This document shows positions 1 to 64,000 of a stretch of DNA of 64,000 nucleotides, in pieces. The DNA comes from Kitasatospora sp. SUK 42. GTDB lineage: Bacteria; Actinomycetota; Actinomycetes; Streptomycetales; Streptomycetaceae. Under the pieces are notes generated by a model. That model saw nothing but the letters and a program-made list of their open reading frames with translations, was not told where the DNA came from and ran no database searches. Made by a program: the position numbers and the translations under genes. Position 1 is the stretch's first letter. Each line of letters opens with the position of its first letter. The stretch lies in contig NZ_LFMD02000005.1 in the NCBI RefSeq assembly GCF_015776785.2, positions 266,733 through 330,732 on the forward strand, in the 5' to 3' direction.

Positions 1-3000
1 TCCGGCAGCCGCGCGGCCAGGTGCTCGCGCAGGTCGGCCGGGCGCGGGGCGGCGTCCGCGGCGGGCACCAGGTAGGCGACCAGCCGGGTGTCGTCGGCGC
101 GGTCCTGCCGGGCCAGCACGGCGACCTGGGCGATGCCGGGGTGGGCGGCCAGAGCTGCCTCGATCTCGCCGAGCTCGATGCGGAAGCCGCGCACCTTCAC
201 CTGCTGGTCGGCGCGGCCGACGTAGCGCAGGCTGCCGTCCACGGCCCGGCGCACCACGTCGCCGCTGCGGTACATCCGGGATCCCGCCGGCCCGTACGGG
301 TCGGCGACGAACCGCCCGGCGGTCAGGCCCGGCCGGTTCAGGTAGCCGCGCGCCAACCCCGCGCCCGCGACGTACAGTTCGCCCGCGACGCCCGGGGCCA
401 CCGGCCGCAGGCCGTCGCCGAGGACGTACGTCCGCAGGTCCGGAAGGGCCTCGCCGATCTGGCCGGTGGTGGTGCCGGAAGCGCCGAGCTCCACGTGGGT
501 GACGTGCACGGTGGTCTCGGTGATGCCGTACATGTTGACCAGCCGCGGCGCGTCGTCCGCGTGCCGCTGGTACCAGCTCGCCAGCCGGGCGTGCTCCAGC
601 GCCTCACCGCCGAACACCACCGTGCGCAGGGCGAGTTCACGGCTCGTCTCCGGCGCCTCCGCGTCCGCCTGCACCAGTTGGTAGAAGGCGGACGGCGTCT
701 GGTTGAGCACCGTCACCCGCTCGCGGGCGAGGAGCTCCAGGAACCGGCCGGGCGAGCGGCTGGTCTCGTAGTCCACGACCACCAGCCGGCCGCCGTACAG
801 CAGCGGTCCCCACAGCTCCCACACCGAGAAGTCGAACGCGTACGAGTGGAACAGCGTCCACACGTCCTCCGCGGAGAAACCGAACAGCCCCTCCGTCGTA
901 CCGAACAGCCGCACCACGTTCCGGTGCGGGACCACCACACCCTTGGGATTGCCCGTGGAACCCGAGGTGTAGATGACATACGCCGGGTGGCCCGGATCGA
1001 CGGGGACCCCCGGATCCGTGTCCGGCAGCCCGCCCAGGTCGACGGCGTCCAGCAGCAGCCGCTCCACGGACTCCCCACCCGGCAACTCACCGATCCCACG
1101 CGTCGTCACCAGCAGCGAGGGCCGGGCGTCCTGGAGCAGATAGGAGATCCGGGCCGCCGGGTACTCCGGATCCACCGGAACGTACGCGCCGCCGGCCTTG
1201 AGCACCGCGAGCACGGCGACCACCAGCTCCACCGAACGCGGCAGAGCCAGCGCCACCAACCGCTCCGGCCCCACCCCACGGGCGATCAGAGCGTGCGCCA
1301 ACCGGTTCGCCCGCGCGTTCAACTCCCCGTACTTCAGGGAGACTTCGCCGTCCGTGAGCGCGACCGCGCCCGGGTTCGCCCGGACCTGCCGCTCGAACAG
1401 CGCGGTCAGGCTGCTCTCCGGCTCCTCCCCGCTCCGGCCGGTGCCGGTCGGCAGCAGTGCGCGCAGCTCCTCGGCGGACAGCACGTCCACCTGGCCGATC
1501 CGTCGGCCGGGCTCGGCGGCCACGGCCCGCAGCAGCCGCAGCCACCGCTCGACGATCCCGGCCACGGTGGCCTCGTCGAACAGGTCGGTGCTGTACTCCA
1601 GCACACCCGACAGCCCGTCCTCGCCGGGCTGTTCGGCCAGGATGAAGGTCAGGTCGCACTTGGCCGTGCCGGTGTGGACCAGGTCGGTGGTCACCCGCAG
1701 CCCCGGCAGGTCGAAGGTCCCGAGCGGCGCGTTCTGCAGGGCGAGCATGGTCTGGAACAGCGGGTGGTGCGCCAGCGTCCGGGTCGGGTTCAGCGCCTCC
1801 ACCAGGTGCTCGAACGGCACGTCCTGGTGCGCGTACGCGGCCAGCGCGTCGGCCCGCACCCGGCCCAGCAGTTCGGTGAACGACGGGTCGCCGGAGAGAT
1901 CGGTGCGCAGCACCAGGGTGTTGACGAAGAAGCCGACCAGCTCGTCCACGGCCTCGTCGGTGCGTCCGGCGATCGGCGTGCCGATCGGCACATCGGTGCC
2001 CGCGCCGAGTTTGCCCAGCAGGGCCGCCAGCCCGGCCTGGAGCACCATGAAGAGGCTGGCTCCGCCGTCACGGGCGAGCGCACGCAGGCCCTGGTGCAAC
2101 TCGGCGTCGATCCGCACCGGCAGGAGGGCGCCCCGGTAGGACATCGCCGCCGGCCGGGGCTGGTCGAAGGGCAGCTCGACCTGCTCGGGCAGGTCGGCCA
2201 GCTGCTGCCGCCAGTAGGCGAGTTGGCCGTTCAGCAGGCTGTCCGGGTCCGCGCCGTCGCCGAGCAGCTCCCGCTGCCAGAGGGCGTAGTCGGCGTACTG
2301 GACCGGCAGCGGCGACCACTCCGGCTTCGCCCCCTCGGCGCGGGCAGCGTAGGCGGTCGTGAGGTCCCGCGAGAGCGGGCCCGTCGACCAGCCGTCACCG
2401 GCGATGTGGTGCACCACGAGCAGCAGCACGTGCTCCTCGGCGTCCAACCGGAACAGTTCGGCGTGCAACGGCGGCTCCACCGCGAGGTCGAAGCCGTACC
2501 GGGCCGCCTCCGCCAGCCGGTCCGGCAGGGCGCTCTCGCCGACCTCGGTCACCCGCAGTCGCGGCCGTGTCGCGTCGGGGTCCAGCACCCGCTGGCACGG
2601 CACGTCGTCGATCACCGGGAAGACGGTGCGCAGGCTCTCGTGCCGCTCGACCACGTCCGCGAGGGCGGCCTCCAGGGCCCGCTGGTCCAGGCTTCCGGAC
2701 AGGCGCAGCGTCAGCGGGATGTTGTAGGTGGCGCTCGGGCCCTCCATGCGGTGCAGGAACCACAGCCGGCGCTGCGCGAAGGACAGCGGCAGCACGTCGG
2801 GCCGCTCGCGCCGCCCCAACGCCGGTCGCGCCCGGCCCGCGCCGTCCACCGCCGCCGCCAGCTCCGCCACCGTCGGCGCGTCGAACAGGTCGCCCAGCCG
2901 CAGCTCCACGCCGAGCACCGACCGCGCCCGGGACACCAGCCGGGTGGCCAGCAGCGAGTGCCCGCCGAGGTCGAAGAAGTCGTCGTCGACGCCGACCGAC

Positions 3001-5969
3001 ACCGCCCCGAGGACCTCGGCGAACAGCCCGGCGAGCAGGTGCTCGGTCGCGGTGCGCGGGGCCCGGCCGGGGGCGGCCGCAGCCTGCTCGGGGGCCGGGA
3101 GGGCCCGCCGGTCGAGCTTCCGGTTCGGGGTCAGCGGCAGCGCGTCGAGCGTCACGAACGCGGTCGGCACCATGTACTCCGGCAGCCGCTCACGCAGGTG
3201 CTCGCGCAGCGCGGGCGCGGTCACCGTCACGCCGGGTACCGGTACCACGTAGCCGACCAGCCGGGCGTCCTCCTCGGTGCGCACCAGAACGGCGGCCTGC
3301 GCGACCTGCGGGTGCTCGGCGAGGACGGACTCGATCTCGCCGAGTTCGATCCGGAATCCCCGGACCTTCACCTGGTCGTCGGTGCGGCCGAGGAACTCCA
3401 GGTTCCCCTCCGGGCCCCAGCGCACCAGGTCACCGGTGCGGTACATCTGCGAGCCGGCCGGCCCGAACGGGTCCGCCACGAACCGTCCCGCGGTCAGACC
3501 CGGCCGGTTCAGGTAGCCCCGCGCCAGACCCGCGCCGGCGATGTACAGCTCGCCCGCCTCGCCCGTGGGCACCGGCCGCAGCGCGCCGTCCAGCACGTAC
3601 AGCCGGGCGTTGCCGACCGGCCGGCCGATCACCGCGCGAGAACTCGACGCCAGCGGAGCGACCACCGAGTTCACCGTGCACTCGGACGGCCCGTAGAAGT
3701 TCACGACGGACACCCCGTCGGCCGCACGCAGCCGCTCCCACAGCTGCTCCGGGACCGCCTCGCCACCCGCCGCGACCATCGCCGGGCGCCACTGCGGATC
3801 GCCCAACAGGCCATGGTTCAGCAGGACTTGGAGGTACGAGGGGGTGGCCTCGATGAAGTCGAGGCGGCAGCGCCTGGCGTACTCGACGAAGGCGTCCGGG
3901 TCGGTCCAGGTCGCCTGGTCCGGGACGTGCAGTTCGTGGCCCGCGAACAGGCCGAGCAGCTGGTTCCAGGAGGCGTCGAACGAGACCGAGGTGGTGAGCG
4001 CCACGCGGAGCCGGCGCCGTTCCGCGAGCAGGGGCGGGAACAGGGCCCGCTGCTGGTCGGCGAACAGGTTGAGCAGACCGCCGTGCGTCGGTACGACGCC
4101 CTTGGGCCGCCCGGTGGACCCGGAGGTGTAGATGACGTACGCCGGATGCTCCGGTTCGACGGCCGCCTCCGGGTCCACGGCCGGGCGGCCCGCCACCATC
4201 GCCGCCGTCTCCGGATCGTCGACCACCAGCCACTCGGTGGGGCCGGCTTCCGGCAACCGCTCCCGGACACCGGAGGCCGTCACCACCAGCACCGGCCGCG
4301 CGTCGTCGAGCATGTACCCGATCCGCGCCGCCGGATACTCCGGGTCCACCGGAACGTACGCGGCACCGGTCTTCAGCACCGCGAGGATCGCCACCACCAG
4401 CTCCGCCGAACGTGGCAGCGCCACCGCGACCAGCCGCTCCGGCCCCGCGCCCCGGGCGATCAGGGCGTGCGCCAACCGGTTCGCCCGCGCGTCCAGCTCC
4501 GCGTACGTCAACGACGCGTCCGGCCCCACCACCGCGACCGCGTCCGGCGTCGCCCGCACCTGCGCCCGGAACACCTCCGGCAAGGTCCCGGCCGGGGCCT
4601 CGGCCGCCGGACCGGCGCCGAGCGCCAGCAGCTCCCGCTCCTCTTCCGCGGCGAGCAGGCCGATCCTGCCGACCGGCTCGTGCGGGTCGCCATGCGCGAC
4701 GGTGTCCACCAGCGCGATCAGCCGCCGTTGGTGGACGGCGAGTTCGTCGTGGTTCCAGGTCTGGGGCGCGCCCTTGAGCTCGACCCTGAGTTCGTCGTCT
4801 CCCCGCTGGCCCGTGATCCAGAGAGCCAGCCCGTTGGCCGGGTCCGGGAGCAGGTAGCGCAGCGTGGCGGGATGCCCTGCGAAGCTCTGCGCGGAGTCGA
4901 GCACCACGATGTTGACGACCAGCGGGAACTCCGCGCCGATGGCACCGGAGACACCGAGTTCCCGGAACAGGTCCTCGCTGCGGTAGCGCTGGTGCGCGAG
5001 CGCCGCGTCGACCTCCCGCGCCACCTCGGCGACGAGGTCGTTCCACCCCATGTCCGGGCGCACCGGCAGCCGCAGCGGCACCACGCTCGACACCGCGCCG
5101 GGCGTGGACAGCAGGCTACGTTCGGCTCCCTCGCGCCCGGTGACGGGAAGGCTGATCAGCACGTCCCGGTCCCCGGTGAGCCGGTGCGCGTAGAGAGCCG
5201 CCACCGCGATCAACGGGCGGGACCAGTGGGCTTCGGTCTGCGCCGCCGCCGTTCGCAGCGCGTCCACCCGGAGCACCGCCGGTTCCGGGTCGGGATGCGG
5301 GCCGTTCCCGCCGTGTGGAGCCCGGCCGGTGAGGTGGGTCGGTTCCGGCCGGTCGGCGAACCGCTCCGTCCAGTACGACCGGTCGGAGGTGAACTGCGCC
5401 GAGTCGCGGTAGTCCGCGTCACTGCGGATCAGGATGTCCAGCGAGCCGAACGGCGACTGCGGGACGGTTCCTCCCGCGGCGAGCGCCGTGTACATCCGTG
5501 CCATCCGCCGCCGGACGAGGGACTGGCCGAACCCGTCCATCACCAGGTGGTGGTAGTTCTGGTAGACGATGTGGCACGTCGGCGAGAGGCTGAGCAAGGC
5601 CAGGCTGAAGAGCGGGTCACGGGCGAGGTCCAGCGGACGCTTCCGGTCCTGGGCCATCCACGCCAGAGCGGCCGCTCGCGGGTCGGGCTCGGCGCTCAGG
5701 TCGAGCAGGGCCGGTTCCCAGTCCCATGCCGCGCGGACGACCTGCCGCACGCCCTGCCCGTCGTCGACGAAACTCACGTGCAGTGAATCGATCTCCTCGA
5801 CGACCCGGCGCAGCACGGTCGCGAAGAGCTCCGCGTCGACCGGACCGTGGACCTCCAGGTAGTCGCCGATGCGGTAGATGTCGAGCGCTGTCCGCGCCCG
5901 TTGCTCGGCGAGCCAGATCTCACGCTGCGCCGCCGTCAGGGGAAGGACGTCGCCGTCGCGACGGGACAT
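1..5969 (-). CDS. Non-ribosomal peptide synthetase, 5' part (C-A-PCP-C-A), runs off the left edge
   Basis: About 1989 residues are visible. The domain order is condensation (HHLVMDG near residue 140), adenylation 1 (TSGSTG near 617), carrier protein (LGGHSLL near 1000), condensation 2 (HHIAGDG near 1190) and adenylation 2 ([10 protein letters not shown] near 1675). The sequence stops shortly before the end of A2. The start is ATG 5969 with GGAGG seven bases upstream. There is no loading module: the protein opens with a C domain, as in EntF-like enzymes, so an upstream acyl or peptidyl donor on another protein is expected. Reading the ten-residue specificity code by eye, A2 gives D-F-W-N-V-G-M-V-H, which fits the threonine code. 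A1 gives D-A-N-E-A-G-F-V-N, which I do not recognise. The rest of the gene and its partners lie outside the window, and nothing ties it to the shikimate cluster. Confidence 0.93.
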
Positions 5970-6023
5970 GGGGGTACCTCCAGAAGTGTGGGCGGGCGGG
6001 TGCGCAGGGCGCACCGGGCCACA

Positions 6024-6050
6024 CCGGCCGCGGTGACGTCACGCGGCCGG
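6024..6050. terminator. Near-perfect GC-rich palindrome, probable terminator
   Basis: The sequence reads ccggccgcg-g-tgacgtca-c-gcggccgg, a dyad with about 12-bp arms. It lies just downstream (minus strand) of the exporter relic. It resembles the hairpin at 7162-7212 downstream of the full exporter (shared gaccgcggtg/tcacgcgg-like core), so it appears to be part of the duplicated block. Confidence 0.5.
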
Positions 6051-6073
6051 CGGGCGGGCACGGCTGCTGTGGG

Positions 6074-6226
6074 TCAGGCGGCGAGTTCGTCGACCGTTCT
6101 GCGCCAGGCGTTCCGGAGGACGGCCACGGTCGCCGTCGCCACACCGCCGCCGACGGCACGAAGGACGGGGCACACGTCCAGATCCATGGAGCGATATCCG
6201 GCTGCGGCACCCGGTAGAGACGGCAT
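6074..6226 (-). pseudogene. Internally deleted 50-residue relic of the neighbouring ABC exporter
   Basis: This is an open frame of 50 residues. Its first 15 codons match the start of the full exporter at 9525 (MPS-PGAAAGYRS). Its middle (VGGGVATATVAVLRNAWRRT) matches two nearby exporter segments around 9030-9170, and its last codons (ELAA then stop) match the exporter C-terminus at 7228. Three or more in-frame deletions therefore removed over 700 codons, including every transmembrane helix and the whole ATPase, yet left start, stop and frame intact. The initiation region (gtgatcgtacacATG) is also conserved. It could be a decaying remnant or a kept mini-protein; the intact frame leaves both open. 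Confidence 0.7.
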
Positions 6227-6435
6227 GTGTACGATCACCTGTTTGCGGAGGTCACGGGAATCCACCACGGGCACGACGGAATACCGCGCACGGCGGACTT
6301 CTGTGACGGAGTGAGAAGTCTGGAGGGGAAAAGCGGTGCGGCCGAAAGGCCCGCGCCCGACCGCCGCGTGGACACGTCTTCCGAGGCCGGTCGGAAGACG
6401 CACCCGGGCGGCGGGCCGGGCCGCGAATCAGGGCG

Positions 6436-6780
6436 TCAGCGCGACTTTCCGGCGACCGCACCGGCGGTCGCGCGGATCTTCGGAGTCCACGCCTCGCCCT
6501 CGGACCGGTCGGCGGCTTCGTCCTTCCCACCGCCGTTCAGGGTGGCGCCGTCGGCGGCCCGACGGCCGTCACCGGAGGCGACCTGCGCGGCCACCACGTC
6601 GGCGGCGACCTCGGCCGCGAGGTCGTGGATGTTCTCCCCGGCCTCGTGGGCCGCCTTCTTCACCTCCAGGGCGATGCCGACGGACGCCTTGACGGCGCCA
6701 CGCACCAGCGGCTTGAGCAGCCGCTTGGCCAGTGGAGCGACGACGAGGCCGACGAGGAACGGCGGAACTACGGGCGGCAT
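6436..6780 (-). CDS. Small DUF5132-type protein, copy A
   Basis: This 114-residue protein begins MPP(V)PPFLVGLVVAPLAKRLLKPLVRG, a hydrophobic then basic segment that could sit at the membrane. An amphipathic EVKKAAHEAGENIHDLAAE segment and a polar Ala/Gly/Asp-rich tail ending GKSR follow. It is about 75 percent identical by eye to the protein at 9717-10064. The DUF5132 family name is from memory. Such proteins often sit beside transporters with HMA-like domains in actinomycetes, and here both copies precede an exporter gene or its relic on the same strand. The start is ATG 6780, preceded by GAGGTTGGGGCATC. The function is unknown. Confidence 0.75.
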   Translation of the reverse strand: MPPVVPPFLVGLVVAPLAKRLLKPLVRGAVKASVGIALEVKKAAHEAGENIHDLAAEVAADVVAAQVASGDGRRAADGATLNGGGKDEAADRSEGEAWTPKIRATAGAVAGKSR

Positions 6781-7161
6781 GATGCCCCAACCTCTCACGC
6801 GGACGGATGACAGGGTTCCCGCGTACTGCGAACTCCGGAGTACGCACAGCCGAGCGGACGGAAGCACCCGTTCCCGGAATTCTCGATGCCCTCGCCGGAT
6901 TCCTTGACTGGGCCGAATTCCTCGTCGATGGGGTACGCCGCCCGCTCCTCCGTCACCGTAGTCCAGTCCTGTCCGTCGAGGCCAAACAGTCCCGGCAGGT
7001 TTCACCCGTGCGAGTGCTATTCAGGCTCTCGGCCGCGACGGATGTGCCGCACATATGCCATTCGAGTGAAGTGCTATTCCTATTGGCATATCAATGCCGA
7101 CTCCACCAGTGGTCAACCGGCGAAACGCGTGCCGGACGAAGGTGTGGGCAGGCGTGAGAGC

Positions 7162-7212
7162 GCGCCCGCGCCGCCGACCGCGGTGCTGTCACGCGGTCGA
7201 CGGCGCGGGCGC
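7162..7212. terminator. Strong hairpin downstream of the ABC exporter
   Basis: Two 20-bp arms (gcgcccgcgccgccgaccgc and gcggtcgacggcgcgggcgc) pair with one mismatch around a 10-11 base loop. The hairpin starts 15 bases beyond the exporter stop codon on the minus strand. Confidence 0.75.
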
Positions 7213-7227
7213 GCTGTTCCCTGCCAG

Positions 7228-9525
7228 TCAGGCGGCGAGTTCGCCGGCCTGGAGCTGCCAGAGGGACGCGTAGAGTCCGTGCCGGGCGAGGAGTTCGTCG
7301 TGGGTGCCCTGTTCGGCGACGACGCCCCCCTTGTCCATCACGTAGATCAGGTCGGCGTGGCGGACCGTGGAGAGCCGGTGGGCGATGACCAGCATCGTCC
7401 GGTCGGCCGCGAAGGTGCGGAGCGTGCGCTGGATGGCGGCCTCGGTCTCGTTGTCCACGGCGGAGGTGGCCTCGTCGAGGATCACGACCGGCGAGTCCTT
7501 GAGGATCGCCCGCGCCAGCGCGATCCGCTGCCGCTGGCCGCCGGAGAGCGCGGCGCCGCGTTCGCCGATGAGCGTGTCGTAGCCGTCCGGAAGCGTCGCG
7601 ACGAAGGTGTGCGCCTCGGCCATCGTGGCCGCCTCGACCACGGCCGCCTCGGAGGCCTGGAAGCTGCCGTAGCGGATGTTGTCGGCGATGGTGCCGTCGA
7701 AGAGGAACGGGTCCTGGGCGACGAACCCGATCGCGTCACGCAGGTCCCGGCGCTGCAGGTCGCAGACGTCCCGCCCGTCGAGCAGCACCGTGCCGGACTC
7801 GGCGTCCTGGAAGCGCATCAGCAGTTTGGCGATCGTCGTCTTGCCGGAGCCGGTGGCGCCGACGAGGGCGGTGACCTGCCCGGCGGGAATGGTCAGCGAG
7901 AGGTTGTCCAGTGCCGGGGGCCGGCCGGGGTAGGCGAAGGTCACGTCCTTGAGGACGACCTCCCCCTGCACCTTCCCGGTGTCGAGCGGTCCGCCGGTAC
8001 CGTCGGCCTCGACGGGCAGGGCGTGCAGCCGCTGGACCCGGTCGTAGGAGGCCAGCGTGCGCTGGTACTGGTCGACGATGCCGCCGAGCCGGCTCATCCG
8101 CAGCATCACCGTCTGGGGCAACCCGATCAGCGGACTGAACACCTCGAACCGCAGGCTGCCGTTGAGCACCGCGCGGCCGCCCATCAGCAACGTGCCCGCC
8201 ATCGAGGTGGTCGTGAAGGCCCGGACGACCTCACCGTGTCGGATCGTGCTCCGGTCGGTCTGGCCCCTGCTCTCCTGGGCCGTCTCGCTGAGCCGGTCGA
8301 TGCGCTCGGCCTCGTAGTCCTCGGTGCAGAAGCTCTTGACGGTGGCGCCGGCCTCCAGCGTGTTGACCAGCTGGCTGTGCAGCCTGGCCCGGTCTTCGGC
8401 GGAGACGGAGTAGTCGGCCGTCACCTTGTCCTGGTAGTGGAAGGACAGCCAGGCGATGACCGGAATGGGCAGGAACGCGATCCAGGCGATCTGCGGTGCC
8501 AGCAGCAGGAACGCCGGCACCAGAATGGCGAGGCTGGCGCCCAGTTGCAGCAGGTCGTTGGCGGAGGTGGCGAAGAAGGCGCCCAGCTGTCCGACGTCGT
8601 CCGTGAGGGCGCCGGCCACCCGGGTCGTCCGCTCGCCCTCCAGGTGCCGCAGTTCGAGGTGCTGCACGTGCCCGTAGGTGCGGCCCCGCCAGTCGTGCTC
8701 GATGTCCTGGCCGAGCCGGCGCCACTGGAGGTTCGAGGCGTACGAGAGGCCCGCCACGGCGGCGCAGGCCGCCGCCACCAGCCCTGCCAGACCCCAGAGT
8801 TGGGCGGACGCGGTGGTCAAACCCAAGCTGACCAGCGGCGCGGCCTGGCCCTTGATGAGCACGAGACCCGTCCAGCCGAGGAAGGTGCCGAGCGCCACCT
8901 CCGAGATCTGGCAGCCGACCGACAGCGCCGCGGCACGGTAGAGGCGCTTTCGGTGCGGTCCGACGATCTCCGACAGCGGGTGCCGTGCGGTGCCGGGCCC
9001 TGCCAGTTCCCGGGCCTCGCCGGCCGTGCGCTGCCAGGCCTTCCGCAGGACGGCCGCGGTCGCCGTCGCCACGCCGCCCAGCGCGACCAGCTGTTTGCTG
9101 AGCGCCGACCCGCGGATCAGCGCGATGCCGGCCGCCACTCCGCCCCCGACGGCGAGGACGGGGCGCACGACGAGGCCTCGGTCCACCCGCGGCGCCGCTT
9201 CGGGGGCGGACCGCGGCGGTCCGGGGCGAGACGCTCCGGCCGGGCCCGCCATGACCAGGGCGACGGCCCGGCGGACGATCCGGTCGACGTCCGCGGCGCT
9301 CACGCGCGCGTCGTGCCGGACGAGGACCCCGCCGGTGATCGGGCTGGCCTGCGCCTGGGTGATCCCGGGGACGCGCCGCAGGGCGGCGGCGAGGCCTTCG
9401 GCCGTTCGGGGCCGGCCGAGCACCGGCTTGACGTCCCAGCGCTGGCGGCCCGGAATGACCGAGCGCGGGCGCACGTCCACATCCACGGAGCGATATCCGG
9501 CTGCGGCACCCAGGGGAGACGGCAT
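7228..9525 (-). CDS. ABC exporter (fused membrane and ATPase domains) with N-terminal HMA-like domain
   Basis: This 765-residue half-transporter carries an N-terminal extension. Residues about 25-85 (TAEGLAAALRRVPGITQA, then GVLVRHD and ADVDRIVRRAV) look like an HMA-type ferredoxin fold without the metal-binding CxxC. Two hydrophobic stretches follow (GGGVAAG, GGVATATAAVL). Next comes a six-helix exporter domain from about 190 to 480, and an ATPase with Walker A GATGSGKTT, signature LSGGQRQR, Walker B VVILDEATSAVD and H-loop AHRLS. It would work as a dimer in the membrane; the substrate is unknown. ATG 9525 is chosen because the sequence around it is conserved in the relic at 6226. The DUF5132-type gene lies 191 bp upstream on the same strand, suggesting joint expression. 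Confidence 0.88.
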   Translation of the reverse strand: MPSPLGAAAGYRSVDVDVRPRSVIPGRQRWDVKPVLGRPRTAEGLAAALRRVPGITQAQASPITGGVLVRHDARVSAADVDRIVRRAVALVMAGPAGASRPGPPRSAPEAAPRVDRGLVVRPVLAVGGGVAAGIALIRGSALSKQLVALGGVATATAAVLRKAWQRTAGEARELAGPGTARHPLSEIVGPHRKRLYRAAALSVGCQISEVALGTFLGWTGLVLIKGQAAPLVSLGLTTASAQLWGLAGLVAAACAAVAGLSYASNLQWRRLGQDIEHDWRGRTYGHVQHLELRHLEGERTTRVAGALTDDVGQLGAFFATSANDLLQLGASLAILVPAFLLLAPQIAWIAFLPIPVIAWLSFHYQDKVTADYSVSAEDRARLHSQLVNTLEAGATVKSFCTEDYEAERIDRLSETAQESRGQTDRSTIRHGEVVRAFTTTSMAGTLLMGGRAVLNGSLRFEVFSPLIGLPQTVMLRMSRLGGIVDQYQRTLASYDRVQRLHALPVEADGTGGPLDTGKVQGEVVLKDVTFAYPGRPPALDNLSLTIPAGQVTALVGATGSGKTTIAKLLMRFQDAESGTVLLDGRDVCDLQRRDLRDAIGFVAQDPFLFDGTIADNIRYGSFQASEAAVVEAATMAEAHTFVATLPDGYDTLIGERGAALSGGQRQRIALARAILKDSPVVILDEATSAVDNETEAAIQRTLRTFAADRTMLVIAHRLSTVRHADLIYVMDKGGVVAEQGTHDELLARHGLYASLWQLQAGELAA

Positions 9526-9716
9526 GTGTACGATCACCTGTTTACGAAGATCACGGGAATCCGCCACGGGCAGGACGGAGCGCCGCGACGGAGTGGGAAT
9601 TCTGCGGGAAAGGGCCACGCGTTCGGCGAACCTCAGGCCGCCGCCGCACGGGCGCTCATTTCGACGGATCTCGGAATGACGCGCCCGTGCGGCGGGCCGG
9701 TCCGCCAGGCAGACCG

Positions 9717-10064
9717 TCAGTTCGACTTTCCGGCTCCGGCTCCGGCGGTCGCGCGGATCTTCGGGGTCCTCACGTCGCTCTCGCCCCGGTCGGCGGCTTC
9801 GTCCTTCCCTCCGCTCGATCCGCTCGGGACGGCACCATCGGCCGCGCGGTGGCCGTCGCCGGAGGACTGCGCGGCCACCATGTCGGCGGCCACCTCGGCC
9901 GCGAGGTCGTGGATGTTCTCCCCGGCCTCGTGGGCCGCCTGCTTCACCTCCAGGACGATGCCCACGGACGTCTTGACGACGCCGCGCACCAGCGGCTTGA
10001 GCAGCCGCTTGGCCAGAGGGGCGACGACGAGGCCGACCAGGAAGGGCGGGATGACGGGTGGCAT
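9717..10064 (-). CDS. Small DUF5132-type protein, copy B
   Basis: This 115-residue paralogue of the protein at 6436-6780 has the same N-terminal MPPVIPPFLVGL hydrophobic stretch, the same KQAAHEAGENIHDLAAE amphipathic segment and a polar tail ending GKSN. It is encoded directly upstream of the full ABC exporter on the same strand. Its function is unknown; conservation of the pair through a duplication argues for a functional link with the exporter. The 292 bases upstream (10065-10356) hold only the diverged promoter region shared with copy A, ending in an AT-richer stretch; I see no other gene there. Confidence 0.78.
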   Translation of the reverse strand: MPPVIPPFLVGLVVAPLAKRLLKPLVRGVVKTSVGIVLEVKQAAHEAGENIHDLAAEVAADMVAAQSSGDGHRAADGAVPSGSSGGKDEAADRGESDVRTPKIRATAGAGAGKSN

Positions 10065-10356
10065 GATGCTCCATCCTTTCTCTACGCAGACATATGACGG
10101 GGACCCCGGGCACTGCGAACACCGGAGCAGCGCATAGCTGGGCGGACGGACGCACCCGTTCCCGGAATTCTCCGGACATTCCGCCGGATCGGAATTCCTT
10201 GATCCACGGGCCCACCGTTCGCAACCTTCGACACCGTAGTCGAACCATGCGCATCGCTACCAAAGATCCTCGGCGGGTTTCACTCATGCGAGTGCTCTTG
10301 GCTTCCCGGTGTGGCGCGAATTGCCGAACCCACGTTCACCGAATGAACCGCTACTA

Positions 10357-12066
10357 CTATTTGTGATTTCCCTGAGGCTCGCCGAGCTCCCGTGCCACCC
10401 TCCGCCACAGCGCCGGAAACGGCAACCCGCCGCCGCCCAGCACCGCCTCGTGGAAGGCCCGCGCGTCGAACCCCGCGCCCGCCTCCCTCTCGGCGCGCAC
10501 CCGCAGCCGGACGAACTCCAGATAGCCCGCGCGGTACGAGAGCGCCTGGCCGGGCAGGTCCGTCGAGTAGCGCAACAGGTCCGAGGCGATCTGCGCCTCC
10601 CCCTCGGTGGAGTTGGCCCGCATGAAGCCCCGCGCCCGCTCCAGGCTCATGGTCCCGAGGTTGAGGCCGGTGTCGACCACGAGGCGCTGGGCGGTGAACC
10701 GCTCCTGCGCGAGGCGCCCGTACGCGTCCCACGGGTCGTCGTAGAGGCCCATCTCCCAGCCGAGCCCGGCCGCGTACTCGGCCCAGCCCTCGTTGAACGC
10801 GCCGAACTCGGCCACCTCACGGCGCAGTTGCGGCAGCGAACGGTTCTCCGCCTGCCGGGCGAGGTGGAAGTGGTGACCAGGCGCCAGTTCGTGGTAGATC
10901 AGGGAGGCCGCGCCCAGCAGCGACCGCCGGTCCAGGCCCGAACCGTTGTAGCGGTAGCGCCCGACCGGATCGGCCGGTGTGGGCTGCTCGTAGTACCCGA
11001 AGGTCATCCCCGCCTCCAGCGCCCGGTCCAGCCGGGCCAGCCCGTACGGGGCGGCCGGCAGCACGGCGAACCAGCGGGGCAGCAGCGGGGCCAGCCGGTC
11101 GAGGTACCGGCGGAACCGGGCCTCGACCTCCTCGGCCGTCCGGGCGTACAGGCGCGGCTCGCTCCGCAGCCGCTCGTGGAACTCCTCCTCGGAGCCCGGG
11201 AATCCGAGGCCGGCGCGGACCTCCCGCATCCGCTCGGCCAGTTCACGGCACTGCTCGCGGCCGAGCTCGTGCAGCCGCTCGGGAGACGTGCCGTCGTCGC
11301 CGGTGTGCGTCCGGACGAACTCCCGGTACGCCTCCTCCCCGCCCTCGTAACCCGCCCAGCCGACGGTCCGCGGCGCCTCGCTCAGGTAGTCCGGGTCGTC
11401 GACGACGGCGAGCAGGCGGTCGAAGGCCGGCAGTAGCTCGGCGTCCACCAGCCGCCGCACGCCGTCCAGGAGCCGTCCGCGCCCGGCCGGCCCCAGCCCG
11501 CCGAGCCGGTCCTCGCCGACCTCGACCCGCTCCGCCGTGGCGGCCCTCAGGCCGACGGCGGTGGCGCGCGCGCCGGGCAGGGCCGGGGCGGGCACCCGGA
11601 AGCCCCGGGCGGCCTGCTCCGCCGCCTTGTCCCCGATCGAGCCGACCACCCGGGACAGCTCGCGCACCAACGCCAAGTACCGCTCGACGTCCGGCGGTTC
11701 GGCGAAGCGGAAGGGGCGCAGCACGGCGTCGGCGTACTGCGAGAGGGGGAACAGCCGGTACGGCGTGACGGCGGGCGTCAGCCAGTAGCAGCGGAGGGTC
11801 CGCAGTTCCTGCCCGGCCAGCCCGGCGAGGAAGGCGGCGGTGTCGGCGTCGGCTCCGGACGCCTCCGCGCCGTCGAGCAGCCGGAGCCGCTCCAGCACGC
11901 CCTCGGCGAACCGCGCCCGCTCCTCGGCCTCGGCGAGCGAGAACCCCGGCAGCGTCTCGACCGCGAGCCCCTGGCGGATCCTCAGCAGCGGGTCGCGCTC
12001 CAGCAGGAACTCCCAGTAGCGGTCCGCCAGATGGCCGATCCCCCGGCCCGGTTCGTTCGTCGTCAT
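10357..12066 (-). CDS. DUF885 family protein (predicted metallopeptidase-like fold)
   Basis: This 569-residue protein has no signal peptide. The most distinctive element is YHELAPGHHFH at about residues 395-405, an HExxPGHH-type motif typical of DUF885 proteins. It is followed by FNEGWAEYAAGL, where the Glu could be a further metal ligand, as in gluzincin-type peptidases. The C-terminal region LRYSTDLPGQALSYRAG also fits the family. The ATG at 12066 starts MTTNEPGRG. Hydrolytic activity is inferred from the motif only; the substrate is unknown. It is divergent from the peptide-transporter operon across a 210-bp promoter region, which hints at a possible link with peptide metabolism. Confidence 0.85.
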   Translation of the reverse strand: MTTNEPGRGIGHLADRYWEFLLERDPLLRIRQGLAVETLPGFSLAEAEERARFAEGVLERLRLLDGAEASGADADTAAFLAGLAGQELRTLRCYWLTPAVTPYRLFPLSQYADAVLRPFRFAEPPDVERYLALVRELSRVVGSIGDKAAEQAARGFRVPAPALPGARATAVGLRAATAERVEVGEDRLGGLGPAGRGRLLDGVRRLVDAELLPAFDRLLAVVDDPDYLSEAPRTVGWAGYEGGEEAYREFVRTHTGDDGTSPERLHELGREQCRELAERMREVRAGLGFPGSEEEFHERLRSEPRLYARTAEEVEARFRRYLDRLAPLLPRWFAVLPAAPYGLARLDRALEAGMTFGYYEQPTPADPVGRYRYNGSGLDRRSLLGAASLIYHELAPGHHFHLARQAENRSLPQLRREVAEFGAFNEGWAEYAAGLGWEMGLYDDPWDAYGRLAQERFTAQRLVVDTGLNLGTMSLERARGFMRANSTEGEAQIASDLLRYSTDLPGQALSYRAGYLEFVRLRVRAEREAGAGFDARAFHEAVLGGGGLPFPALWRRVARELGEPQGNHK

Positions 12067-12230
12067 GTCGCCATCCTGGCGACGACGGACCGGTCGGGTC
12101 CCCGGATCGGCGTCCGACCGTCCGAGACCTCCCCCGAACGGGTGAATCGCATCAACCCGTGCCGCCTGCCTCCACGCCCGCCGACCATGCCGACAGGCCT
12201 CGCCGAGCTCTCGAACATGCTTGCTGCACA

Positions 12231-12246
12231 GGCGAGTTGACTCGCC
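12231..12246. promoter_or_regulatory. Perfect inverted repeat in the divergent promoter region
   Basis: GGCGAGTTGACTCGCC has 7-bp arms around a 2-base centre. It lies 30 bp upstream of the binding-protein gene and 165 bp upstream of the DUF885 gene. It could be an operator for the transporter operon; no regulator gene is adjacent. Confidence 0.35.
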
Positions 12247-12276
12247 GAGGCCGGGACTCGGTGACACCATGGCGCC

Positions 12277-13860
12277 ATGCCCCGTCGCCCCCTGCCGGTC
12301 TCCCTGGCGGCCGCCGTGACCGCCGCGGCCGTCGCACTGGCCGGCTGCGGACACCTCGCGCGCTCCTCGACGAGCACGCCTCTCGTGGACCGGGGGACCG
12401 TCCGGATCGCGGAGGCCGGCGAGACCCCGAGCTTCAACCCGTACACGGCCCTCGGCCTTGCCCAGGCCCGCTACGCCTACGACTCGCTGGTCAACGTCTC
12501 GGCCGACGGCACGGTGGTCTCCGGTCTGGCCTCCTCGTGGCAGGCCACCACCACCGCGGCCACCTTCACCCTCCGCCCCGGGATCACCTGTTCCGACGGC
12601 ACCCCCCTCACCGCCACGGCGGTGGCCCGGGCACTGAACTACGCCGGAGACCCTGCCAACCAGCTCGCCGGCGCGCAGACCGTCCTCCCGAGCGTCCCGT
12701 ACACCGCGAGCGCCGACGACGCGGCCGGCACCGTGTCGGCGACCACCAGCACGCCCTTCCCGTTCCTCACCCGCACCCTCGGGCTGCTGCCGATCGTCTG
12801 CCCCGCCGGCCTCGACCGGCCGCAGTCGCTGGACCGCTCCACCCGGGGCACCGGGCCGTACGTGCTGTCCCGCTACACCCCGGGCGGACCGTACGAGTTC
12901 ACCGTGCGGGAGGGCTACGCCTGGGGACCGGCCGGGGCGACCACGGCGGAGCCCGGCCTCCCCGCCCGCATCGTCGTCTCGGTGGTGCCCCAGGCCTCCA
13001 CCGCCGCGAACCTGCTGCTCACCGGAGGCGTCGACATCGCGGGCGTCGACGGACCCGACCGCGCCCGGCTCACCGGCCACGGCCTGGCCGCCGCCGACGT
13101 GGCGACCGTCGTCGGGCTGACCTTCTTCAACCAGCGCCCCGGCCGCCCCCTGGCCGACCCGGCACTGCGGCGGGCCCTGGTGTCCGCCCTCGACCGCCAG
13201 GGGCTCGCCAACGTCGCCGTCGGCGGCACCGGCCGGCCCGCCACCGACTTCGGTGCCGAGGGCGGCGTCTGCCACGCCGACCTCGCCGCCGCCAACCTGC
13301 CCGCACGGGACGACGACGCCGAGGCGCTGCGCGCGGCGGGCTGGACCCGTTCCGCCGACGGCCGGTTGACCAAGGACGGCCGGCCGCTCCGGCTGCGCCT
13401 GATCACCCCGGACGCCGGCCCGACCCTGCCGGCCGTCGCCGAGCTGATGGCCCGCTCCTGGACGGCGCTCGGCGCGGACGTCACACCGGTCAGCGAGAGC
13501 CTGCCCGCCCTCGTCAACGCCATGTACCAGACCGGGGACTTCGACGTCGTGGTCGGAACCTCACCGGGCTTCGCCCTGCCGGTCGGCTTCGTCCCGTTCT
13601 TCTCCGGTCCGACGCCCGCCCAGGGCCTCAACTTCGCGGGCGTCGCCAACCCCGCGTACGACGCCCTCGTCGCCCAGGCCCTCCGGGAGCCGGACACCGA
13701 GGGCTGCGGCACCTGGAACCGGGCCGCCGCCGCACTCCTCCGCGCGGCCGACGCCCTGCCGATCGCCGACGGCCACATCACCGTGTACGGCCGGAGCACC
13801 GCCTTCGCCACGACCTTCGGCGGCCAGCTCGTCCCCACCAGCATCCGCCTCCACCAGTGA
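12277..13860 (+). CDS. Peptide-type ABC transporter substrate-binding lipoprotein (SBP family 5)
   Basis: This 527-residue protein begins with a lipoprotein signal (basic MPRRP, hydrophobic stretch, lipobox LAGC at about residues 22-25). The mature part has the family-5 layout: an early GTVRIAEAGETPSFNPY segment, then SLVNVSADGTVVSGLASSW and FTLRPGITCSDGTPLT. It should bind a peptide, opine-like or similar amino compound at the outer face of the membrane and deliver it to the permeases encoded next. It is the first gene of a five-gene operon; the permease gene starts 15 bp downstream. No strong ribosome-binding site is visible. Confidence 0.9.
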   Translation: MPRRPLPVSLAAAVTAAAVALAGCGHLARSSTSTPLVDRGTVRIAEAGETPSFNPYTALGLAQARYAYDSLVNVSADGTVVSGLASSWQATTTAATFTLRPGITCSDGTPLTATAVARALNYAGDPANQLAGAQTVLPSVPYTASADDAAGTVSATTSTPFPFLTRTLGLLPIVCPAGLDRPQSLDRSTRGTGPYVLSRYTPGGPYEFTVREGYAWGPAGATTAEPGLPARIVVSVVPQASTAANLLLTGGVDIAGVDGPDRARLTGHGLAAADVATVVGLTFFNQRPGRPLADPALRRALVSALDRQGLANVAVGGTGRPATDFGAEGGVCHADLAAANLPARDDDAEALRAAGWTRSADGRLTKDGRPLRLRLITPDAGPTLPAVAELMARSWTALGADVTPVSESLPALVNAMYQTGDFDVVVGTSPGFALPVGFVPFFSGPTPAQGLNFAGVANPAYDALVAQALREPDTEGCGTWNRAAAALLRAADALPIADGHITVYGRSTAFATTFGGQLVPTSIRLHQ

Positions 13861-13874
13861 CCGGGGGACCCGCC

Positions 13875-14843
13875 ATGTCCGTTGCCCGCCTGCTGCGGCA
13901 CCCCTGGACGGTCTTCCTCGGCCGACGCACGGCCCGGCTGGTCCTGTCCCTCGGCGTCGTGCTCACCGCGTCGTTCGCGATGATCCGCCTGGTACCCGGG
14001 GACCCGGTCCGCGCGGCGCTCGGCGTCGACGCCTCCCCCGCCCTGGTGGCCGCCCGCCGGCACCAGCTCGGGCTCGACGCGCCCTTCCCGTCCCAGTACC
14101 GGCACTACCTCGACGGCCTCGTGCACGGCGACCTCGGCACCTCGCTGGTCACCGGCACGCCGGTCGCGGAACTCGTCCGCACCCGGCTGCCGGCCACCCT
14201 GGAGATCGCCGGCCTGGCCTTCCTCCTCACACTCGCCGTCGCCCTGCCCTGCGGCCTGCTCGCCGCCGTCCGCACCCGCGACGGCCGGCACCCGCGCAGC
14301 GAGCTGGTGTTCACGACGGTGACCGCCGGCCTGGCCGGGGTGCCCGACTTCGTCCTCGCGGCCGGGCTCACCGCGCTGCTGGCCGTCGGCCTCCAGCTGC
14401 TCCCGGTGGCCGGTACGGGGGGCGCCGGAGCCTTCGTCCTGCCGGTCCTCGCGCTCTCCGTGGCGCCCACCGCCGTCCTGGTGCGCATCGTCCGGGTCGA
14501 GGCGCTGAAGGTGCTCGCCGAGGACTACATGCGCACCGCCCGGGCGAAGCGGCTGCCGCCGGCACGGCGCTACCTGCGGCACGCGGCGCCGAACACGGCC
14601 ACCGCCGCGCTCACCGTCGCCGGAGGCCTGCTGCCCGCCATGATCGCCGGCACCGTCCTGGTCGAGAAGGTGTTCGCCTGGCCCGGCATCGGTTCGGCGA
14701 TGGCGCAGTCCGTGGTCTCCCAGGACTACCCCGTGGTCCAGGCGATGGTGCTGATCCTGGGCACCACCGTGCTGCTCGCGAGCCTCCTGGTCGACCTGCT
14801 GCTGGCCGTGCTCGACCCGCGTTCGACGATCCGGGAGAGCTGA
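13875..14843 (+). CDS. ABC transporter permease, DppB/OppB type
   Basis: This 322-residue integral membrane protein shows about six hydrophobic segments, the early VPGDPVRAALG motif of DppB-type permeases, and a binding-protein-dependent transport region (EDYMRTARAKRLPP) that forms the EAA loop contacting the ATPase. It pairs with the permease half of the next gene. The start is ATG 13875 with GGGGGAC upstream; the gene ends eight bases before the next ATG. Confidence 0.9.
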   Translation: MSVARLLRHPWTVFLGRRTARLVLSLGVVLTASFAMIRLVPGDPVRAALGVDASPALVAARRHQLGLDAPFPSQYRHYLDGLVHGDLGTSLVTGTPVAELVRTRLPATLEIAGLAFLLTLAVALPCGLLAAVRTRDGRHPRSELVFTTVTAGLAGVPDFVLAAGLTALLAVGLQLLPVAGTGGAGAFVLPVLALSVAPTAVLVRIVRVEALKVLAEDYMRTARAKRLPPARRYLRHAAPNTATAALTVAGGLLPAMIAGTVLVEKVFAWPGIGSAMAQSVVSQDYPVVQAMVLILGTTVLLASLLVDLLLAVLDPRSTIRES

Positions 14844-14850
14844 GGATCCG

Positions 14851-16740
14851 ATGCCCCTTCCCGCCGGTCCCACCAGGTACCTCCGCTCACCCATGGCCTG
14901 GGCCGCCACGGCCATGCTGGCCTCGCTGGTCGTGCTCGCGCTGGCGGGCCCGCTCGTCTGGGGCGCGGCGGCCGACCGGCCGGACCCCTCGGTGGTGCTG
15001 CAAGGCCCGTCCGGGGCGCACCCGTTCGGCACCGACAACCTGGGGCGCGACCTCCTCGCCCGGGTGCTGGCCGCCACCCGGCCCTCCCTGCTCCTCGCAC
15101 TGGCCGCGACCGCGATCGGCGCGGGCGCGGGTGTCCTCCTCGGGGCGTCCACCGCCGTCGTCGGCCCCCGCGCCCGCCGCCTGCTCGCCGCGCTGATCAA
15201 CCTGCTGCTCGCCTTCCCCGCGCTCCTGGTCGCGCTCTTCCTCGCGGTCGTGTTCGGCGCGGGCGCCGGCGGGGCGGTGCTCGCCATCGCCGTCGCGGGA
15301 GTGCCCGGCTTCGCCCGCCTCGCCCAGACGCTCGCCGCCGCCGTCGCGGGCACCGACCACCTGGCCTCCGCCCGGGTCCTCGGCCTGCGCCGGCACCGGC
15401 TGCTGTGGCGGCACGTCCTGCCGAACATCGCCGAGCCGCTGCTGCTCAGCGTCACCACGGCGGCGGGCACCTCCCTGGTCGCGCTCTCCGGGCTGAGCTT
15501 CCTCGGCCTGGGCGTCCAGCCGCCCGGCTACGACTGGGGGCGCCTGCTCAACCAGGGGCTCGACCGCATCTACGCCCAGCCGCTGCCCGCGCTGGCCCCG
15601 GGCCTGGCCATCCTCTACGCGGCGGTGACGTTCCAGCTGCTCGGCGAGGTCCTGGCCGGAGGCGTCGCCCGGCGCGGTCCGGCCTCCCGGCCGCCCCGGC
15701 CGCCGGTCGTGTCGAGCGGGCCCGCCGAGGAGGGCCTGGTGCTCCAGGTGGAGGACCTCGGCGTCGAACTCCCCACCCCGGAGGGCGTGATCCGGCCGGT
15801 CCGCGGCGTGAGCCTGTCGCTGCGGCCGGGGGAGATCGTCGGGCTGGTCGGCGAGTCCGGCTCCGGCAAGTCGCTCACCGCGCTCGCGATCGCCGGCCTG
15901 CTCCCGGAGCGGGCCAGGGTCTCCCACCGGACGCTCCGGCTGCTGGGAGCCGACCTGGCCGCCATGACGCCCAGGCAGCGCGACCACCACCTCGCGACCG
16001 GCCTGGCAATGGTCTTCCAGAACCCGGCCTCGGCACTCAACCCGTCGCTCCGGATCTCCACCCAGCTCACCGAGGCCGCCCGGGTCCACCTCGGCATGAG
16101 GCACGCGGAGGCCCTGCGGGAGGCCTCGGAGGCCCTGCGCCGGGTCGCCCTGCCCCCTTCACTGCTGCGGGCCCGCCCCCACCAGCTCTCCGGCGGCCAG
16201 CGCCAGCGGGTGATGATCGCCTCCGGCCTGATGGTGCGGCCCGACCTGATCATCGCCGACGAGCCGACCACCGCCCTCGACGTCACCGTGCAGCGGCAGA
16301 TCACCGAACTGCTCTCCGGGCTGCGGCGGGACACCTCCGCCGCCGTGCTGTTCATCAGCCACGACATCGCGCTCGTGAGCGGGTTCTGCGAACGCGTCCT
16401 GGTGATGTACGCGGGAGCGATCGTCGAGGCCCTGCCCGCCGACCGGCTCGCCACCGCCGCCCGGCACCCCTACACCCGGGCCCTCGTCGCGTCGGTGCCG
16501 GACCTCACCGCGGACCGCGACCGGCCGCTGCCGACGGTGGCGGGTGCGCCGCCCGACCCGCTGGCGCCCGCCCCGGGCTGCCCGTTCGAGCCCCGCTGCC
16601 CGCACCGGCGGGAGCGCTGCGCGCGGGAGGCCCCGCCGCTGGAGGACCTCGACGCGGTCCAGCGCGTCGCGTGCTGGTACCCGCTGCCGGTGACGACCGA
16701 CGATCCTGCGGCCGATCGGATGGAGGCGGGCCCGTCATGA
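14851..16740 (+). CDS. Fused ABC permease (DppC type) and ATP-binding protein (DppD type)
   Basis: This 629-residue fusion has two parts. Residues 1 to about 275 form a DppC-like permease (HPFGTDNLGRDLLARVL near 50, and an EAA-type loop around GTDHLASARVLGLRRHR). From about 285 to the end there is a complete oligopeptide-type ATPase with Walker A GESGSGKS, signature LSGGQRQR and Walker B LIIADEPTTALD. It carries the C-terminal cysteine-rich extension (GCPFEPRCPHRRERC, then CWYP) typical of DppD/OppD proteins. Such fusions occur in actinobacteria. It supplies one permease and one ATPase subunit; the next gene, overlapping by four bases, supplies the second ATPase. Confidence 0.92.
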   Translation: MPLPAGPTRYLRSPMAWAATAMLASLVVLALAGPLVWGAAADRPDPSVVLQGPSGAHPFGTDNLGRDLLARVLAATRPSLLLALAATAIGAGAGVLLGASTAVVGPRARRLLAALINLLLAFPALLVALFLAVVFGAGAGGAVLAIAVAGVPGFARLAQTLAAAVAGTDHLASARVLGLRRHRLLWRHVLPNIAEPLLLSVTTAAGTSLVALSGLSFLGLGVQPPGYDWGRLLNQGLDRIYAQPLPALAPGLAILYAAVTFQLLGEVLAGGVARRGPASRPPRPPVVSSGPAEEGLVLQVEDLGVELPTPEGVIRPVRGVSLSLRPGEIVGLVGESGSGKSLTALAIAGLLPERARVSHRTLRLLGADLAAMTPRQRDHHLATGLAMVFQNPASALNPSLRISTQLTEAARVHLGMRHAEALREASEALRRVALPPSLLRARPHQLSGGQRQRVMIASGLMVRPDLIIADEPTTALDVTVQRQITELLSGLRRDTSAAVLFISHDIALVSGFCERVLVMYAGAIVEALPADRLATAARHPYTRALVASVPDLTADRDRPLPTVAGAPPDPLAPAPGCPFEPRCPHRRERCAREAPPLEDLDAVQRVACWYPLPVTTDDPAADRMEAGPS

Positions 16741-17513
16741 CCGAGCTGCGGCTCCGCGAGCTCACCGTCCGCCATCACGGCCCGCGCGGCCCGGTCACCG
16801 CGGTGGACGGCGTCTCGCTGGAGGTCCCGTCCGGCGCCACGCTCGGGCTCGTCGGCGAGTCCGGCTCGGGCAAGTCGACCCTGGCCCGGGCGGTCGTCGG
16901 GCTGGTCCCCGTGCACGGCGGCAGCGTCCTGCTGGACGGCCGGGAGGTCCGCGTCCGTACCGTCCGGGCCCGGCGCGAGCTCGGCCGCCTGGTCCAGATC
17001 GTCCTCCAGGACCCGGACACCGCGCTCGACCCCCGGATGACGGTCCGCCAGACCCTCGTCGAGGCGGCCACCGTCTTCCAGCGGCTCGACCGGCCGGCCC
17101 GGGCCGAGCGCGTCACCGGCCTGCTCGAACTCGTCGGGCTGGATCCCCGGCTCGCCGACCGGCTGCCGCGGCAGCTCTCGGGCGGCCAGCGCCAGCGGGT
17201 CGCCGTCGCCCGCGCCCTGGCCGTCGAACCCGGCCTCCTGATCGCCGACGAGATCACCTCGGCGCTCGACGTCTCGGTGCAGGCCTCCGTCCTCAACACG
17301 ATCCGCGAACTCCGGCGACGGCTGGGCCTGTCCATGCTGTTCATCGGCCACAACCTGCCCGCCGTCTGCCACGTCTCCGACGTGGTGGCGGTCATGCGGC
17401 ACGGCCGGATCGTCGAGACCGGCCCCACCGAGGCCCTCCTGCGCGACCCGCGGCACCCGTACACCCGGGAACTGCTCGCCTCCGTGCCCCGCCTGTCCCC
17501 TCGGAGGTCCTGA
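16737..17513 (+). CDS. ABC transporter ATP-binding protein, DppF/OppF type
   Basis: This 258-residue ATPase has Walker A GESGSGKST, the Q-loop region VLQDPDTALDPRMTV, signature LSGGQRQR, Walker B LLIADEITSALD, and an H-loop variant in LFIGHNL. The ATG at 16737 overlaps the stop of the preceding gene (ATGA), indicating translational coupling. It is the second nucleotide-binding subunit of the importer. Confidence 0.92.
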   Translation: MTELRLRELTVRHHGPRGPVTAVDGVSLEVPSGATLGLVGESGSGKSTLARAVVGLVPVHGGSVLLDGREVRVRTVRARRELGRLVQIVLQDPDTALDPRMTVRQTLVEAATVFQRLDRPARAERVTGLLELVGLDPRLADRLPRQLSGGQRQRVAVARALAVEPGLLIADEITSALDVSVQASVLNTIRELRRRLGLSMLFIGHNLPAVCHVSDVVAVMRHGRIVETGPTEALLRDPRHPYTRELLASVPRLSPRRS

Positions 17514-18817
17514 TGACCGGTGGCCAGCCGGACGCGGTGGTGGTCGGCGCCGGGGTGATCGGCGCCGCCGTCGCCCTCGAACTCGCGCGCACCGGACGGC
17601 AGGTGGTCGTCGTGGACAAGGCGGGCGCGGCCGGCCACGGGTCGACCAGCGCCTCCAGTGCGATCATCCGGTTCAACTACTCCACCTTCGACGGCGTCGC
17701 CACGGCCTGGGAGGCCCACCACCTCTGGGCCTCCTGGCCCGACCACCTGCGGCTCGGTACGCGCCGGCTGCTGGCGGCCTTCCACCGCACCGGCGCCGTA
17801 CTGCTCGACTCCCCCGCCGCCGCGCCGGCCGACGTCACCGCCCTGTTCGAGCGCGCCGGCGTCCCGTACGAGCGGTGGGACGCCCCGACGCTGCGCCGGC
17901 GCCTGCCCGGGATCGACACCGGACGGTACTGGCCGCCGAAGCCGGTGGACGACGACGGCTTCTTCTCCCCCGCGGCCGGCGAGCTCGGCGCCCTCTTCAC
18001 CCCGGACGCGGGCTTCGTCGACGACCCGCAGCTCGCGGCCCGCAACCTCGCCGACGCGGCGGGCGAGCTGCGTGCGGAGTTCCTGTTCCACCGGACCGTG
18101 GTGGCCGTCGAACGGCACGCGGACCGGGTGACGGGCGTCCGGCTGGCCGACGGCACGCGGATCTCCGCGCCGGTCGTGGTCAACGCCGCCGGTCCGTGGT
18201 CCGGGGGCCTCAACCGGCTGGCAGGCGTCGGGGACGACTTCACCGTCGGCGTCCGCCCGCTGCGCGAGGAGGTCCACCAGATCGCCGCGCCGGGCGGCCG
18301 CACCGCCGGCTTCGGCCCGGTCGTCGCCGACGTCGACCTCGGCACCTACCTGCGGCCGGCCACCGCGGGCCGCCTCCTCGTCGGCGGGACCCAGCCCGCC
18401 TGCGACCCGCCGGAGTGGGTCGACGACCCGGACGAGGCCGATCCACGCCCCACCGCCCACCGCTTCCGGGCCCAGGTGACCCGGGCGGCCCGCCGCTTCC
18501 CGGAGATCGGGATCCCCAACCGGCCCGTCGGCGTAGCGGGCGTGTACGACGTCGCCGACGACTGGACCCCGATCTACGACCGCACCGCCCTCGACGGCTA
18601 CTACGTCGCCATGGGCACCAGCGGCAACCAGTTCAAGAACGCCCCGCTGGTGGGCCGTTTCCTCGCGACCCTCGTCGACCTGGTCGAGGCCGGCCACGAC
18701 CACGACCACGACCCGGTACACCACCGCGGCGAGCACACCGGCAACGTCGTGGACCTGGGCGCCTTCTCCCGCCGGCGCCCGGTCGGGCCCGGCTCCGCCC
18801 GTACGGTCATGGGCTGA
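17513..18817 (+). CDS. FAD-dependent amine/amino-acid oxidoreductase (DAO family)
   Basis: This 434-residue protein has an N-terminal Rossmann motif GAGVIGAAVALELARTG and the DAO-type substrate domain. The FAD-binding C-terminal part contains YVAMGTSGNQFKNAPLVG, and the end is His/Asp-rich (HDHDHDPVHH). The family oxidises amines or D-/N-alkyl amino acids (sarcosine oxidase, glycine oxidase, DadA). The start codon overlaps the stop of the ATPase gene, so the oxidase is part of the importer operon. The imported compound, or an amino acid released from it, is probably its substrate. The exact substrate cannot be read from sequence. The gene ends three bases from the convergent hydrolase stop, with no visible terminator between them. 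Confidence 0.85.
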   Translation: MTGGQPDAVVVGAGVIGAAVALELARTGRQVVVVDKAGAAGHGSTSASSAIIRFNYSTFDGVATAWEAHHLWASWPDHLRLGTRRLLAAFHRTGAVLLDSPAAAPADVTALFERAGVPYERWDAPTLRRRLPGIDTGRYWPPKPVDDDGFFSPAAGELGALFTPDAGFVDDPQLAARNLADAAGELRAEFLFHRTVVAVERHADRVTGVRLADGTRISAPVVVNAAGPWSGGLNRLAGVGDDFTVGVRPLREEVHQIAAPGGRTAGFGPVVADVDLGTYLRPATAGRLLVGGTQPACDPPEWVDDPDEADPRPTAHRFRAQVTRAARRFPEIGIPNRPVGVAGVYDVADDWTPIYDRTALDGYYVAMGTSGNQFKNAPLVGRFLATLVDLVEAGHDHDHDPVHHRGEHTGNVVDLGAFSRRRPVGPGSARTVMG

Positions 18818-18820
18818 CGA

Positions 18821-19903
18821 TCACGGGCTGACCGTGCGCAGCTCCCGCACCAGGCCGTCGACCAGGTCGACGACGAAGCCGGGCGCCTCGGTCGGGAAGT
18901 CGTGGCCGGTGCCGTCCGGCGAGTGGACCAACCGGGCCTCGGTCGACGCCGCCAGGTAGCGGGTCCGGGCGCGGAGGTAGAACCTGGCGATCCGCCCGGC
19001 CTCGGCCTCGTCCCTCGCGGCGGCCAGTACGTTCTCGCCGCCCGTGAGGTCCCGGGGTATGACCAGCAGCACCGGCAGGTGGCCGAGGTCCCCGTCGTAG
19101 ACCACCGTCTCCCAGCCCACCTCCGCCAGACCGGCGGGCGAGAGCTCCGCGAAGATCGACGCGGCGGCGCAGTACTGGCCGGTCCGGCCGCCACGGCCGC
19201 GGTGCACGCCGAACAGGTGCCGCACCGCCGTCAGCAGGAACGCCCGGCGCATGCCCGTGATCAGCCGGTTGGGCGGCCCGAAGGCGATCACCTCCGCCGG
19301 CGTGGGATCCAGCAGGACGAGTCCGGCCACCAGATCGGGGCGCCTCCTCGCCACGTTCGCGACCAGCAGTCCGCCGAAGGAGTGGCCGACGAACACGAAG
19401 GGGGCCCGCTCCCCCGCCGCCAGCAGCGCCGCCGGCAGTTCCTCGGCCTCGACCGCCGTCGTCCTCGGGAAGGGCCCGACATCGCTCCACCCCGAACCGA
19501 ACCGGTCGACCAGCACCGAGCGCGTCCGGGCCGCCGTCATCGTGTGCAGCCGTCGGAACTCCTCACCCGGCGCGTGCCCGCCCGGCATCCAGACCACCGT
19601 CGGCCCGCCCCCGGCGGGCCCCTCGGCGAGGACGTGCATCCGGTGCCCGCCCACCCCGACCAGCCGGCCCGGCGGTGGCCCCGCCCCCGGCCCCCGGCCC
19701 ACCAGCACCAGGTGCCGCACCGCTCCCACCGCCAGCGCCGCACCGGCGGCCACCAGGAGACCACCCGGCGCCACCGCCCAGGCCGCGCCCGACCCGATCA
19801 GCCCGGCCCCCGCCCCCGCCACCAGCAGCGCGACCGGCACCCCCAGCCAGTCCCGGCTCAGCAGCGCCAGCAGGGCGTTCGTCACCCGTCCGTCTCCGCG
19901 CAT
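18821..19903 (-). CDS. Membrane-anchored alpha/beta hydrolase
   Basis: This 360-residue protein has two to three hydrophobic helices in the first 75 residues (LLALLSRDWLGVPVALLVAG and following). An alpha/beta hydrolase domain follows, with HGxx-like VWMPGGHAPG, nucleophile elbow GHSFGG (Ser), an Asp in LLLDPTPAE or LVHSPDG, and a terminal His in GTGHDFP. ATG 19903 is preferred because GGAGG lies close upstream. It probably acts on an ester or similar bond at the membrane; the substrate is unknown. It is convergent with the importer operon and divergent from the Tat-exported hydrolase. Confidence 0.75.
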   Translation of the reverse strand: MRGDGRVTNALLALLSRDWLGVPVALLVAGAGAGLIGSGAAWAVAPGGLLVAAGAALAVGAVRHLVLVGRGPGAGPPPGRLVGVGGHRMHVLAEGPAGGGPTVVWMPGGHAPGEEFRRLHTMTAARTRSVLVDRFGSGWSDVGPFPRTTAVEAEELPAALLAAGERAPFVFVGHSFGGLLVANVARRRPDLVAGLVLLDPTPAEVIAFGPPNRLITGMRRAFLLTAVRHLFGVHRGRGGRTGQYCAAASIFAELSPAGLAEVGWETVVYDGDLGHLPVLLVIPRDLTGGENVLAAARDEAEAGRIARFYLRARTRYLAASTEARLVHSPDGTGHDFPTEAPGFVVDLVDGLVRELRTVSP

Positions 19904-20241
19904 CGGACCTCCGCGGCATCGGCAAGCTCTCCTCGTCTCCTTCCCCCGTCCGTACGCCCTGACGCCACCCGCGAACACACGATCGGCCTACGGCGCGATC
20001 CCGGGAGACGTCGAGGTTCCGGGGGTTCCCGAGGCGGGGCGGGACAAGGCGGACGCCCGTGCGCCCGGTGACCGGCCGATCCCCCGGGGGAGGGGCCGTG
20101 GCCCGCACGGTGCGGTTAGCTGGCTCCTGGAACGGCGGCCGCCCGAGCACCACCCCGAGCACGACCCCGGGTACCGCCGGAGAGGACACCTCCCCGGCAG
20201 GAGACGCGGGAGACACGGTCACCTCTCTCGGAAGGCTTCAC
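19904..20241. other. Intergenic region between two divergent hydrolase genes
   Basis: These 338 bases contain the two promoter regions. I see no further coding sequence with convincing codon bias and no strong hairpin. Confidence 0.4.
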
Positions 20242-21303
20242 ATGATCGACAGGCGTGGCTTCACCAAGGCTCTGGGACTGGGCACCGGCGCGACCGCCTT
20301 CCCACTGGCCGGCCTGCGGGGCGTTTCGAGCGCCGCACCCGACCCGGGCCGCTCCACAGAGGCCCCCGTGGTCCCCGGGATCACGCCCGGCACCCACACC
20401 TCCTTCCCGGTGCTGAAACAGGTCGACGCCGGGCTGCTCAACGTCGGCTACGCCGAACTCGGCCCCGCCGGCGGGCCGGTGGTCCTGTGCCTGCACGGCT
20501 GGCCGTACGACATCCACAGCTACGTGGACGTGGCCCCGCTCCTCGCGGACCTCGGCTACCGCGTGATCGTCCCCTACCTCCGGGGCCACGGCACCACGCG
20601 CTTCCTGTCGAACCGGACCTTCCGCAACGGTCAACAGGTGGCCGTAGCGGTGGACATCATCGCCCTGATGGACGCCCTCAGGATCGACCGCGCGGTCATG
20701 GCCGGCTTCGACTGGGGCTCGCGGACCGGCGACATCCTGGCGGCCCTGCGGCCCGAGCGCGTCAAGGCCCTGGTGTCGGTGAGCGGCTATCTCATCACCG
20801 ACCGCGAGGAGCAGCTCAAGCCGATCGCGCCGGCCGCCGAGCACGACTGGTGGTACCAGTACTACTTCGCCACCGAGCGGGGCAGGAGGGCCATGCAGGA
20901 CAAGCGGCTCCGGCACGACCTCACCCGGTTCGTCTGGCAGTCCGTCTCCCCCACCTGGCACTTCGACGACGCCACCTTCGAGCGCACCGCGGCCGCCTTC
21001 GACAACCCCGACTACGCCGCGGTCGTGGTCCACAACTACCGCTGGCGGCTCAGCGTCGCCGACGGCGAGCGCCGCTACGACCACGACGAACACCTGCTGG
21101 CCCGCAAGCCCGTCATCGGCGTGCCGACCATCGCCCTCGACCCCGCCCTGGACCCGTTCACCGCTCCTGGTGACGGCTCCGGCTACCGCGCCATGTTCAC
21201 CGGGAAGTACGAGCACCGGACGCTGGCCGACGTCGGCCACAACGTGCCCCAGGAGGCGCCCACCGCCTTCGCCCAGGCCGTCGTCGACGTGGACCACCTC
21301 TGA
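20242..21303 (+). CDS. Tat-exported epoxide-hydrolase-like alpha/beta hydrolase
   Basis: This 353-residue protein begins with a twin-arginine signal (DRRGFTKALGLG, then a hydrophobic stretch ending AAP near residue 33). ATG 20242 is chosen because GGAAGG lies five bases upstream and the signal starts there. The hydrolase domain has the oxyanion motif HGWP, a nucleophile elbow GFDWGSR in which Asp replaces Ser (as in epoxide hydrolases and haloalkane dehalogenases), and the terminal His in DVGHNVPQE. It should fold in the cytoplasm and act outside, opening an epoxide or displacing a leaving group through an Asp ester. The natural substrate is unknown. Confidence 0.85.
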   Translation: MIDRRGFTKALGLGTGATAFPLAGLRGVSSAAPDPGRSTEAPVVPGITPGTHTSFPVLKQVDAGLLNVGYAELGPAGGPVVLCLHGWPYDIHSYVDVAPLLADLGYRVIVPYLRGHGTTRFLSNRTFRNGQQVAVAVDIIALMDALRIDRAVMAGFDWGSRTGDILAALRPERVKALVSVSGYLITDREEQLKPIAPAAEHDWWYQYYFATERGRRAMQDKRLRHDLTRFVWQSVSPTWHFDDATFERTAAAFDNPDYAAVVVHNYRWRLSVADGERRYDHDEHLLARKPVIGVPTIALDPALDPFTAPGDGSGYRAMFTGKYEHRTLADVGHNVPQEAPTAFAQAVVDVDHL

Positions 21304-21325
21304 CCCGCAGGCCACCGCGGGAGCC

Positions 21326-22072
21326 TCACGGTGAACCGGCCGATGCGCGGTCCGCGGTCGGCGCCGGTGCGGCCGGCGGTGAGATCCAGCGGGCCGGGCG
21401 GCACTCACCGCCGGCCGACGGACACACCTGGGCCCGGGCGGAGGGGATCGTGGACGGGTCCGGCGCGTAGGGGTCCGGGTGGTCGTCGGCGTACTCGACG
21501 ATCGTGAACTCCCGGCCGCCGCCGAGGTCCACCACCCGCTGGTGCACCGGGCCGAAAAGGTGGTCGTCGTCGTCCTTGATCACGACCTTCCCCGCATCGC
21601 CGGGGAAGACGGTGAAGATCGCCCACCCGTCGAACCACACCGGATCCCGCTGGTCCGACAGGGAGCCGAGGGAAGCGCCGGCGGTGATCCCCTCGGGGCT
21701 GCCGGCATTGTTCCTGACCACGGCCAGGCACACCATTTCGCCGTCCCCCAGCCACGCCACGGCCGCCCGGCTGTGGGCGATCGCGTCGTCGAGCACGATC
21801 AGTCCCGTCAGGGCGGGCACCGGGCAGCTGTCCGGGATCTCGTCCGGTCTGGACAGGCCGTCCACGATCCACCGCGCCGACGCAGGGGCCGCCTGTGACA
21901 GCACCATCCCGTTCCCCGTCGGCGCCGGCCGTGCGACGACGGTCGGCGCCGGCGCCCCGCCGCCACCCCAGCCGATGCCGCCGGCACCGCCCGGCCCCGT
22001 ACAGGCCGCAGCCCCCAGCGCCAGCACCACCGCCGCCGCGCACCCCGCCACCCGCGCCGTCCGCCCCACCAC
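21326..22072 (-). CDS. Secreted lipoprotein of unknown function
   Basis: The protein is about 248 residues. The N-terminus is a lipoprotein signal (RTARVAGCAAAVVLALGAAAC) with lipobox AAAC, followed by a Gly/Pro-rich linker. The mature domain (VDGLSRPDEIPDSCPVPAL through FTIVEYADDHPDPYAPDP) has three or four cysteines that could pair outside the cell. The start is uncertain: adjacent GTG codons at 22072 and 22069 follow GGGAGG at short spacing, and a longer frame begins at 22153. I do not recognise the family. It is convergent with the Tat-exported hydrolase 22 bp away. Confidence 0.65.
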   Translation of the reverse strand: MVGRTARVAGCAAAVVLALGAAACTGPGGAGGIGWGGGGAPAPTVVARPAPTGNGMVLSQAAPASARWIVDGLSRPDEIPDSCPVPALTGLIVLDDAIAHSRAAVAWLGDGEMVCLAVVRNNAGSPEGITAGASLGSLSDQRDPVWFDGWAIFTVFPGDAGKVVIKDDDDHLFGPVHQRVVDLGGGREFTIVEYADDHPDPYAPDPSTIPSARAQVCPSAGGECRPARWISPPAAPAPTADRASAGSP

Positions 22073-22360
22073 GCCTCCCCCGCGTCGTCCCTCCCCCGTA
22101 GGGTTCCCGCCACGGCGGCCCGAATGCGTCAAGGAACGGCAACGGCCTTGCACCGAAGGCGACTTGCCCCGCGGACCGATGGACTTCCACGCACCACGAG
22201 CCGTCCGATCCTGATTCGCGGTGTCCTGAGGCCGAGTCGCCGCCCTGGCGATCTACGCTGTCACCGTTGCCCATCACGTTCAACGGCCCGGCACCCCGGG
22301 GGACTCGGAACGTTCCCCGGCCCCCGGACCGCTCCCGCCATCCGCAGAGGGGACAGTGCG

Positions 22361-22765
22361 ATGAATGCTGACATCCGGACCAGGGCCGCACTGGAGGAAC
22401 ACTGGCGGGCGTCGGAGCGCGGGGACACCGAAGCCGAGCACGCCATCTACGCCGCGGACGCGGTCCTGGACTACCCCCAGTCGGGTGAACGCTTCCGGGG
22501 CCGTGCGACGATCTCGGCGCAGCGCGGCGGCCACCCCGCCAGTCGGCACTTCACCCTCCACCGGATCGTCGGCAGCGGGGACCTGTGGGTGAGCGAGTGC
22601 GTCATCACCTACGACGGGGTGCCCACCTACTCGGTGAGCATCATGGAGTTCTCCCAGGGGCACGTGGTGCACGAGACCCAGTACTTCGCGGACGCCTTCG
22701 GTGCGCCCGGATGGCGGGCGGCACTCGCGGAGCCGATGCCGGGCAGGAACATCGCCGAGGCCTGA
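22361..22765 (+). CDS. NTF2/SnoaL-like protein
   Basis: This 134-residue protein has the cone-like NTF2 fold pattern: an N-terminal helix (ALEEHWRASERGDTEAEHAIYAADAVLDYPQSGERFRG) then strands ending in HETQYFADAFGAP. The family includes small isomerases, cyclases, dehydratases and binding proteins; no activity can be assigned. The start is ATG 22361, preceded by GAGGGGACAGTGCG. It ends seven bases from the convergent binding-protein gene. The 288 bases upstream (22073-22360) are a plain divergent promoter region. It is also distantly similar in fold to PhzA/PhzB, but it lies far from the phz-like genes and I would not call it one. Confidence 0.8.
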   Translation: MNADIRTRAALEEHWRASERGDTEAEHAIYAADAVLDYPQSGERFRGRATISAQRGGHPASRHFTLHRIVGSGDLWVSECVITYDGVPTYSVSIMEFSQGHVVHETQYFADAFGAPGWRAALAEPMPGRNIAEA

Positions 22766-22772
22766 CCCGCGG

Positions 22773-23651
22773 CTAGGACAAGACGGTCGCGGTGCGGTAG
22801 AACTCGGCCGCCGTGACGGTGGCGGGGACACCGAGTTCGGCGGCGACCGCGGTGATCGCGCTGTCGCCGACGGCGAGGTCGGCCTGGCCGTCAGTGGTGA
22901 AGTGCGGTGCGATGAACCTCTCGTAGTGGGCTCGGACCTCGGCCTCGGTCTGTCCGCCGAGGAACGTCCGCATGTGCCGCACGGTGGTACCGGGGTCGCG
23001 GTGGATCACGTGCAGGGCCCGCCGGTGGGCTCGTACGACGGCCTGGACCGCGGGGTCGTCCGGGCGGATGCGGGTGGGGTCGACGGCCACGCCCACGGTG
23101 GGGATCCGGAAGTGGTCGCCGACCCAGGCCGGCACCTGCCAGCCGTGCTCGGCGGCCACCGCCTCCGGCGCCATGGTGCTGCCGACGTAGGCGGCGTCGA
23201 TGCTGCCGTCGCGCAGGTGGCGCAGGTCCATGCCGTAGTCGCCGGGGTTGCGGACGACGGTGTGGACGTCGCGGTCCGGGTCGAGGCCGGCCCGTCGCAG
23301 CACGATCCGGGCGAAGCACCCGGGTGGGGTGTGGGGGGCGTGTACCGCGAGCCGTCGGCCGGCCAGGTCGGCCAGGGAGGTCAGGCCGGGGCGGGCGAGG
23401 AACCAGAAAAGCGGGCGATCGGTGTTGACACTGAGAGCGACCCACGGGGTTCCGTCGGTCAGCCGGGACAGCAGGGCCCGGCCGAGCCCGATGGTGGCGC
23501 AGTCGCGCAGGCGCTCGACGTCCCAGGAGCAGCCGTCGCGCAGCGCGACGTGGACGCCCTCGTCGGCGTAGAAGTCCTCCTGGTCGGCGATGTAGGCGGC
23601 CAATTCCTCGTGCAGGCCCCGCCCGACAAAGGCGAGATCGATCGTGCGCAT
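22773..23651 (-). CDS. NMT1/THI5-like periplasmic-binding-fold protein without signal peptide
   Basis: This 292-residue protein resembles SsuA/NMT1-type substrate-binding proteins: DLAFVGRGLHEELAAYIADQEDFYADEGVHV at the start, RPGLTSLADLAGRRLAVHAPHTPPGCFARIVL in the middle, and YVGSTMAPEAVAAEHGW. It begins directly with the binding fold at ATG 23651 (GAGGAAG upstream), with no export signal or lipobox. Either it works in the cytoplasm (as a sensor, or as a biosynthetic enzyme like THI5) or its transport partners lie elsewhere. No permease or ATPase of this type is adjacent. It is probably co-transcribed with the SDR gene 99 bp upstream. Confidence 0.72.
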   Translation of the reverse strand: MRTIDLAFVGRGLHEELAAYIADQEDFYADEGVHVALRDGCSWDVERLRDCATIGLGRALLSRLTDGTPWVALSVNTDRPLFWFLARPGLTSLADLAGRRLAVHAPHTPPGCFARIVLRRAGLDPDRDVHTVVRNPGDYGMDLRHLRDGSIDAAYVGSTMAPEAVAAEHGWQVPAWVGDHFRIPTVGVAVDPTRIRPDDPAVQAVVRAHRRALHVIHRDPGTTVRHMRTFLGGQTEAEVRAHYERFIAPHFTTDGQADLAVGDSAITAVAAELGVPATVTAAEFYRTATVLS

Positions 23652-23750
23652 GACGCTCTTCCTCGATCGTGTCGTCTCCGCGCCGTCCCGCGAGGGTGCG
23701 GCGCGGCGTGTGGTGCCGAGGTGACGGTGCCGCGGACACCGGCCCGGCTG

Positions 23751-24506
23751 TCAGTACATCGACATTCCACCGTTGACCACGGCCGTGGTGCCGGTCATGA
23801 AGGCGTTGTCCTCGCCGGTGTAGAAGGCGACCGCCTGGGCGACATCGGCCGGGCGCGCCAGGCGGCCCACGGGGGTGAGGGCCACCTGGCGCCGCTTGAC
23901 CTCCTCGTCGAGCACGGACCCCATGCGGGTGTCCTCCACCGGGCCGGCCGCGACGATGTTGACCGTGATGCCCTGCGGGCCCAGCTCCTGGGCGAGGTAG
24001 CGGGCGAACTGCTCCAGAGCGGCCTTGGCCGCGCCCAGCGCGATCATGCCCGCCCGGGGCTGGCGGCTGAGGCCGGTGCTGATGAAGACGACGCGCCCCC
24101 AGCCCTGTTCGCTCATGGCGGGCAGGACGGCCTTGGTGACCGCGAACGCCGCATGCATCTCGGCGTCGATCTTGCCGCCCAGTTCCTCCCACGTCATGTC
24201 CTGGAACGACTTGACCGCGTACGGGATGAGCGCGTTGTGCACGAGCACGTCGACGCCGCCCCACGTCGCCCGGACCTGCTCGACCATGCGCTCGACCACC
24301 GCCGGCTCGCGCACGTCGGCCTGCACCGCCATGGCCCGGCCCCCTGCCGCCTCGATGCCGGCCACGACCTCCTCGGCCGCCCGGACGTTGCGGAGGTAGT
24401 TGACCACCACCCGCATCCCCCGCGCGGCCAGAAGGCGCGCGGTGGCCGCACCGATCCCGCTGCCGGCCCCCGTCACCAGTGCCACCCTGCCGGTTGCCCC
24501 GGTCAT
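23751..24506 (-). CDS. Short-chain dehydrogenase-like protein lacking the catalytic tyrosine
   Basis: This 251-residue FabG-like SDR has cofactor motif TGAGSGIG, then DVLVHNALIP in place of the usual NNAG, and an active-site Ser in FISTGLS. Where YxxxK is expected it reads ALGAAKAALEQ, so the tyrosine is Leu while the lysine is kept. The end SVYTG-like VAFYTGEDNAFMTGTTAVVNGG is typical. The start is ATG 24506 with GGAGG upstream. It may be a non-classical reductase, a binding protein, or an enzyme using another residue. It is transcribed with the binding-fold protein downstream. Confidence 0.8.
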   Translation of the reverse strand: MTGATGRVALVTGAGSGIGAATARLLAARGMRVVVNYLRNVRAAEEVVAGIEAAGGRAMAVQADVREPAVVERMVEQVRATWGGVDVLVHNALIPYAVKSFQDMTWEELGGKIDAEMHAAFAVTKAVLPAMSEQGWGRVVFISTGLSRQPRAGMIALGAAKAALEQFARYLAQELGPQGITVNIVAAGPVEDTRMGSVLDEEVKRRQVALTPVGRLARPADVAQAVAFYTGEDNAFMTGTTAVVNGGMSMY

Positions 24507-25055
24507 GGGCTCACCTCCTGCTCGTCATCGCGGACTGCCGCTGGGGCCGCCCGGAGTCGTTCGCCGTCGATGCCCGGGTTCGCTGAGCGGATCGCCCCGG
24601 AGGGCACGGTGTCGACGGTCGCCCGCAGCGGATCGGCCCCGATCCGGTCGGGTTCACGCGGCGGCCGCGAGGTCGGTGGCCGCTCCGGCGCGCCGTGGGT
24701 GATCCCCTTCAGCATCGCACCGCCCCGCGCCGTCGCCAGCCGAGCCGCACCGATCCGCCCGGGCACACCGTCCGCCGGGAGTTCGAGGGCAGGCCCTGGG
24801 GGCCTGCCCCGAACTCCCGTCACCCCTGCCACCTCCGTCACCGCCACCGCTGTGGCCTTCGGCGGCCCCACCCCCTTCCACGCGCCCCTGACCGGCGCCC
24901 TTGCCGCCCCCGCCCGGGCGCGGTGGCCGGACCAACGCGGCGGGTCCGATGTGTGTGATCGGCTCACCTGTTCCCGGAGGGCCTCCCCGGCGCACCGTGA
25001 AAGCACCCCCTCCGCTCTGCGAGATAGCGGGGGTGCCGAGTAAGGGGAGCCTGGA
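24507..25055. other. Long intergenic region upstream of the IS701-like gene
   Basis: These 549 bases separate divergent genes. The only structure I see is the long palindrome at 24776-24819. No convincing coding sequence or transposon terminal repeat is visible. Confidence 0.4.
24776..24819. repeat. Long palindrome, copy 1 of a dispersed element (partner 39354-39407)
   Basis: The left arm cgggagttcgagggcaggcc pairs with the right arm ggcctgccccgaactcccg around a short loop, with one unpaired base. The arm sequence is nearly the same as that of the palindrome at 39354-39407 (cgggagttcgaggacaggcc). It lies in a 549-bp intergenic region and could be a terminator-like or REP-like element. Confidence 0.7.
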
Positions 25056-26417
25056 ATGACCGCCGTGAACACCGCGCCGCGCCTTCGGCCGGAGGTGCCT
25101 GACGCCGCCGTCGCCGAGCTGTGTGCCGAACTGTTCGCCCAGCTGCCACGGGCGGACCAACGGGAGAAGGGGGCCCAGTACCTGTACGGCCTGTTGACGG
25201 CCGACGGGCGCAAGACCGCGCGCAACATCGCCGCCCACGTCGGGGGCGGCGCGGCCGAGCAGAGCCTGCACCACTTCGTGTCCTCGTCCACCTGGGACTG
25301 GATGCCCGTGCGGGCCGTGCTGTGCCGGTACCTGGAGCGGGTGCTGCGGCCTCGCGCCTGGGTGGCACGGCCGCTCGTCATCCCGAAGGCCGGGCGCCAC
25401 TCGGTCGGCGTGGCCCGGCGGTTCGTGCCCAGCCTCGGGCAGGTCGTCAACAGCCAGGAGGCGCTGGGGATCTGGGCCGTCGACGAGGAGGCGAGCGCGC
25501 CGGTGCACTGGCGGCTGATGTGCCAGGAGGAGCGCCGGAACGCGGAGGCCGACCACGGTCGGCTGCGCCCCGGTGCCGAACACCCCGCGGTCACCGACGC
25601 GGAGTGTGTCGCGGCCACCGCCCTGGAGGTGCGCGAGTGGGGCCGGGGCACCCCCCGCCCGGTCGTCGTGGACCTTCCGGACTGCGATCCGCGCGCGCTC
25701 GTCCGCCTGTTCAGCGCCGAGCGGATGCCGCTGCTGGCCGCCGTCAGCGGTGCCACCCGGGTGACGATCGCCGATCGCGACCGGCTGCCCGGCGACACCG
25801 ACCGGGAGGTCTCCGCTCAGCAGCTGCTGAAGATGATCCGGGCCATGCGCCGGCCGGTCGTCTGGCGGGATCCGGAGCACGGCGGGACCCGTACCAGCCT
25901 GGTGGCGACCGTCCAGGTGACGCTGGCGCCGTCCTCCGAGAGGGTGCTGCTGCTCGGCGAGTGGGGCGATCCGCACGGCTGGCCGCAGCGGTACTGGATC
26001 AGCAACCTGACCGGGGCCCCCGCGGGGCCGCTGCTGCGGCTGACGAAGCTGGCGCTGCGCACCGAGACCGACTTCACCCGGATCTCGGTGCCGGTCGGGC
26101 TGGTCGACTTCGAGGGCCGCTCCTTCAACGGCTGGCACCGGCACATCACCCTGGCGTCCGCCGCCCACGCCGTGCGCGCCCTCACGGTGGCCCCCCGGCT
26201 GAACGAGCCGCCGCGCGAGGACGGCGAGCCGTGGGCCACGGACCGGGGCGAGCCGCACCGGTCCGAGGACGCCACGGTCGTCAGCCGCTCGCGCGGTCGG
26301 CGCGGGGGCGGTCCTGCTTCCGTTGCAAGACGCGGCGGGTACGGTGCAGTTGGAGCGCCAGCTGGACCTCCAGTGCCTGAGCCGGTTCCTGCCACTTCTC
26401 ACCGAGCAGTTCGGTGA
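25056..26417 (+). CDS. IS701-type transposase-like protein, catalytically degenerate
   Basis: This 453-residue protein has the N-terminal signature of IS701-family DDE proteins (EKGAQYLYGLLTADGRKTARN, then EQSLHHFVSSSTWDW). Where active relatives have a VIDDTGFPKKG-like motif carrying the first catalytic Asp, this one has LVIPKAGRHSVGVARR, without the acidic residue. No terminal inverted repeats or target duplication flank it. It has its own ribosome-binding site (GGGGAG) and normal codon bias. The last 45 codons overlap the convergent regulator gene by 137 bp. It is probably a domesticated DNA-binding protein rather than a mobile element; a regulatory role is conjecture. Confidence 0.7.
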   Translation: MTAVNTAPRLRPEVPDAAVAELCAELFAQLPRADQREKGAQYLYGLLTADGRKTARNIAAHVGGGAAEQSLHHFVSSSTWDWMPVRAVLCRYLERVLRPRAWVARPLVIPKAGRHSVGVARRFVPSLGQVVNSQEALGIWAVDEEASAPVHWRLMCQEERRNAEADHGRLRPGAEHPAVTDAECVAATALEVREWGRGTPRPVVVDLPDCDPRALVRLFSAERMPLLAAVSGATRVTIADRDRLPGDTDREVSAQQLLKMIRAMRRPVVWRDPEHGGTRTSLVATVQVTLAPSSERVLLLGEWGDPHGWPQRYWISNLTGAPAGPLLRLTKLALRTETDFTRISVPVGLVDFEGRSFNGWHRHITLASAAHAVRALTVAPRLNEPPREDGEPWATDRGEPHRSEDATVVSRSRGRRGGGPASVARRGGYGAVGAPAGPPVPEPVPATSHRAVR

Positions 26418-28188
26418 TGCGCTCCAGCCGCCGGGACACGGTGTTGGGGTGGACGTGGAGCCGCTCCGCCGCGTAGGTGGGGCTGCCGCCCGAGGCGAAG
26501 TACTCCTCCAGGGTCCTGGCCAGTTCGGTGCGCTGGAGGTTGTCGTAGTCGAGCACCGCGCCGATGGTGTGGCTGATGAAGTCGCAGGTGTCGGGGTTCT
26601 CCGACAACAGCAGCCCGAGGAAGCCGAGTTCCCGCGGCGAGGCGGTGCTGCCGATCCCGCCGAGGGCGACGACGGCGTCCAGGCAGCGCCTGGCCTCCTG
26701 GTAGGCGGTGGCGACGGCCGCCGGGTTCTCGGCCGGGCCGGAGCTGCCCGCCGTCACCCGGCGGCCCAGCACCGAGGACAGCTCCTTCGACAGGGTGGTC
26801 GAGGCGGCGTCCGGGTCGCCGCCCGGCAGCAGGAAGACCAGGCGGTCGCCGACCATGGCCCGCAGGCCGCCGTGCCGGTGCGCGTACGCCGACGCCCACA
26901 CCATGGCCCGGCCCTGGATGCCCCCCTCGGGGCGGACGGCGACCACGACGTGGGGTTCGTCCAGGTCGAGGGAGAGCCGGCGGGCGCGCTCGGCGACCTG
27001 TTCCAGCACCGCCGGCGAGCCGGTGATCAGGTCCCGCAGCAGTTCGTCGCGGGCCTGGCCGTCGGCGACGGCGGCGCTGCGCTGCATCAGCAGCAGGATG
27101 GCGATGCACTGCGCGGCCATGCCGAGCAGTTGGACCTGGTGCTCGTCGGCGGCCGCGGGCGGATGCAGCACCAGGGTGCCGAGCATCTCCTCACCGGCGG
27201 CCGCCGGGGCCACCCACAGGCCGCCGGGCGTGCGCACCGGGCGCCGTTCGGCGTGGGCGTCGAGCGAGGCGGTGACGACGTCGTCGGCGACCGCCGGTTC
27301 CGGCAGGGTGCCGGCGGCCGCCAACTCCCGCCCGGCCGAGTCCCGTACGCTCAGCGGGCCGCCGAGGAGCCCGGCCGCCTCGGCGGTGAGCGACTGGAGG
27401 TCGCTGCCCGCCAGCACCAGGTCGACCAGCCGGCTGTGGGTGCTGTGCAACTGCTGGGCCAGCTGTGAGGAGTCCCGCTCGCGCAGGGTGTCCTCGGCCA
27501 CTTCGGCGATCTGCTCGCGGGTGCGGTCGAGCAGCCGGGCCTTCTCGATGGCGACGGAGACCAGGTCGGCGAGGGAGACCATCAGCGAGATCTCGTCGGG
27601 GCCGAAGTGCCGGACGGAGCGCCCGGCCGCGTACAGGACGCCGAAGAACTCGTTGTCCAACAGGAGCGGAACCGCCATCATGCCGCGCAGGCCCTCGGCA
27701 CGGACGACCCCGTCGATCTCCTCGGAGTGGGCGAACGATCGATCGGTCAGGTAGGAGGGCGTCGAGAAGGGACCGGACTCCCTCATCGCGCGCAGCCCGA
27801 GCCCGCCGCCCATCGGCACCCGGAATCCGACGGTGATGGCCGAGGCCTGGCCGTCCGCGGCGCGCACCACCGAGCAGCCCTGCTCGCCGTCGTACAGCGA
27901 CACCCAGGACATGTCGACGCCGAACAGCAGCCGGGTGCGGCGGACGATCACCTTCAGCAGGCTGTCGAGCGTGTACGGCAGCGTCAGATCGCGGACGGTG
28001 TCGACCAGCGCCGCGAGTCCCACCTCACGCTGCCGACGGCGGTCGAAGAGCTCCCGGATGCGCAGCGACAGGTCCCGGGCCCGCTCCAGCTCGGCCAGGC
28101 GCTCCGGGGCCGCGCCGTCGGCGCGGGCCTCGGTGACGACCCTCTCGTACTCGTCCACCGGGGCTTCCGCCACCAGCAGTTCGAGCAT
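26281..28188 (-). CDS. GAF-domain PucR/CdaR-type transcriptional regulator
   Basis: The protein is about 635 residues. An N-terminal helical segment (VTEARADGAAPERLAELERA) is followed by a GAF domain from about 50 to 210 (LDSLLKVIVRRTRLLFGVDMSW, GMMAVPLLLDNEFFGVLYA). The middle region is of the GGDEF-like CdaR type. A C-terminal PucR helix-turn-helix (TLEEYFASGGSPTYAAERLHVHPNTVSRRLERI) completes it. Proteins of this type activate or repress genes in response to small molecules. The start is uncertain: ATG 28188, GTG 28194 and an ATG at 28278 are in frame. A weak copy of the cluster promoter motif (CTGACAGAC, 28293-28301) lies about 105 bp upstream of 28188. It is the best candidate in the window for the cluster regulator, by position only. 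Confidence 0.82.
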   Translation of the reverse strand: MLELLVAEAPVDEYERVVTEARADGAAPERLAELERARDLSLRIRELFDRRRQREVGLAALVDTVRDLTLPYTLDSLLKVIVRRTRLLFGVDMSWVSLYDGEQGCSVVRAADGQASAITVGFRVPMGGGLGLRAMRESGPFSTPSYLTDRSFAHSEEIDGVVRAEGLRGMMAVPLLLDNEFFGVLYAAGRSVRHFGPDEISLMVSLADLVSVAIEKARLLDRTREQIAEVAEDTLRERDSSQLAQQLHSTHSRLVDLVLAGSDLQSLTAEAAGLLGGPLSVRDSAGRELAAAGTLPEPAVADDVVTASLDAHAERRPVRTPGGLWVAPAAAGEEMLGTLVLHPPAAADEHQVQLLGMAAQCIAILLLMQRSAAVADGQARDELLRDLITGSPAVLEQVAERARRLSLDLDEPHVVVAVRPEGGIQGRAMVWASAYAHRHGGLRAMVGDRLVFLLPGGDPDAASTTLSKELSSVLGRRVTAGSSGPAENPAAVATAYQEARRCLDAVVALGGIGSTASPRELGFLGLLLSENPDTCDFISHTIGAVLDYDNLQRTELARTLEEYFASGGSPTYAAERLHVHPNTVSRRLERITELLGEKWQEPAQALEVQLALQLHRTRRVLQRKQDRPRADRASG

Positions 28189-28496
28189 GTCGACCGCACT
28201 CGGACGCGATCCACCGGCTCTCGTGCCATCCCGCACCCTGTTCGCTCCCCCGATAGATACAAGCACAACCGTGCACAAAATCTAGGTTGGCTGTCTGTCA
28301 GTGGTCAACCGGAACCCGAGCCTTCGCGCAGGTGAACGCGATGCGCGGTGGGTCGGTCACCACCCCCCGTCACCGACAGTGTCGCCGGACCACCTTCTGG
28401 TGGGCGCGCTCCGCCGCAAGGCTGATCCCCGGCGCCACGGTGGTGGCGCGGCCAGCAGCCCGAGGCGGCAGCTGCTGAACGAGATGGGGGAGAAAG
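28189..28496. other. Divergent promoter region between the PucR-type regulator and the methyltransferase
   Basis: These 308 bases hold both promoters and a CTGACAGAC match (28293-28301, minus strand). An AT-rich TAGATTTTG follows 10 bases after it and could be a -10 region of the regulator gene. I see nothing else. Confidence 0.4.
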
Positions 28497-29279
28497 TTGT
28501 TGCAGGCACAGCTGACACCGGTCGTCATTCCCGGGCCCCGCGTCGGAACCGGCCCCGGACACGGCCCGCTCGGCAGCTACGAGCGGTCGCTCGGGCGCAG
28601 CCGTGAGTCGCTGACGCGCGCGGACCGGCCGGACGTCTTCACGATGTACGACCGTGAGTGGGACCTCTTCCCGGAGGTCTTCGCACCGGTCTACTCTCCG
28701 TCGACCCGGGTCGGGATCGAGTTCCTGAACCTCGCACGGCCGCGTACCCGCGACGGCGGCTCGTTCCTCGAAATGGGCTGCGGCACCGGTCTGACGGCCA
28801 CGATGGCCCTGTTCGCCGGGTACGACCGGGTGGTGGCCTCGGACATCAACCGGATGGCGGTGGCGAACGCCGCGGCCAACGCCGAACGCCACGGCGTCGG
28901 CGACCGGCTGCGCACCGTGCACGGTGACCTCTTCCTCGGTCTGGAGCCGGAGGAGCGGTTCGACGTCGTCTTCTGGAGCTCCAACTACGTGCTGGCCCCC
29001 GCCGAGTACAGCTACCGCTCCGCGCACGAGCGGGCCTACGTCGACCCGGGCTACCACGCACACCGCCGGTACCTCGCCGAGGCGCCGCTGCGGACCACCT
29101 CGACCGGCCGCGCCCTGCTGCACTTCAGCGACCGCGGGGACGTGCCGGCGCTGTACGGGATGGCCGACGAGTGCGGGGCCGAGCTGCGGCTGCTCGCCAC
29201 CCGTCAGGTCCGCGAGAGCGAGTACGGTGACGACGTGGTCGACCACCTGCTGTTCGAGATCCTGCCGAGGACCGCCTGA
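28497..29279 (+). CDS. SAM-dependent methyltransferase (class I)
   Basis: This 260-residue protein has motif I FLEMGCGTG, an acidic ribose-binding residue in VVASDIN and motif IV FDVVFWSSNYVL. It lacks the NPP(Y/F) motif of amide or DNA N-methyltransferases, so the target cannot be inferred. The start is TTG 28497 or the adjacent TTG 28500, with GGGGGAG upstream. It lies 50 bp upstream of the aminodeoxychorismate synthase gene on the same strand, and the two probably form an operon. It could methylate an aminobenzoate-derived intermediate or the final product. Confidence 0.8.
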   Translation: MLQAQLTPVVIPGPRVGTGPGHGPLGSYERSLGRSRESLTRADRPDVFTMYDREWDLFPEVFAPVYSPSTRVGIEFLNLARPRTRDGGSFLEMGCGTGLTATMALFAGYDRVVASDINRMAVANAAANAERHGVGDRLRTVHGDLFLGLEPEERFDVVFWSSNYVLAPAEYSYRSAHERAYVDPGYHAHRRYLAEAPLRTTSTGRALLHFSDRGDVPALYGMADECGAELRLLATRQVRESEYGDDVVDHLLFEILPRTA

Positions 29280-29329
29280 GACGTGCCGGAGCGACCACCG
29301 ACGAGGAACCCAGGAAGCCGAGGACACAG

Positions 29330-31453
29330 GTGCGCACGCTTCTCATCGACAACTACGACTCGTTCACGTACAACCTCTTCCACCAGCTGACCGAGGTGAA
29401 CGGCCGGGAGCCGGAGGTCGTCCGCAACGACGACCCGGCCTGGCGCCCGGACCTGCTCGCCGGCTTCGACAACGTGGTGATATCGCCCGGGCCCGGCACC
29501 CCGCACCGCGCGGCCGACCTGGGCATCTCCCGCGAGGTCGTGGCGCGGGCCCGGCTGCCGCTGCTCGGCGTCTGCCTCGGGCACCAGGCGATCGGGCTGC
29601 TGCACGGCGCCGAGGTCCACCGGGCGCCCGAGCCGCGGCACGGGCGGACCTCCCCCGTGCTGCACTCCGGCACCGGCCTGTTCCGCGGCGTGCCCTCCCC
29701 GATGGAGGCGGTCCGCTACCACTCGCTCGCGGTGAGCGAGCTGCCGCCGGACCTGGAGGCCACCGCCTGGACGCCGGACGGCGTTCTGATGGGGCTGCGC
29801 CACCGGATGCGCCCGATGTGGGGGATCCAGTTCCACCCGGAGTCGATCTGCACCCGGGACGGCACCCAACTCCTGCGGAACTTCGCCGAGTTGAGCCTCC
29901 AGCGGCGCGTGCACCACCCGCTGCGCGGGCGCCGGCCCGGGGCCGCGCGACCGGCCCGGCCCGCCGCCGGGCCGCCGGCGCGACGGCTGCGCGTCCTGGT
30001 GGAGCAGGTGCCGACCGGCTGGACCGACGAGGCCGCGTACGCCGTGCTGTTCAACGGCGGCGACCACGCCTTCTGGCTGGACAGCAGCCGGCCCGACGAG
30101 AGGCGCGGGCGGTTCTCCGTGATGGGCGACGCCTCCGGGCCGCTGGGCCGGGTGGCCACGGCCGACGTGTCCAGCGGGACGGTGAACGTGCGGTCGGCCG
30201 CCGGGACCGGGATGTCCGCGGGCCCCTTCCTCGACTGGCTGCAACGGGACCTCGACGGCATCCGCACCCAGGTGCCGCCGCTGCCCTTCGACTTCGCGCT
30301 CGGCTGGGTCGGCTACCTCGGCTACGAACTCAAGGCGGAGTGCGGCGGCGACGCGGTGCACCGCTCGCCGGACCCGGACGCCACCATGGTGTTCGCGGAC
30401 CGGGCCGTGGTCCTCGACCACGCCACCGGGACGACGTACCTGCTGGCGGCGGCCGAGGACGGCGCGGAAGGCTCCGCCGAGGCGGCGCACGCGTGGCTCG
30501 GCCGGGCCCGGGAACGGCTGGAGCGCGAGGCGGCGGGCCGGCCGCCCGAGGCGGCCGCGCCGGAGACGGACGCACCGGAGGCGGACGCACCGGAGGCGGA
30601 GGTCGTCCTGCGGCACGACCGGGCCGCGTACCTGGCGCTGATCGAGGCCTGCCAGGAGGAGATCGCCGCCGGGGAGACGTACGAGGTGTGCATCACCAAC
30701 ATGGCCGAGGTGCGGGGCCGTTACGACCCCTGGCGCAGCTACCTGCGGCTGCGGCGCGACCACCCGGCACCGTTCGCCGCGCTGCTCCAGTTCGGCGGGC
30801 TGAACGTGCTGAGCACCTCTCCGGAGCGGTTCCTGCGGGTCGGCGCGGACGGCGTGATCGAGTCCGAGCCGATCAAGGGCACCAGGCCGCGGGGCGCGGA
30901 CGCGGAGGAGGACTCGGCACTCGTCGCCTCGCTGCGCACCGACGAGAAGGACCGCGCCGAGAACCTGATGATCGTCGACCTGGCCCGCAACGACCTGGGG
31001 CGCTGCGCCGTGCCCGGCTCGGTGGAGGCCGAGTCCATCTTCCGGGTGGAGTCCTACGCGACGGTCCACCAGCTGGTGAGCACCGTACGGGCCCGGCTGC
31101 GGCCCGGACTGGACGCGGTGGACTGCGTGCGCGCGGCCTTCCCCGGAGGGTCGATGACGGGCGCGCCCAAGGTGCGCACCATGAAGATCATCGACCGTCT
31201 CGAAGGCGGGGCCCGCGGGGTCTACTCCGGCACCATCGGCTACCTGTCGCTGACCGGCGCCGCCGACCTGAGCATGGTCATCCGCACGGCGCTGGTCACC
31301 GAGGACCGGGTGCGCTACGGCGTCGGCGGCGCCGTGATCGCCCTCTCCGACCCGGCCGCCGAGTTCGAGGAGACGGCGGTGAAGGCCGCACCGCTGCTCC
31401 ACCTGACGGGGGCTGCGTTCCCCGAGCGGGAGCAGGACGGCGCAACGCTCTGA
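29330..31453 (+). CDS. pabAB: Aminodeoxychorismate synthase, fused PabA-PabB
   Basis: This 707-residue fusion has an N-terminal class I glutamine amidotransferase (nucleophile Cys in GVCLGHQAIG near 85, His-Glu in QFHPES near 170) and, after a linker, a chorismate-binding synthase domain. The PIKGTRPRG motif carries the Lys typical of PabB-type enzymes; TrpE has Ala there (PIAGT). GGSMTGAPKVRTM and YSGTIGYLS are also present. It converts chorismate and glutamine to 4-amino-4-deoxychorismate, the p-aminobenzoate or p-aminophenylalanine precursor. No PabC-type lyase is next to it. The start is GTG 29330. As the cluster also encodes a PhzE-like enzyme, two different chorismate aminations are present. 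Confidence 0.9.
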   Translation: MRTLLIDNYDSFTYNLFHQLTEVNGREPEVVRNDDPAWRPDLLAGFDNVVISPGPGTPHRAADLGISREVVARARLPLLGVCLGHQAIGLLHGAEVHRAPEPRHGRTSPVLHSGTGLFRGVPSPMEAVRYHSLAVSELPPDLEATAWTPDGVLMGLRHRMRPMWGIQFHPESICTRDGTQLLRNFAELSLQRRVHHPLRGRRPGAARPARPAAGPPARRLRVLVEQVPTGWTDEAAYAVLFNGGDHAFWLDSSRPDERRGRFSVMGDASGPLGRVATADVSSGTVNVRSAAGTGMSAGPFLDWLQRDLDGIRTQVPPLPFDFALGWVGYLGYELKAECGGDAVHRSPDPDATMVFADRAVVLDHATGTTYLLAAAEDGAEGSAEAAHAWLGRARERLEREAAGRPPEAAAPETDAPEADAPEAEVVLRHDRAAYLALIEACQEEIAAGETYEVCITNMAEVRGRYDPWRSYLRLRRDHPAPFAALLQFGGLNVLSTSPERFLRVGADGVIESEPIKGTRPRGADAEEDSALVASLRTDEKDRAENLMIVDLARNDLGRCAVPGSVEAESIFRVESYATVHQLVSTVRARLRPGLDAVDCVRAAFPGGSMTGAPKVRTMKIIDRLEGGARGVYSGTIGYLSLTGAADLSMVIRTALVTEDRVRYGVGGAVIALSDPAAEFEETAVKAAPLLHLTGAAFPEREQDGATL

Positions 31454-31458
31454 CCATC

Positions 31459-31490
31459 CGTACGGCGGCGCCCCGGGGCGCCGCCGTACG
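31459..31490. terminator. Perfect 32-bp palindrome between convergent genes, bidirectional terminator
   Basis: The arms cgtacggcggcgcccc and ggggcgccgccgtacg are exact complements. The palindrome lies between the stop codons of the aminodeoxychorismate synthase and the transaldolase-like gene. Confidence 0.85.
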
Positions 31491-31493
31491 CCG

Positions 31494-32435
31494 TCATCCA
31501 CTCCCCCGCCCCGCCCGCTCCAGCTCGCGGGCCACGGCCTCCACGTCGACGCCCAGCTCGGCCAGCTCCTTCAGGGCGCGCCGGCCCTCGGAGGCCGAAC
31601 CCATCAGCGCCTCGCCCGCCAACTCGGCCTCCGCCGCGGCCCTTTCGAGCCGCTCCACGGTCAGCACGTGCGCGGTGTTCGCGCCGACCAGGGCCTCCAC
31701 CTGGCGCGGGCTCGGGTCCGTCCAGAGCAGCAGCGGGAGTTGGGCCCCGCCGGTCCTGATGACCCGCCACCAGTCACTGCTGAGCCGTTCCTCGCGGATC
31801 CCGTACATGCACCGGGCCAGGGCGACGGCCGCGCCGCCCCGGGCCCCGGCGGCGCGCGGATCGGGCACCGCCGCCAGCCGCGCGTCGACCGCGCCGTCCA
31901 GCCGGCCGACCGGGACCTCGGCGACCAGGGTGATCTCGTGCAGTTGCAGCCCGGACACCAGCGCCCGCTCCATGCCGGCGAAGAAGGCGTCGAGGAGCCG
32001 CTCGTAGCGCTCCTCCGAGTACACCGGACCGGCCTGCACCCCGATGCCCTCGGCGAGGCAGTCGCGCAGGGCCATCAGGCCGCCCGCGTCCACCGGCAGC
32101 CGCACCATCAGATTGCCGCGGCCCACCCGCTCGTACAGGGCGCGGGCCGCCTCGAACAGCTCCTCGGCACCCGCCCCGGGGCCGACGGCGGGGGCCACCG
32201 ACACGTGCCCGGCCCGCCCGTCGGTCGCCAGGAACACCGGTGCCAGGGCGTCGCAGACCCGGTGCAGCACCGCGGGCGGGCCCTCGGTGAGAAGCGCGCC
32301 CGCGATGAGCTCGCGGCGAGCCAGATGGCTCAGGACGTCGACGTCGAAGTCCGCGGTGGTGTCCGCCGACAGCCATGGGGGGACTCCCTCGGCTGCCAAC
32401 TGTTGAAGCATGGCACTGGCTGACCGGCTGATCAT
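31494..32435 (-). CDS. Transaldolase-like protein with Lys-to-Arg change at the Schiff-base position
   Basis: This 313-residue protein follows the actinobacterial transaldolase layout: ADTTADFDVDVL near the start, NLMVRLPVDAGGLMALRDCLAEGIGV near 145, SEERYERLLDAFFAGMERAL, and a degenerate end (RCMYGIREERLSSDWWRVI, LLLWTDPSPRQVEAL). In active enzymes the strand reads like NVFIKIPAT, with Lys forming the Schiff base. Here the codon is CGG (Arg). The ASTGVK motif near the C-terminus is also lost. Classical transaldolase activity is therefore doubtful. Context (divergent from DAHP synthase) would otherwise suggest erythrose-4-phosphate supply. A CTGACAGATT element lies 51 bp upstream of ATG 32435. 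Confidence 0.72.
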   Translation of the reverse strand: MISRSASAMLQQLAAEGVPPWLSADTTADFDVDVLSHLARRELIAGALLTEGPPAVLHRVCDALAPVFLATDGRAGHVSVAPAVGPGAGAEELFEAARALYERVGRGNLMVRLPVDAGGLMALRDCLAEGIGVQAGPVYSEERYERLLDAFFAGMERALVSGLQLHEITLVAEVPVGRLDGAVDARLAAVPDPRAAGARGGAAVALARCMYGIREERLSSDWWRVIRTGGAQLPLLLWTDPSPRQVEALVGANTAHVLTVERLERAAAEAELAGEALMGSASEGRRALKELAELGVDVEAVARELERAGRGSG

Positions 32436-32485
32436 AAGTGTGAAGCCTAGGACGGCCCGGCGACGCCGTGCATATCCCGGAATCG

Positions 32486-32495
32486 AATCTGTCAG
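32486..32495 (-). promoter_or_regulatory. Cluster promoter motif upstream of the transaldolase-like gene
   Basis: On the minus strand it reads CTGACAGATT, a variant of CTGACGAAGT, 51 bp upstream of the start codon. The second block is weak (ATATGC about 20 bases on). Confidence 0.45.
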
Positions 32496-32631
32496 GTCGC
32501 CGCCCGGCCCGGACCGGACGACCGGACCGCGCCGCCGCCGCCCGATCCCGACATTCCCTTCCTTTCCCTGTACGGAACTTCGCCGCGGACTCGCGGGATC
32601 CCCCCCGAAAACGTGACTGAAAAACCGCCAC

Positions 32632-32662
32632 CTGACGAAGTTGCGATATCCCGATGGAGGCC
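32632..32662 (+). promoter_or_regulatory. Cluster promoter motif upstream of the DAHP synthase operon
   Basis: CTGACGAAGT (32632-32641) is followed 12 bases later by ATGGAGGCC, a poor match to the second block ATTGCCGCC. It lies 94 bp upstream of GTG 32735. Confidence 0.6.
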
Positions 32663-32734
32663 CGGGCCCGCAATTTCGCAGACTCGTCGCCACAGCCATG
32701 CCCCCGGCGAACACGAGAGCACTGGAGGTGCCAC

Positions 32735-33904
32735 GTGCAGAAAGTCGCGCAATGGAAATCCTGCCCTGCCGACCAACAGCCGACCTGGCCGGACACCGGA
32801 GTTCTGTGGCAGGTCCACGATGAATTGAGGGAATCCCCCGCGCTGGTGCGCGGGTCCGACGTGCGCACCCTGCGCACGCTGCTCGCCCGCGTCGCGGCGG
32901 GTGAACTCCAGGTGATCCAGACCGGCGACTGCGCGGAGGACCCGGCCGAGGCGACGCCCGGCCACGTCGCCCGCAAGACCGCGCTCCTCGACGTCCTCGC
33001 GGGGGTCATGAAGGCCCGCTCGCACAAGCCCGTGATCCGGGTGGGCCGGCTCGCCGGGCAGTTCGGCAAGCCCCGTTCCAACCCCACCGAGGTCATCGAC
33101 GGGGTCGAACTCCCGGTCTACCGGGGGCACATGGTCAACTCCCCGGAGCCCGACCCGGAGCTGCGCCGGCCCGACCCGAAGCGGCTGCTCAGCGGCTACC
33201 GGGCCGCCGCCGACGTGGCGGCGCTGCTCGGCTGGTTCGACGACGGCGGCCAGTCGCCCGTCGACGCGCCCGTGTGGACGAGCCACGAGGCGCTGCTGCT
33301 CGACTACGAGGCGGCCATGCTCCGCACCGAGCCGGACGGCTCGCAGCTGCTGACCTCGACGCACTGGCCGTGGATCGGCGAGCGCACCCGGCGGCTCGAC
33401 GGCGCGCACGTCGCGTTCTTCGCCGCGCTCGCCAACCCCGTCGCCGTCAAGGTCGGGCCCACCATGACGCCCGAGGCCCTCCTGGAGCTCTGCGAAAGGC
33501 TGGACCCGGAGCACGAGGCCGGCCGGCTCACCCTCATCTCCCGCATGGGCGCCGGCAAGGCCGCCGAGCGGCTGCCCGCCCTGGTGCGCGCGGTGCGGGC
33601 GGCGGGACACCCGGTGATCTGGCTGGTCGACCCGATGCACGGCAACACCGTGTCCACCCCGCACGGCTTCAAGACGCGTTACGTCGAAACCGTCGTGCAG
33701 GAGGTCCGGGAATTCCAGGCGGCGGTTCTGGACAACGGCGGCGTGGCCGGCGGGATCCATTTGGAGACCACCCCGGACGACGTCTACGAATGTGTTCAGG
33801 ACGCCTCCAGGGCCTGTGAGATCGGGGACAGGTACACCAGTTACTGCGACCCGCGGCTGAATCCCGCCCAGGCATTCGACGTCGTCTCCGCCTGGTACGC
33901 GTGA
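32735..33904 (+). CDS. phzC: Class II 3-deoxy-D-arabino-heptulosonate 7-phosphate (DAHP) synthase, PhzC-like
   Basis: This 389-residue protein is of the short class II (plant/PhzC) type. Recognisable segments are VIQTGDCAED, KPVIRVGRLAGQFGKPRS, TSHEALLLDYE, THWPWIGERTRRLDGAHVAFFA, NPVAVKVGPTM, RMGAGK, WLVDPMHGNT and GGIHLETTPDDVYEC, containing the usual metal ligands and phosphate-binding arginines. It condenses phosphoenolpyruvate with erythrose 4-phosphate and commits carbon to the shikimate pathway. GTG 32735 has GGAGG upstream. It leads an operon with the dehydrogenase, isochorismatase-like hydrolase, PhzE-like synthase and a small ABM-type protein, as in phenazine and 3-hydroxyanthranilate clusters. 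Confidence 0.92.
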   Translation: MQKVAQWKSCPADQQPTWPDTGVLWQVHDELRESPALVRGSDVRTLRTLLARVAAGELQVIQTGDCAEDPAEATPGHVARKTALLDVLAGVMKARSHKPVIRVGRLAGQFGKPRSNPTEVIDGVELPVYRGHMVNSPEPDPELRRPDPKRLLSGYRAAADVAALLGWFDDGGQSPVDAPVWTSHEALLLDYEAAMLRTEPDGSQLLTSTHWPWIGERTRRLDGAHVAFFAALANPVAVKVGPTMTPEALLELCERLDPEHEAGRLTLISRMGAGKAAERLPALVRAVRAAGHPVIWLVDPMHGNTVSTPHGFKTRYVETVVQEVREFQAAVLDNGGVAGGIHLETTPDDVYECVQDASRACEIGDRYTSYCDPRLNPAQAFDVVSAWYA

Positions 33905-33945
33905 CCGATCAGCCGCGGCAGCAGCCGAATAAGGAGCCAACCGTC

Positions 33946-34716
33946 ATGCACAAGGAAATAGCTCTGGTCACCGGCGCGGCCGGCGGCATCGGAGCGGCGG
34001 TGGTGGAGACGCTCGCGGCCCACGGAATGACGGTGGCCGCCGTCGACCGCGACGGCGGCCAGCTCGACGTCCTCGTCAAGGAGGCCGCCGGGCGGGGCCA
34101 GGACGTCGTGGCCTTCGTCGGGGACGTCACCTCCAGCGCGCGGGTCGAGGCGCTCGTGGACGACGTCGAGGAGCGGTTGGGGCCGATCGACCACCTGGTC
34201 AACGCCGCCGGCGTGCTCCGGCTCGCCGAGGCCCGCGCCCTGACCGACGAGGAGTGGAGCGTCACCTTCGCGGTCAACACCACCGGCGTCTTCTTCGTCT
34301 CCCGCGCCGTGGTGAACCGCATGGTCCCCCGGCGCCGGGGCGCGATCGTCACCATCGCCTCCAACTCGTCGGGCACCGCCCGCACCGAGATGTCGGCGTA
34401 CGCCGCCTCCAAGGCCGCCGCGACCATGTTCACCAAGTGCCTCGGGCTGGAGGTGGCCAAGTACGGGATCCGCGCCAACATCGTCGCCCCCGGCTCCACC
34501 GACACCCCGATGCTCACGGCGATGTGGACCGACCAGGGCAGCGCGCGGGCCTCCATCGAGGGCGTCCCGGAGGCGTACCGGGTGGGCATTCCGCTGGGCA
34601 AGCTCGCCCGGCCCACGGACGTCGCCAACGCGGTGGCGTTCCTGCTGTCCGACAAGGCGTCCCACATCACCATGCACGACCTGACGGTGGACGGCGGTGC
34701 GGCCCTCGGTGTCTGA
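33946..34716 (+). CDS. EntA/DhbA-like SDR, probable 2,3-dihydro-3-hydroxyanthranilate dehydrogenase
   Basis: This 256-residue SDR has an intact TGAAGGIG cofactor motif, NAAG, active-site Ser (IASNSSG) and YAASK. The stretch [12 protein letters not shown] matches the EntA/DhbA type, which oxidises 2,3-dihydro-2,3-dihydroxybenzoate. Beside PhzE- and PhzD-like enzymes the expected substrate is trans-2,3-dihydro-3-hydroxyanthranilate, giving 3-hydroxyanthranilate. ATG 33946 follows AAGGAG at good spacing. The presence of this dehydrogenase and the absence of PhzF, PhzA/B and PhzG genes nearby argue against a phenazine product. Confidence 0.85.
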
Positions 34717-34780
34717 GGCCCTCCGGCCCGCCCTGCGGCCCGCACGCCCGAACCCCCCAGTCCCAGTGAGGAGCACACCC

Positions 34781-35461
34781 GTGCCAGGCATACCACCCAT
34801 CCGCCCCTATCCCCTGCCCACCGCGGCCGACCTGCCCCCGAACACGGTGGACTGGACGCTCGACCCCGAGCGCGCCGTGCTGCTGGTGCACGACCTCCAG
34901 AAGTACTTCCTCGCCCCCTTCCCGCCTGGGCAGGAGCCCGTCGAGTCGCTGGTGCGCAACACCGCCCGGCTGCGCGAGCGCCTCGCCGCCCTCGGCGCGC
35001 CCGTCGCCTACACCGCGCAGCCCGGCGGGATGACCGAGCAGCAGCGCGGCCTGCTCAAGGACGTCTGGGGCCCCGGCATGACGACCAGCCCCGAGGACCG
35101 CCAGGTCGTCGAGCCGGTGGCGCCCGCGGACGGCGACTGGGTGTTCACCAAGTGGCGCTACAGCGCCTTCCACAACACCGAGCTGCTCCAGCGGATGCGC
35201 GACGCCGGCCGCGACCAGCTGGTCATCTGCGGCGTGTACGCGCACGTCGGCGTCCTGATGACCGCCCTCGACGCGTTCAGCCACGACATCCAGCCCTTCG
35301 TGGTCGCCGACGCGATCGCCGACTTCGGCCGGCGCCACCACCGGATGACCCTGGAGTACGCCACCGCGCGCTGCGCCTCGGTCGCCGTCACCGACGACCT
35401 GCTGGCCGCACTGCCCCTGCCCGCCGCCCGCGAACTGGCCCACTCCGGAGCTGAGGTGTGA
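34781..35461 (+). CDS. phzD: Isochorismatase family hydrolase, PhzD-like
   Basis: This 226-residue protein is very close to Phz[17 protein letters not shown] at the start, [14 protein letters not shown] with the catalytic Asp near 38, [27 protein letters not shown] with the catalytic Lys near 122, and [10 protein letters not shown]. PhzD hydrolyses the vinyl ether of 2-amino-2-deoxyisochorismate to pyruvate and trans-2,3-dihydro-3-hydroxyanthranilate. There is no C-terminal aryl-carrier domain, unlike EntB, so the product is released free. The start is GTG 34781 with GAGGAG upstream. Confidence 0.93.
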
Positions 35462-37359
35462 TGACGGAAGACCTGCTCGCCCGCGTCCTCGGGCCGCAGC
35501 CGGGCCCCTTCGCCCTGCTGCACCGCCCCGACAGCACCGGCCCGGACCGCCTCGACGTCCTGCTCGGCACCGTCGGCGAGGTCGGCTGCCTGGCCGGCAT
35601 CCCGCTCGACGGCGACATCTCCCCGTCCGAGGACGGTCCGCACCAGGACGTGCTGGCCCTCATCCCCTACCGGCAGATCTCCGAGCGCGGCTACGCGGTG
35701 CGCGACGACGGGACGCCGCTGCTCGCGATGACCGTCGAGGCGCAGGCCGTCGTCGACGTCGACGAGGTGCGCCGCCGCATCCCCGACGCGCCGGTGCGGC
35801 TCGCCGCCGCCGGCGCCTTCGACGTCGACGACGACGCCTACGCCGAGATCGTGCGACGGATCGTCAGGGACGAGATCGGCACCGGCGAGGGCGCCAACTT
35901 CGTCGTGAAGCGGACCTTCGTCGCCGACCTCGCCGACTACTCGGTCGGCGCCGCGCTGCGGCTGTTCCGGCGGCTGCTGGAGCGGGAGTCGGGCGCGTAC
36001 TGGACGTTCATCGTGCACACCGGCGAGCGCACGCTCGTCGGGGCCTCGCCCGAGCGCCATGTGAGCGTCGTCGGCAGCCGGGCCGTGATGAACCCGATCA
36101 GCGGCACCTACCGCTACCCCGACTCGGGGCCCACGCTGCCCGGCGTCATGGACTTCCTCGCCGACCGCAAGGAGGCCGACGAGCTGTACATGGTCGTCGA
36201 CGAGGAACTGAAGATGATGGCCCGGATCTGCGAGAACGGCGGCAGCGTCGTCGGGCCGTACCTCAAGGAGATGGCGCGGCTCGCGCACACCGAGTACTTC
36301 ATCGAGGGCCACACCACCCGCGACCCGCGCGAGGTGCTGCACGAGACCCTCTTCGCGCCGACCGTCACCGGCTCCCCGCTGGAGAGCGCCTGCAAGGTGA
36401 TCGAGCGGTACGAGCCGGAGGGCCGCGGCTACTACAGCGGTGTCCTGGCGCTCATCGGCCGGGACGGGCGGGGCGAGCGCACCCTCGACTCGGCGATCCT
36501 CATCCGCACCGCCGACATCGACGCGGACGGCCGGATGCGGATCGGCGTCGGGGCCACCCTGGTGCGCCACTCCGACCCGCTGTCCGAGGTCGCCGAGACC
36601 CGCGCCAAGGCCTCCGGCCTGCTGGCCGTGCTCGGCGAGACGGGCCCCCGCAGGTTCGGCTCCCACCCCTCGGTGCGGGCGGCGCTGGACGGGCGCAACT
36701 CGGGCCTGGCCGGCTTCTGGCTGGCGCCGGACGGCGAACGGCAGCACGGCACGGGGCCGCTCGACGGGCGGCGGGTGCTGGTGGTCGACGCCGAGGACAC
36801 CTTCACCGCGATGATCGGGCACCAGCTGCGGGCACTGGGCGCCGAGGTGACGGTCAGCCGGTTCGACCAGCCGTACGCCTTCGACGCCCACGACCTGGTG
36901 GTGATGGGGCCGGGGCCGGGCGACCCCCGGGAGATCGACCACCCGAAGATCGCGCACCTGCGGGAGGCGGTGGACACCCTGCTCGCCGAGCGGCGCCCGT
37001 TCGCGGCCGTGTGCCTGAGCCACCAGGTGCTCAGCCTGCGGCTCGGACTGCCGCTGGTGCGGCGCGACCAGCCGAACCAGGGCGTGCAGCGGGAGATCGA
37101 CCTGTTCGGGCGCCGGGAGCGGGTCGGCTTCTACAACACCTTCGCCGCCCGCAGCGCCGGTGCCCGCTTCGAGGCGGCCGGCATCGGCACCGTCGAGGTC
37201 AGCCGCGACCCGGTCACCGGCGAGGTGCACGCCCTGCGCGGGCCCGGCTTCCGCTCGATGCAGTTCCACGCGGAGTCGGTGCTCACGGAGGACGGCATGC
37301 GCATCCTCGGCGAAGCGCTGGGCGCCCTCGTCGCGGAGCGGGCGGAGCAGGTCGCATGA
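35461..37359 (+). CDS. phzE: 2-amino-2-deoxyisochorismate synthase, PhzE-like
   Basis: This 632-residue protein has the synthase domain first and the glutamine amidotransferase second, the PhzE order. The synthase part has MNPISGTYRYP in place of the PIAGT of TrpE, then PTVTGSPLESACKVIERYE and GRGYYSGVLALIGRDG. The amidotransferase part has the nucleophile in AVCLSHQVLS and His-Glu in QFHAES. It aminates chorismate at C2 without releasing pyruvate. ATG 35461 or GTG 35458 overlaps the stop of the hydrolase gene, so translation is coupled. Together with the two preceding enzymes it completes a route to 3-hydroxyanthranilate. Confidence 0.93.
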   Translation: MTEDLLARVLGPQPGPFALLHRPDSTGPDRLDVLLGTVGEVGCLAGIPLDGDISPSEDGPHQDVLALIPYRQISERGYAVRDDGTPLLAMTVEAQAVVDVDEVRRRIPDAPVRLAAAGAFDVDDDAYAEIVRRIVRDEIGTGEGANFVVKRTFVADLADYSVGAALRLFRRLLERESGAYWTFIVHTGERTLVGASPERHVSVVGSRAVMNPISGTYRYPDSGPTLPGVMDFLADRKEADELYMVVDEELKMMARICENGGSVVGPYLKEMARLAHTEYFIEGHTTRDPREVLHETLFAPTVTGSPLESACKVIERYEPEGRGYYSGVLALIGRDGRGERTLDSAILIRTADIDADGRMRIGVGATLVRHSDPLSEVAETRAKASGLLAVLGETGPRRFGSHPSVRAALDGRNSGLAGFWLAPDGERQHGTGPLDGRRVLVVDAEDTFTAMIGHQLRALGAEVTVSRFDQPYAFDAHDLVVMGPGPGDPREIDHPKIAHLREAVDTLLAERRPFAAVCLSHQVLSLRLGLPLVRRDQPNQGVQREIDLFGRRERVGFYNTFAARSAGARFEAAGIGTVEVSRDPVTGEVHALRGPGFRSMQFHAESVLTEDGMRILGEALGALVAERAEQVA

Positions 37360-37733
37360 CCGACGGTACGGGGCTGAAGGCGTCCGTGGTCTGGTGGGAC
37401 CTGGCCGGGACGGGGCGGACGATCGAGTCGCTGCGGGGGTTCCTGCGTGAGGAGGCCGTCGACCGCTTCGCCCGGGTGGAGGGGCTCCGGCTGAAGTTCT
37501 GGATCTCCGACCCCGCCACCGACCGGTGGGGCGCGGTGCTGCTGTGGGAGTCGGCCGAGGCCGCCGCCGCACCGCTGCCCGCGCTCGCCGCCGAGCTGAT
37601 CGGACGGCCGCCGGTGCAGCGGACGCTGTTCGACGTCGAGGCGACCGTCGAGGGCGTGCACGCCCTGGCCGGCCTGGCCGGGCACGGGCTGGCCCTGGAG
37701 TCGCCGGTTCCCCTGGAGGCGCCGGCGCCGTGA
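37356..37733 (+). CDS. Small dimeric alpha/beta-barrel (YdhR/ABM-like) protein
   Basis: This 125-residue protein overlaps the stop of the PhzE-like gene by four bases (ATGA). The layout WWDLAGTGRTIESLRGFLREEAVDRF, LRLKFWISDPATDRWGAVLLWES is that of YdhR/antibiotic-monooxygenase-like ferredoxin folds, which often act on aromatic compounds or as small accessory subunits. No cofactor site is visible. Being translationally coupled to the 3-hydroxyanthranilate genes, it probably acts on an early intermediate, for example helping aromatisation. The activity is unknown. Confidence 0.7.
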   Translation: MTDGTGLKASVVWWDLAGTGRTIESLRGFLREEAVDRFARVEGLRLKFWISDPATDRWGAVLLWESAEAAAAPLPALAAELIGRPPVQRTLFDVEATVEGVHALAGLAGHGLALESPVPLEAPAP

Positions 37734-37746
37734 CGCCCGGCGCGAA

Positions 37747-37785
37747 CCGCCCGGCAGGCCCCACCGTCGTGGGCCTGCCGGGCGG
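37747..37785. terminator. Bidirectional terminator between convergent genes
   Basis: Perfect 15-bp arms ccgcccggcaggccc and gggcctgccgggcgg flank a 9-base loop, between the stop codons at 37733 and 37823. Confidence 0.85.
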
Positions 37786-37822
37786 TCGGCGTTTCCGGGC
37801 GTCCGTCGGTCCCGGGTGCCCG

Positions 37823-38305
37823 CTACGGTCGGGTGCCCGGCCGCCCGTGCAGCGCCGTGCGGCGCAGCACCACCGTCATCGCCATGAGGGTGCCGCAGAA
37901 GTCGCTGTCCAGGTCCCGCAGGTACTCGCTCTGCGACAGGGCCGTCTCCGTCGGGCCCTCGTCCAGCGTGATGCTGAGGGTGAGGGTGAGCCGGCCCTCC
38001 TCGTCCGTGCCGATCTCGTTGCGGATCACCGAGAGGTCCGTCGAGTCGCGGTGCCGGAACGTGATGACGCCGGCCGCCTCGTCCGGGGTGACCCGCTGGA
38101 CGAGGAAGCGCTCGCCGCGGCGCGACTCGCGCAGGAACCCGTCGGGGTACCGCTCCACGATCCGGGAGGACGTGATGGCGGGCACGTACAGGACGGGGTT
38201 CTCCGCCTTGTCCAGCATGGCCTGCCACAGCCCGTCCCGGGTGGGCGCCCGGCGCGTCTCCTGGTCCATCCCGTCGATGACCCGGGTCCATGAAATCGTC
38301 AGCAA
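37823..38305 (-). CDS. SRPBCC/DUF1857-like protein
   Basis: This 160-residue protein has the hydrophobic-pocket START-like pattern of the AtaL/DUF1857 group: TRDGLWQAMLDKAENPVLYVPAITSSRIVERYPDGFLRE, then FRHRDSTDLSVIRNEIG and a long C-terminal helix (SEYLRDLDSDFCGTLMAMTVVLRR). Such proteins bind aromatic or polyketide-like ligands, and some act as cyclases or dehydratases. It has a good copy of the cluster promoter signature 69-91 bp upstream of ATG 38305, so it belongs to the regulon. The specific role is unknown. Confidence 0.68.
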   Translation of the reverse strand: MLTISWTRVIDGMDQETRRAPTRDGLWQAMLDKAENPVLYVPAITSSRIVERYPDGFLRESRRGERFLVQRVTPDEAAGVITFRHRDSTDLSVIRNEIGTDEEGRLTLTLSITLDEGPTETALSQSEYLRDLDSDFCGTLMAMTVVLRRTALHGRPGTRP

Positions 38306-38366
38306 TGGAATTCCCTTCGGTCTGCGCGGTCATATCGATGGAAAGTGTCGAAGGGTTTTCCGGGGC

Positions 38367-38396
38367 CCGGCAATCGCACCGGGAAAACTCCGTCAG
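38367..38396 (-). promoter_or_regulatory. Cluster promoter signature for the DUF1857-like gene
   Basis: On the minus strand CTGACGGAGT (38396-38387) is followed after 12 bases by ATTGCCGGG (from 38374), 69 bp before the start codon. Both blocks are well conserved. Confidence 0.7.
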
Positions 38397-38410
38397 ATAC
38401 GCGGGACGAC

Positions 38411-38441
38411 CTGACAGGAAACACGGCCGCCCATTGCCGCC
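38411..38441 (+). promoter_or_regulatory. Cluster promoter signature for the SDR gene
   Basis: CTGACAGGAA (38411-38420) is followed after 12 bases by ATTGCCGCC (38433-38441), 83 bp before ATG 38516. It is back to back with the signature of the divergent DUF1857-like gene. Confidence 0.7.
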
Positions 38442-38515
38442 CGGGCTGGTTGGCGGCAGCCTCGATCGTGTATGGCGACGCGAGAAGTGAAGCGATGAGA
38501 GAGAGGGGAACTTCG

Positions 38516-39208
38516 ATGTCGACACGATTCGACGGCCGGATCGTCCTCGTCACGGGCGGTGGCGAGGGGATCGGGCGGGCCGCGTCCATCGCCTTCGCCG
38601 GCGAGGGCGCCACCGTGGTGGTGGCCGGGCGGCACCCGGAAACCCTGGACGAGACCTGCGACCTGATCACCCGCCGGGGTGGGAAGGCCGACCGCATCGT
38701 GGCCGACCCGTCGGGCCTGGGCGAGGACGGGGCGGAACACATCGTCGCCGAGACGGTGCGCCGTCACGGCACCCTGGACGTGGCCTTCAACAACGTGACG
38801 GAACTCGGCCCCAACCAGCCCGTCGGGGAAATCTGCGAAAAGGTCTGGTCGGAGACGCTGACCGCCAATCTCACCGGTGTCTGGCTGGCGATGAAGCACG
38901 AGATAGCGCACATGGAGAAGTCGGGCGGCGGCGTCATCGTCAACACCGCGAGCAACATCGGTGTCCAGGGAATGCTGCCCGGGCTCGGCGCGTACGCCGC
39001 GTCGAAGGCCGCGGTCAGCGCGCTCACCCAGACCGCGGCCCGCGAGTACGCCGACCGCGGCATCCGCATCAACGCCATCAGCCCCTGCCCGCTGGGCCGG
39101 GGGGCGAGCGTCGAGCAGATCGCCGACACGGTGCTCTGGCTGGCGTCCGACGAGGCGTCGTACATCGTGGGCCACGACCTCGTACTGGACCGCAAGACGA
39201 CGCTGTGA
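38516..39208 (+). CDS. Short-chain dehydrogenase/reductase
   Basis: This 230-residue SDR has TGGGEGIG, an active-site Ser in NTASNIG and YAASK intact. The C-terminus is short (SPCPLGRGASVEQIADTVLWLASDEASYIVGHDLVLD), lacking part of the usual substrate loop. ATG 38516 has GAGGGGAA upstream. It is expressed alone from a promoter carrying the cluster signature and ends at two consecutive hairpins. It probably reduces or oxidises a ring hydroxyl/ketone or an aldehyde intermediate; the substrate is not predictable. Confidence 0.85.
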   Translation: MSTRFDGRIVLVTGGGEGIGRAASIAFAGEGATVVVAGRHPETLDETCDLITRRGGKADRIVADPSGLGEDGAEHIVAETVRRHGTLDVAFNNVTELGPNQPVGEICEKVWSETLTANLTGVWLAMKHEIAHMEKSGGGVIVNTASNIGVQGMLPGLGAYAASKAAVSALTQTAAREYADRGIRINAISPCPLGRGASVEQIADTVLWLASDEASYIVGHDLVLDRKTTL

Positions 39209-39319
39209 GCGCCCGCTCGCCCGCACGCTGGTGCCCCGGCCTGGTGGAGGCCGGGGCACCGGCATGTCGGGGTCCCTCCGCGCCGGCCCGGGCGGCCCGT
39301 GCCGTGCGGAGGCATGCGA

Positions 39320-39347
39320 AAGGCCCGGGTGCGCCGTCCCGGGCCTT
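39320..39347. terminator. Terminator after the SDR gene
   Basis: Perfect 10-bp arms aaggcccggg and cccgggcctt flank an 8-base loop and are followed by gttgg on the plus strand. Confidence 0.75.
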
Positions 39348-39353
39348 GTTGGA

Positions 39354-39407
39354 GGGCCTGTCCTCGAACTCCCGCCAGCGGGAGAGCGGGAGTTCGAGGA
39401 CAGGCCC
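39354..39407. repeat. Long perfect palindrome, copy 2 of a dispersed element (partner 24776-24819)
   Basis: Left arm 39354-39375 and right arm 39386-39407 are exact 22-base complements (gggcctgtcctcgaactcccgc), with a 10-base loop. It lies between convergent stop codons, so it can end transcription from both sides. The core cgggagttcgagg-caggccc recurs at 24776, showing that it is a repeated element. Confidence 0.8.
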
Positions 39408-39425
39408 TGGTGGAATCGCGCCGGC

Positions 39426-39683
39426 TCAGGCGATCGGGACGCCCTTGTCCCGAAGCAGCGCGACCGTCTTCTCGATGGATCCGGCCTCGACGATCTCGTG
39501 GTCCTCCAGGGCGATTCCGTACTGCCGGGTGAGGATCACGGCGAGTTCGACGAGGTCGAGGGAGTCGAGCTCCATCGTCTCGAAGGAGGCGGTGATGTCG
39601 ATGTCGCCCGCGGGGATCTCGAACTTCTCGGCCATGATCGTGGCGATGTGGTCGGCGATCGTGCTCTCGGCGAGGGCGGTCAT
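39426..39683 (-). CDS. Acyl carrier protein
   Basis: This 85-residue ACP has the phosphopantetheine-attachment motif ELDSLDLVEL (Ser near residue 41). ATG 39683 has AAGGTGGA upstream. It is the last gene of the run DsbA-like, LuxE-like, LuxC-like, KASIII, ACP on the minus strand. It could carry the malonyl or acyl group used by the KASIII, or the aryl group activated by the LuxE-like ligase. It is discrete rather than part of a PKS or NRPS, so acyl transfer must happen in trans. Confidence 0.93.
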   Translation of the reverse strand: MTALAESTIADHIATIMAEKFEIPAGDIDITASFETMELDSLDLVELAVILTRQYGIALEDHEIVEAGSIEKTVALLRDKGVPIA

Positions 39684-39690
39684 GGGGTCC

Positions 39691-39795
39691 ACCTTTCGGT
39701 TCGGTTCGGCTCGGTTGCGGTCGGTTCGGGGCGGTGGCGGTGGCGGTTCGGGGCCGTGGCCGTTCGGGGCGGCGTCGGTTCGGGCCGGCGTCAGT
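39691..39795. repeat. Low-complexity GGTTCGG repeat region
   Basis: Degenerate copies of cggttcgg and ggcggt repeat through the spacer between the KASIII and ACP genes (for example cggttcggttcggctcgg). It is not coding on either strand with normal codon bias. Confidence 0.65.
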
Positions 39796-40822
39796 TCGGC
39801 GCGATGTCCGGCCACACCAGGGCCGTCGAGCCCCAGGCCAGCCCGCCGCCGAAGGCGGTGAGCAGCACGCGCTCGCCCGGGTTCAGGTCCCCGGCGGCGG
39901 CCGCGTCGGCGAGGGCCAGCGGGATGGACGCGGCGGAGGTGTTGCCGACGCGGTCCAGGTTCACCACGGCGCGCTCGCGGGCGATCTCCAGGTGGTCGGC
40001 CACCGCGTGCAGGATGCGCACGTTGGCCTGGTGGCCGACCAGGCGGTCGACGGTGGCGCTGGGCCAGCCGAGCCGCTCCAGCAGCGCGCCGGAGGAGTCG
40101 CCCATGCGGGTCACCGCCTGGGCGAACACCCGCTTGCCCTGCATGGTGAAGTAGCAGTCCTCGGAGTCGAACGGGTTGCCGCCCGCCCGCTGCCGGGAGC
40201 CGCCGCCCGGGATGGTGATCAGGTCGTGCTGCTCGCCGTCGCTGCCCAGGTCGAAGCCGAGCAGCGCGCCGGGCTCGTCGGCGCGGCCGGCCTCCAGGAC
40301 CACGGCGCCGGCGCCGTCCCCGAAGATCACCGCGGTGTTGCGGTCGGTCGGGTCGAGGATGCCGGAGTAGGTCTCGGCGCCGATCACCAGCACCCGCCGG
40401 GCGACTCCGGTGAGGATCAGCCCCGCCGCGTTGGCGAGGGCGTACACGAAGCCGGCGCACACGGCGGCCACGTCGTAGGCGGGCACGTGGCCGAGGCCGA
40501 GCCGGGCTGCGACCCAGGGCGCGGTCGCCGGGCAGGGGTGGTCCGGCGTGGTGGTGGCGAGGACGACCGCGTCCACGCCGTCCACGCCCGCCGACTTCAG
40601 GGCCCTGGCCCCGGCCTCGACGGCGAGGTCGCCGGTGGCCGTACCGGGCTCCACCCAGTACCGCTGACGGATGCCGGTACGGGTGCGGATCCACTCGTCG
40701 CTGGTGTCGAGCCGCTGGGACAGCTCCTCGTTGCTGACCGCTCTGGGCGGCAGGTAGGTGCCGAGGCCCTTGAGGACGGCGGCGGGCCGCGCGCCGGCTT
40801 CGGGTGTCCGTGGGTCGGTCAT
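39791..40822 (-). CDS. 3-oxoacyl-ACP synthase III (FabH-like) with intact Cys-His-Asn triad
   Basis: This 343-residue protein has the nucleophile in AAVCAGFVYAL, His in VGHQANVRI and Asn in GNTSAAS, plus FGGGLAWGS at the end. It should condense an acyl- or aroyl-CoA with malonyl-ACP, or transfer the acyl group to another nucleophile. PqsD-like enzymes do this with anthraniloyl groups, which makes an anthranilate-type starter conceivable here. ATG 40822 lies 20 bp after the LuxC-like stop, within the same operon, and the ACP gene follows. Confidence 0.9.
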   Translation of the reverse strand: MTDPRTPEAGARPAAVLKGLGTYLPPRAVSNEELSQRLDTSDEWIRTRTGIRQRYWVEPGTATGDLAVEAGARALKSAGVDGVDAVVLATTTPDHPCPATAPWVAARLGLGHVPAYDVAAVCAGFVYALANAAGLILTGVARRVLVIGAETYSGILDPTDRNTAVIFGDGAGAVVLEAGRADEPGALLGFDLGSDGEQHDLITIPGGGSRQRAGGNPFDSEDCYFTMQGKRVFAQAVTRMGDSSGALLERLGWPSATVDRLVGHQANVRILHAVADHLEIARERAVVNLDRVGNTSAASIPLALADAAAAGDLNPGERVLLTAFGGGLAWGSTALVWPDIAPN

Positions 40823-40842
40823 GTCGATGCCTGGCCTTTCGC

Positions 40843-42228
40843 TCAGCCGCGGATGACGGTCTTGGTCCGCATCAGGAACTCGCCGAGGTAGCCGTCGTGC
40901 GGCACACCGCGGTCCATCCAGTGCGTGGGGTGGTCGCCGAGGTACACGTTGGCGACGGTGGGTTCGGTGACCAGCGCGTCGACCAGGTCGGCGTCCCGGT
41001 CCTGGTCGCCGCTGAGGACGCCGAGGACGAGCGTGTCGCGCAGCGCGGCCGTGCCGTCGGCCCGGTTCCAGGGCGCCACCCACACGCAGGGGAAGGGCAG
41101 TTCGACGGTGTGCCAGCCGCCCTTCAGGTCGGGCGCCTCGAAGACGGCCGGGCGCAGCACCGCTCCCCCGCCCGGGAGTTCCTCGACGACGCCGTCGCCG
41201 CCGAGGTGGGCCACGGTGCCCTGGGCGCGCTCCAGCAGGTGGCGCTCCAACGCCCGTGCCCGCTCGACCGGTTGGACGGGCAGCGCGGCCTCCTCGTGCT
41301 CGGCGGGCAGGCTCGGCAGCGCGCCGAGCCGTTCGGCGAGGGCGCGGGCCAGCGGCGCCGGGTCGCCCTCGACGAGGACGGCGGTGGCGTCGACGCACTT
41401 GACGCCGCCGTGGTGGGCGATCGAGTCGACGATCATGTCGAGGTGGGTCTGCCAGTCGGCGCCCTCCGTGACCAGGATCTTGGTCCGGCCGGGGCCCTGG
41501 ACCAGGACGGTGGGGTCGGCGGCGTACTTGCGCACGACGTCGTCACCGCCGTAGACGAGGGCCAGGTCGGCGCCCTGCAGCACCTCGTCGGCCGTCGCGT
41601 GGTCGGTCGGCAGCAGCACCACGTGGTCGTCGCCGAACCCGGCCGCGCGCAGCGCCGACACCAGGCGGTGCGGGGTGAACGGCTCCCGGCGCGAGGGCCG
41701 GATCGCGACCCGGTAGCCGAGGGCGAGGGCCTCCAGCCACAGGGCGTGCGGGGCGGGGTGGTTGCCGGCCGCGTTCACCGCGAGGACCTCGCCGCGCCGG
41801 GTCCACACCGCGGCGCCGGTCCGGGTGCGCGGGTCCCGCCAGTCGAGCACCGCGCCGCCGGGCAGGGCGCCGTACGCGCCGGCCAGGGCGCGCTGGGCGG
41901 AGTCGGCGATCTCGTCGGCGGCGGAGCGCACGGCGGGCAGCGGGATGCCGGAGACCCTGGCCACGGTCCGCTCGTACTCCGCGTACGTCAGCCCTTCCAC
42001 GGTGTCGTCGCGGAACACCCGTCCGGCCTCGGCGAGCGCGGCCAGTCGCCGCTCCAGCGGCAGCGGGGTCGCCCGGTGCAGGGCCGCGAGCGCGCGGGTG
42101 ACGAACAGCCTCGGGGTGAGGCTGAGTTCGGCGACGGGTGTGCCGGCGCCGTCGGTGACGGTCTCGCGCTTGCGGGCGCGGTACGGGCCCGAGGGGCCCA
42201 GGGCGTCCAGGAGGCGGGGGTCGGTCAT
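40843..42228 (-). CDS. LuxC-like acyl reductase (GriC-like), aldehyde dehydrogenase fold
   Basis: This 461-residue protein of the aldehyde dehydrogenase superfamily has VLAVNAAGNHPAPHALWLEAL as cofactor-binding region and the catalytic Cys in HHGGVKCVDATAVLV near residue 275. With the LuxE-like ligase encoded immediately upstream (start and stop codons overlap by one base) it forms a pair like GriC/GriD of Streptomyces griseus. That pair is reported to reduce 3-amino-4-hydroxybenzoate to the aldehyde. Here the likely acid is 3-hydroxyanthranilate or a derivative. A fatty-acid reductase function, as in bioluminescence, is the alternative. Confidence 0.82.
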   Translation of the reverse strand: MTDPRLLDALGPSGPYRARKRETVTDGAGTPVAELSLTPRLFVTRALAALHRATPLPLERRLAALAEAGRVFRDDTVEGLTYAEYERTVARVSGIPLPAVRSAADEIADSAQRALAGAYGALPGGAVLDWRDPRTRTGAAVWTRRGEVLAVNAAGNHPAPHALWLEALALGYRVAIRPSRREPFTPHRLVSALRAAGFGDDHVVLLPTDHATADEVLQGADLALVYGGDDVVRKYAADPTVLVQGPGRTKILVTEGADWQTHLDMIVDSIAHHGGVKCVDATAVLVEGDPAPLARALAERLGALPSLPAEHEEAALPVQPVERARALERHLLERAQGTVAHLGGDGVVEELPGGGAVLRPAVFEAPDLKGGWHTVELPFPCVWVAPWNRADGTAALRDTLVLGVLSGDQDRDADLVDALVTEPTVANVYLGDHPTHWMDRGVPHDGYLGEFLMRTKTVIRG

Positions 42229-43325
42229 CAGTAGACCCCCTCGATGACCTTCTCGTCGTCGAACTCCGGCACGGGCGCGATGTCCGCGACGGAGTCGCCG
42301 ACCTGGCCGGGCAGCGGGCGGATCCGGGTGCCGAAGTCCCGCTCCAGGTTGTTCGGCAGGAACAGGCTCTTGCCGACGTAGTGCATGACGACCCGGCCGC
42401 GCTCGCCGTACTCGACCGGCCGGCGCTCCTGGAGGTCGATGACGTTGTACGTCATGTACGGCGAGAAGGGGTCGTAGACGCAGGGCTCGTCGTCGGTGAG
42501 GCCGGGGCGCTCGGTGACGTGGCCGAGCGTCATGGTGTTGCCGAAGCCGCTGCACAGCACGGCGTCCGGGAACAGCTCGGTGCGGTACAGGTTGCGGGTG
42601 TCCGGGTCGAGCTGGGTGCCCACCCACATGATGGCCCGCACCTTCTTCCGCACCAGGTCGACCAGTTCGTCGCGGCGGCACAGCCGCTCCAGGACGGGCG
42701 GGGTGAGCATCAGGACGCCGATGTCCTGGGAGCGCAGCGGGTGCTGGAGCTGGTCGATCAGGTGCTCGGTGTACAGCTCGGCCTCGGTCTGCTCGCCCCG
42801 GGCGATGATCTTCTTCACCCAGCGCGGGTCGACGTCGACGCTGAAGGAGAGCCCGCCGCGCCCGGCCACCAGCTGCTGGAAGGAGGCGCCGACCATGTGC
42901 GGCCCGGACGGGATGGCCATCAGCCAGTTCACGTCGCGCGGCACGCCGTGCGCGTCCAGCTGGGCGTTGCTGTGGGCCAGCAGCAGGTCGAGCCACTCCT
43001 GGAGCATGACGACGCGCTTGGGCGCACCGGTGGTGCCGCCGCTGTCGAAGACGCCGACGACCTTCGGCCGGGGCCCGTAGCCGCGCGGGATCAGGTCCTC
43101 GGCGCGCACGTCCCGCAGCTCGTTGGCGAGGTTCGGGAAGAGCTTCAGGTCGTCGAAGCTGCGGATGTCGGTGAGCGGGTCGAACTCCAGCCGGTCGGCG
43201 CGCTCCAGCCAGAACGGCGCGCCGGTCTCCTCGGAGAAGTGCCAGCGGATCGCGGCACGGAGGAATTCCTCGGGGTCGGGAGTGACACCGTAGGGGAGTT
43301 CGAGAATGGGGTCTGCGGCGGACAA
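42228..43325 (-). CDS. LuxE-like acyl-protein synthetase / aryl adenylating enzyme (GriD-like)
   Basis: This 365-residue protein is a short AMP-forming ligase of the LuxE/phenylacetate-CoA-ligase group. It has the phosphate-binding loop VFDSGGTTGAPKRVV near 105, a WLMAIPSGPHMVGASFQQLV substrate region, an LCSGFGNTM segment in the adenylate-binding position, and a shortened C-terminus. It should activate a carboxylate as an adenylate and pass it to the LuxC-like reductase. ATG 43325 lies after a 15-bp tandem repeat that separates it from the DsbA-like gene. Confidence 0.82.
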   Translation of the reverse strand: MSAADPILELPYGVTPDPEEFLRAAIRWHFSEETGAPFWLERADRLEFDPLTDIRSFDDLKLFPNLANELRDVRAEDLIPRGYGPRPKVVGVFDSGGTTGAPKRVVMLQEWLDLLLAHSNAQLDAHGVPRDVNWLMAIPSGPHMVGASFQQLVAGRGGLSFSVDVDPRWVKKIIARGEQTEAELYTEHLIDQLQHPLRSQDIGVLMLTPPVLERLCRRDELVDLVRKKVRAIMWVGTQLDPDTRNLYRTELFPDAVLCSGFGNTMTLGHVTERPGLTDDEPCVYDPFSPYMTYNVIDLQERRPVEYGERGRVVMHYVGKSLFLPNNLERDFGTRIRPLPGQVGDSVADIAPVPEFDDEKVIEGVY

Positions 43326-43351
43326 CTGGGGCTCCTTCGGAAAGTGCGGAA

Positions 43352-43404
43352 CGGATCGGCGCGGAGCGGATCAGCGCGGAGCGGATCGGCGCGAAACGGA
43401 TCAG
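43352..43404. repeat. 15-bp tandem repeat, 3.5 copies
   Basis: The unit cggatcggcgcggag is repeated at 43352, 43367 and 43382 with one to three changes, plus a half unit at 43397. It fills the spacer between two genes of one operon and runs into the stop codon of the DsbA-like gene. Confidence 0.85.
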
Positions 43405-44132
43405 CCGGCCTGGGTCGTGGCGCCGGGTGCCACCTCGTCGAGGAGTTCCTCGGCCCAGTCCCGTGAATGGGAGACGAAGTTCGGGAATCCGCCCTCGTAG
43501 GGATTGCCCGTCCACCGGAAGACGGCTCCCGGGTTGTGCACGTCGGTGCCGGCGGCGGTGAACAGGTGCGGGCTGCCCTGCACCCTGGGGCCGCGGGCGA
43601 CGGCGAGGTCCCGGTGGATCGCCGCGCGTGCGGTGCCGCGTTCCAGGGCCTCGGCCAGCGCCGCGCCGTCGACCAGCGGGCACTCGGCGGCGACGGCGAG
43701 GATCTCCGCGGTGATGCCGATGCACCGGCCGCGGCCGTAGAAGGCGTGCCGCAGCGCGGTGTCCAGCTGGTCGCTCGCGGGCAGCCCGCCGACCGCCTCC
43801 GCCTTCGCGGCCTGCACCGCCTCCATGGCCGGCAGGGTGGTGACCGGGTAGCGCCAGTCGGGCCCGGGCCACTGGCGCCAGCCCAGCTCGGGCACCTTGG
43901 CGCCGATCGCCACCACCTCGGCGTCGATGATCGGCTTGGGCGTGGGCTCGGAGTTGAACAGCTCCAGCGGGAAGGCCCGGTGGTCGACCAGGAGGTGCGC
44001 GCCGCGCTCCCGGGCGGCGGCGTGCAGGGTGTGCAGGGCCAGGGTCGCCCAGGGGCAGCCGATGTCCGACCAGACGGTCACGACGGCCGGGTCGGACGAG
44101 TACAGGGGCTCCGTGTCGGCCTGCTGGGTCAT
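43401..44132 (-). CDS. DsbA/FrnE-like thioredoxin-fold protein
   Basis: This 243-residue protein has the thioredoxin start VWSDIGCPWATLALHTL, with CPWA in place of the CxxC of disulfide oxidoreductases. A long helical insert follows (AMEAVQAAKAEAVGGLPASDQLDTALRHAFYGRGRCIG) and the cis-Pro loop is VQGSPHLF. With one cysteine it may be a thiol-dependent isomerase or transferase, like 2-hydroxychromene-2-carboxylate isomerases, rather than a redox enzyme. ATG 44132 has GGAGGAAA upstream. It is the first gene of the operon containing the LuxE/LuxC/KASIII/ACP genes, under a promoter with two copies of the cluster motif. Confidence 0.78.
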   Translation of the reverse strand: MTQQADTEPLYSSDPAVVTVWSDIGCPWATLALHTLHAAARERGAHLLVDHRAFPLELFNSEPTPKPIIDAEVVAIGAKVPELGWRQWPGPDWRYPVTTLPAMEAVQAAKAEAVGGLPASDQLDTALRHAFYGRGRCIGITAEILAVAAECPLVDGAALAEALERGTARAAIHRDLAVARGPRVQGSPHLFTAAGTDVHNPGAVFRWTGNPYEGGFPNFVSHSRDWAEELLDEVAPGATTQAG

Positions 44133-44220
44133 GAGGGCGTTTCCTCCGGGCTGCGCGAACGGGACGGATCTGGCCGAATTCTGGCCACGGCCGCGTGATC
44201 GTCCGCAGTGCGCGCGCAGG

Positions 44221-44249
44221 ACTCTGTCAGGCACCGGTGACTTCGTCAG
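44221..44249 (-). promoter_or_regulatory. Two cluster promoter motifs upstream of the DsbA-LuxE-LuxC-KASIII-ACP operon
   Basis: On the minus strand CTGACGAAGT (44249-44240) and CTGACAGAGT (44230-44221) are 19 bases apart, 89-117 bp upstream of ATG 44132. The second block is poorly conserved here. Confidence 0.65.
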
Positions 44250-44264
44250 ACGGATTTCGGCTAC

Positions 44265-44295
44265 CTGACGAAGTGAACGGCCGCCGATCGACGGT
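44265..44295 (+). promoter_or_regulatory. Cluster promoter motif upstream of the MFS gene
   Basis: CTGACGAAGT (44265-44274) is followed after 12 bases by ATCGACGGT, a partial second block, 53-83 bp upstream of ATG 44348. It forms a head-to-head pair with the divergent copy at 44240-44249, separated by 15 bases. Confidence 0.65.
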
Positions 44296-44347
44296 CCCGC
44301 GCGCCCTGCCGGAGCATGACTCGCACTCGCACGAAAGGGATTCCAAG

Positions 44348-45793
44348 ATGTCCGTGCTGGATGCGGAAAACGTCGCCGTTTCCGCGGCCCCGCCCAGAAT
44401 GACCTCCCACCAGCGGGCCGTGCTCGTCCTGCTGCTCAGCTCGACCTTCCTTTTGGCGGCGGATCTTCCGCTGCTCAATGTCGCCATCCCGGTGATCGGT
44501 TCGGGCCTCGGCTTCTCGGTCGGGAACCTGCACTGGATCACCACCGCGTTCGCGCTCACCTCCGCCGGCTTCACGCTGCTGTTCGGGCGCATCGCCGACC
44601 TCTACGGGCGGCGCCTGGTGTTCGTCGGCGGCATCGGGCTCCTGGTGGCCTCGTCCGTGCTGGGCGCGGTCGCGCAGAGCCCGTCGGTGCTGATCGCCGC
44701 CCGCGTCCTCCAGGGCGTCGCCACCGCGATGGCGACCCCGGCCGCGCTCGCGCTGATCACCACCTCGTTCCCCGACGGCCCGCTGCGCGCCAAGGCGCTG
44801 GGCGTCAACGGCACCATGATCTCGCTCGGCTTCACCGTCGGCGCGGTGGCCGGCGGCCTGCTCACCGGGCTGCTCAGCTGGCGCTGGTCGTTCCTGCTCA
44901 ACGTGCCGATCGGCCTGGCCATCGTCGGCTTCGCGCCGGTGCTGCTGAAGGAGAGCCGCTCCGCCGAGCGCCCCCGGATGGACGTCCCCGGCGCCGTCAC
45001 GGTGAGCGCGGGCCTGGTCGCCCTGGTCTACGGTGTGTCCCGCAGCCCCGACCTGGGCTGGGGCAGCCCGCTGGTGCTCGGCTGCGTCCTCGCCGGTGCC
45101 GCGCTGCTCGTCGCCTTCTACCGCATCGAGCTGCGCGCCGAGACGCCGCTGGCCTCGGTCGGGATCCTGCGCCGGCCGACGGTCCGCTGGGGCAACTTCG
45201 GCGGCCTCGCCCTGATCACCATGCAGACCGCGGCGATCTTCCTGGTCACCCTCTACCTCCAGGAGGTGCACGGCTACTCGGCCCTCGCCACCGGGATCGC
45301 CTTCTCGGCGCTGGGCGTCTCCGCCTTCCTCGGCGGCGCCTTCGCCCCCCGCATCATCGGCCGGTACGGCAACCGCGCCACCCTCGTCGCCGGCCTGGTG
45401 TTCCAGGTCGTCGGCCCGCTGGGCGTGTTCCTGGTCACCGGCAGCGGCGGCGGCATCGCCCTCGTCCTGGCGGCGATGACCGTGGGCGCCTTCGGCCACG
45501 TCATGGGCGTGGTGGCGTACATGGTCACCGGGACCACCGGCCTGCCCAACGACGAGCAGGGCCTGGCCACCGGCCTGGCCACGATGACCCAGCAGGTGGC
45601 CCTCGCCATGGGCACCCCCGTGCTCAGCGCCGTCGCCAGCAGCCGGATCCACGCGCTGGAGGGGAACGGCTCGCACGCCGACGCCGTCCTGTCCGGCGTC
45701 CGGCTCGCCCTCGGCGTGGACACCCTCGTCGTGGCGGCGGCCGCCGTGCTCCTCTGGTTCTGCCTCGGCCGCGCCCTGCGCCACACCCGCTGA
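44348..45793 (+). CDS. MFS drug:H+ antiporter (DHA2 type, about 14 helices)
   Basis: This 481-residue membrane protein has LNVAIPVIGSGLGFS in helix 1, the motif-A region GRIADLYGRRLVF, RVLQGVATAMATPAALALI (motif B) and GAVAGGLLTGLLSWRWSFLLNVPIG (motif C, typical of antiporters). The spacing fits 14 transmembrane segments. ATG 44348 has AAGGGA upstream. It is probably the efflux and self-resistance pump of the cluster product. The gene is divergent from the LuxE/LuxC operon and followed 49 bp later by the aldo/keto reductase. Confidence 0.92.
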   Translation: MSVLDAENVAVSAAPPRMTSHQRAVLVLLLSSTFLLAADLPLLNVAIPVIGSGLGFSVGNLHWITTAFALTSAGFTLLFGRIADLYGRRLVFVGGIGLLVASSVLGAVAQSPSVLIAARVLQGVATAMATPAALALITTSFPDGPLRAKALGVNGTMISLGFTVGAVAGGLLTGLLSWRWSFLLNVPIGLAIVGFAPVLLKESRSAERPRMDVPGAVTVSAGLVALVYGVSRSPDLGWGSPLVLGCVLAGAALLVAFYRIELRAETPLASVGILRRPTVRWGNFGGLALITMQTAAIFLVTLYLQEVHGYSALATGIAFSALGVSAFLGGAFAPRIIGRYGNRATLVAGLVFQVVGPLGVFLVTGSGGGIALVLAAMTVGAFGHVMGVVAYMVTGTTGLPNDEQGLATGLATMTQQVALAMGTPVLSAVASSRIHALEGNGSHADAVLSGVRLALGVDTLVVAAAAVLLWFCLGRALRHTR

Positions 45794-45842
45794 TTCCCCT
45801 CCGATCACCATCAACCCCCTTTGCCCTGAGGAGAGTTACCCC

Positions 45843-46787
45843 ATGACCACGCAATCCGCCGTGCACGCCTCCGCCGCCGGCACCATCACCCTCGGCGGCG
45901 ACCTCACCATCAACCGCATGGGCTACGGCGCGATGCAGCTGGCGGGCCCCGGCGTCTACGGCCCCCCGAAGGACCGCGAGACCGCCCTCGCCGTGCTGCG
46001 CCGGGCGCGCGAGCTCGGGGTCAACCACATCGACACCAGCGACTACTACGGCCCGTACGTGGTGAACGAGCTCATCCGCGAGGCCCTGCACCCCTACGAC
46101 GACGACCTGGTGATCGTCACCAAGATCGGCGCCAAGCGCACCCCGGACATGGAGTGGCCGGCCGCGCTGTCCCCGCAGGAGCTGCGCGAGGCGGTCCACT
46201 CCAACCTGCGCCACCTCGGCCGCGACCACCTCGACGTCGTCAACCTCCGCATCGTCGCCGAGGCCGGCGGCATCGGCCCGGACGAGTCGATCGCCGAACC
46301 CTTCGGCGCGCTCGCCGAGTTGCGCGAGCAGGGCCTCGTCCGGCACCTGGGCGTCAGCAACGTCACCCCGGCGCAGTTCGCCGAGGCGCGCTCCATCGCC
46401 CCCGTGGTGTGCGTGCAGAACGAGTACAACGTGGTGCGCCGGGACGACGAGGCCACCCTGCGGGCCTGCGAGGAGGCCGGCATCGCGTACATGTCCTTCT
46501 TCCCGCTCGGCACGTACACCCTGCTGGGCGCCGAGAAGACCCCGGGCAAGGACGCCAAGGTCCCGCTGAACGTGCCGCTGGCCGCCAAGGCCGTCGACGT
46601 GGTGGCCGGGCGCCACGGCGTCACCGCCTACCAGGTGGCGCTGGCCTGGCTGCTGCACCGCTCCCCCAACCTGGTCTGCATCCCGGGCACGTCCTCGGTG
46701 GCGCACCTGGAGGAGAACATCGCCGCGGCCGCGCTGCGGCTGACCGACGAGGACCTCGCGGAGCTGGAGACCATGCGCGCCGCCTGA
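45843..46787 (+). CDS. Aldo/keto reductase
   Basis: This 314-residue TIM-barrel reductase has catalytic Asp and Tyr in NHIDTSDYYGPY, Lys in IVTKIGAKR, and a cofactor-binding C-terminus with IPGTSSVAHLEENIAAA. It reduces aldehydes or ketones with NADPH. It could act on the aldehyde made by the LuxC/LuxE pair, giving a hydroxymethyl group, or protect the cell from it. ATG 45843 has GAGGAG upstream. It is co-transcribed with the MFS gene and followed by a strong terminator. Confidence 0.9.
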   Translation: MTTQSAVHASAAGTITLGGDLTINRMGYGAMQLAGPGVYGPPKDRETALAVLRRARELGVNHIDTSDYYGPYVVNELIREALHPYDDDLVIVTKIGAKRTPDMEWPAALSPQELREAVHSNLRHLGRDHLDVVNLRIVAEAGGIGPDESIAEPFGALAELREQGLVRHLGVSNVTPAQFAEARSIAPVVCVQNEYNVVRRDDEATLRACEEAGIAYMSFFPLGTYTLLGAEKTPGKDAKVPLNVPLAAKAVDVVAGRHGVTAYQVALAWLLHRSPNLVCIPGTSSVAHLEENIAAAALRLTDEDLAELETMRAA

Positions 46788-46796
46788 CGGCCGCCC

Positions 46797-46843
46797 AACG
46801 GCGAGGGCCCGGACACCTCCTCGGTGTCCGGGCCCTCGCCGTT
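46797..46843. terminator. Bidirectional terminator between convergent genes
   Basis: Perfect 21-bp arms run 46797-46817 and 46823-46843 (aacggcgagggcccggacacc and its complement) around a 5-base loop. Confidence 0.9.
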
Positions 46844-46854
46844 GTGCCGCGCCG

Positions 46855-47910
46855 TCAGTCCGGGAGCGGGACGGGGCGCTCGTCGATCTCCAGGACCGCG
46901 CTGGTCCAGTTGAAGCCGAGCCCGATGCCGCACAGCAGCACCCGCTGGCCCGCCTCCAGCCGGCCCGCGCGCATCAGGTGCTCCAGGCCGCCGAACTGGT
47001 CGGTGGCGCCGACGTGGCCGGTCTCCCGGGCGAACTCGTACGGCGTCCTCGCGGCGTCCAGCTGGAGCGGCGTGAGCACCTCCTGGCGCAGCATCGTGCG
47101 GCCGAAGTTCGGGAAGACCAGGTGGTCGATGTCGGCGGGCCGCACCCCGGCCTCCTCGGCGGCGGTCTCCACCGAGCGGATCAGCGCCTGGTTCATCAGC
47201 TTGAAGACCTCGGAGATCCGACCGCCGTGCTCCTCGTCGGCGAAGGTCTGCATCCGCTGGATGAGGTTGATCGGGTACGCCTCGGTGTCGGTGGTGTCGG
47301 GGAACGCCATGAACGACAGCCCGGCGCGCTGGGCGCGCTCCAGGTCGGGCCGGCTCTCCGTGACGACGGAGGCGATCCGGGCGAAGCCGCCGGTGCGGGA
47401 GAGCACCGCGGCGCTCGCGCCGTCGCCGAACACCAGGCCCGGGTAGGTGCGCCAGCGGTTCCACACCGGCATCACGAAGCGGTCCGAGGCGGTGATCATC
47501 GCGGCCTGCCGCTCGGGGCGCGCGGCGAGGAAGGCGGCGGCCAGCTCGATCGCCGCCATCGCGCCGTTGGAGTGCTGCTTGACCTCCAGGGACAGCCCGT
47601 TGCCGGCCAGCACGTGGTGCTGGAGGTACGAGGCGACGTTCCAGCCGTCCAGGCCGCAGAAGGCGCCCGTGGCGTGCAGCAGCAGCCCGAACTCCCCGGC
47701 GTCCAGGCCGGAGTGGCGAAGCGCCAGGGCGCCGGCGCGCACCGCCATCTCCGGCTGGGTGTCGTCGTCGCCGGCGACGGTCGCGGCGAGCTGGCCGGAG
47801 CGCCGCTGGGTGGCCTCGTCGTACAGGCCGGCCTCGATGGCCTCGTCGACGGACACCGGCTTGGGGTACCAGGCCCCCACCCCGGCGATGTACAGGTTGT
47901 CGTGGCGCAT
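46855..47910 (-). CDS. KASIII-family protein with altered active site, possible acyltransferase
   Basis: This 351-residue thiolase-fold protein begins LYIAGVGAWYPKPVSVDEA. At the usual Cys position it reads KQHSNGAMAAIELA (Ser). At the usual His position LVFPNFGRTML has Pro/Asn, and at the Asn position GHVGATDQFGG has His. Decarboxylative condensation by the normal triad is therefore unlikely. Related KASIII-like proteins transfer acyl groups to oxygen or nitrogen; BomK in A33853 biosynthesis forms an amide on 3-hydroxyanthranilate, and DpsC uses a Ser. A similar acyl transfer to the aminophenol is a reasonable proposal. The start is ATG 47910, GAGAGGAG upstream. Confidence 0.8.
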   Translation of the reverse strand: MRHDNLYIAGVGAWYPKPVSVDEAIEAGLYDEATQRRSGQLAATVAGDDDTQPEMAVRAGALALRHSGLDAGEFGLLLHATGAFCGLDGWNVASYLQHHVLAGNGLSLEVKQHSNGAMAAIELAAAFLAARPERQAAMITASDRFVMPVWNRWRTYPGLVFGDGASAAVLSRTGGFARIASVVTESRPDLERAQRAGLSFMAFPDTTDTEAYPINLIQRMQTFADEEHGGRISEVFKLMNQALIRSVETAAEEAGVRPADIDHLVFPNFGRTMLRQEVLTPLQLDAARTPYEFARETGHVGATDQFGGLEHLMRAGRLEAGQRVLLCGIGLGFNWTSAVLEIDERPVPLPD

Positions 47911-47934
47911 GGTGGACGTACTCCTCTCACAGGG

Positions 47935-47959
47935 GGCACGCCTCTCACGGAGGCGTGCC
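47935..47959. terminator. Small hairpin between the FAD monooxygenase and KASIII-like genes
   Basis: The 9-bp arms ggcacgcct and aggcgtgcc flank a 7-base loop in the 89-bp spacer. It could reduce read-through from the hydroxylase gene into the KASIII-like gene. Confidence 0.5.
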
Positions 47960-47999
47960 GGAATGCCTCGATGGCGGATGGGACCGGGGGAACCGCGGG

Positions 48000-49217
48000 T
48001 CAGGCCGTGGGCCGGATCACCGGGACGGGCCAGGGGGCGCGGTCGGTGCCGACCTCGCCGCCGTGCAGCCACTGGACCTTCTCGTAGAGGTCCTCCTCGG
48101 ACAGCGCCCGCAGCATGGCGTTGCGGGCCTCGGCCGCCTCGCCCGCGGGGTGGTACAGCCGGCGCCCCATCTCGCGCGCCAGCAGCTGGATGGCGGCGGT
48201 ACGCTCGCGTCGCTCGGCGTTGAACTTCTCGAAGCGCTGGGCGAAGTCGGCCGGCTCGGTGCCGATCAGCTCGCCGAGCACCACGGCGTCCTCCACGGCC
48301 TGGCAGGCGCCCTGGGCGGCGTACTGGAGCATGGGGTGGGCGGCGTCGCCGACCAGGACGACCCGGCCGTCCGTCCAGCCCTCCACCGGGTCACGGTCGC
48401 ACAGCACCCAGGACTTCCAGTCCCGGCCCAGCTCCAGCAGGCGCCGGGCGGTGCTGCCGAGGCCCGGGAACTCGTTCAGGACGTGCGCGCGCTCCACCGG
48501 CAGGCCGAGCACCGCCTCGGTGGCGCCGTCGTCGCGGGTGGCGGCCAGGTTGAGGAACTCCCCGCTGCCGATCGGGTAGTGGACGAAGTGCCACTTGGGC
48601 CCCGCCCACAGCGTCACGGTGTTCCAGCGCAGCTCCTCGGGCACCTCCTCCATGGGGATGACCGAGCGGTAGATGGTGTGCCCGGACACCTTCGGGTAGC
48701 CGTCGCCCACGAGCTGCTTGCGGACGAAGGAGTTGATGCCGTCGGCGCCGATCAGCGCGTCGGCGCGGACGCGTTCGCCGTTGGCCAGCTGGACGGTCAC
48801 GCCGTCGGCGTCCTGCTCGTAGCCCTCCACGGAGCAGTCCACGCGCAGTTCCACGGAGGGCTCGGCGCGGCAGGCGGCCAGCAGCGGCTCGTACAGGTCG
48901 ATGCGGTGCACCACGGCGTACGGGTTGCCGAAGCGGGCCCGGTAGGCGCCGGTGAGCGGCATCGAGACGACCTTCTCGTCGGTCGTGCCGTCCATGAAGC
49001 GGAGTTCGTCGATGTGCACGGCGCGCTCCCGGACCGCGTCGCCGACGCCGAGCTGGTCCAGCGCCTGGAAGGCGTTCGGCCCGAGCTGGATGCCGGCACC
49101 GATCTCGGTGAAGCAGTCGCGGCGCTCCAGCACCACCACGTCGTGCCCGCGCTTGGCGAGGCTCAGCGCGGTCGCCAGGCCGCCTATTCCGCCGCCGGCG
49201 ATTGCTGTCTTCGGCAT
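48000..49217 (-). CDS. FAD-dependent aromatic monooxygenase (salicylate / 3-hydroxybenzoate hydroxylase type)
   Basis: This 405-residue group A flavoprotein hydroxylase has the Rossmann motif AIAGGGIGGLATALSLAKRG, the DG motif region ALIGADGINSFVRK near 165 and the second FAD motif GDAAHPMLQYAAQGACQAVED near 290. It should hydroxylate an aromatic ring next to a phenol or amine. With salicylate-hydroxylase-like members this can go with decarboxylation, which would convert a 3-hydroxyanthranilate-type acid to an aminohydroquinone. ATG 49217 has AGGAAAGGGA upstream, and a full cluster promoter signature lies 60-90 bp upstream. Confidence 0.9.
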   Translation of the reverse strand: MPKTAIAGGGIGGLATALSLAKRGHDVVVLERRDCFTEIGAGIQLGPNAFQALDQLGVGDAVRERAVHIDELRFMDGTTDEKVVSMPLTGAYRARFGNPYAVVHRIDLYEPLLAACRAEPSVELRVDCSVEGYEQDADGVTVQLANGERVRADALIGADGINSFVRKQLVGDGYPKVSGHTIYRSVIPMEEVPEELRWNTVTLWAGPKWHFVHYPIGSGEFLNLAATRDDGATEAVLGLPVERAHVLNEFPGLGSTARRLLELGRDWKSWVLCDRDPVEGWTDGRVVLVGDAAHPMLQYAAQGACQAVEDAVVLGELIGTEPADFAQRFEKFNAERRERTAAIQLLAREMGRRLYHPAGEAAEARNAMLRALSEEDLYEKVQWLHGGEVGTDRAPWPVPVIRPTA

Positions 49218-49276
49218 TTCCGATTTCCCTTTCCTGTTGTCGGGAGATTCAACAAATGTGTCGCCGTGCCGTGGTC

Positions 49277-49307
49277 GGCGGCAATGAAAGGGTGGTGACT
49301 TCGTCAG
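49277..49307 (-). promoter_or_regulatory. Cluster promoter signature for the FAD monooxygenase gene
   Basis: On the minus strand CTGACGAAGT (49307-49298) is followed after 12 bases by ATTGCCGCC (49285-49277), 68 bp before the start codon. Both blocks are perfect. Confidence 0.75.
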
Positions 49308-49323
49308 CTGACCGGAAAAGGGA

Positions 49324-49412
49324 AAGAGCCCCCCTCGGGAGGGGGGCTCTTGAAGGGGGTGAAGCGGCTCCGGCCGGACGACACGGGGATGGATCGTCCA
49401 GCCGGAGCCGCT
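49324..49412. terminator. Two consecutive terminator hairpins
   Basis: The first has arms aagagcccccct and aggggggctctt (49324-49351). The second has about 19-bp arms agcggctccgg-cggacga and complement (49363-49412, one mismatch). They lie downstream, on the minus strand, of the gene ending at 49472. Confidence 0.8.
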
Positions 49413-49471
49413 GGTCGTCGCCTCGGGTGTGGGGCCCCGGGGCGGTTGTCGGCGCTCTCGGCGCCCGGCTC

Positions 49472-50479
49472 TCAGCGCCGGGCCGAGGTCACGCCCAGCT
49501 CGCGGACGTCGAGCTGCGCGCCCTGGCCCCACAGGCGGTGCCGCGGGAGGCTCGCCGGGTCGGCGAACCGCTGCGGGACGGGTTCGCCCTGGGCTGGGTC
49601 GTAGTAGCGGAGGTCGTCGCTGACCTGGACCAGACCGCCCCCGGTGCCCGGCATCCCGGCGTCCAGCAGGGTGAACGTGCCGAAGCCGCCCGCGAGTTGG
49701 CGCGGCTCGACGAGTTCCTCGCGGCCGCCCAGATCCAGGATCAGGTGCTTCCGGTCCGCAGGCCGGAGGCCGATCCGGTCGACGGTCAGGACGGTGCGGC
49801 CGTCCACCTGCCACTCCACCGTGCCCGCCGACCTGTCGTACCCGACCGCCAGGTTGTGCACCTGGTCGACCGTGCTCCGGCGGGCCACCGGCAGGGCGTA
49901 GGAGAAGGCGGCGTAGTCGGCGCCGGGCCGGGGCAGCCGCTCGTAGAAGGCGTACACCCGGTCGTCGGTGACGAAGAAGTCGAAGACCATCAGCGTCTCC
50001 GGGTCGACCGTGTTCATGGTGCCCGCCGCGAGCCGGAGGTCCCCGCGCGGGTCGGCCACCGCGGCGCCGAACGGGTGCCGCTCGACACCGAAGGTGCGGA
50101 CGGACATCGTCACGTCGATCGTGAGGACCCGGCCCGGCTCGGCGTCGAAGCCGAGGATCCCGGCCTTCGAGGTGTGCCGGGCCAGTGCGAAGAACTTCAG
50201 GTGGTCGGCCGCACCGCCGCCGCCCTCGCTCTCCCGGCCGGTGGTGGCGGCGAAGGCCGGCTCACCGGTGCGCAGGTTGACGCCGGTGGGCACCACCCGC
50301 AGTCCGGCCTCCGACGTGGTGACGATGCCGTCGCCGTCCGGCAGGGTGTCGCCGCCCGGGGTGAGGGTCCACCGGGAGCCTTCCCCGCCGTGGTCGAAAC
50401 CGTCTCGGAAGTCGTCCCAGACGACCCGGCCGCCGCCCTCGACGGCGGCCGGGTCGCTGCGCGTTGCGGAACGCGGCAT
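49472..50479 (-). CDS. DUF6081-like protein of unknown function
   Basis: This 335-residue protein has no signal peptide. It opens with VVWDDFRDGFDHGGEGSRWTL and continues as a beta-rich fold (GILGFDAEPGRVLTIDVTMS, VYAFYERLPRP, LAVGYDRSAGTVEWQVDGRTVLTV) that resembles a concanavalin-like sandwich. The end has FTLLDAGMPG, GGLVQVSDDLRYYDP. The family name is from memory. It starts seven bases after the WrbA-type gene and must be co-transcribed with it, so it belongs to the cluster. It may bind a ligand or stabilise a reactive quinone-type intermediate; this is speculation. Confidence 0.7.
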   Translation of the reverse strand: MPRSATRSDPAAVEGGGRVVWDDFRDGFDHGGEGSRWTLTPGGDTLPDGDGIVTTSEAGLRVVPTGVNLRTGEPAFAATTGRESEGGGGAADHLKFFALARHTSKAGILGFDAEPGRVLTIDVTMSVRTFGVERHPFGAAVADPRGDLRLAAGTMNTVDPETLMVFDFFVTDDRVYAFYERLPRPGADYAAFSYALPVARRSTVDQVHNLAVGYDRSAGTVEWQVDGRTVLTVDRIGLRPADRKHLILDLGGREELVEPRQLAGGFGTFTLLDAGMPGTGGGLVQVSDDLRYYDPAQGEPVPQRFADPASLPRHRLWGQGAQLDVRELGVTSARR

Positions 50480-50486
50480 GTCGGGA

Positions 50487-51101
50487 TCAGGCCGTCGCGA
50501 GCCCGCGCTTGAGCGCCCCGGCGATCTCCACGGCGCGGCGGGTCTGGTGCTCGATCGAGGCCAGGGTGGCCTCGTCGGCGGTCGCGTTGTCGTAGGAGAC
50601 GTGGCCGGTGCCGTACGGGTTGCCGGTCTTGACGTGGAACTGGACCGGGTCGGTGTAGCCGGGAGCGACGATGATCGCGCCCCAGTGGTAGAAGGTGTTG
50701 TTCAGCGCGAGCAGGGTGCTCTCCTGGCCGCCGTGGGTCTGCGAGGTGGAGGTGAACGAGGAGACCACCTTGTTCGCCAGCTTGCCCTGCGCCCACAGGC
50801 CGCCGGCGGTGTCGATGAACTGCTTGAGCTGCGCGGCCGGCAGGCCGAAGCGGGTCGGCGTGCCGAAGAGGATCACGTCGGCCCAGTCCAGGTCGTCCAG
50901 CGAGGCGGCCTCGTTGTCCTTGACCTCCGCGTGGTGGGCGGCCCAGGCCGGGTTGGAGTCGATGGCGGCCTGCGGAGCCAGCTCGGCCACCTTGCGCAGA
51001 CGCACCTCGGCACCGGCCTTCTGCGCCGCCTCGGCGGCGGCCGCGGCCAGGGTGTGGACGTGGCCGGTGGAGGAGTAGTAGATGACTGCGACGTTCGTCA
51101 T
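50487..51101 (-). CDS. wrbA: WrbA-type NAD(P)H:quinone oxidoreductase (flavodoxin-like)
   Basis: This 204-residue flavodoxin-fold protein has the FMN phosphate loop IYYSSTGHVHTLA, FGTPTRFGLPAAQLKQFID and SFTSTSQTHGGQEST. It reduces quinones by two electrons, which in this context would keep an aminohydroquinone or quinone-imine intermediate reduced, or protect the host. ATG 51101 is the start; a longer in-frame extension lacks a ribosome-binding site. The promoter carries two direct copies of the cluster motif. The DUF6081-like gene follows. Confidence 0.9.
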   Translation of the reverse strand: MTNVAVIYYSSTGHVHTLAAAAAEAAQKAGAEVRLRKVAELAPQAAIDSNPAWAAHHAEVKDNEAASLDDLDWADVILFGTPTRFGLPAAQLKQFIDTAGGLWAQGKLANKVVSSFTSTSQTHGGQESTLLALNNTFYHWGAIIVAPGYTDPVQFHVKTGNPYGTGHVSYDNATADEATLASIEHQTRRAVEIAGALKRGLATA

Positions 51102-51167
51102 TTCGAGCGTCCCTTTCGTGTTTTTGGAACCGGTGACCGGGGAAAAGATTTCCGCAGTCACCGGAAT

Positions 51168-51218
51168 GGCGGCAATCGCGGCCGGAATACTTCGTCAGAT
51201 GGGCCGTGACTTCGTCAG
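51168..51218 (-). promoter_or_regulatory. Cluster promoter signature with doubled first block, upstream of the WrbA-type gene
   Basis: On the minus strand CTGACGAAGT occurs at 51218-51209 and 51198-51189, spaced 20 bases apart. The second copy is followed after 12 bases by ATTGCCGCC (51176-51168), 75 bp before ATG 51101. Confidence 0.75.
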
Positions 51219-51247
51219 ATGCGGGCCCGTGGGCCCGCGCCGGGCCC

Positions 51248-52771
51248 TCAGGAGACCCGGAAATTGGCCATCATCCCCATCGACGCGTGGTCGAAGAGAT
51301 GGCAGTGGTAGAGGTAGGTGCCGCGGTACCCGGTGAAGGTGGCCTGGATCTTCACCGTCTCGCCGGCCAGGATGCTCACGGTGTCCTTGAGCCCCGTCTC
51401 GAAGCCCTCGGTGACCGGCTGCCCGTTGCGCTCCAGGACGCGGAACATCACCAGGTGGATGTGGAAGTTGTGCGGGGCGAGCTTGTTGGTGTTGGTGACC
51501 GTCCACACCTCGGTGTCGCCGTAGGCGATGTCGGTGTCGATGCGGTCGTGGTCGTACGTCAGGCCGTTGATGTAGGCCCCCGCGTCGGGCCGGCCGTCCT
51601 CGTCCATGCTCAGCGTGAAGCTGCGGCTCACGGTGGCGGGTGGCAGGGCCGGCAGGGTGCGCAGGGTGCTCGGCACCGAACTGCCGTCGGTGGCGGTGCG
51701 GGTGACGTCGAAGCGCATGACCTTGCCGACGTGCTCGACCGGGCCGGGCGGCATGCCGTTCTCCAGCACCACCTGGCTGCCCACCGGGTAGCGCGAGAAG
51801 TCGACGACGATGTCGGCCCGTTCGCCGGGCGACAGCCGCACCACCGTCGCCTGACAGGGCGCGGCGAGCAGGCCGCCGTCGCCGCCGATGATCGTGAACT
51901 CCGAGCCGTCGGACAGCTTCAGGTCGAAGAAGCGCCCGTTGCTCTGGTTGAAGATCCGCAGCCGGTACTTGCGGGCCGCGACCTGGAAGTACGGCCAGGG
52001 CTTGCCGTTGGCCAGGACGACGTTGCGGTTGGCCCAGTCGTCCATGGCGTACACGAACTGCCCCGCCTGGTCGAAGCGCGCCTCGCGCAGCGCGATCGAC
52101 ACGTCGTACTGCCCCGACGGCAGCGGCAGTTGCTGCTCGGTGTCGTCGGTGAGGAGGTAGTAGCCGGACAGTCCGCGGTAGACGTGCTCGGACTCCTGGT
52201 GGTGGGCGTGGTCGTGGAACCACAGGTTGGCGTGCGACTGCTGGTTCGGGTAGGTGTACGTCTTCTTCCCGCCCGGCATGATCAGGTCCATCGGCCCGCC
52301 GTCGCTGGACTCGGGGACGTGCGCCCCGTGCAGGTGCACGGAGACGGGCTGGCCGAGGGCGTTGGTCTGTTCGACGACCACCCTCTGGCCTGATCTGGCT
52401 CTGATGAGCGGGCCGGGGAACTGGCCGTTGTAGGTCCGCACGGTGGTCGCCGGCATGCCGGGCAGGACCGCCGCGGCGACCTCCTTCATGGTCATCCGGT
52501 AGTAGCTGGTCGTGCCCGAGACCGCGTACGGGGCCAGCACCGGCGCGAGCGGCATCGGGACCGCGAACTTGGCGATGCCGCCCGGGTCGAGGTCCGGCGC
52601 CGCCGTCGCACCGGTCATGGGCGCCCCGGAGCCCATGGCGCCCATGGAGTCCGGACCGCCCTCGACCGCGCCGGCGGCCGCGGGCTCCAGGGCCGAGATC
52701 CCGAGCCCCGCCAGCCCGAGACCGCCGGAGACGGCGACACCGGACACGAGAAAAGAACGTCGTGCTATCAC
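51248..52771 (-). CDS. Tat-exported multicopper oxidase (phenoxazinone-synthase/CotA type)
   Basis: This 507-residue protein begins with a twin-arginine signal (ARRSFLVSGVAVSGGLGL) and a Met/Gly-rich linker (SMGAMGSGAPM). The copper sites are complete: HLHGAH, WFHDHAHH, HNFHIHLVMF and the type 1 region HCHLFDHASMGMM. Three-domain oxidases of this kind include phenoxazinone synthase, which couples two o-aminophenols, and CotA-type laccases. In a cluster making 3-hydroxyanthranilate, extracellular oxidation of an o-aminophenol to a phenoxazinone or quinone-imine is the most economical role. A general laccase is the alternative. The start is ATG 52771; a variant cluster motif lies 84-93 bp upstream. 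Confidence 0.9.
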   Translation of the reverse strand: MIARRSFLVSGVAVSGGLGLAGLGISALEPAAAGAVEGGPDSMGAMGSGAPMTGATAAPDLDPGGIAKFAVPMPLAPVLAPYAVSGTTSYYRMTMKEVAAAVLPGMPATTVRTYNGQFPGPLIRARSGQRVVVEQTNALGQPVSVHLHGAHVPESSDGGPMDLIMPGGKKTYTYPNQQSHANLWFHDHAHHQESEHVYRGLSGYYLLTDDTEQQLPLPSGQYDVSIALREARFDQAGQFVYAMDDWANRNVVLANGKPWPYFQVAARKYRLRIFNQSNGRFFDLKLSDGSEFTIIGGDGGLLAAPCQATVVRLSPGERADIVVDFSRYPVGSQVVLENGMPPGPVEHVGKVMRFDVTRTATDGSSVPSTLRTLPALPPATVSRSFTLSMDEDGRPDAGAYINGLTYDHDRIDTDIAYGDTEVWTVTNTNKLAPHNFHIHLVMFRVLERNGQPVTEGFETGLKDTVSILAGETVKIQATFTGYRGTYLYHCHLFDHASMGMMANFRVS

Positions 52772-52835
52772 GATTTCCCCCCAGGAGATTCACATCTGGC
52801 TGCGTGTGGCACATCAAAGACGCAGCCGGGGAAAT

Positions 52836-52864
52836 CCGGCCGATCAACCGGCCTACTCTGTCAG
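52836..52864 (-). promoter_or_regulatory. Cluster promoter motif upstream of the multicopper oxidase
   Basis: On the minus strand CTGACAGAGT (52864-52855) is identical to the second copy at 44230-44221. ATCGGCCGG follows 10 bases later, two bases closer than the usual second block. The motif overlaps the stop codon of the small upstream gene. Confidence 0.55.
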
Positions 52865-53112
52865 CTCCCGCCCGGCTCGCTGGATCCGTACGGTCCGTCC
52901 CAGAGCTCCGGCCGGATTTCGCTGCCGGCCCGCAGGCACACTCCGGGCACGGTCAGCGACAGCAGGGCGACGGCGATGCTCTCCATCACCTCCGGGCTGG
53001 AGCGGGGGACGTGGGCGAGCACCGTGCTGTCGGCCCGCCGGATTCCACGGTGGTCCGGCGAGGGCTCGACGAGGTCGTGATGGGCGTGGCTGAAGGACGC
53101 ATGGGGCGGCAC
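52861..53112 (-). CDS. Small His-rich protein of unknown function
   Basis: This 83-residue frame starts at GTG 53112 with GGAAGGAG at good spacing. The N-terminus is His-rich (PPHASFSHAHHDLVEPSPDHRG), followed by a hydrophobic segment (ESIAVALLSLTVPGVCLRAG) and an acidic/Gly-rich end. It lies directly upstream of the multicopper oxidase gene on the same strand, so a metallochaperone-like or accessory role for copper loading can be imagined, but I recognise no family. Codon bias and the ribosome-binding site support it being real. A CTGACACAG element is 73-82 bp upstream. Confidence 0.55.
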   Translation of the reverse strand: MPPHASFSHAHHDLVEPSPDHRGIRRADSTVLAHVPRSSPEVMESIAVALLSLTVPGVCLRAGSEIRPELWDGPYGSSEPGGS

Positions 53113-53183
53113 GATCGACTCCTTCCGTCGGGATCCGACGACGCTAGGCAGCACACGGGGGCCGGGTCGGCGGACCGGGCCCG

Positions 53184-53193
53184 TCTGTGTCAG
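53184..53193 (-). promoter_or_regulatory. Variant cluster motif upstream of the small His-rich gene
   Basis: On the minus strand it reads CTGACACAGA, 72-82 bp upstream of GTG 53112. No second block is visible. Confidence 0.4.
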
Positions 53194-53237
53194 GTCACCA
53201 GCACTCCGTCACCGGCCCGCACCGCCGTCGGGCCGAA

Positions 53238-53268
53238 CTGACACAGTGGCCGGGATCTCGTTGTCGCC
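53238..53268 (+). promoter_or_regulatory. Cluster promoter signature upstream of aroA-aroC
   Basis: CTGACACAGT (53238-53247) is followed after 12 bases by GTTGTCGCC (53260-53268), matching seven of nine positions of the second block, 88 bp before ATG 53348. Confidence 0.55.
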
Positions 53269-53347
53269 GCCGCCTCCCGGTGGCGAGCCTGGCGGAACCC
53301 GGGCCGGCCCCGGCTCGCCGTCCGCGGCGCCGTACGAGAGGACTCCG

Positions 53348-54607
53348 ATGAAGGCACGCATCCCGGGATCGAAGAGCATCACCAACCGGGCCCTCGTCCT
53401 CGCCGCCGCCGCGCGCGGCACCAGCCGGCTGTCCGCGCCGCTGGTCAGCGACGACACCGTCGCCTTCCGCGACGCGCTCACCGCGCTCGGCGTCCGGGTC
53501 ACGACCGCGCCCGACGACGCGAGCTGGACGGTGACCGGCCTCGGGCGGGGGCCGCACGGCGGCGGCCGGGTCTGGTGCGCGGACGCCGGCACGGCCGCCC
53601 GCTTCCTCCCCCCGTTCGCCGCCGCCGGCACCGGGCGGTACGTCTTCGACGGCACCGACCAGCTCCGCGCCCGGCCGCTGTCGCCGCTCACGGCGGCGCT
53701 CACCCGGCTCGGCGCCCGGATCACCACCGACTCCGGCGCCGCGCTCCCCCTGACGGTCGACGCCGAGGGCCTCGCGGGCGGTGAACTCCCCCTCCCCTCC
53801 GGGCTGTCCAGCCAGTTCCTGTCCGGCCTGCTGATGTCCGCGCCCCTGATGCGGGCCCCGCTGCGGGTCCGGGCCGAGGAACTGGTCAGCCGCCCGTACA
53901 TCGACATGACGCTCGCCCTGATGACCCGCTTCGGGGCCCGCACCGACGAGTCCGGCGGCCACATCTCGGTGGACCCGGCGCCCTGCACGGCGACCGACCT
54001 CGCCGTGGAACCGGACGCCTCCACCGCCTCCTACTTCTTCGCGGCCGCCGCGGTCACCGGCCGCGAGATCACCGTCCCCGGCCTGGGCCTCGGCAGCCTC
54101 CAGGGCGACCTCCGCTTCGTCGACGTCCTGCGCGAGGCCGGCGCGACGGTCCGCACGACCACCGAGGGGACGACCGTCATCGGCGGCCCGACGCTGCGCG
54201 GCGGCTTCGACGTCGACATGGGCGACATCTCGGACACCTTCATGACCCTCGCCGCGATCGCCCCGCTCGCCGACGCGCCCATCACGATCCGGGGCATCGC
54301 CCACGCGCGGCTGAAGGAGTCCGACCGCATCGCCGCGGTCGACGAGAACCTGCGGGCGCTGGGCGTCACCACGGAGGTCGGCCACGACCGCATCACCGTC
54401 GTCCCCGGCCCCACCCGGCCGGCCCGGATCGCCTGCCGCCGCGACCACCGCATCGCCATGGCCTTCTCCGTCCTCGGCCTGCGCGCCCCCGGCATCGACC
54501 TCGACGACCCCGGCTGCGTCTCCAAGACCTTCCCCGGCTTCCACACCGAGCTGACCAGGCTCTTTCCGACCCCGTACAACCCCACTGGCCTTGAGGAGCA
54601 CCGTTGA
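53348..54607 (+). CDS. aroA: 3-phosphoshikimate 1-carboxyvinyltransferase (EPSP synthase)
   Basis: This 419-residue protein has the phosphate- and shikimate-binding start [16 protein letters not shown], the DAGTAARF loop (corresponding to NAGTAMR), [20 protein letters not shown] and [13 protein letters not shown] near the end. It makes 5-enolpyruvylshikimate 3-phosphate. ATG 53348 has GAGAGGA upstream; a longer frame from 53246 lacks EPSP synthase similarity. It is translationally coupled to chorismate synthase. Its place beside specialised-metabolism genes, with a copy of the cluster promoter motif, suggests a dedicated second copy boosting chorismate. Confidence 0.94.
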
Positions 54608-55788
54608 GCAGGTTGCGCTGGCTGACCGCGGGAGAGTCCCACGGCCCCGCACTCGTCGCGACGCTGGAGGGCCTGCCCGCCGGCGTGCCGATCACCACCG
54701 AGGTCGTGGCCGAGGCGCTGGCACGGCGCCGTCTCGGCCACGGCCGCGGGGCGCGGATGAAGTTCGAACAGGACGAGGTCACCTTCCTCGGCGGGGTCCG
54801 GCACGGCCTGACGCTGGGTTCGCCGGTGGCCGTGCTGGTCGGCAACACCGAGTGGCCCAAGTGGGAGCAGGTGATGGCCGCCGACCCGGTGGACGGGGAG
54901 GTGCTGGCCGGGCTCGCCCGCAACGCGCCCCTGACCCGCCCCCGGCCCGGCCACGCCGACCTCGCCGGCATGCAGAAGTACGGCTTCGACGAGGCCCGGC
55001 CGGTGCTGGAGCGTGCCTCGGCCCGGGAGACGGCCGCGCGGGTCGCACTGGGCGCGGTGGCGCGTTCCTACCTGAAGGAGACGGCCGGGATCGAGATCGT
55101 CTCCCACGTGGTCGAACTCGCCGCGGCCAGGGCCCCGTACGGGGTGTACCCGACCCCCGGGGACGTCGAGCGGCTGGACGCCGACCCGGTGCGCTGCCTG
55201 GACGCGGACGCCTCGAAGGCGATGGTCGCCGAGATCGACCGGGCCCACCAGGACGGCGACACCCTCGGCGGCGTGGTCGAGGTCCTCGCCTACGGCGTGC
55301 CGGTGGGGCTCGGCTCCCACGTCCACTGGGACCGCCGGCTCGACGCCCGGCTGGCCGCCGCGCTGATGGGCATCCAGGCGATCAAGGGCGTCGAGGTCGG
55401 CGACGGCTTCGAACTGGCCCGGGTGCCCGGCTCGCAGGCCCACGACGAGATCGTCACCACCCCCGGGGGCATCCGGCGCACCACCGGCCGCGCCGGCGGC
55501 ACCGAGGGCGGCCTGTCCACGGGCGAACCGCTGCGCGTGCGGGCGGCGATGAAGCCGATCGCCACGGTGCCCCGGGCGCTGCGGACCGTGGACGTCACCA
55601 CGGGCGAGTCGGCACAGGCCCACCACCAGCGCTCCGACGTGTGCGCCGTACCGGCGGCCGGCATCGTCGCGGAGGCGATGGTCGCCCTGGTACTGGCCGA
55701 CGCGGTGGCGGAGAAGTTCGGCGGCGACAGCGTGGCCGAGACCCGCCGCAACGTGCGGTCCTACCTCGCCGCCCTGGCGATCCGCTGA
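54604..55788 (+). CDS. aroC: Chorismate synthase
   Basis: This 394-residue protein has the FMN and substrate motifs [77 protein letters not shown] and [17 protein letters not shown]. It converts EPSP to chorismate using reduced FMN. The start is TTG 54604, overlapping the stop of the EPSP synthase gene (TTGA). A strong terminator follows six bases after the stop. In most streptomycetes the housekeeping gene lies with aroK/aroB, so this is probably an additional copy. Confidence 0.95.
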
Positions 55789-55793
55789 GCGAC

Positions 55794-55828
55794 GGCGAGC
55801 CCGGGCCGGACGACGGCCCGGGCTCGCC
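55794..55828. terminator. Bidirectional terminator at the right border of the cluster
   Basis: Perfect 15-bp arms ggcgagcccgggccg and cggcccgggctcgcc flank a 5-base loop, between the stops of chorismate synthase and sulfatase 1. Confidence 0.9.
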
Positions 55829-55833
55829 AGCCT

Positions 55834-57636
55834 CTAGGCGTCGGCTCCGGCAGGTCCCGCCGTGCCGGCCGCGTGCAGCGCGCCGAGTTCGGCGGCGATG
55901 GCGTCGAGCCGGTGCCGGGGCATCAGTCCGAGGGCGACGGCGGACATCTGAACCGGTGAGAGAGCGCCGAGGATGGCACCGATGGCCCCGGTCATCAACT
56001 GGTCGCCCAGGTGGCGCCGCAGGACCTGACCGGCCTGCGGGTCGGCGAACAGCTCACGCAGAGGGGTGTTCGCTCCGAGCGGGTGGTCCGCGTAGTCGGC
56101 GGGCAGGGCGGGCGGCTCCAGGGCGGCCAGGGCCTGGGGCTGCTGGCGGCGGGCGAGCAGGTGCTCCTCGGTCACCTTCCCGTCCAGGGGCAGGCCGAGG
56201 CGGACGTACTGCTCCTCCGGGGCGTCGGCCGCGCGCAGCTGGTCGACCAGCAACTGCGCCATGCGCAGCTCCAGTTCGTCGTCGACGAGGGGGTTCCGCT
56301 GGTCCGGGTCGGTCTCCAGGTCGAAGAGGAGGGTGCCGAAGGCGTACGGGCTGTAGAACGTGAAGCCCGGCACCTTGAGCACCGGGACGCCCTTGGTGAA
56401 GGTGAACGGCGAGGCGAGTTCGGCCCCGCGCAGTTCCTCGGGCCGGAAGCGGCCGCGCATGTGGGTGGGCATCAGGGTGTGCTCGGACAGCGGCCGGTTG
56501 GCGGGCTCCGCAGAGGCCCGCATGTAGACGTGGCGCCCGTCGGTGACGCTGACGTGGCCGCCGAAGGAGCCGAACAGGCCTGCCTCGCGCACGGGCGCGT
56601 CGGTGGCGACGGCCTCGCGCAGCGGCCGGCCCAGCATGTCGGGCGTGCGGTCGACTCCGAAGTACTCCAGCAGGGTGGGGCCGAAGTCGATGGTCTGGAC
56701 GAGGGAGCCGCGCCGCTCGCCGCGCACCCGGCTGCGCGGGTCCCAGACGAACAGCGGGGTGTGGATCGTCTCGTCGTACCAGGGCTGGACGTTCTTGCCC
56801 CACCAGCCGCGCTCGCCGAGCAGCAGGCCGTGGTCGGTGCAGACGATCAGCATGGTGTCGTCCCACAACCGGTGCTCGTCCATGGCGTCCAGGACGCGCC
56901 CGAGCGAGGCGTCGCACATGGACAGCAGGGCCGCGTACTCCAGGCGGCCGTGCTCGACCTGCTCCTCGGTCTCCTGGACCTTCTTGTAGTCCGGCCAGTC
57001 GAAGTGCGGGCCGTCGTAGTCGTGCGGGTAGTGCTCCTTGTGGCGCGCGTAGCTGTAGAACGGCTCGTGCGGGTCGAAGGTCTCGATCTGGAGGAACCAG
57101 TTGTCCTCGGCGTGGTTGGTGGCGATGAACTCCAGTCCCGCGTCGAAGGTGCGGGTCTGGGGGTGGTCGGCCTCGTCGGTGAGGTGCTGCCGGTTCACCC
57201 GGTCCTGGCGGAAGAGTTCGGTGCGCAGCAGCTTGAGGTTCTCGGGGATCTCCGGGTCGGCGACCTGGCCCTTCCAGGGGTCGCCCTCCTGGCCGCGGAA
57301 GAACTCGAAGGTGCGGAAGCGGTGGTGGTAGGTGGCACCGCCGTCCTCCCAGTAGTGCTGGTGATCGGTGGAGAGGTGGGTGTACACCCCGGCCTCCCCG
57401 AGCATCTGCGGTACGGAGTCGTCGAACGGCTCCAGCGGCCCCCAGCTGCGGTGCAGGAAGTTGTAGCGCCCGGTGTGCAGTTCGCGGCGGGCGGGCATGC
57501 AGGGCATCGACCCGGCGTAGCAGGTGTCGAAGGTCGCGGTCCGCTCCGCCAGCCGGGAGAAGTTCGGCGCGTGCACCCACTCCGGACCGCCGTAGGGCGG
57601 CAGGAACCGTCGGTTCAGGCTGTCGAACATCACCAT
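55834..57636 (-). CDS. Sulfatase 1, formylglycine type
   Basis: The protein is about 600 residues. The start has MFDSLNRRFLPPYG (metal ligand Asp) and the maturation motif is CMPARRELHTGR (C-x-P-x-R), so the Cys must be oxidised to formylglycine. Later motifs are TFDPHEPF, CTDHGLLLGERGWWGKN and LFDLETDPDQRNPL. No signal peptide is present, implying a cytoplasmic enzyme. The start is uncertain: ATG 57636 gives a slightly short N-terminus, whereas GGAGG is ideally placed for an ATC codon at 57648 (I/M-K-A-I-M-V-M-F). The substrate, an aryl or sugar sulfate ester, is not predictable. Confidence 0.87.
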   Translation of the reverse strand: MVMFDSLNRRFLPPYGGPEWVHAPNFSRLAERTATFDTCYAGSMPCMPARRELHTGRYNFLHRSWGPLEPFDDSVPQMLGEAGVYTHLSTDHQHYWEDGGATYHHRFRTFEFFRGQEGDPWKGQVADPEIPENLKLLRTELFRQDRVNRQHLTDEADHPQTRTFDAGLEFIATNHAEDNWFLQIETFDPHEPFYSYARHKEHYPHDYDGPHFDWPDYKKVQETEEQVEHGRLEYAALLSMCDASLGRVLDAMDEHRLWDDTMLIVCTDHGLLLGERGWWGKNVQPWYDETIHTPLFVWDPRSRVRGERRGSLVQTIDFGPTLLEYFGVDRTPDMLGRPLREAVATDAPVREAGLFGSFGGHVSVTDGRHVYMRASAEPANRPLSEHTLMPTHMRGRFRPEELRGAELASPFTFTKGVPVLKVPGFTFYSPYAFGTLLFDLETDPDQRNPLVDDELELRMAQLLVDQLRAADAPEEQYVRLGLPLDGKVTEEHLLARRQQPQALAALEPPALPADYADHPLGANTPLRELFADPQAGQVLRRHLGDQLMTGAIGAILGALSPVQMSAVALGLMPRHRLDAIAAELGALHAAGTAGPAGADA

Positions 57637-57749
57637 GATCGCTTTGATGGGGTGCCTCCGTGCTCGTGCCGCTTCATGGTTCGTCGGATTCACCGGGCGG
57701 GAGGGGAGCCGGCCGCCACGGCCCGCCGACGCCCCCACCATCCCTCAAA

Positions 57750-57763
57750 TGGCAGTACTGCCA
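57750..57763. promoter_or_regulatory. Perfect 14-bp palindrome in the AT-rich gap before sulfatase 1
   Basis: TGGCAGTACTGCCA is flanked by aaat on both sides and followed by related half-sites (tgccataactgca). It lies 114 bp upstream of ATG 57636 and 20 bp beyond the stop of sulfatase 2. It is a candidate operator for an internal promoter. Confidence 0.5.
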
Positions 57764-57782
57764 AATGCCATAACTGCAAATG

Positions 57783-59240
57783 CTAGATAACGGGATGCCG
57801 AAGACTGGCCCCGGGCGCGGGCAGTGCCACCTGCGGCAGCCGGGGGTCCGTCCCGGCCGGGAGGACGTCGGCGGTCTCGACCATCCACCGCAGCACGGCG
57901 TCGCGCAGGCGCCGTTCGACCTCGGCGTGCTCCCCACGGCCCGCCAGGTTGACCCGCTCCTGCGGGTCGCCCGCCCGGCGGTACAGCTCCGGCGACTCGT
58001 AGAGCCGCCAGACGTACGTCCACTCCCGGTCCCGGACGGCCACCGCCTTGCCCACCAGGGTGGGGTCCTCGTGCTGGAGCTCGCCCTTGAGGTCGTACGG
58101 GAAGGCGGGGCGCTCCAGTTGGGGCTCCTCCTCCACGGTGAAGCCGCCCTCGGTGAAGGCGTACTCGCGGTGCGGGGCCGCCGGGTCGCGCAGCAGCGGC
58201 ACCAGGCTGCGGCCGAAGTGGCGGTGCGGCGCCTCCACCCCGGCCAGCTCCAGGACGGTGGGCAGGACGTCGACCATCTCCACCATGGCGTCGCTGGTCT
58301 GCCCGCCGGCGAAGCCCCCGCCGCTGATGATCAGAGGGTCGCGGGTGATGCAGTCGTGCATCGCCGACGGCCACTTCTCGATCAGCCCGTAGTCGCCGAG
58401 GTATTCGCCGTGGTCGGCGAAGAAGAGCGTCACGGTGTCGTCCGCGGCGCCGGCGTCCGCGACCGCGCCCATCACCCGCCCGAGCTGGTCGTCGAGCCGC
58501 GCGATCATCCCGTAGTACGTGGCCACGACCTCGCGCCACTGCTCCGGGGTGACCTCGCCGATGCCGTAGCGTTCGCGGACGGCCCGCATGTACCGGGGTT
58601 CGCCCAACGGGTCGCCGGGGGCCGCCGGGTCGGGCACCGCGTCCCGGTCGAACCGGGAGAACCAGGGTTCCTCGACCTGGAACGGGCAGTGCGGTGCCAC
58701 CAGCGGGACGAACAGCACCCAGGGCTGCTCGGGCGGGTTCGCCAGCCACCGCTCGGCGGAGCGGACCGCGGCCTCGTCGGGGTCGATCCGCCCGTCGTCG
58801 GGCACCCGGCCCCGGTAGAACAGCCGGGACCAGACGCCGTCGGGGTACTCGCCCCCGTAGCCGACCGTGGGCATGGCCGAGAAGCCGTACTCGTGGACGC
58901 TCGTCTCGGTGACGCCCGGCGCGAAGGTGTCACCCCGCATTCCCGCCCAGGTGACGTGGTAGCCGGCGTCCTTGAGGATGCGCAGCAGGTTCGGCTCGTG
59001 CTCCTTGAGGAGGTGGGTCAGCGTCCGGTGCCCCGCCGTGTGCGGGTACCAGCCGGTGAGGATGGACGCCCTGCTCGGGGAACACACCGGGTGCTGGACG
59101 TACGCCTGGTGGAAGGTGGTGCCGCGGGCCGCGAGGGCGTCGATGTGCGGGGTGCCGATGTGCGGGTTGCCGAAGGCGCCGACGGCGTCCGCGCGCAACT
59201 GGTCCGGCATGAAGATCACGAAGTTGGGACGGGAGGTCAT
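57783..59240 (-). CDS. Sulfatase 2, formylglycine type
   Basis: This 485-residue protein has NFVIFMPDQLRADAVGAFG at the start with the metal-binding Asp pair, and maturation motif CSPSRASILTGWYPHTAG. PLVAPHCPFQ, TLFFADHGEYLGDYGLIEKW and a C-terminal lobe with RRAGDPQERVNLA follow. It has no signal peptide. ATG 59240 has GAGGAAC upstream. The layout is like choline-sulfatase or aryl/heparan-type hydrolases of the alkaline phosphatase superfamily, without enough to choose a substrate. It lies 10 bp after the transporter gene stop region, on the same strand, in one operon. Confidence 0.9.
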   Translation of the reverse strand: MTSRPNFVIFMPDQLRADAVGAFGNPHIGTPHIDALAARGTTFHQAYVQHPVCSPSRASILTGWYPHTAGHRTLTHLLKEHEPNLLRILKDAGYHVTWAGMRGDTFAPGVTETSVHEYGFSAMPTVGYGGEYPDGVWSRLFYRGRVPDDGRIDPDEAAVRSAERWLANPPEQPWVLFVPLVAPHCPFQVEEPWFSRFDRDAVPDPAAPGDPLGEPRYMRAVRERYGIGEVTPEQWREVVATYYGMIARLDDQLGRVMGAVADAGAADDTVTLFFADHGEYLGDYGLIEKWPSAMHDCITRDPLIISGGGFAGGQTSDAMVEMVDVLPTVLELAGVEAPHRHFGRSLVPLLRDPAAPHREYAFTEGGFTVEEEPQLERPAFPYDLKGELQHEDPTLVGKAVAVRDREWTYVWRLYESPELYRRAGDPQERVNLAGRGEHAEVERRLRDAVLRWMVETADVLPAGTDPRLPQVALPAPGASLRHPVI

Positions 59241-59250
59241 GTGGTGTTCC

Positions 59251-60624
59251 TCAGCTCTGGACGTCGTTCGGGAGCGGTCGGTTGTCGGCGGCGCGGCGGT
59301 CCAGTTCGGCCTGGAGGGCGGCGACGTCCCGGGCGTAGGTCCGGTACAGCGGCGTCGCGAGGAGTCCGCCGACGAGGACGACGACGACCACGACCCACAG
59401 GAACGCGTCCTGGAGCCCGATGCCGTCCCCGAGGTAGCCGACCGCGAGGGTGATCGCGGCCCAGCCGACCCCTTCGATGCCGATGAAGACGGCGAAGGCC
59501 GCGCTGCGCAGCTCGGGCGGCGTGATGGCCATGACGACCGGCCGGTTGACCCCTGGCTGAACGCCCTGCAGGGCCCCCAGCAGCGAGAACAGGAAGGCGT
59601 AGATCCCGAGGTGGGACCAGGCGATCTGGGTGGCGACGTAGGCGATCGCCCCGTACGCCAGGAACGCCGCCTGCAGGACGGCGATCCGGCCCGAGCGGGG
59701 GAAGCGGCGCTGCACCCGGTCCGCGAGCACCCCGCCGGCGAGCGTGCCGAGGAGGTACGACAGCGCGGCGGGGAAGACCACCAGCGAGGCCTCGGAGTTG
59801 CCGAACCCGCGGGCGTCGACCAGGAACACCACGCCGAAGGCGACCATCACGAACTGGGCGCTGAGCAGGCGTTGCAGGCACATCAGCGGGAAGCTGCGGA
59901 TGCCGGCCAGCCGGCGCAGGCTCGCCCGGTCGAACGCGCGGCTGCGCGGCTTCCGGGATCCGGCGTCCAGCGAGGCGAGTTGGGGCTCGGCCGCGCCGAC
60001 GCCCGGGTCCTCGAAGAACAGCAGGAGGGCGAGGCCCGACAGCAGCTGGAGGCCGCCGAGGATGAAGAAGCCGTACCGCCATCCGTCGTCGAGCTGGGAC
60101 AGGTGCCCCAGCAGCGGGCCGAGCAGCGCGGTGAACAGGGCGACGGAGCCGAAGAGGACGCCTGCCGCCCGGCCGCGGGTCCGGTCGTCGAAGAGGTCGG
60201 CGAGGATCCCGTTGATCAGCGGGCCCGCGCCGGCGAGCCCGGCGGCCGCGACGCCGAACAGCACCAGGAGCTGTCCGTGGTTCTGGGCGAACCCGGTGGC
60301 GATGGTCCACAGGCCCCACAGGCCGGAGCAGACGGCGAGGACGTACTTGCGGGGGAAGCGCTGCGCGAGGCCCACCCACAGCGGCCCGAAGACCACCCCG
60401 GCGAGCCTCCCCACGGCGACGAGGAGGCTGAGGGCCGACAGCGGCAGGCCCAGGGCGGTCCGCATGGCGGGGAACATCACCGACACGGCGCTCTGCTCGC
60501 CGCTGTCGGTGCCCATGGCGGCGCTGAGCAGGCCCAGTTGGCGCCAGCGGCGGGGCGTGCTCCGTCCGGTGGCGGAGGGCGGGGAGGCCACCGCGGTCGG
60601 TGGCGGAGGGGATTCGGCGTGCAT
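59251..60624 (-). CDS. MFS transporter of the sulfatase locus
   Basis: This 457-residue membrane protein has about 12 hydrophobic segments. Motif A region: GPLWVGLAQRFPRKYVLAVCSGL; the central loop carries FDRASLRRLAGIRSFPLMCLQR. The layout is like anion/carboxylate and sugar-acid symporters (ACS-like). It begins MHAESPPPP at ATG 60624 with AAGGGAG upstream. Encoded between sulfatases 2 and 3 on the same strand, it probably imports the sulfated substrate (or exports the desulfated product), which fits the lack of signal peptides on all three sulfatases. Confidence 0.88.
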   Translation of the reverse strand: MHAESPPPPTAVASPPSATGRSTPRRWRQLGLLSAAMGTDSGEQSAVSVMFPAMRTALGLPLSALSLLVAVGRLAGVVFGPLWVGLAQRFPRKYVLAVCSGLWGLWTIATGFAQNHGQLLVLFGVAAAGLAGAGPLINGILADLFDDRTRGRAAGVLFGSVALFTALLGPLLGHLSQLDDGWRYGFFILGGLQLLSGLALLLFFEDPGVGAAEPQLASLDAGSRKPRSRAFDRASLRRLAGIRSFPLMCLQRLLSAQFVMVAFGVVFLVDARGFGNSEASLVVFPAALSYLLGTLAGGVLADRVQRRFPRSGRIAVLQAAFLAYGAIAYVATQIAWSHLGIYAFLFSLLGALQGVQPGVNRPVVMAITPPELRSAAFAVFIGIEGVGWAAITLAVGYLGDGIGLQDAFLWVVVVVVLVGGLLATPLYRTYARDVAALQAELDRRAADNRPLPNDVQS

Positions 60625-60647
60625 CGTGGACTCCCTTGGTGCAGACG

Positions 60648-62222
60648 TCAGTTGGACTGGAGCGGCCGCTGGTCGCGGGTCTGCAGCAGGGCCGCCCAGC
60701 GCGCCGCGAGTTCGGCGGTGCGCGGGCGGTCGGGCGCGTGCCAGGACACCGGCACGTTCAGGGAGCGGAGGCGGGCTTCGAGGTCCTCGGCCAGGTGCTC
60801 GCGGCCGGTGTCCCGCAGGTGCCGGGCGTACCGTACGGGGTCGTTGTAGTACGTCGGGCCCGTCTGGAGGGTGGCCTGCATGGGATCGGGCAGGCAGCCG
60901 GGGCGGCCGGCGTACTCGTTCCACCACTCGGCCAGGTGGGAGCGCATGGTGGCGGCGAGTTCGGGCTCCTCCTCCAGCAGGTCCCTGGTCAGGTACGGGT
61001 CCTCGGTGACGTGGAAGAGCTGCTCCCACTCCGCGCGGAAACTCCCGGGGTGGTAGGTGCGGATGTAGAGGTGGTCGCGGGTGCGTACCGAGCGCTGGTA
61101 GGTGTGGGCGCCGTGGCCGAGCACCAGGTACGGCCGGGACTCGACGGCTTCGCCGCGCACCGCGGGGGCGAAGGAGGTGCCCTGCCAGCCCGCCGGGACG
61201 GGGATGCCGAGGAGCTCGCACAGGGTCGGGGCGAGGTCGATGTTGTACAGGAGCGCGTCGCTGCGCCGCGCCTCGGCGGGAAGCCCGTCGGTGACCCCGG
61301 GCCAGTACACGACCAGCGGCAGCCGGTGGGTCGGCTCGTTGGCCAGGCCGTGTTCCGCGTAGGAGCCCTGCTCGCCGAAGGACTCTCCGTGGTCGGCGCT
61401 GACGATCACGGCCGTCTCCTCCGCGATGCCCAACTCCTCCAGGGTGGCCATGAGTTGACCGAAGTAGTGATCCCAGTAGTGGACCGCCCCGTCGTAGCCG
61501 TTGATCAGGTGCTCGAAGTCGGCGCGGGAGCGGATGGCGTCGGGCATGTTGTGCGGCACCGGGGAACGGCCGCCGCCCGTCAGCGAGTAGTGCAGGTCGA
61601 GGGCGCTGCGCGGGCCGTAGACCTCGGCGTGGGCGGCGATGGTCTCCTCGTCGGGCCACTCCTGCACGGGGCCGGAGGCGGCCATCCGCTCGGTCCACTC
61701 GGCGGGCTGGGTGTAGTTGGTGTGCGGGTCCCAGTAGGTGAGGTGCAGGTACCAGTTGTCGTCCGCCGCGTGGCGGCGGATCCAGTCGACGGCGGCGCGG
61801 TTGACGTCCTGGGCCTCCTCGTCGCCGAAGCGGGCGGTGGCGCGGACGGACTCGCGGAAGTTGGCGTGGAAGAAGTAGGCGCGGTGGCGCTCGGCGAACA
61901 CCGAGACGGCGGCGGTGTAGTAGCCGCCGAAGCCGAGGCACTGGCCGAGCAGGGGGCGGTCGGGCTCGGGGCCGTGCCCGGAGTCGAGCCGGAACTGCGC
62001 GGCCGGGCCGAAGTGCCCGATCACGCCGTTGGTGATGCCGAACTGGCCGCTGGTCAGGGCGGTTCGGGAGGGCAGGCAGGGCGAGTCCGAGCAGTAGTAG
62101 CGCTCGAAGACGACCGACTTGTCGGCGAGGGCCTGAAGGTGGGGGGTGGTGGGGCGGTGGTAGCCGTAGGGCGTGGTGTGGTCGGCGCGGAGGGTGTCCA
62201 CGTCGACGTAGATGATGCGCAT
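60648..62222 (-). CDS. Sulfatase 3, formylglycine type
   Basis: This 524-residue protein has IIYVDVDTLRADHTTPYGYHRPTTP at the start and maturation motif SPCLPSRTALTSGQFGITNG. YWDPHTNYTQP, VIVSADHGESFGEQGSYAEHG and an end lobe with FHVTEDPYLTRDL follow. It has no signal peptide. ATG 62222 is the first gene of the downstream sulfatase-transporter operon. It is divergent in sequence from sulfatases 1 and 2, so the three enzymes probably act on different sulfate positions or steps. Confidence 0.9.
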   Translation of the reverse strand: MRIIYVDVDTLRADHTTPYGYHRPTTPHLQALADKSVVFERYYCSDSPCLPSRTALTSGQFGITNGVIGHFGPAAQFRLDSGHGPEPDRPLLGQCLGFGGYYTAAVSVFAERHRAYFFHANFRESVRATARFGDEEAQDVNRAAVDWIRRHAADDNWYLHLTYWDPHTNYTQPAEWTERMAASGPVQEWPDEETIAAHAEVYGPRSALDLHYSLTGGGRSPVPHNMPDAIRSRADFEHLINGYDGAVHYWDHYFGQLMATLEELGIAEETAVIVSADHGESFGEQGSYAEHGLANEPTHRLPLVVYWPGVTDGLPAEARRSDALLYNIDLAPTLCELLGIPVPAGWQGTSFAPAVRGEAVESRPYLVLGHGAHTYQRSVRTRDHLYIRTYHPGSFRAEWEQLFHVTEDPYLTRDLLEEEPELAATMRSHLAEWWNEYAGRPGCLPDPMQATLQTGPTYYNDPVRYARHLRDTGREHLAEDLEARLRSLNVPVSWHAPDRPRTAELAARWAALLQTRDQRPLQSN

Positions 62223-62424
62223 GGGGGGACTCCGGGGGGAGAGCCGGGCAGGGGCCAGCGCCGGTACGGCCCGGCGGGGTACGCGGGACGACCGGTCACT
62301 GCGAGGGGGATGGCGGCCGCGGGGGACGCGGGGAGCGCGGCGATCGCGGCGATCGCCGCGGGAGGAGGTGGCTACGGGGAGGCGCGGCGGGGGGTGGGCG
62401 CGGGGAGGCGCGGCGGGCCGTCGT

Positions 62425-62991
62425 TCAGCGGCCGAGCCGCGCCTCCAGGCGGGCCTTCGTGAGCTGGAGCCAGGCGATGTACGAGGCGGCGAAGGCGTAG
62501 CCGTTCTCGTGGGCCATGGTGTGGACCTCGCGGGCCCAGTCGGCGTCGAGTTCGGGGATCTGCGGGTCGTACGGGCCGGAGAGCGGAAAGGCGGGCGGCT
62601 CTGCGTGCTGCTTGAGCCGGAACTCCAGCTCCGTGGTGACGACGTCCAGGGCGATCTCGGGGTCGAGCTGCCCCGCGAAGAAGAAGCGCAGGTTGAAGTC
62701 GGGGTCCTTGGCGCGCGGCGACGGTTCGAAGGGGGAGCGTGCCCACTCCAGCAGCGCCGCGCGCCCCTCCTCCGTCAGCCGGTAGACCTTGGCGTCCGGC
62801 CGGCCCTCGCGTGGATCGACCTCGAAGTCGACCCAGCCGCACTCCACGAGCTTGGCCAACCGGCGGTAGATGTGCGGGAGTTGCACGCCGTACCCGATGT
62901 ACCGGCCCGGCCCCTCCATCCAGCGGCGCAGGTCGTAGCCGGACAGGCGGCGCAGAGTCAGCGCTCCGAGGATCACATAGTCGAGCTGCAT
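62425..62991 (-). CDS. PadR-family transcriptional regulator
   Basis: This 188-residue protein has the PadR winged helix (DYVILGALTLRRLSGYDLRRWM, then LPHIYRRLAKLVECGWVDFEV, KVYRLTEEGRAALLEW) and the C-terminal dimerisation helices (EIALDVVTTELEFRLKQHA, AASYIAWLQLTKARLEARL). ATG 62991 or GTG 63000 starts the gene. It probably represses the sulfatase locus and/or itself in response to an aromatic or sulfated ligand. A sigma-70-like promoter precedes it. The 202 bases after it (62223-62424) are G-rich low-complexity DNA without a gene. Confidence 0.9.
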   Translation of the reverse strand: MQLDYVILGALTLRRLSGYDLRRWMEGPGRYIGYGVQLPHIYRRLAKLVECGWVDFEVDPREGRPDAKVYRLTEEGRAALLEWARSPFEPSPRAKDPDFNLRFFFAGQLDPEIALDVVTTELEFRLKQHAEPPAFPLSGPYDPQIPELDADWAREVHTMAHENGYAFAASYIAWLQLTKARLEARLGR

Positions 62992-63027
62992 GGGCGGCAC
63001 CTATGTTCTGAGGAAGATATGCCCCAC

Positions 63028-63056
63028 AGATTTACCCGCCGGTAGGCCACTGTCAA
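63028..63056 (-). promoter_or_regulatory. Sigma-70-like promoter of the padR-type gene
   Basis: On the minus strand TTGACA (63056-63051) is followed after 16 bases by TAAATCT (63034-63028), in an AT-rich patch unusual for this genome. It lies about 37 bp upstream of ATG 62991. Confidence 0.6.
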
Positions 63057-63090
63057 GACTCCCGCCGTGAACTCTTCACCCGCCCGCTCA

Positions 63091-63129
63091 CGCGTCCGCC
63101 TCACGCGTCCGCCTCACGCGTCCGCCGCG
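63091..63129. repeat. 13-bp tandem repeat giving stops in all three minus-strand frames
   Basis: The unit cgcgtccgcctca is present at 63091 and 63104, with a diverged third unit at 63117. TCA (stop on the minus strand) occurs at 63088, 63101 and 63114, and the 13-base period puts them in three different frames at the end of the formylglycine-generating enzyme gene. Confidence 0.75.
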
Positions 63130-64000
63130 CAGCGGAAGCCCGCGTGCCCGCTGGAGCTGTCCGGGCTGTTGGCGGTGCGGGCGGCGACGCGGTAGCGGTT
63201 GCAGTAGGAGTGGTGGCACATGTGGGAGCCGCCGCGGATGACCTTGTCGGTGCCGGCGGCCGGGCCGGTCGGGTTGACCAGCGGGCGGTCGGCCGGGTGG
63301 TCGGTGGTCCACCAGTCGGCGCACCACTCCCAGACGTTGCCGGACACGTTGTACAGCCCGAAGCCGTTGGGTTCGAAGGCGTCGACGGGCGCCGTGCCGC
63401 GGTAGCCGTCGGCGGCGGTGTTCTTCGCGGGGAAGGTGCCGCGCCAGATGTTGCAGCGGTACTCCCCCGCCGGGTCCAGCTCGTCGCCCCAGGGGTAGCG
63501 CACCTGCTCCAGGCCGCCGCGCGCCGCGTACTCCCACTCCGCCTCGGTGGGCAGCCGCTTGCCGGCCCAGGCGGCGTACGCCGCCGCGTCGTTCCAGGAC
63601 ATGTGGACCGCCGGGTGGTCGTCCCGGTCCTCGACGTCGCTGCCCGGGCCCTCCGGCCGGTCCCACGCGGCGCCCTGCACCCCGCACCACCAGGGGGTGC
63701 GCTCGGGGCGCGGGGCGCCGCGGCGCAGCGCGGCGGGCAGGAAGGACGCGAAGACGTAGGACCAACCGATGCGCTCGGCGTCGGTGCAGTAGCCGGTGTC
63801 GGCGACGAAGGCGGCGAACCGCTCGTTGGTGACGGCGCGGGTGTCGATGCGGAACGGGTCCAGCCGCACCGGGCGCACGGGGCCCTCGCCGTCACCGGGG
63901 AACCCCTGCGCGTCGTCGGTGCCCATCAGGAACTCGCCGCCGGGCAGCAGCACCATGCCGTCGGTGGCGGCGGCCCGGCGCGGCGAGGGCAGCGGCAGCG
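63114..64000 (-). CDS. Formylglycine-generating enzyme, N-terminus beyond the right edge
   Basis: About 295 residues are visible and the frame stays open to the window edge. Family motifs are MVLLPGGEFLMGTDD, TGYCTDAE, HPAVHMSWNDAAAYAAWAGKRLPTEAEWEYAARGG, NVSGNVWEWCADWW and the active-site GGSHMCHHSYCNRYRVAAR, with two cysteines in C-x4-C spacing as in FGE, ending HAGFRC. It oxidises the Cys of the C-x-P-x-R motif of sulfatases to formylglycine with oxygen and copper. Being next to three Cys-type sulfatases, it is their dedicated maturase. An in-frame ATG at 63956 is too late to be the true start, since related proteins begin further upstream. Confidence 0.93.
   Translation of the reverse strand, partial: LPLPSPRRAAATDGMVLLPGGEFLMGTDDAQGFPGDGEGPVRPVRLDPFRIDTRAVTNERFAAFVADTGYCTDAERIGWSYVFASFLPAALRRGAPRPERTPWWCGVQGAAWDRPEGPGSDVEDRDDHPAVHMSWNDAAAYAAWAGKRLPTEAEWEYAARGGLEQVRYPWGDELDPAGEYRCNIWRGTFPAKNTAADGYRGTAPVDAFEPNGFGLYNVSGNVWEWCADWWTTDHPADRPLVNPTGPAAGTDKVIRGGSHMCHHSYCNRYRVAARTANSPDSSSGHAGFRCAADA

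Follow-up and report, generated by a model that had tools for sequence, protein, structure and literature searches.

A probable KASIII-fold acyltransferase with a predicted Ser114-His299-Asp304 triad is encoded at 46855–47910 on the reverse strand of the window, the 64,000-nucleotide stretch of Kitasatospora sp. SUK 42 DNA that was analysed. The gene lies in an uncharacterised antibiotic cluster of the 3-hydroxyanthranilate type, and the enzyme, with a putative donor and a putative acceptor, most likely acylates the product of this cluster. The stop-free ORF codes for 351 amino acids, and its coordinates, strand and frame had been given correctly in the earlier note. The start codon, ATG at 47910, was preceded by an SD-like AGAGGAG sequence and an orthologue was found to start at the same place.

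The 351-residue protein matched the Pfam families ACP_syn_III_C (2e-18) and ACP_syn_III (4e-6). The closest solved structures, all aligned over the full length (about 340 residues) with E values from 1e-63 to 2e-51, were DpsC (1e-63), 9z38, ChlB3 (2e-55), 7vyu and CerJ (2e-51). Canonical FabH proteins gave far weaker matches, with the best E value of 9e-16. The protein fell below the cut-offs of the fabH and KAS3 profiles and was 20–21% identical to two canonical KASIII proteins of its own genome. It shares the thiolase fold and an FGDGASAAVL-type motif with FabH (20% identity), but the Cys-His-Asn triad of canonical FabH is absent and Ser, Asn and His stand at those positions. Full-length homology to DpsC, CerJ and ChlB3 was accompanied by the residues of this type, i.e., Ser or Cys as the nucleophile, His where FabH has Asn, and Asp five residues further on. 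The protein is an ordinary member of the known DpsC/CerJ/Pau29-type acyltransferase family.

To map the catalytic residues, MAFFT was used to align the query with its homologues, with the solved relatives (DpsC, CerJ and ChlB3) and with the two canonical KASIII proteins. Ser114 (47569–47571, reverse strand, as for all residues below), located in the HSNG motif, occupied the nucleophile position and was aligned with DpsC S118, CerJ C116 and ChlB3 C113. His299 (47014–47016) stood in the place of the FabH Asn, aligned with DpsC H297, CerJ H295 and ChlB3 H296, and Asp304 (46999–47001), five residues past it, was aligned with DpsC D302 and ChlB3 D301. The place of the catalytic His of FabH (HQAN) and of DpsC H266 was taken by Asn268 (47107–47109). 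All four motifs pointed out in the earlier note were found in the protein, HSNG holding Ser114, FGDGASAAVL at residues 161–170, PNFG at 267–270 and GHVGAT at 298–303, and its reading of Ser for Cys and His for Asn agreed with the alignment, which put Ser114 at the nucleophilic Cys and His299 at the FabH Asn. The reading of Pro for the catalytic His was off by one, since the Pro of PNFG aligned with the Pro of the FabH 'PHQAN' sequence and Asn268 with the His itself. Nor was there support for the view that all three catalytic positions were simply lost, as it overlooked Asp304, the third member of what appears to be a complete triad of the DpsC/ChlB3/CerJ type. As far as the alignment can tell, Ser, His and Asp are in place and no loss of catalysis is implied.

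The triad published for DpsC is S118-H297-D302 (PMC12664062) and that for ChlB3 is Cys113-His296-Asp301 (PMC9573744), although authors differ on the catalytic set of DpsC, which the latter paper describes as Ser-His-His, not Ser-His-Asp. The mapping reproduced this numbering, together with C116 and H295 of CerJ, which supports the acyltransferase model. An AlphaFold2 model computed from only two sequences had a pLDDT of 44, too poor for the geometry of the triad. The presence of another Cys in the pocket, which according to the earlier note would refute its reading, was also looked at by alignment. Cys85 (47656–47658) was placed in the loop ahead of the conserved cap Trp near the dimer interface, five residues before this Trp and away from the nucleophile position. 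The family has a near-invariant Gln at the position of Cys85, present in 114 of the 128 sequences aligned, with Cys found only in the query and its two orthologues.

In the FastTree analysis, the query grouped with the orthologues from S. curacoi (82% identity) and the G002 genome (67%). Next out were three proteins about 48% identical to it (47–49%), from G498, G532 and G614, with a clade support of 0.97, and past the clade with this sister group the position of the query was poorly resolved. The sister gene in the G614 locus (L137) adjoined a type I PKS (KS-AT-DH-KR-ACP), and the other two sister loci had similarly sized large ORFs at the corresponding position. A multicopper oxidase 60–62% identical to that of the window was found in all three of these loci (L135–L137), the surroundings of which differed. 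The clade of the query is thus small, comprising three orthologues and the sister group, with a type I PKS adjoining in at least one genome. Close orthologues of the gene are rare. G307 was the only one of 393 genomes of its genus with an orthologue of more than 50% identity, and at the class level (394 genomes) only the window's own genome gave a match passing E 1e-70. In G498, the same KASIII-like gene was located near both chromosome ends (L130 and L134), as expected of terminal inverted repeats.

The residues at the catalytic positions were counted in 119 rows from Streptomycetaceae genomes, including the query and, twice, S. curacoi (L026 and L027); the rows were picked by similarity to the query and their proportions differ from those of the whole superfamily. 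Ser was a commoner nucleophile than Cys among these sampled homologues (81 and 37 rows, respectively, with Ala in one), and the position of the FabH His was occupied by His in 49 and Asn in 42 rows. The triad His was present in 116 of the 119 rows and the triad Asp in all of them. The commonest set was Ser-His-His-Asp (47/119), followed by the exact set of the query, Ser-Asn-His-Asp (30/119), which is not unusual among the sampled homologues, about a quarter of them carrying it. Being kept in both orthologues and family-wide, the catalytic pattern is not a product of chance. The replacement of all three FabH catalytic residues might suggest a pseudo-enzyme with no acyl-transfer role, but the chance of this is next to negligible, as no member of the alternative triad is missing and the orthologues keep it as well.

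The KASIII-like gene is surrounded by genes for aromatic and acyl metabolism. Four genes on the forward strand encode a class II DAHP synthase (32654–33904), a dehydrogenase of the 2,3-dihydro-2,3-dihydroxybenzoate type (DhbA; 33901–34716), expected to give 3-hydroxyanthranilate, a PhzD-type isochorismatase (34697–35461) and an anthranilate-synthase-like fusion of component I and amidotransferase of the PhzE/ADIC synthase type (35458–37359). According to established pathways, these four enzymes together are expected to lead to 3-hydroxyanthranilate, and this cassette favours the idea of an aminophenol as the putative acceptor. The following genes of the reverse strand encode an acyl carrier protein (39426–39683; PP-binding, LDSLDL), the candidate acyl donor, which adjoins an orthologue in G002, a canonical FabH-type KASIII with Cys-His-Asn (39791–40822), the candidate source of acyl-ACP, an aldehyde dehydrogenase-family protein (40843–42231; Pfam Aldedh 2e-11, weak matches to betaine aldehyde dehydrogenase), overlapping with the gene of an EhpF-like adenylate-forming protein (42228–43325; EhpF E 1e-82), and a protein with a DsbA-like domain (43401–44234), conserved beside the KASIII genes in G002. 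The EhpF-like protein and the aldehyde dehydrogenase are candidates for an aryl carboxylate reductase, by analogy to GriC/GriD (cited in PMC11429834). The LuxC/LuxE labels considered for 40843–43325 were dropped as the Pfam matches were Aldedh and AMP-binding and the second gene was EhpF-like. An MFS transporter (44195–45793) and an aldo/keto reductase (45843–46787) are encoded on the forward strand. On the other side of the KASIII-like gene, the reverse strand encodes a 3-hydroxybenzoate 6-monooxygenase-like flavoprotein (48000–49217; NCBIfam PRK08163.1, 489 bits with a cut-off of 459), a flavodoxin-fold protein, presumably WrbA-like (50487–51161), and a multicopper oxidase of the bilirubin oxidase/CotA type (51248–52771), followed on the forward strand by EPSP synthase (53246–54607) and chorismate synthase (54604–55788).

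The cluster genes were found in the same order in S. curacoi. In G002, a five-gene group composed of the KASIII-like gene, the canonical KASIII, the ACP, the DsbA-like gene and the transporter was located at 4.51 Mb, and homologues of most other cluster genes at 3.71–3.73 Mb, so the loci are split by about 0.8 Mb (L024 and L152–L154). The co-occurrence of the two gene groups in a single genome supports one shared pathway; it also suggests that the KASIII-like enzyme works together with the canonical KASIII and the ACP.

In the proposed mechanism, His299, held by Asp304, would activate Ser114, which would accept an acyl group from a thioester to give an acyl-O-Ser intermediate. The donor would most likely be the cluster ACP, loaded with an acyl chain made by the neighbouring canonical KASIII. 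The recipient of the acyl group would then be OH or NH2 of the aromatic intermediate of the cluster, which is probably formed from 3-hydroxyanthranilate by hydroxylation para to the OH, or else a further carrier. A 3-hydroxyanthranilate-derived acceptor is proposed tentatively, its chances being put at somewhat below even. The KASIII-like enzyme may serve as a handle for finding the acyl group that decorates the 3-hydroxyanthranilate-type core. DpsC, which self-acylates and passes acyl groups to its ACP (PMC12664062), shows that Ser can work as the nucleophile, and the inactivity of CerJ C116S (PMC9573744) indicates that Ser in a KASIII-like fold needs an adapted site.

DpsC, the daunorubicin priming enzyme, is the closest solved relative of the query (38.8% identity over 335 residues) and shares with it the Ser nucleophile, His297 and Asp302. 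As DpsC is a priming ketosynthase and an ACP is encoded near the KASIII-like gene, the query might also still condense, with Ser114 acylated and His299 alone supporting decarboxylative condensation with malonyl-ACP. This is very unlikely. DpsC keeps His266 for condensation and primes a type II PKS, whereas the corresponding residue is Asn in the query and both orthologues, so the first His of the Cys/Ser-His-His DpsC/CosE type is missing. A canonical Cys-His-Asn KASIII is already encoded in the cluster, and the window genes examined included no recognisable type II KS/CLF pair. The His on which FabH and DpsC rely for decarboxylative condensation is Asn268 in the query, which makes C–C bond formation by the KASIII-like enzyme unlikely. 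With Ser-His-Asp present and the condensation His replaced, a Ser-type acyltransferase of the DpsC kind is a better model than a condensing enzyme, as had been suggested from the sequence before.

ChlB3 and CerJ (33.7% and 36.6% identity, respectively) resemble the query in the fold, the His-Asp pair and the absence of the condensation His (Asn in ChlB3, Val or a gap in CerJ), but both use Cys as the nucleophile. ChlB3 moves 6-methylsalicylate between carriers (PMC9573744), and the type I PKS beside the sister clade in at least one locus would fit a ChlB3-like transfer from the ACP to another ACP rather than to a small molecule. For the query such transfer is rather unlikely, with only one free-standing ACP gene found in the cluster and Ser at the position of the ChlB3 Cys.

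The acyltransferase reading does not extend to BomK, the other model named in the earlier note. BomK, MymG and CbxB are also KASIII-like and belong to clusters built around 3-hydroxyanthranilate (benzoxazoles) or anthranilate (mycemycins), and the DAHP synthase-DhbA-PhzD-PhzE cassette of the window follows the cbxFGHI order (PMC5481532), which would suit an amide synthase of the BomK/CbxB type that couples an aromatic acyl-ACP with 3-hydroxyanthranilate, as in benzoxazole formation. The comparison was made by synteny, with CbxB-like proteins standing in for BomK, the CbxB gene being located next to that of the salicylate synthase CbxA (PMC5481532). In G226, G388 and G149, a KASIII-like gene directly adjoined a salicylate synthase gene; each of these loci contained homologues of PhzE, PhzD and DhbA, and in two of them a homologue of DAHP synthase was detected as well. 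The KASIII-like proteins of these caboxamycin-layout loci (L077, L092 and L116), 33–38% identical to the query, differed from it in the Cys-Gly-His-Asp signature and formed one separate clade in another part of the tree, on the side of ChlB3. Moreover, no salicylate synthase match was found anywhere in the query's genome, and the cluster genes examined did not include an amidohydrolase. The benzoxazole-type reaction is thus a highly improbable alternative, and BomK, judged through the signatures and tree place of the syntenic benzoxazole enzymes, was rejected as the nearest model.

The Ser-Asn-His-Asp set is already known from Pau29 of the paulomycin pathway, compared here by its published description. 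Pau29 has Ser-His-Asp with Asn for the first His, on account of which it was proposed to be an ester-forming acyltransferase and not a condensing enzyme (PMC4425429). The paulomycin cluster pairs it with the same cassette, 3-hydroxybenzoate 6-hydroxylase, PhzE, PhzD, DhbA and DAHP synthase (pau17–pau21; PMC4425429). Pau29 differs in acting in a glycosylated isothiocyanate pathway (paulic acid to D-allose, as proposed), whereas none of the window genes examined was recognised as a sugar gene. A nybomycin-like assignment, considered on account of N-acetoacetylation of aminophenols, was rejected, as nybK of that pathway is an N-acetyltransferase and a comparable acyltransferase of the KASIII-like kind is not named there. 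An epoxyquinone of the LL-C10037 type was also considered; no gene cluster for LL-C10037 was found in the literature searched.

The logic of two KASIII proteins would also allow the cluster to make a quinoline or quinolone, which is chemically reasonable and, in our estimate, distinctly unlikely. Here, a 3-hydroxyanthranilate-type acid would be reduced to a 2-aminobenzaldehyde by the EhpF-like protein and the aldehyde dehydrogenase, with the canonical KASIII supplying a beta-ketoacyl-ACP. N-acylation of the amine would be the task of the Ser-type KASIII-like enzyme. The ring would next close onto the aldehyde, and the quinone state would finally be set by the hydroxylase, the flavodoxin-like protein and the multicopper oxidase.

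Several further features of the region were noticed. Genes for a fused aminodeoxychorismate synthase (29330–31453) and a methyltransferase-fold protein (28497–29279) were conserved in S. curacoi. The region 55834–63956 contained several sulfatase-like ORFs, labelled by reading the sequence, and a likely formylglycine-generating enzyme; these had no tblastn match in the S. curacoi stretch. Another cluster, in the G594 genome (L155–L156), combined the 3-hydroxyanthranilate cassette with a DDE_5 gene, a PucR-type regulator and a 3-hydroxybenzoate-6-hydroxylase-like gene of 69% identity; the KASIII-like gene was absent from the stretch read. The DDE_5 transposase-like gene of the window (25056–26417) had homologues in the matching clusters of S. 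curacoi (90%), G002 (44%) and G594 (41%), which is odd for a passing insertion sequence, and it possibly encodes a domesticated protein.
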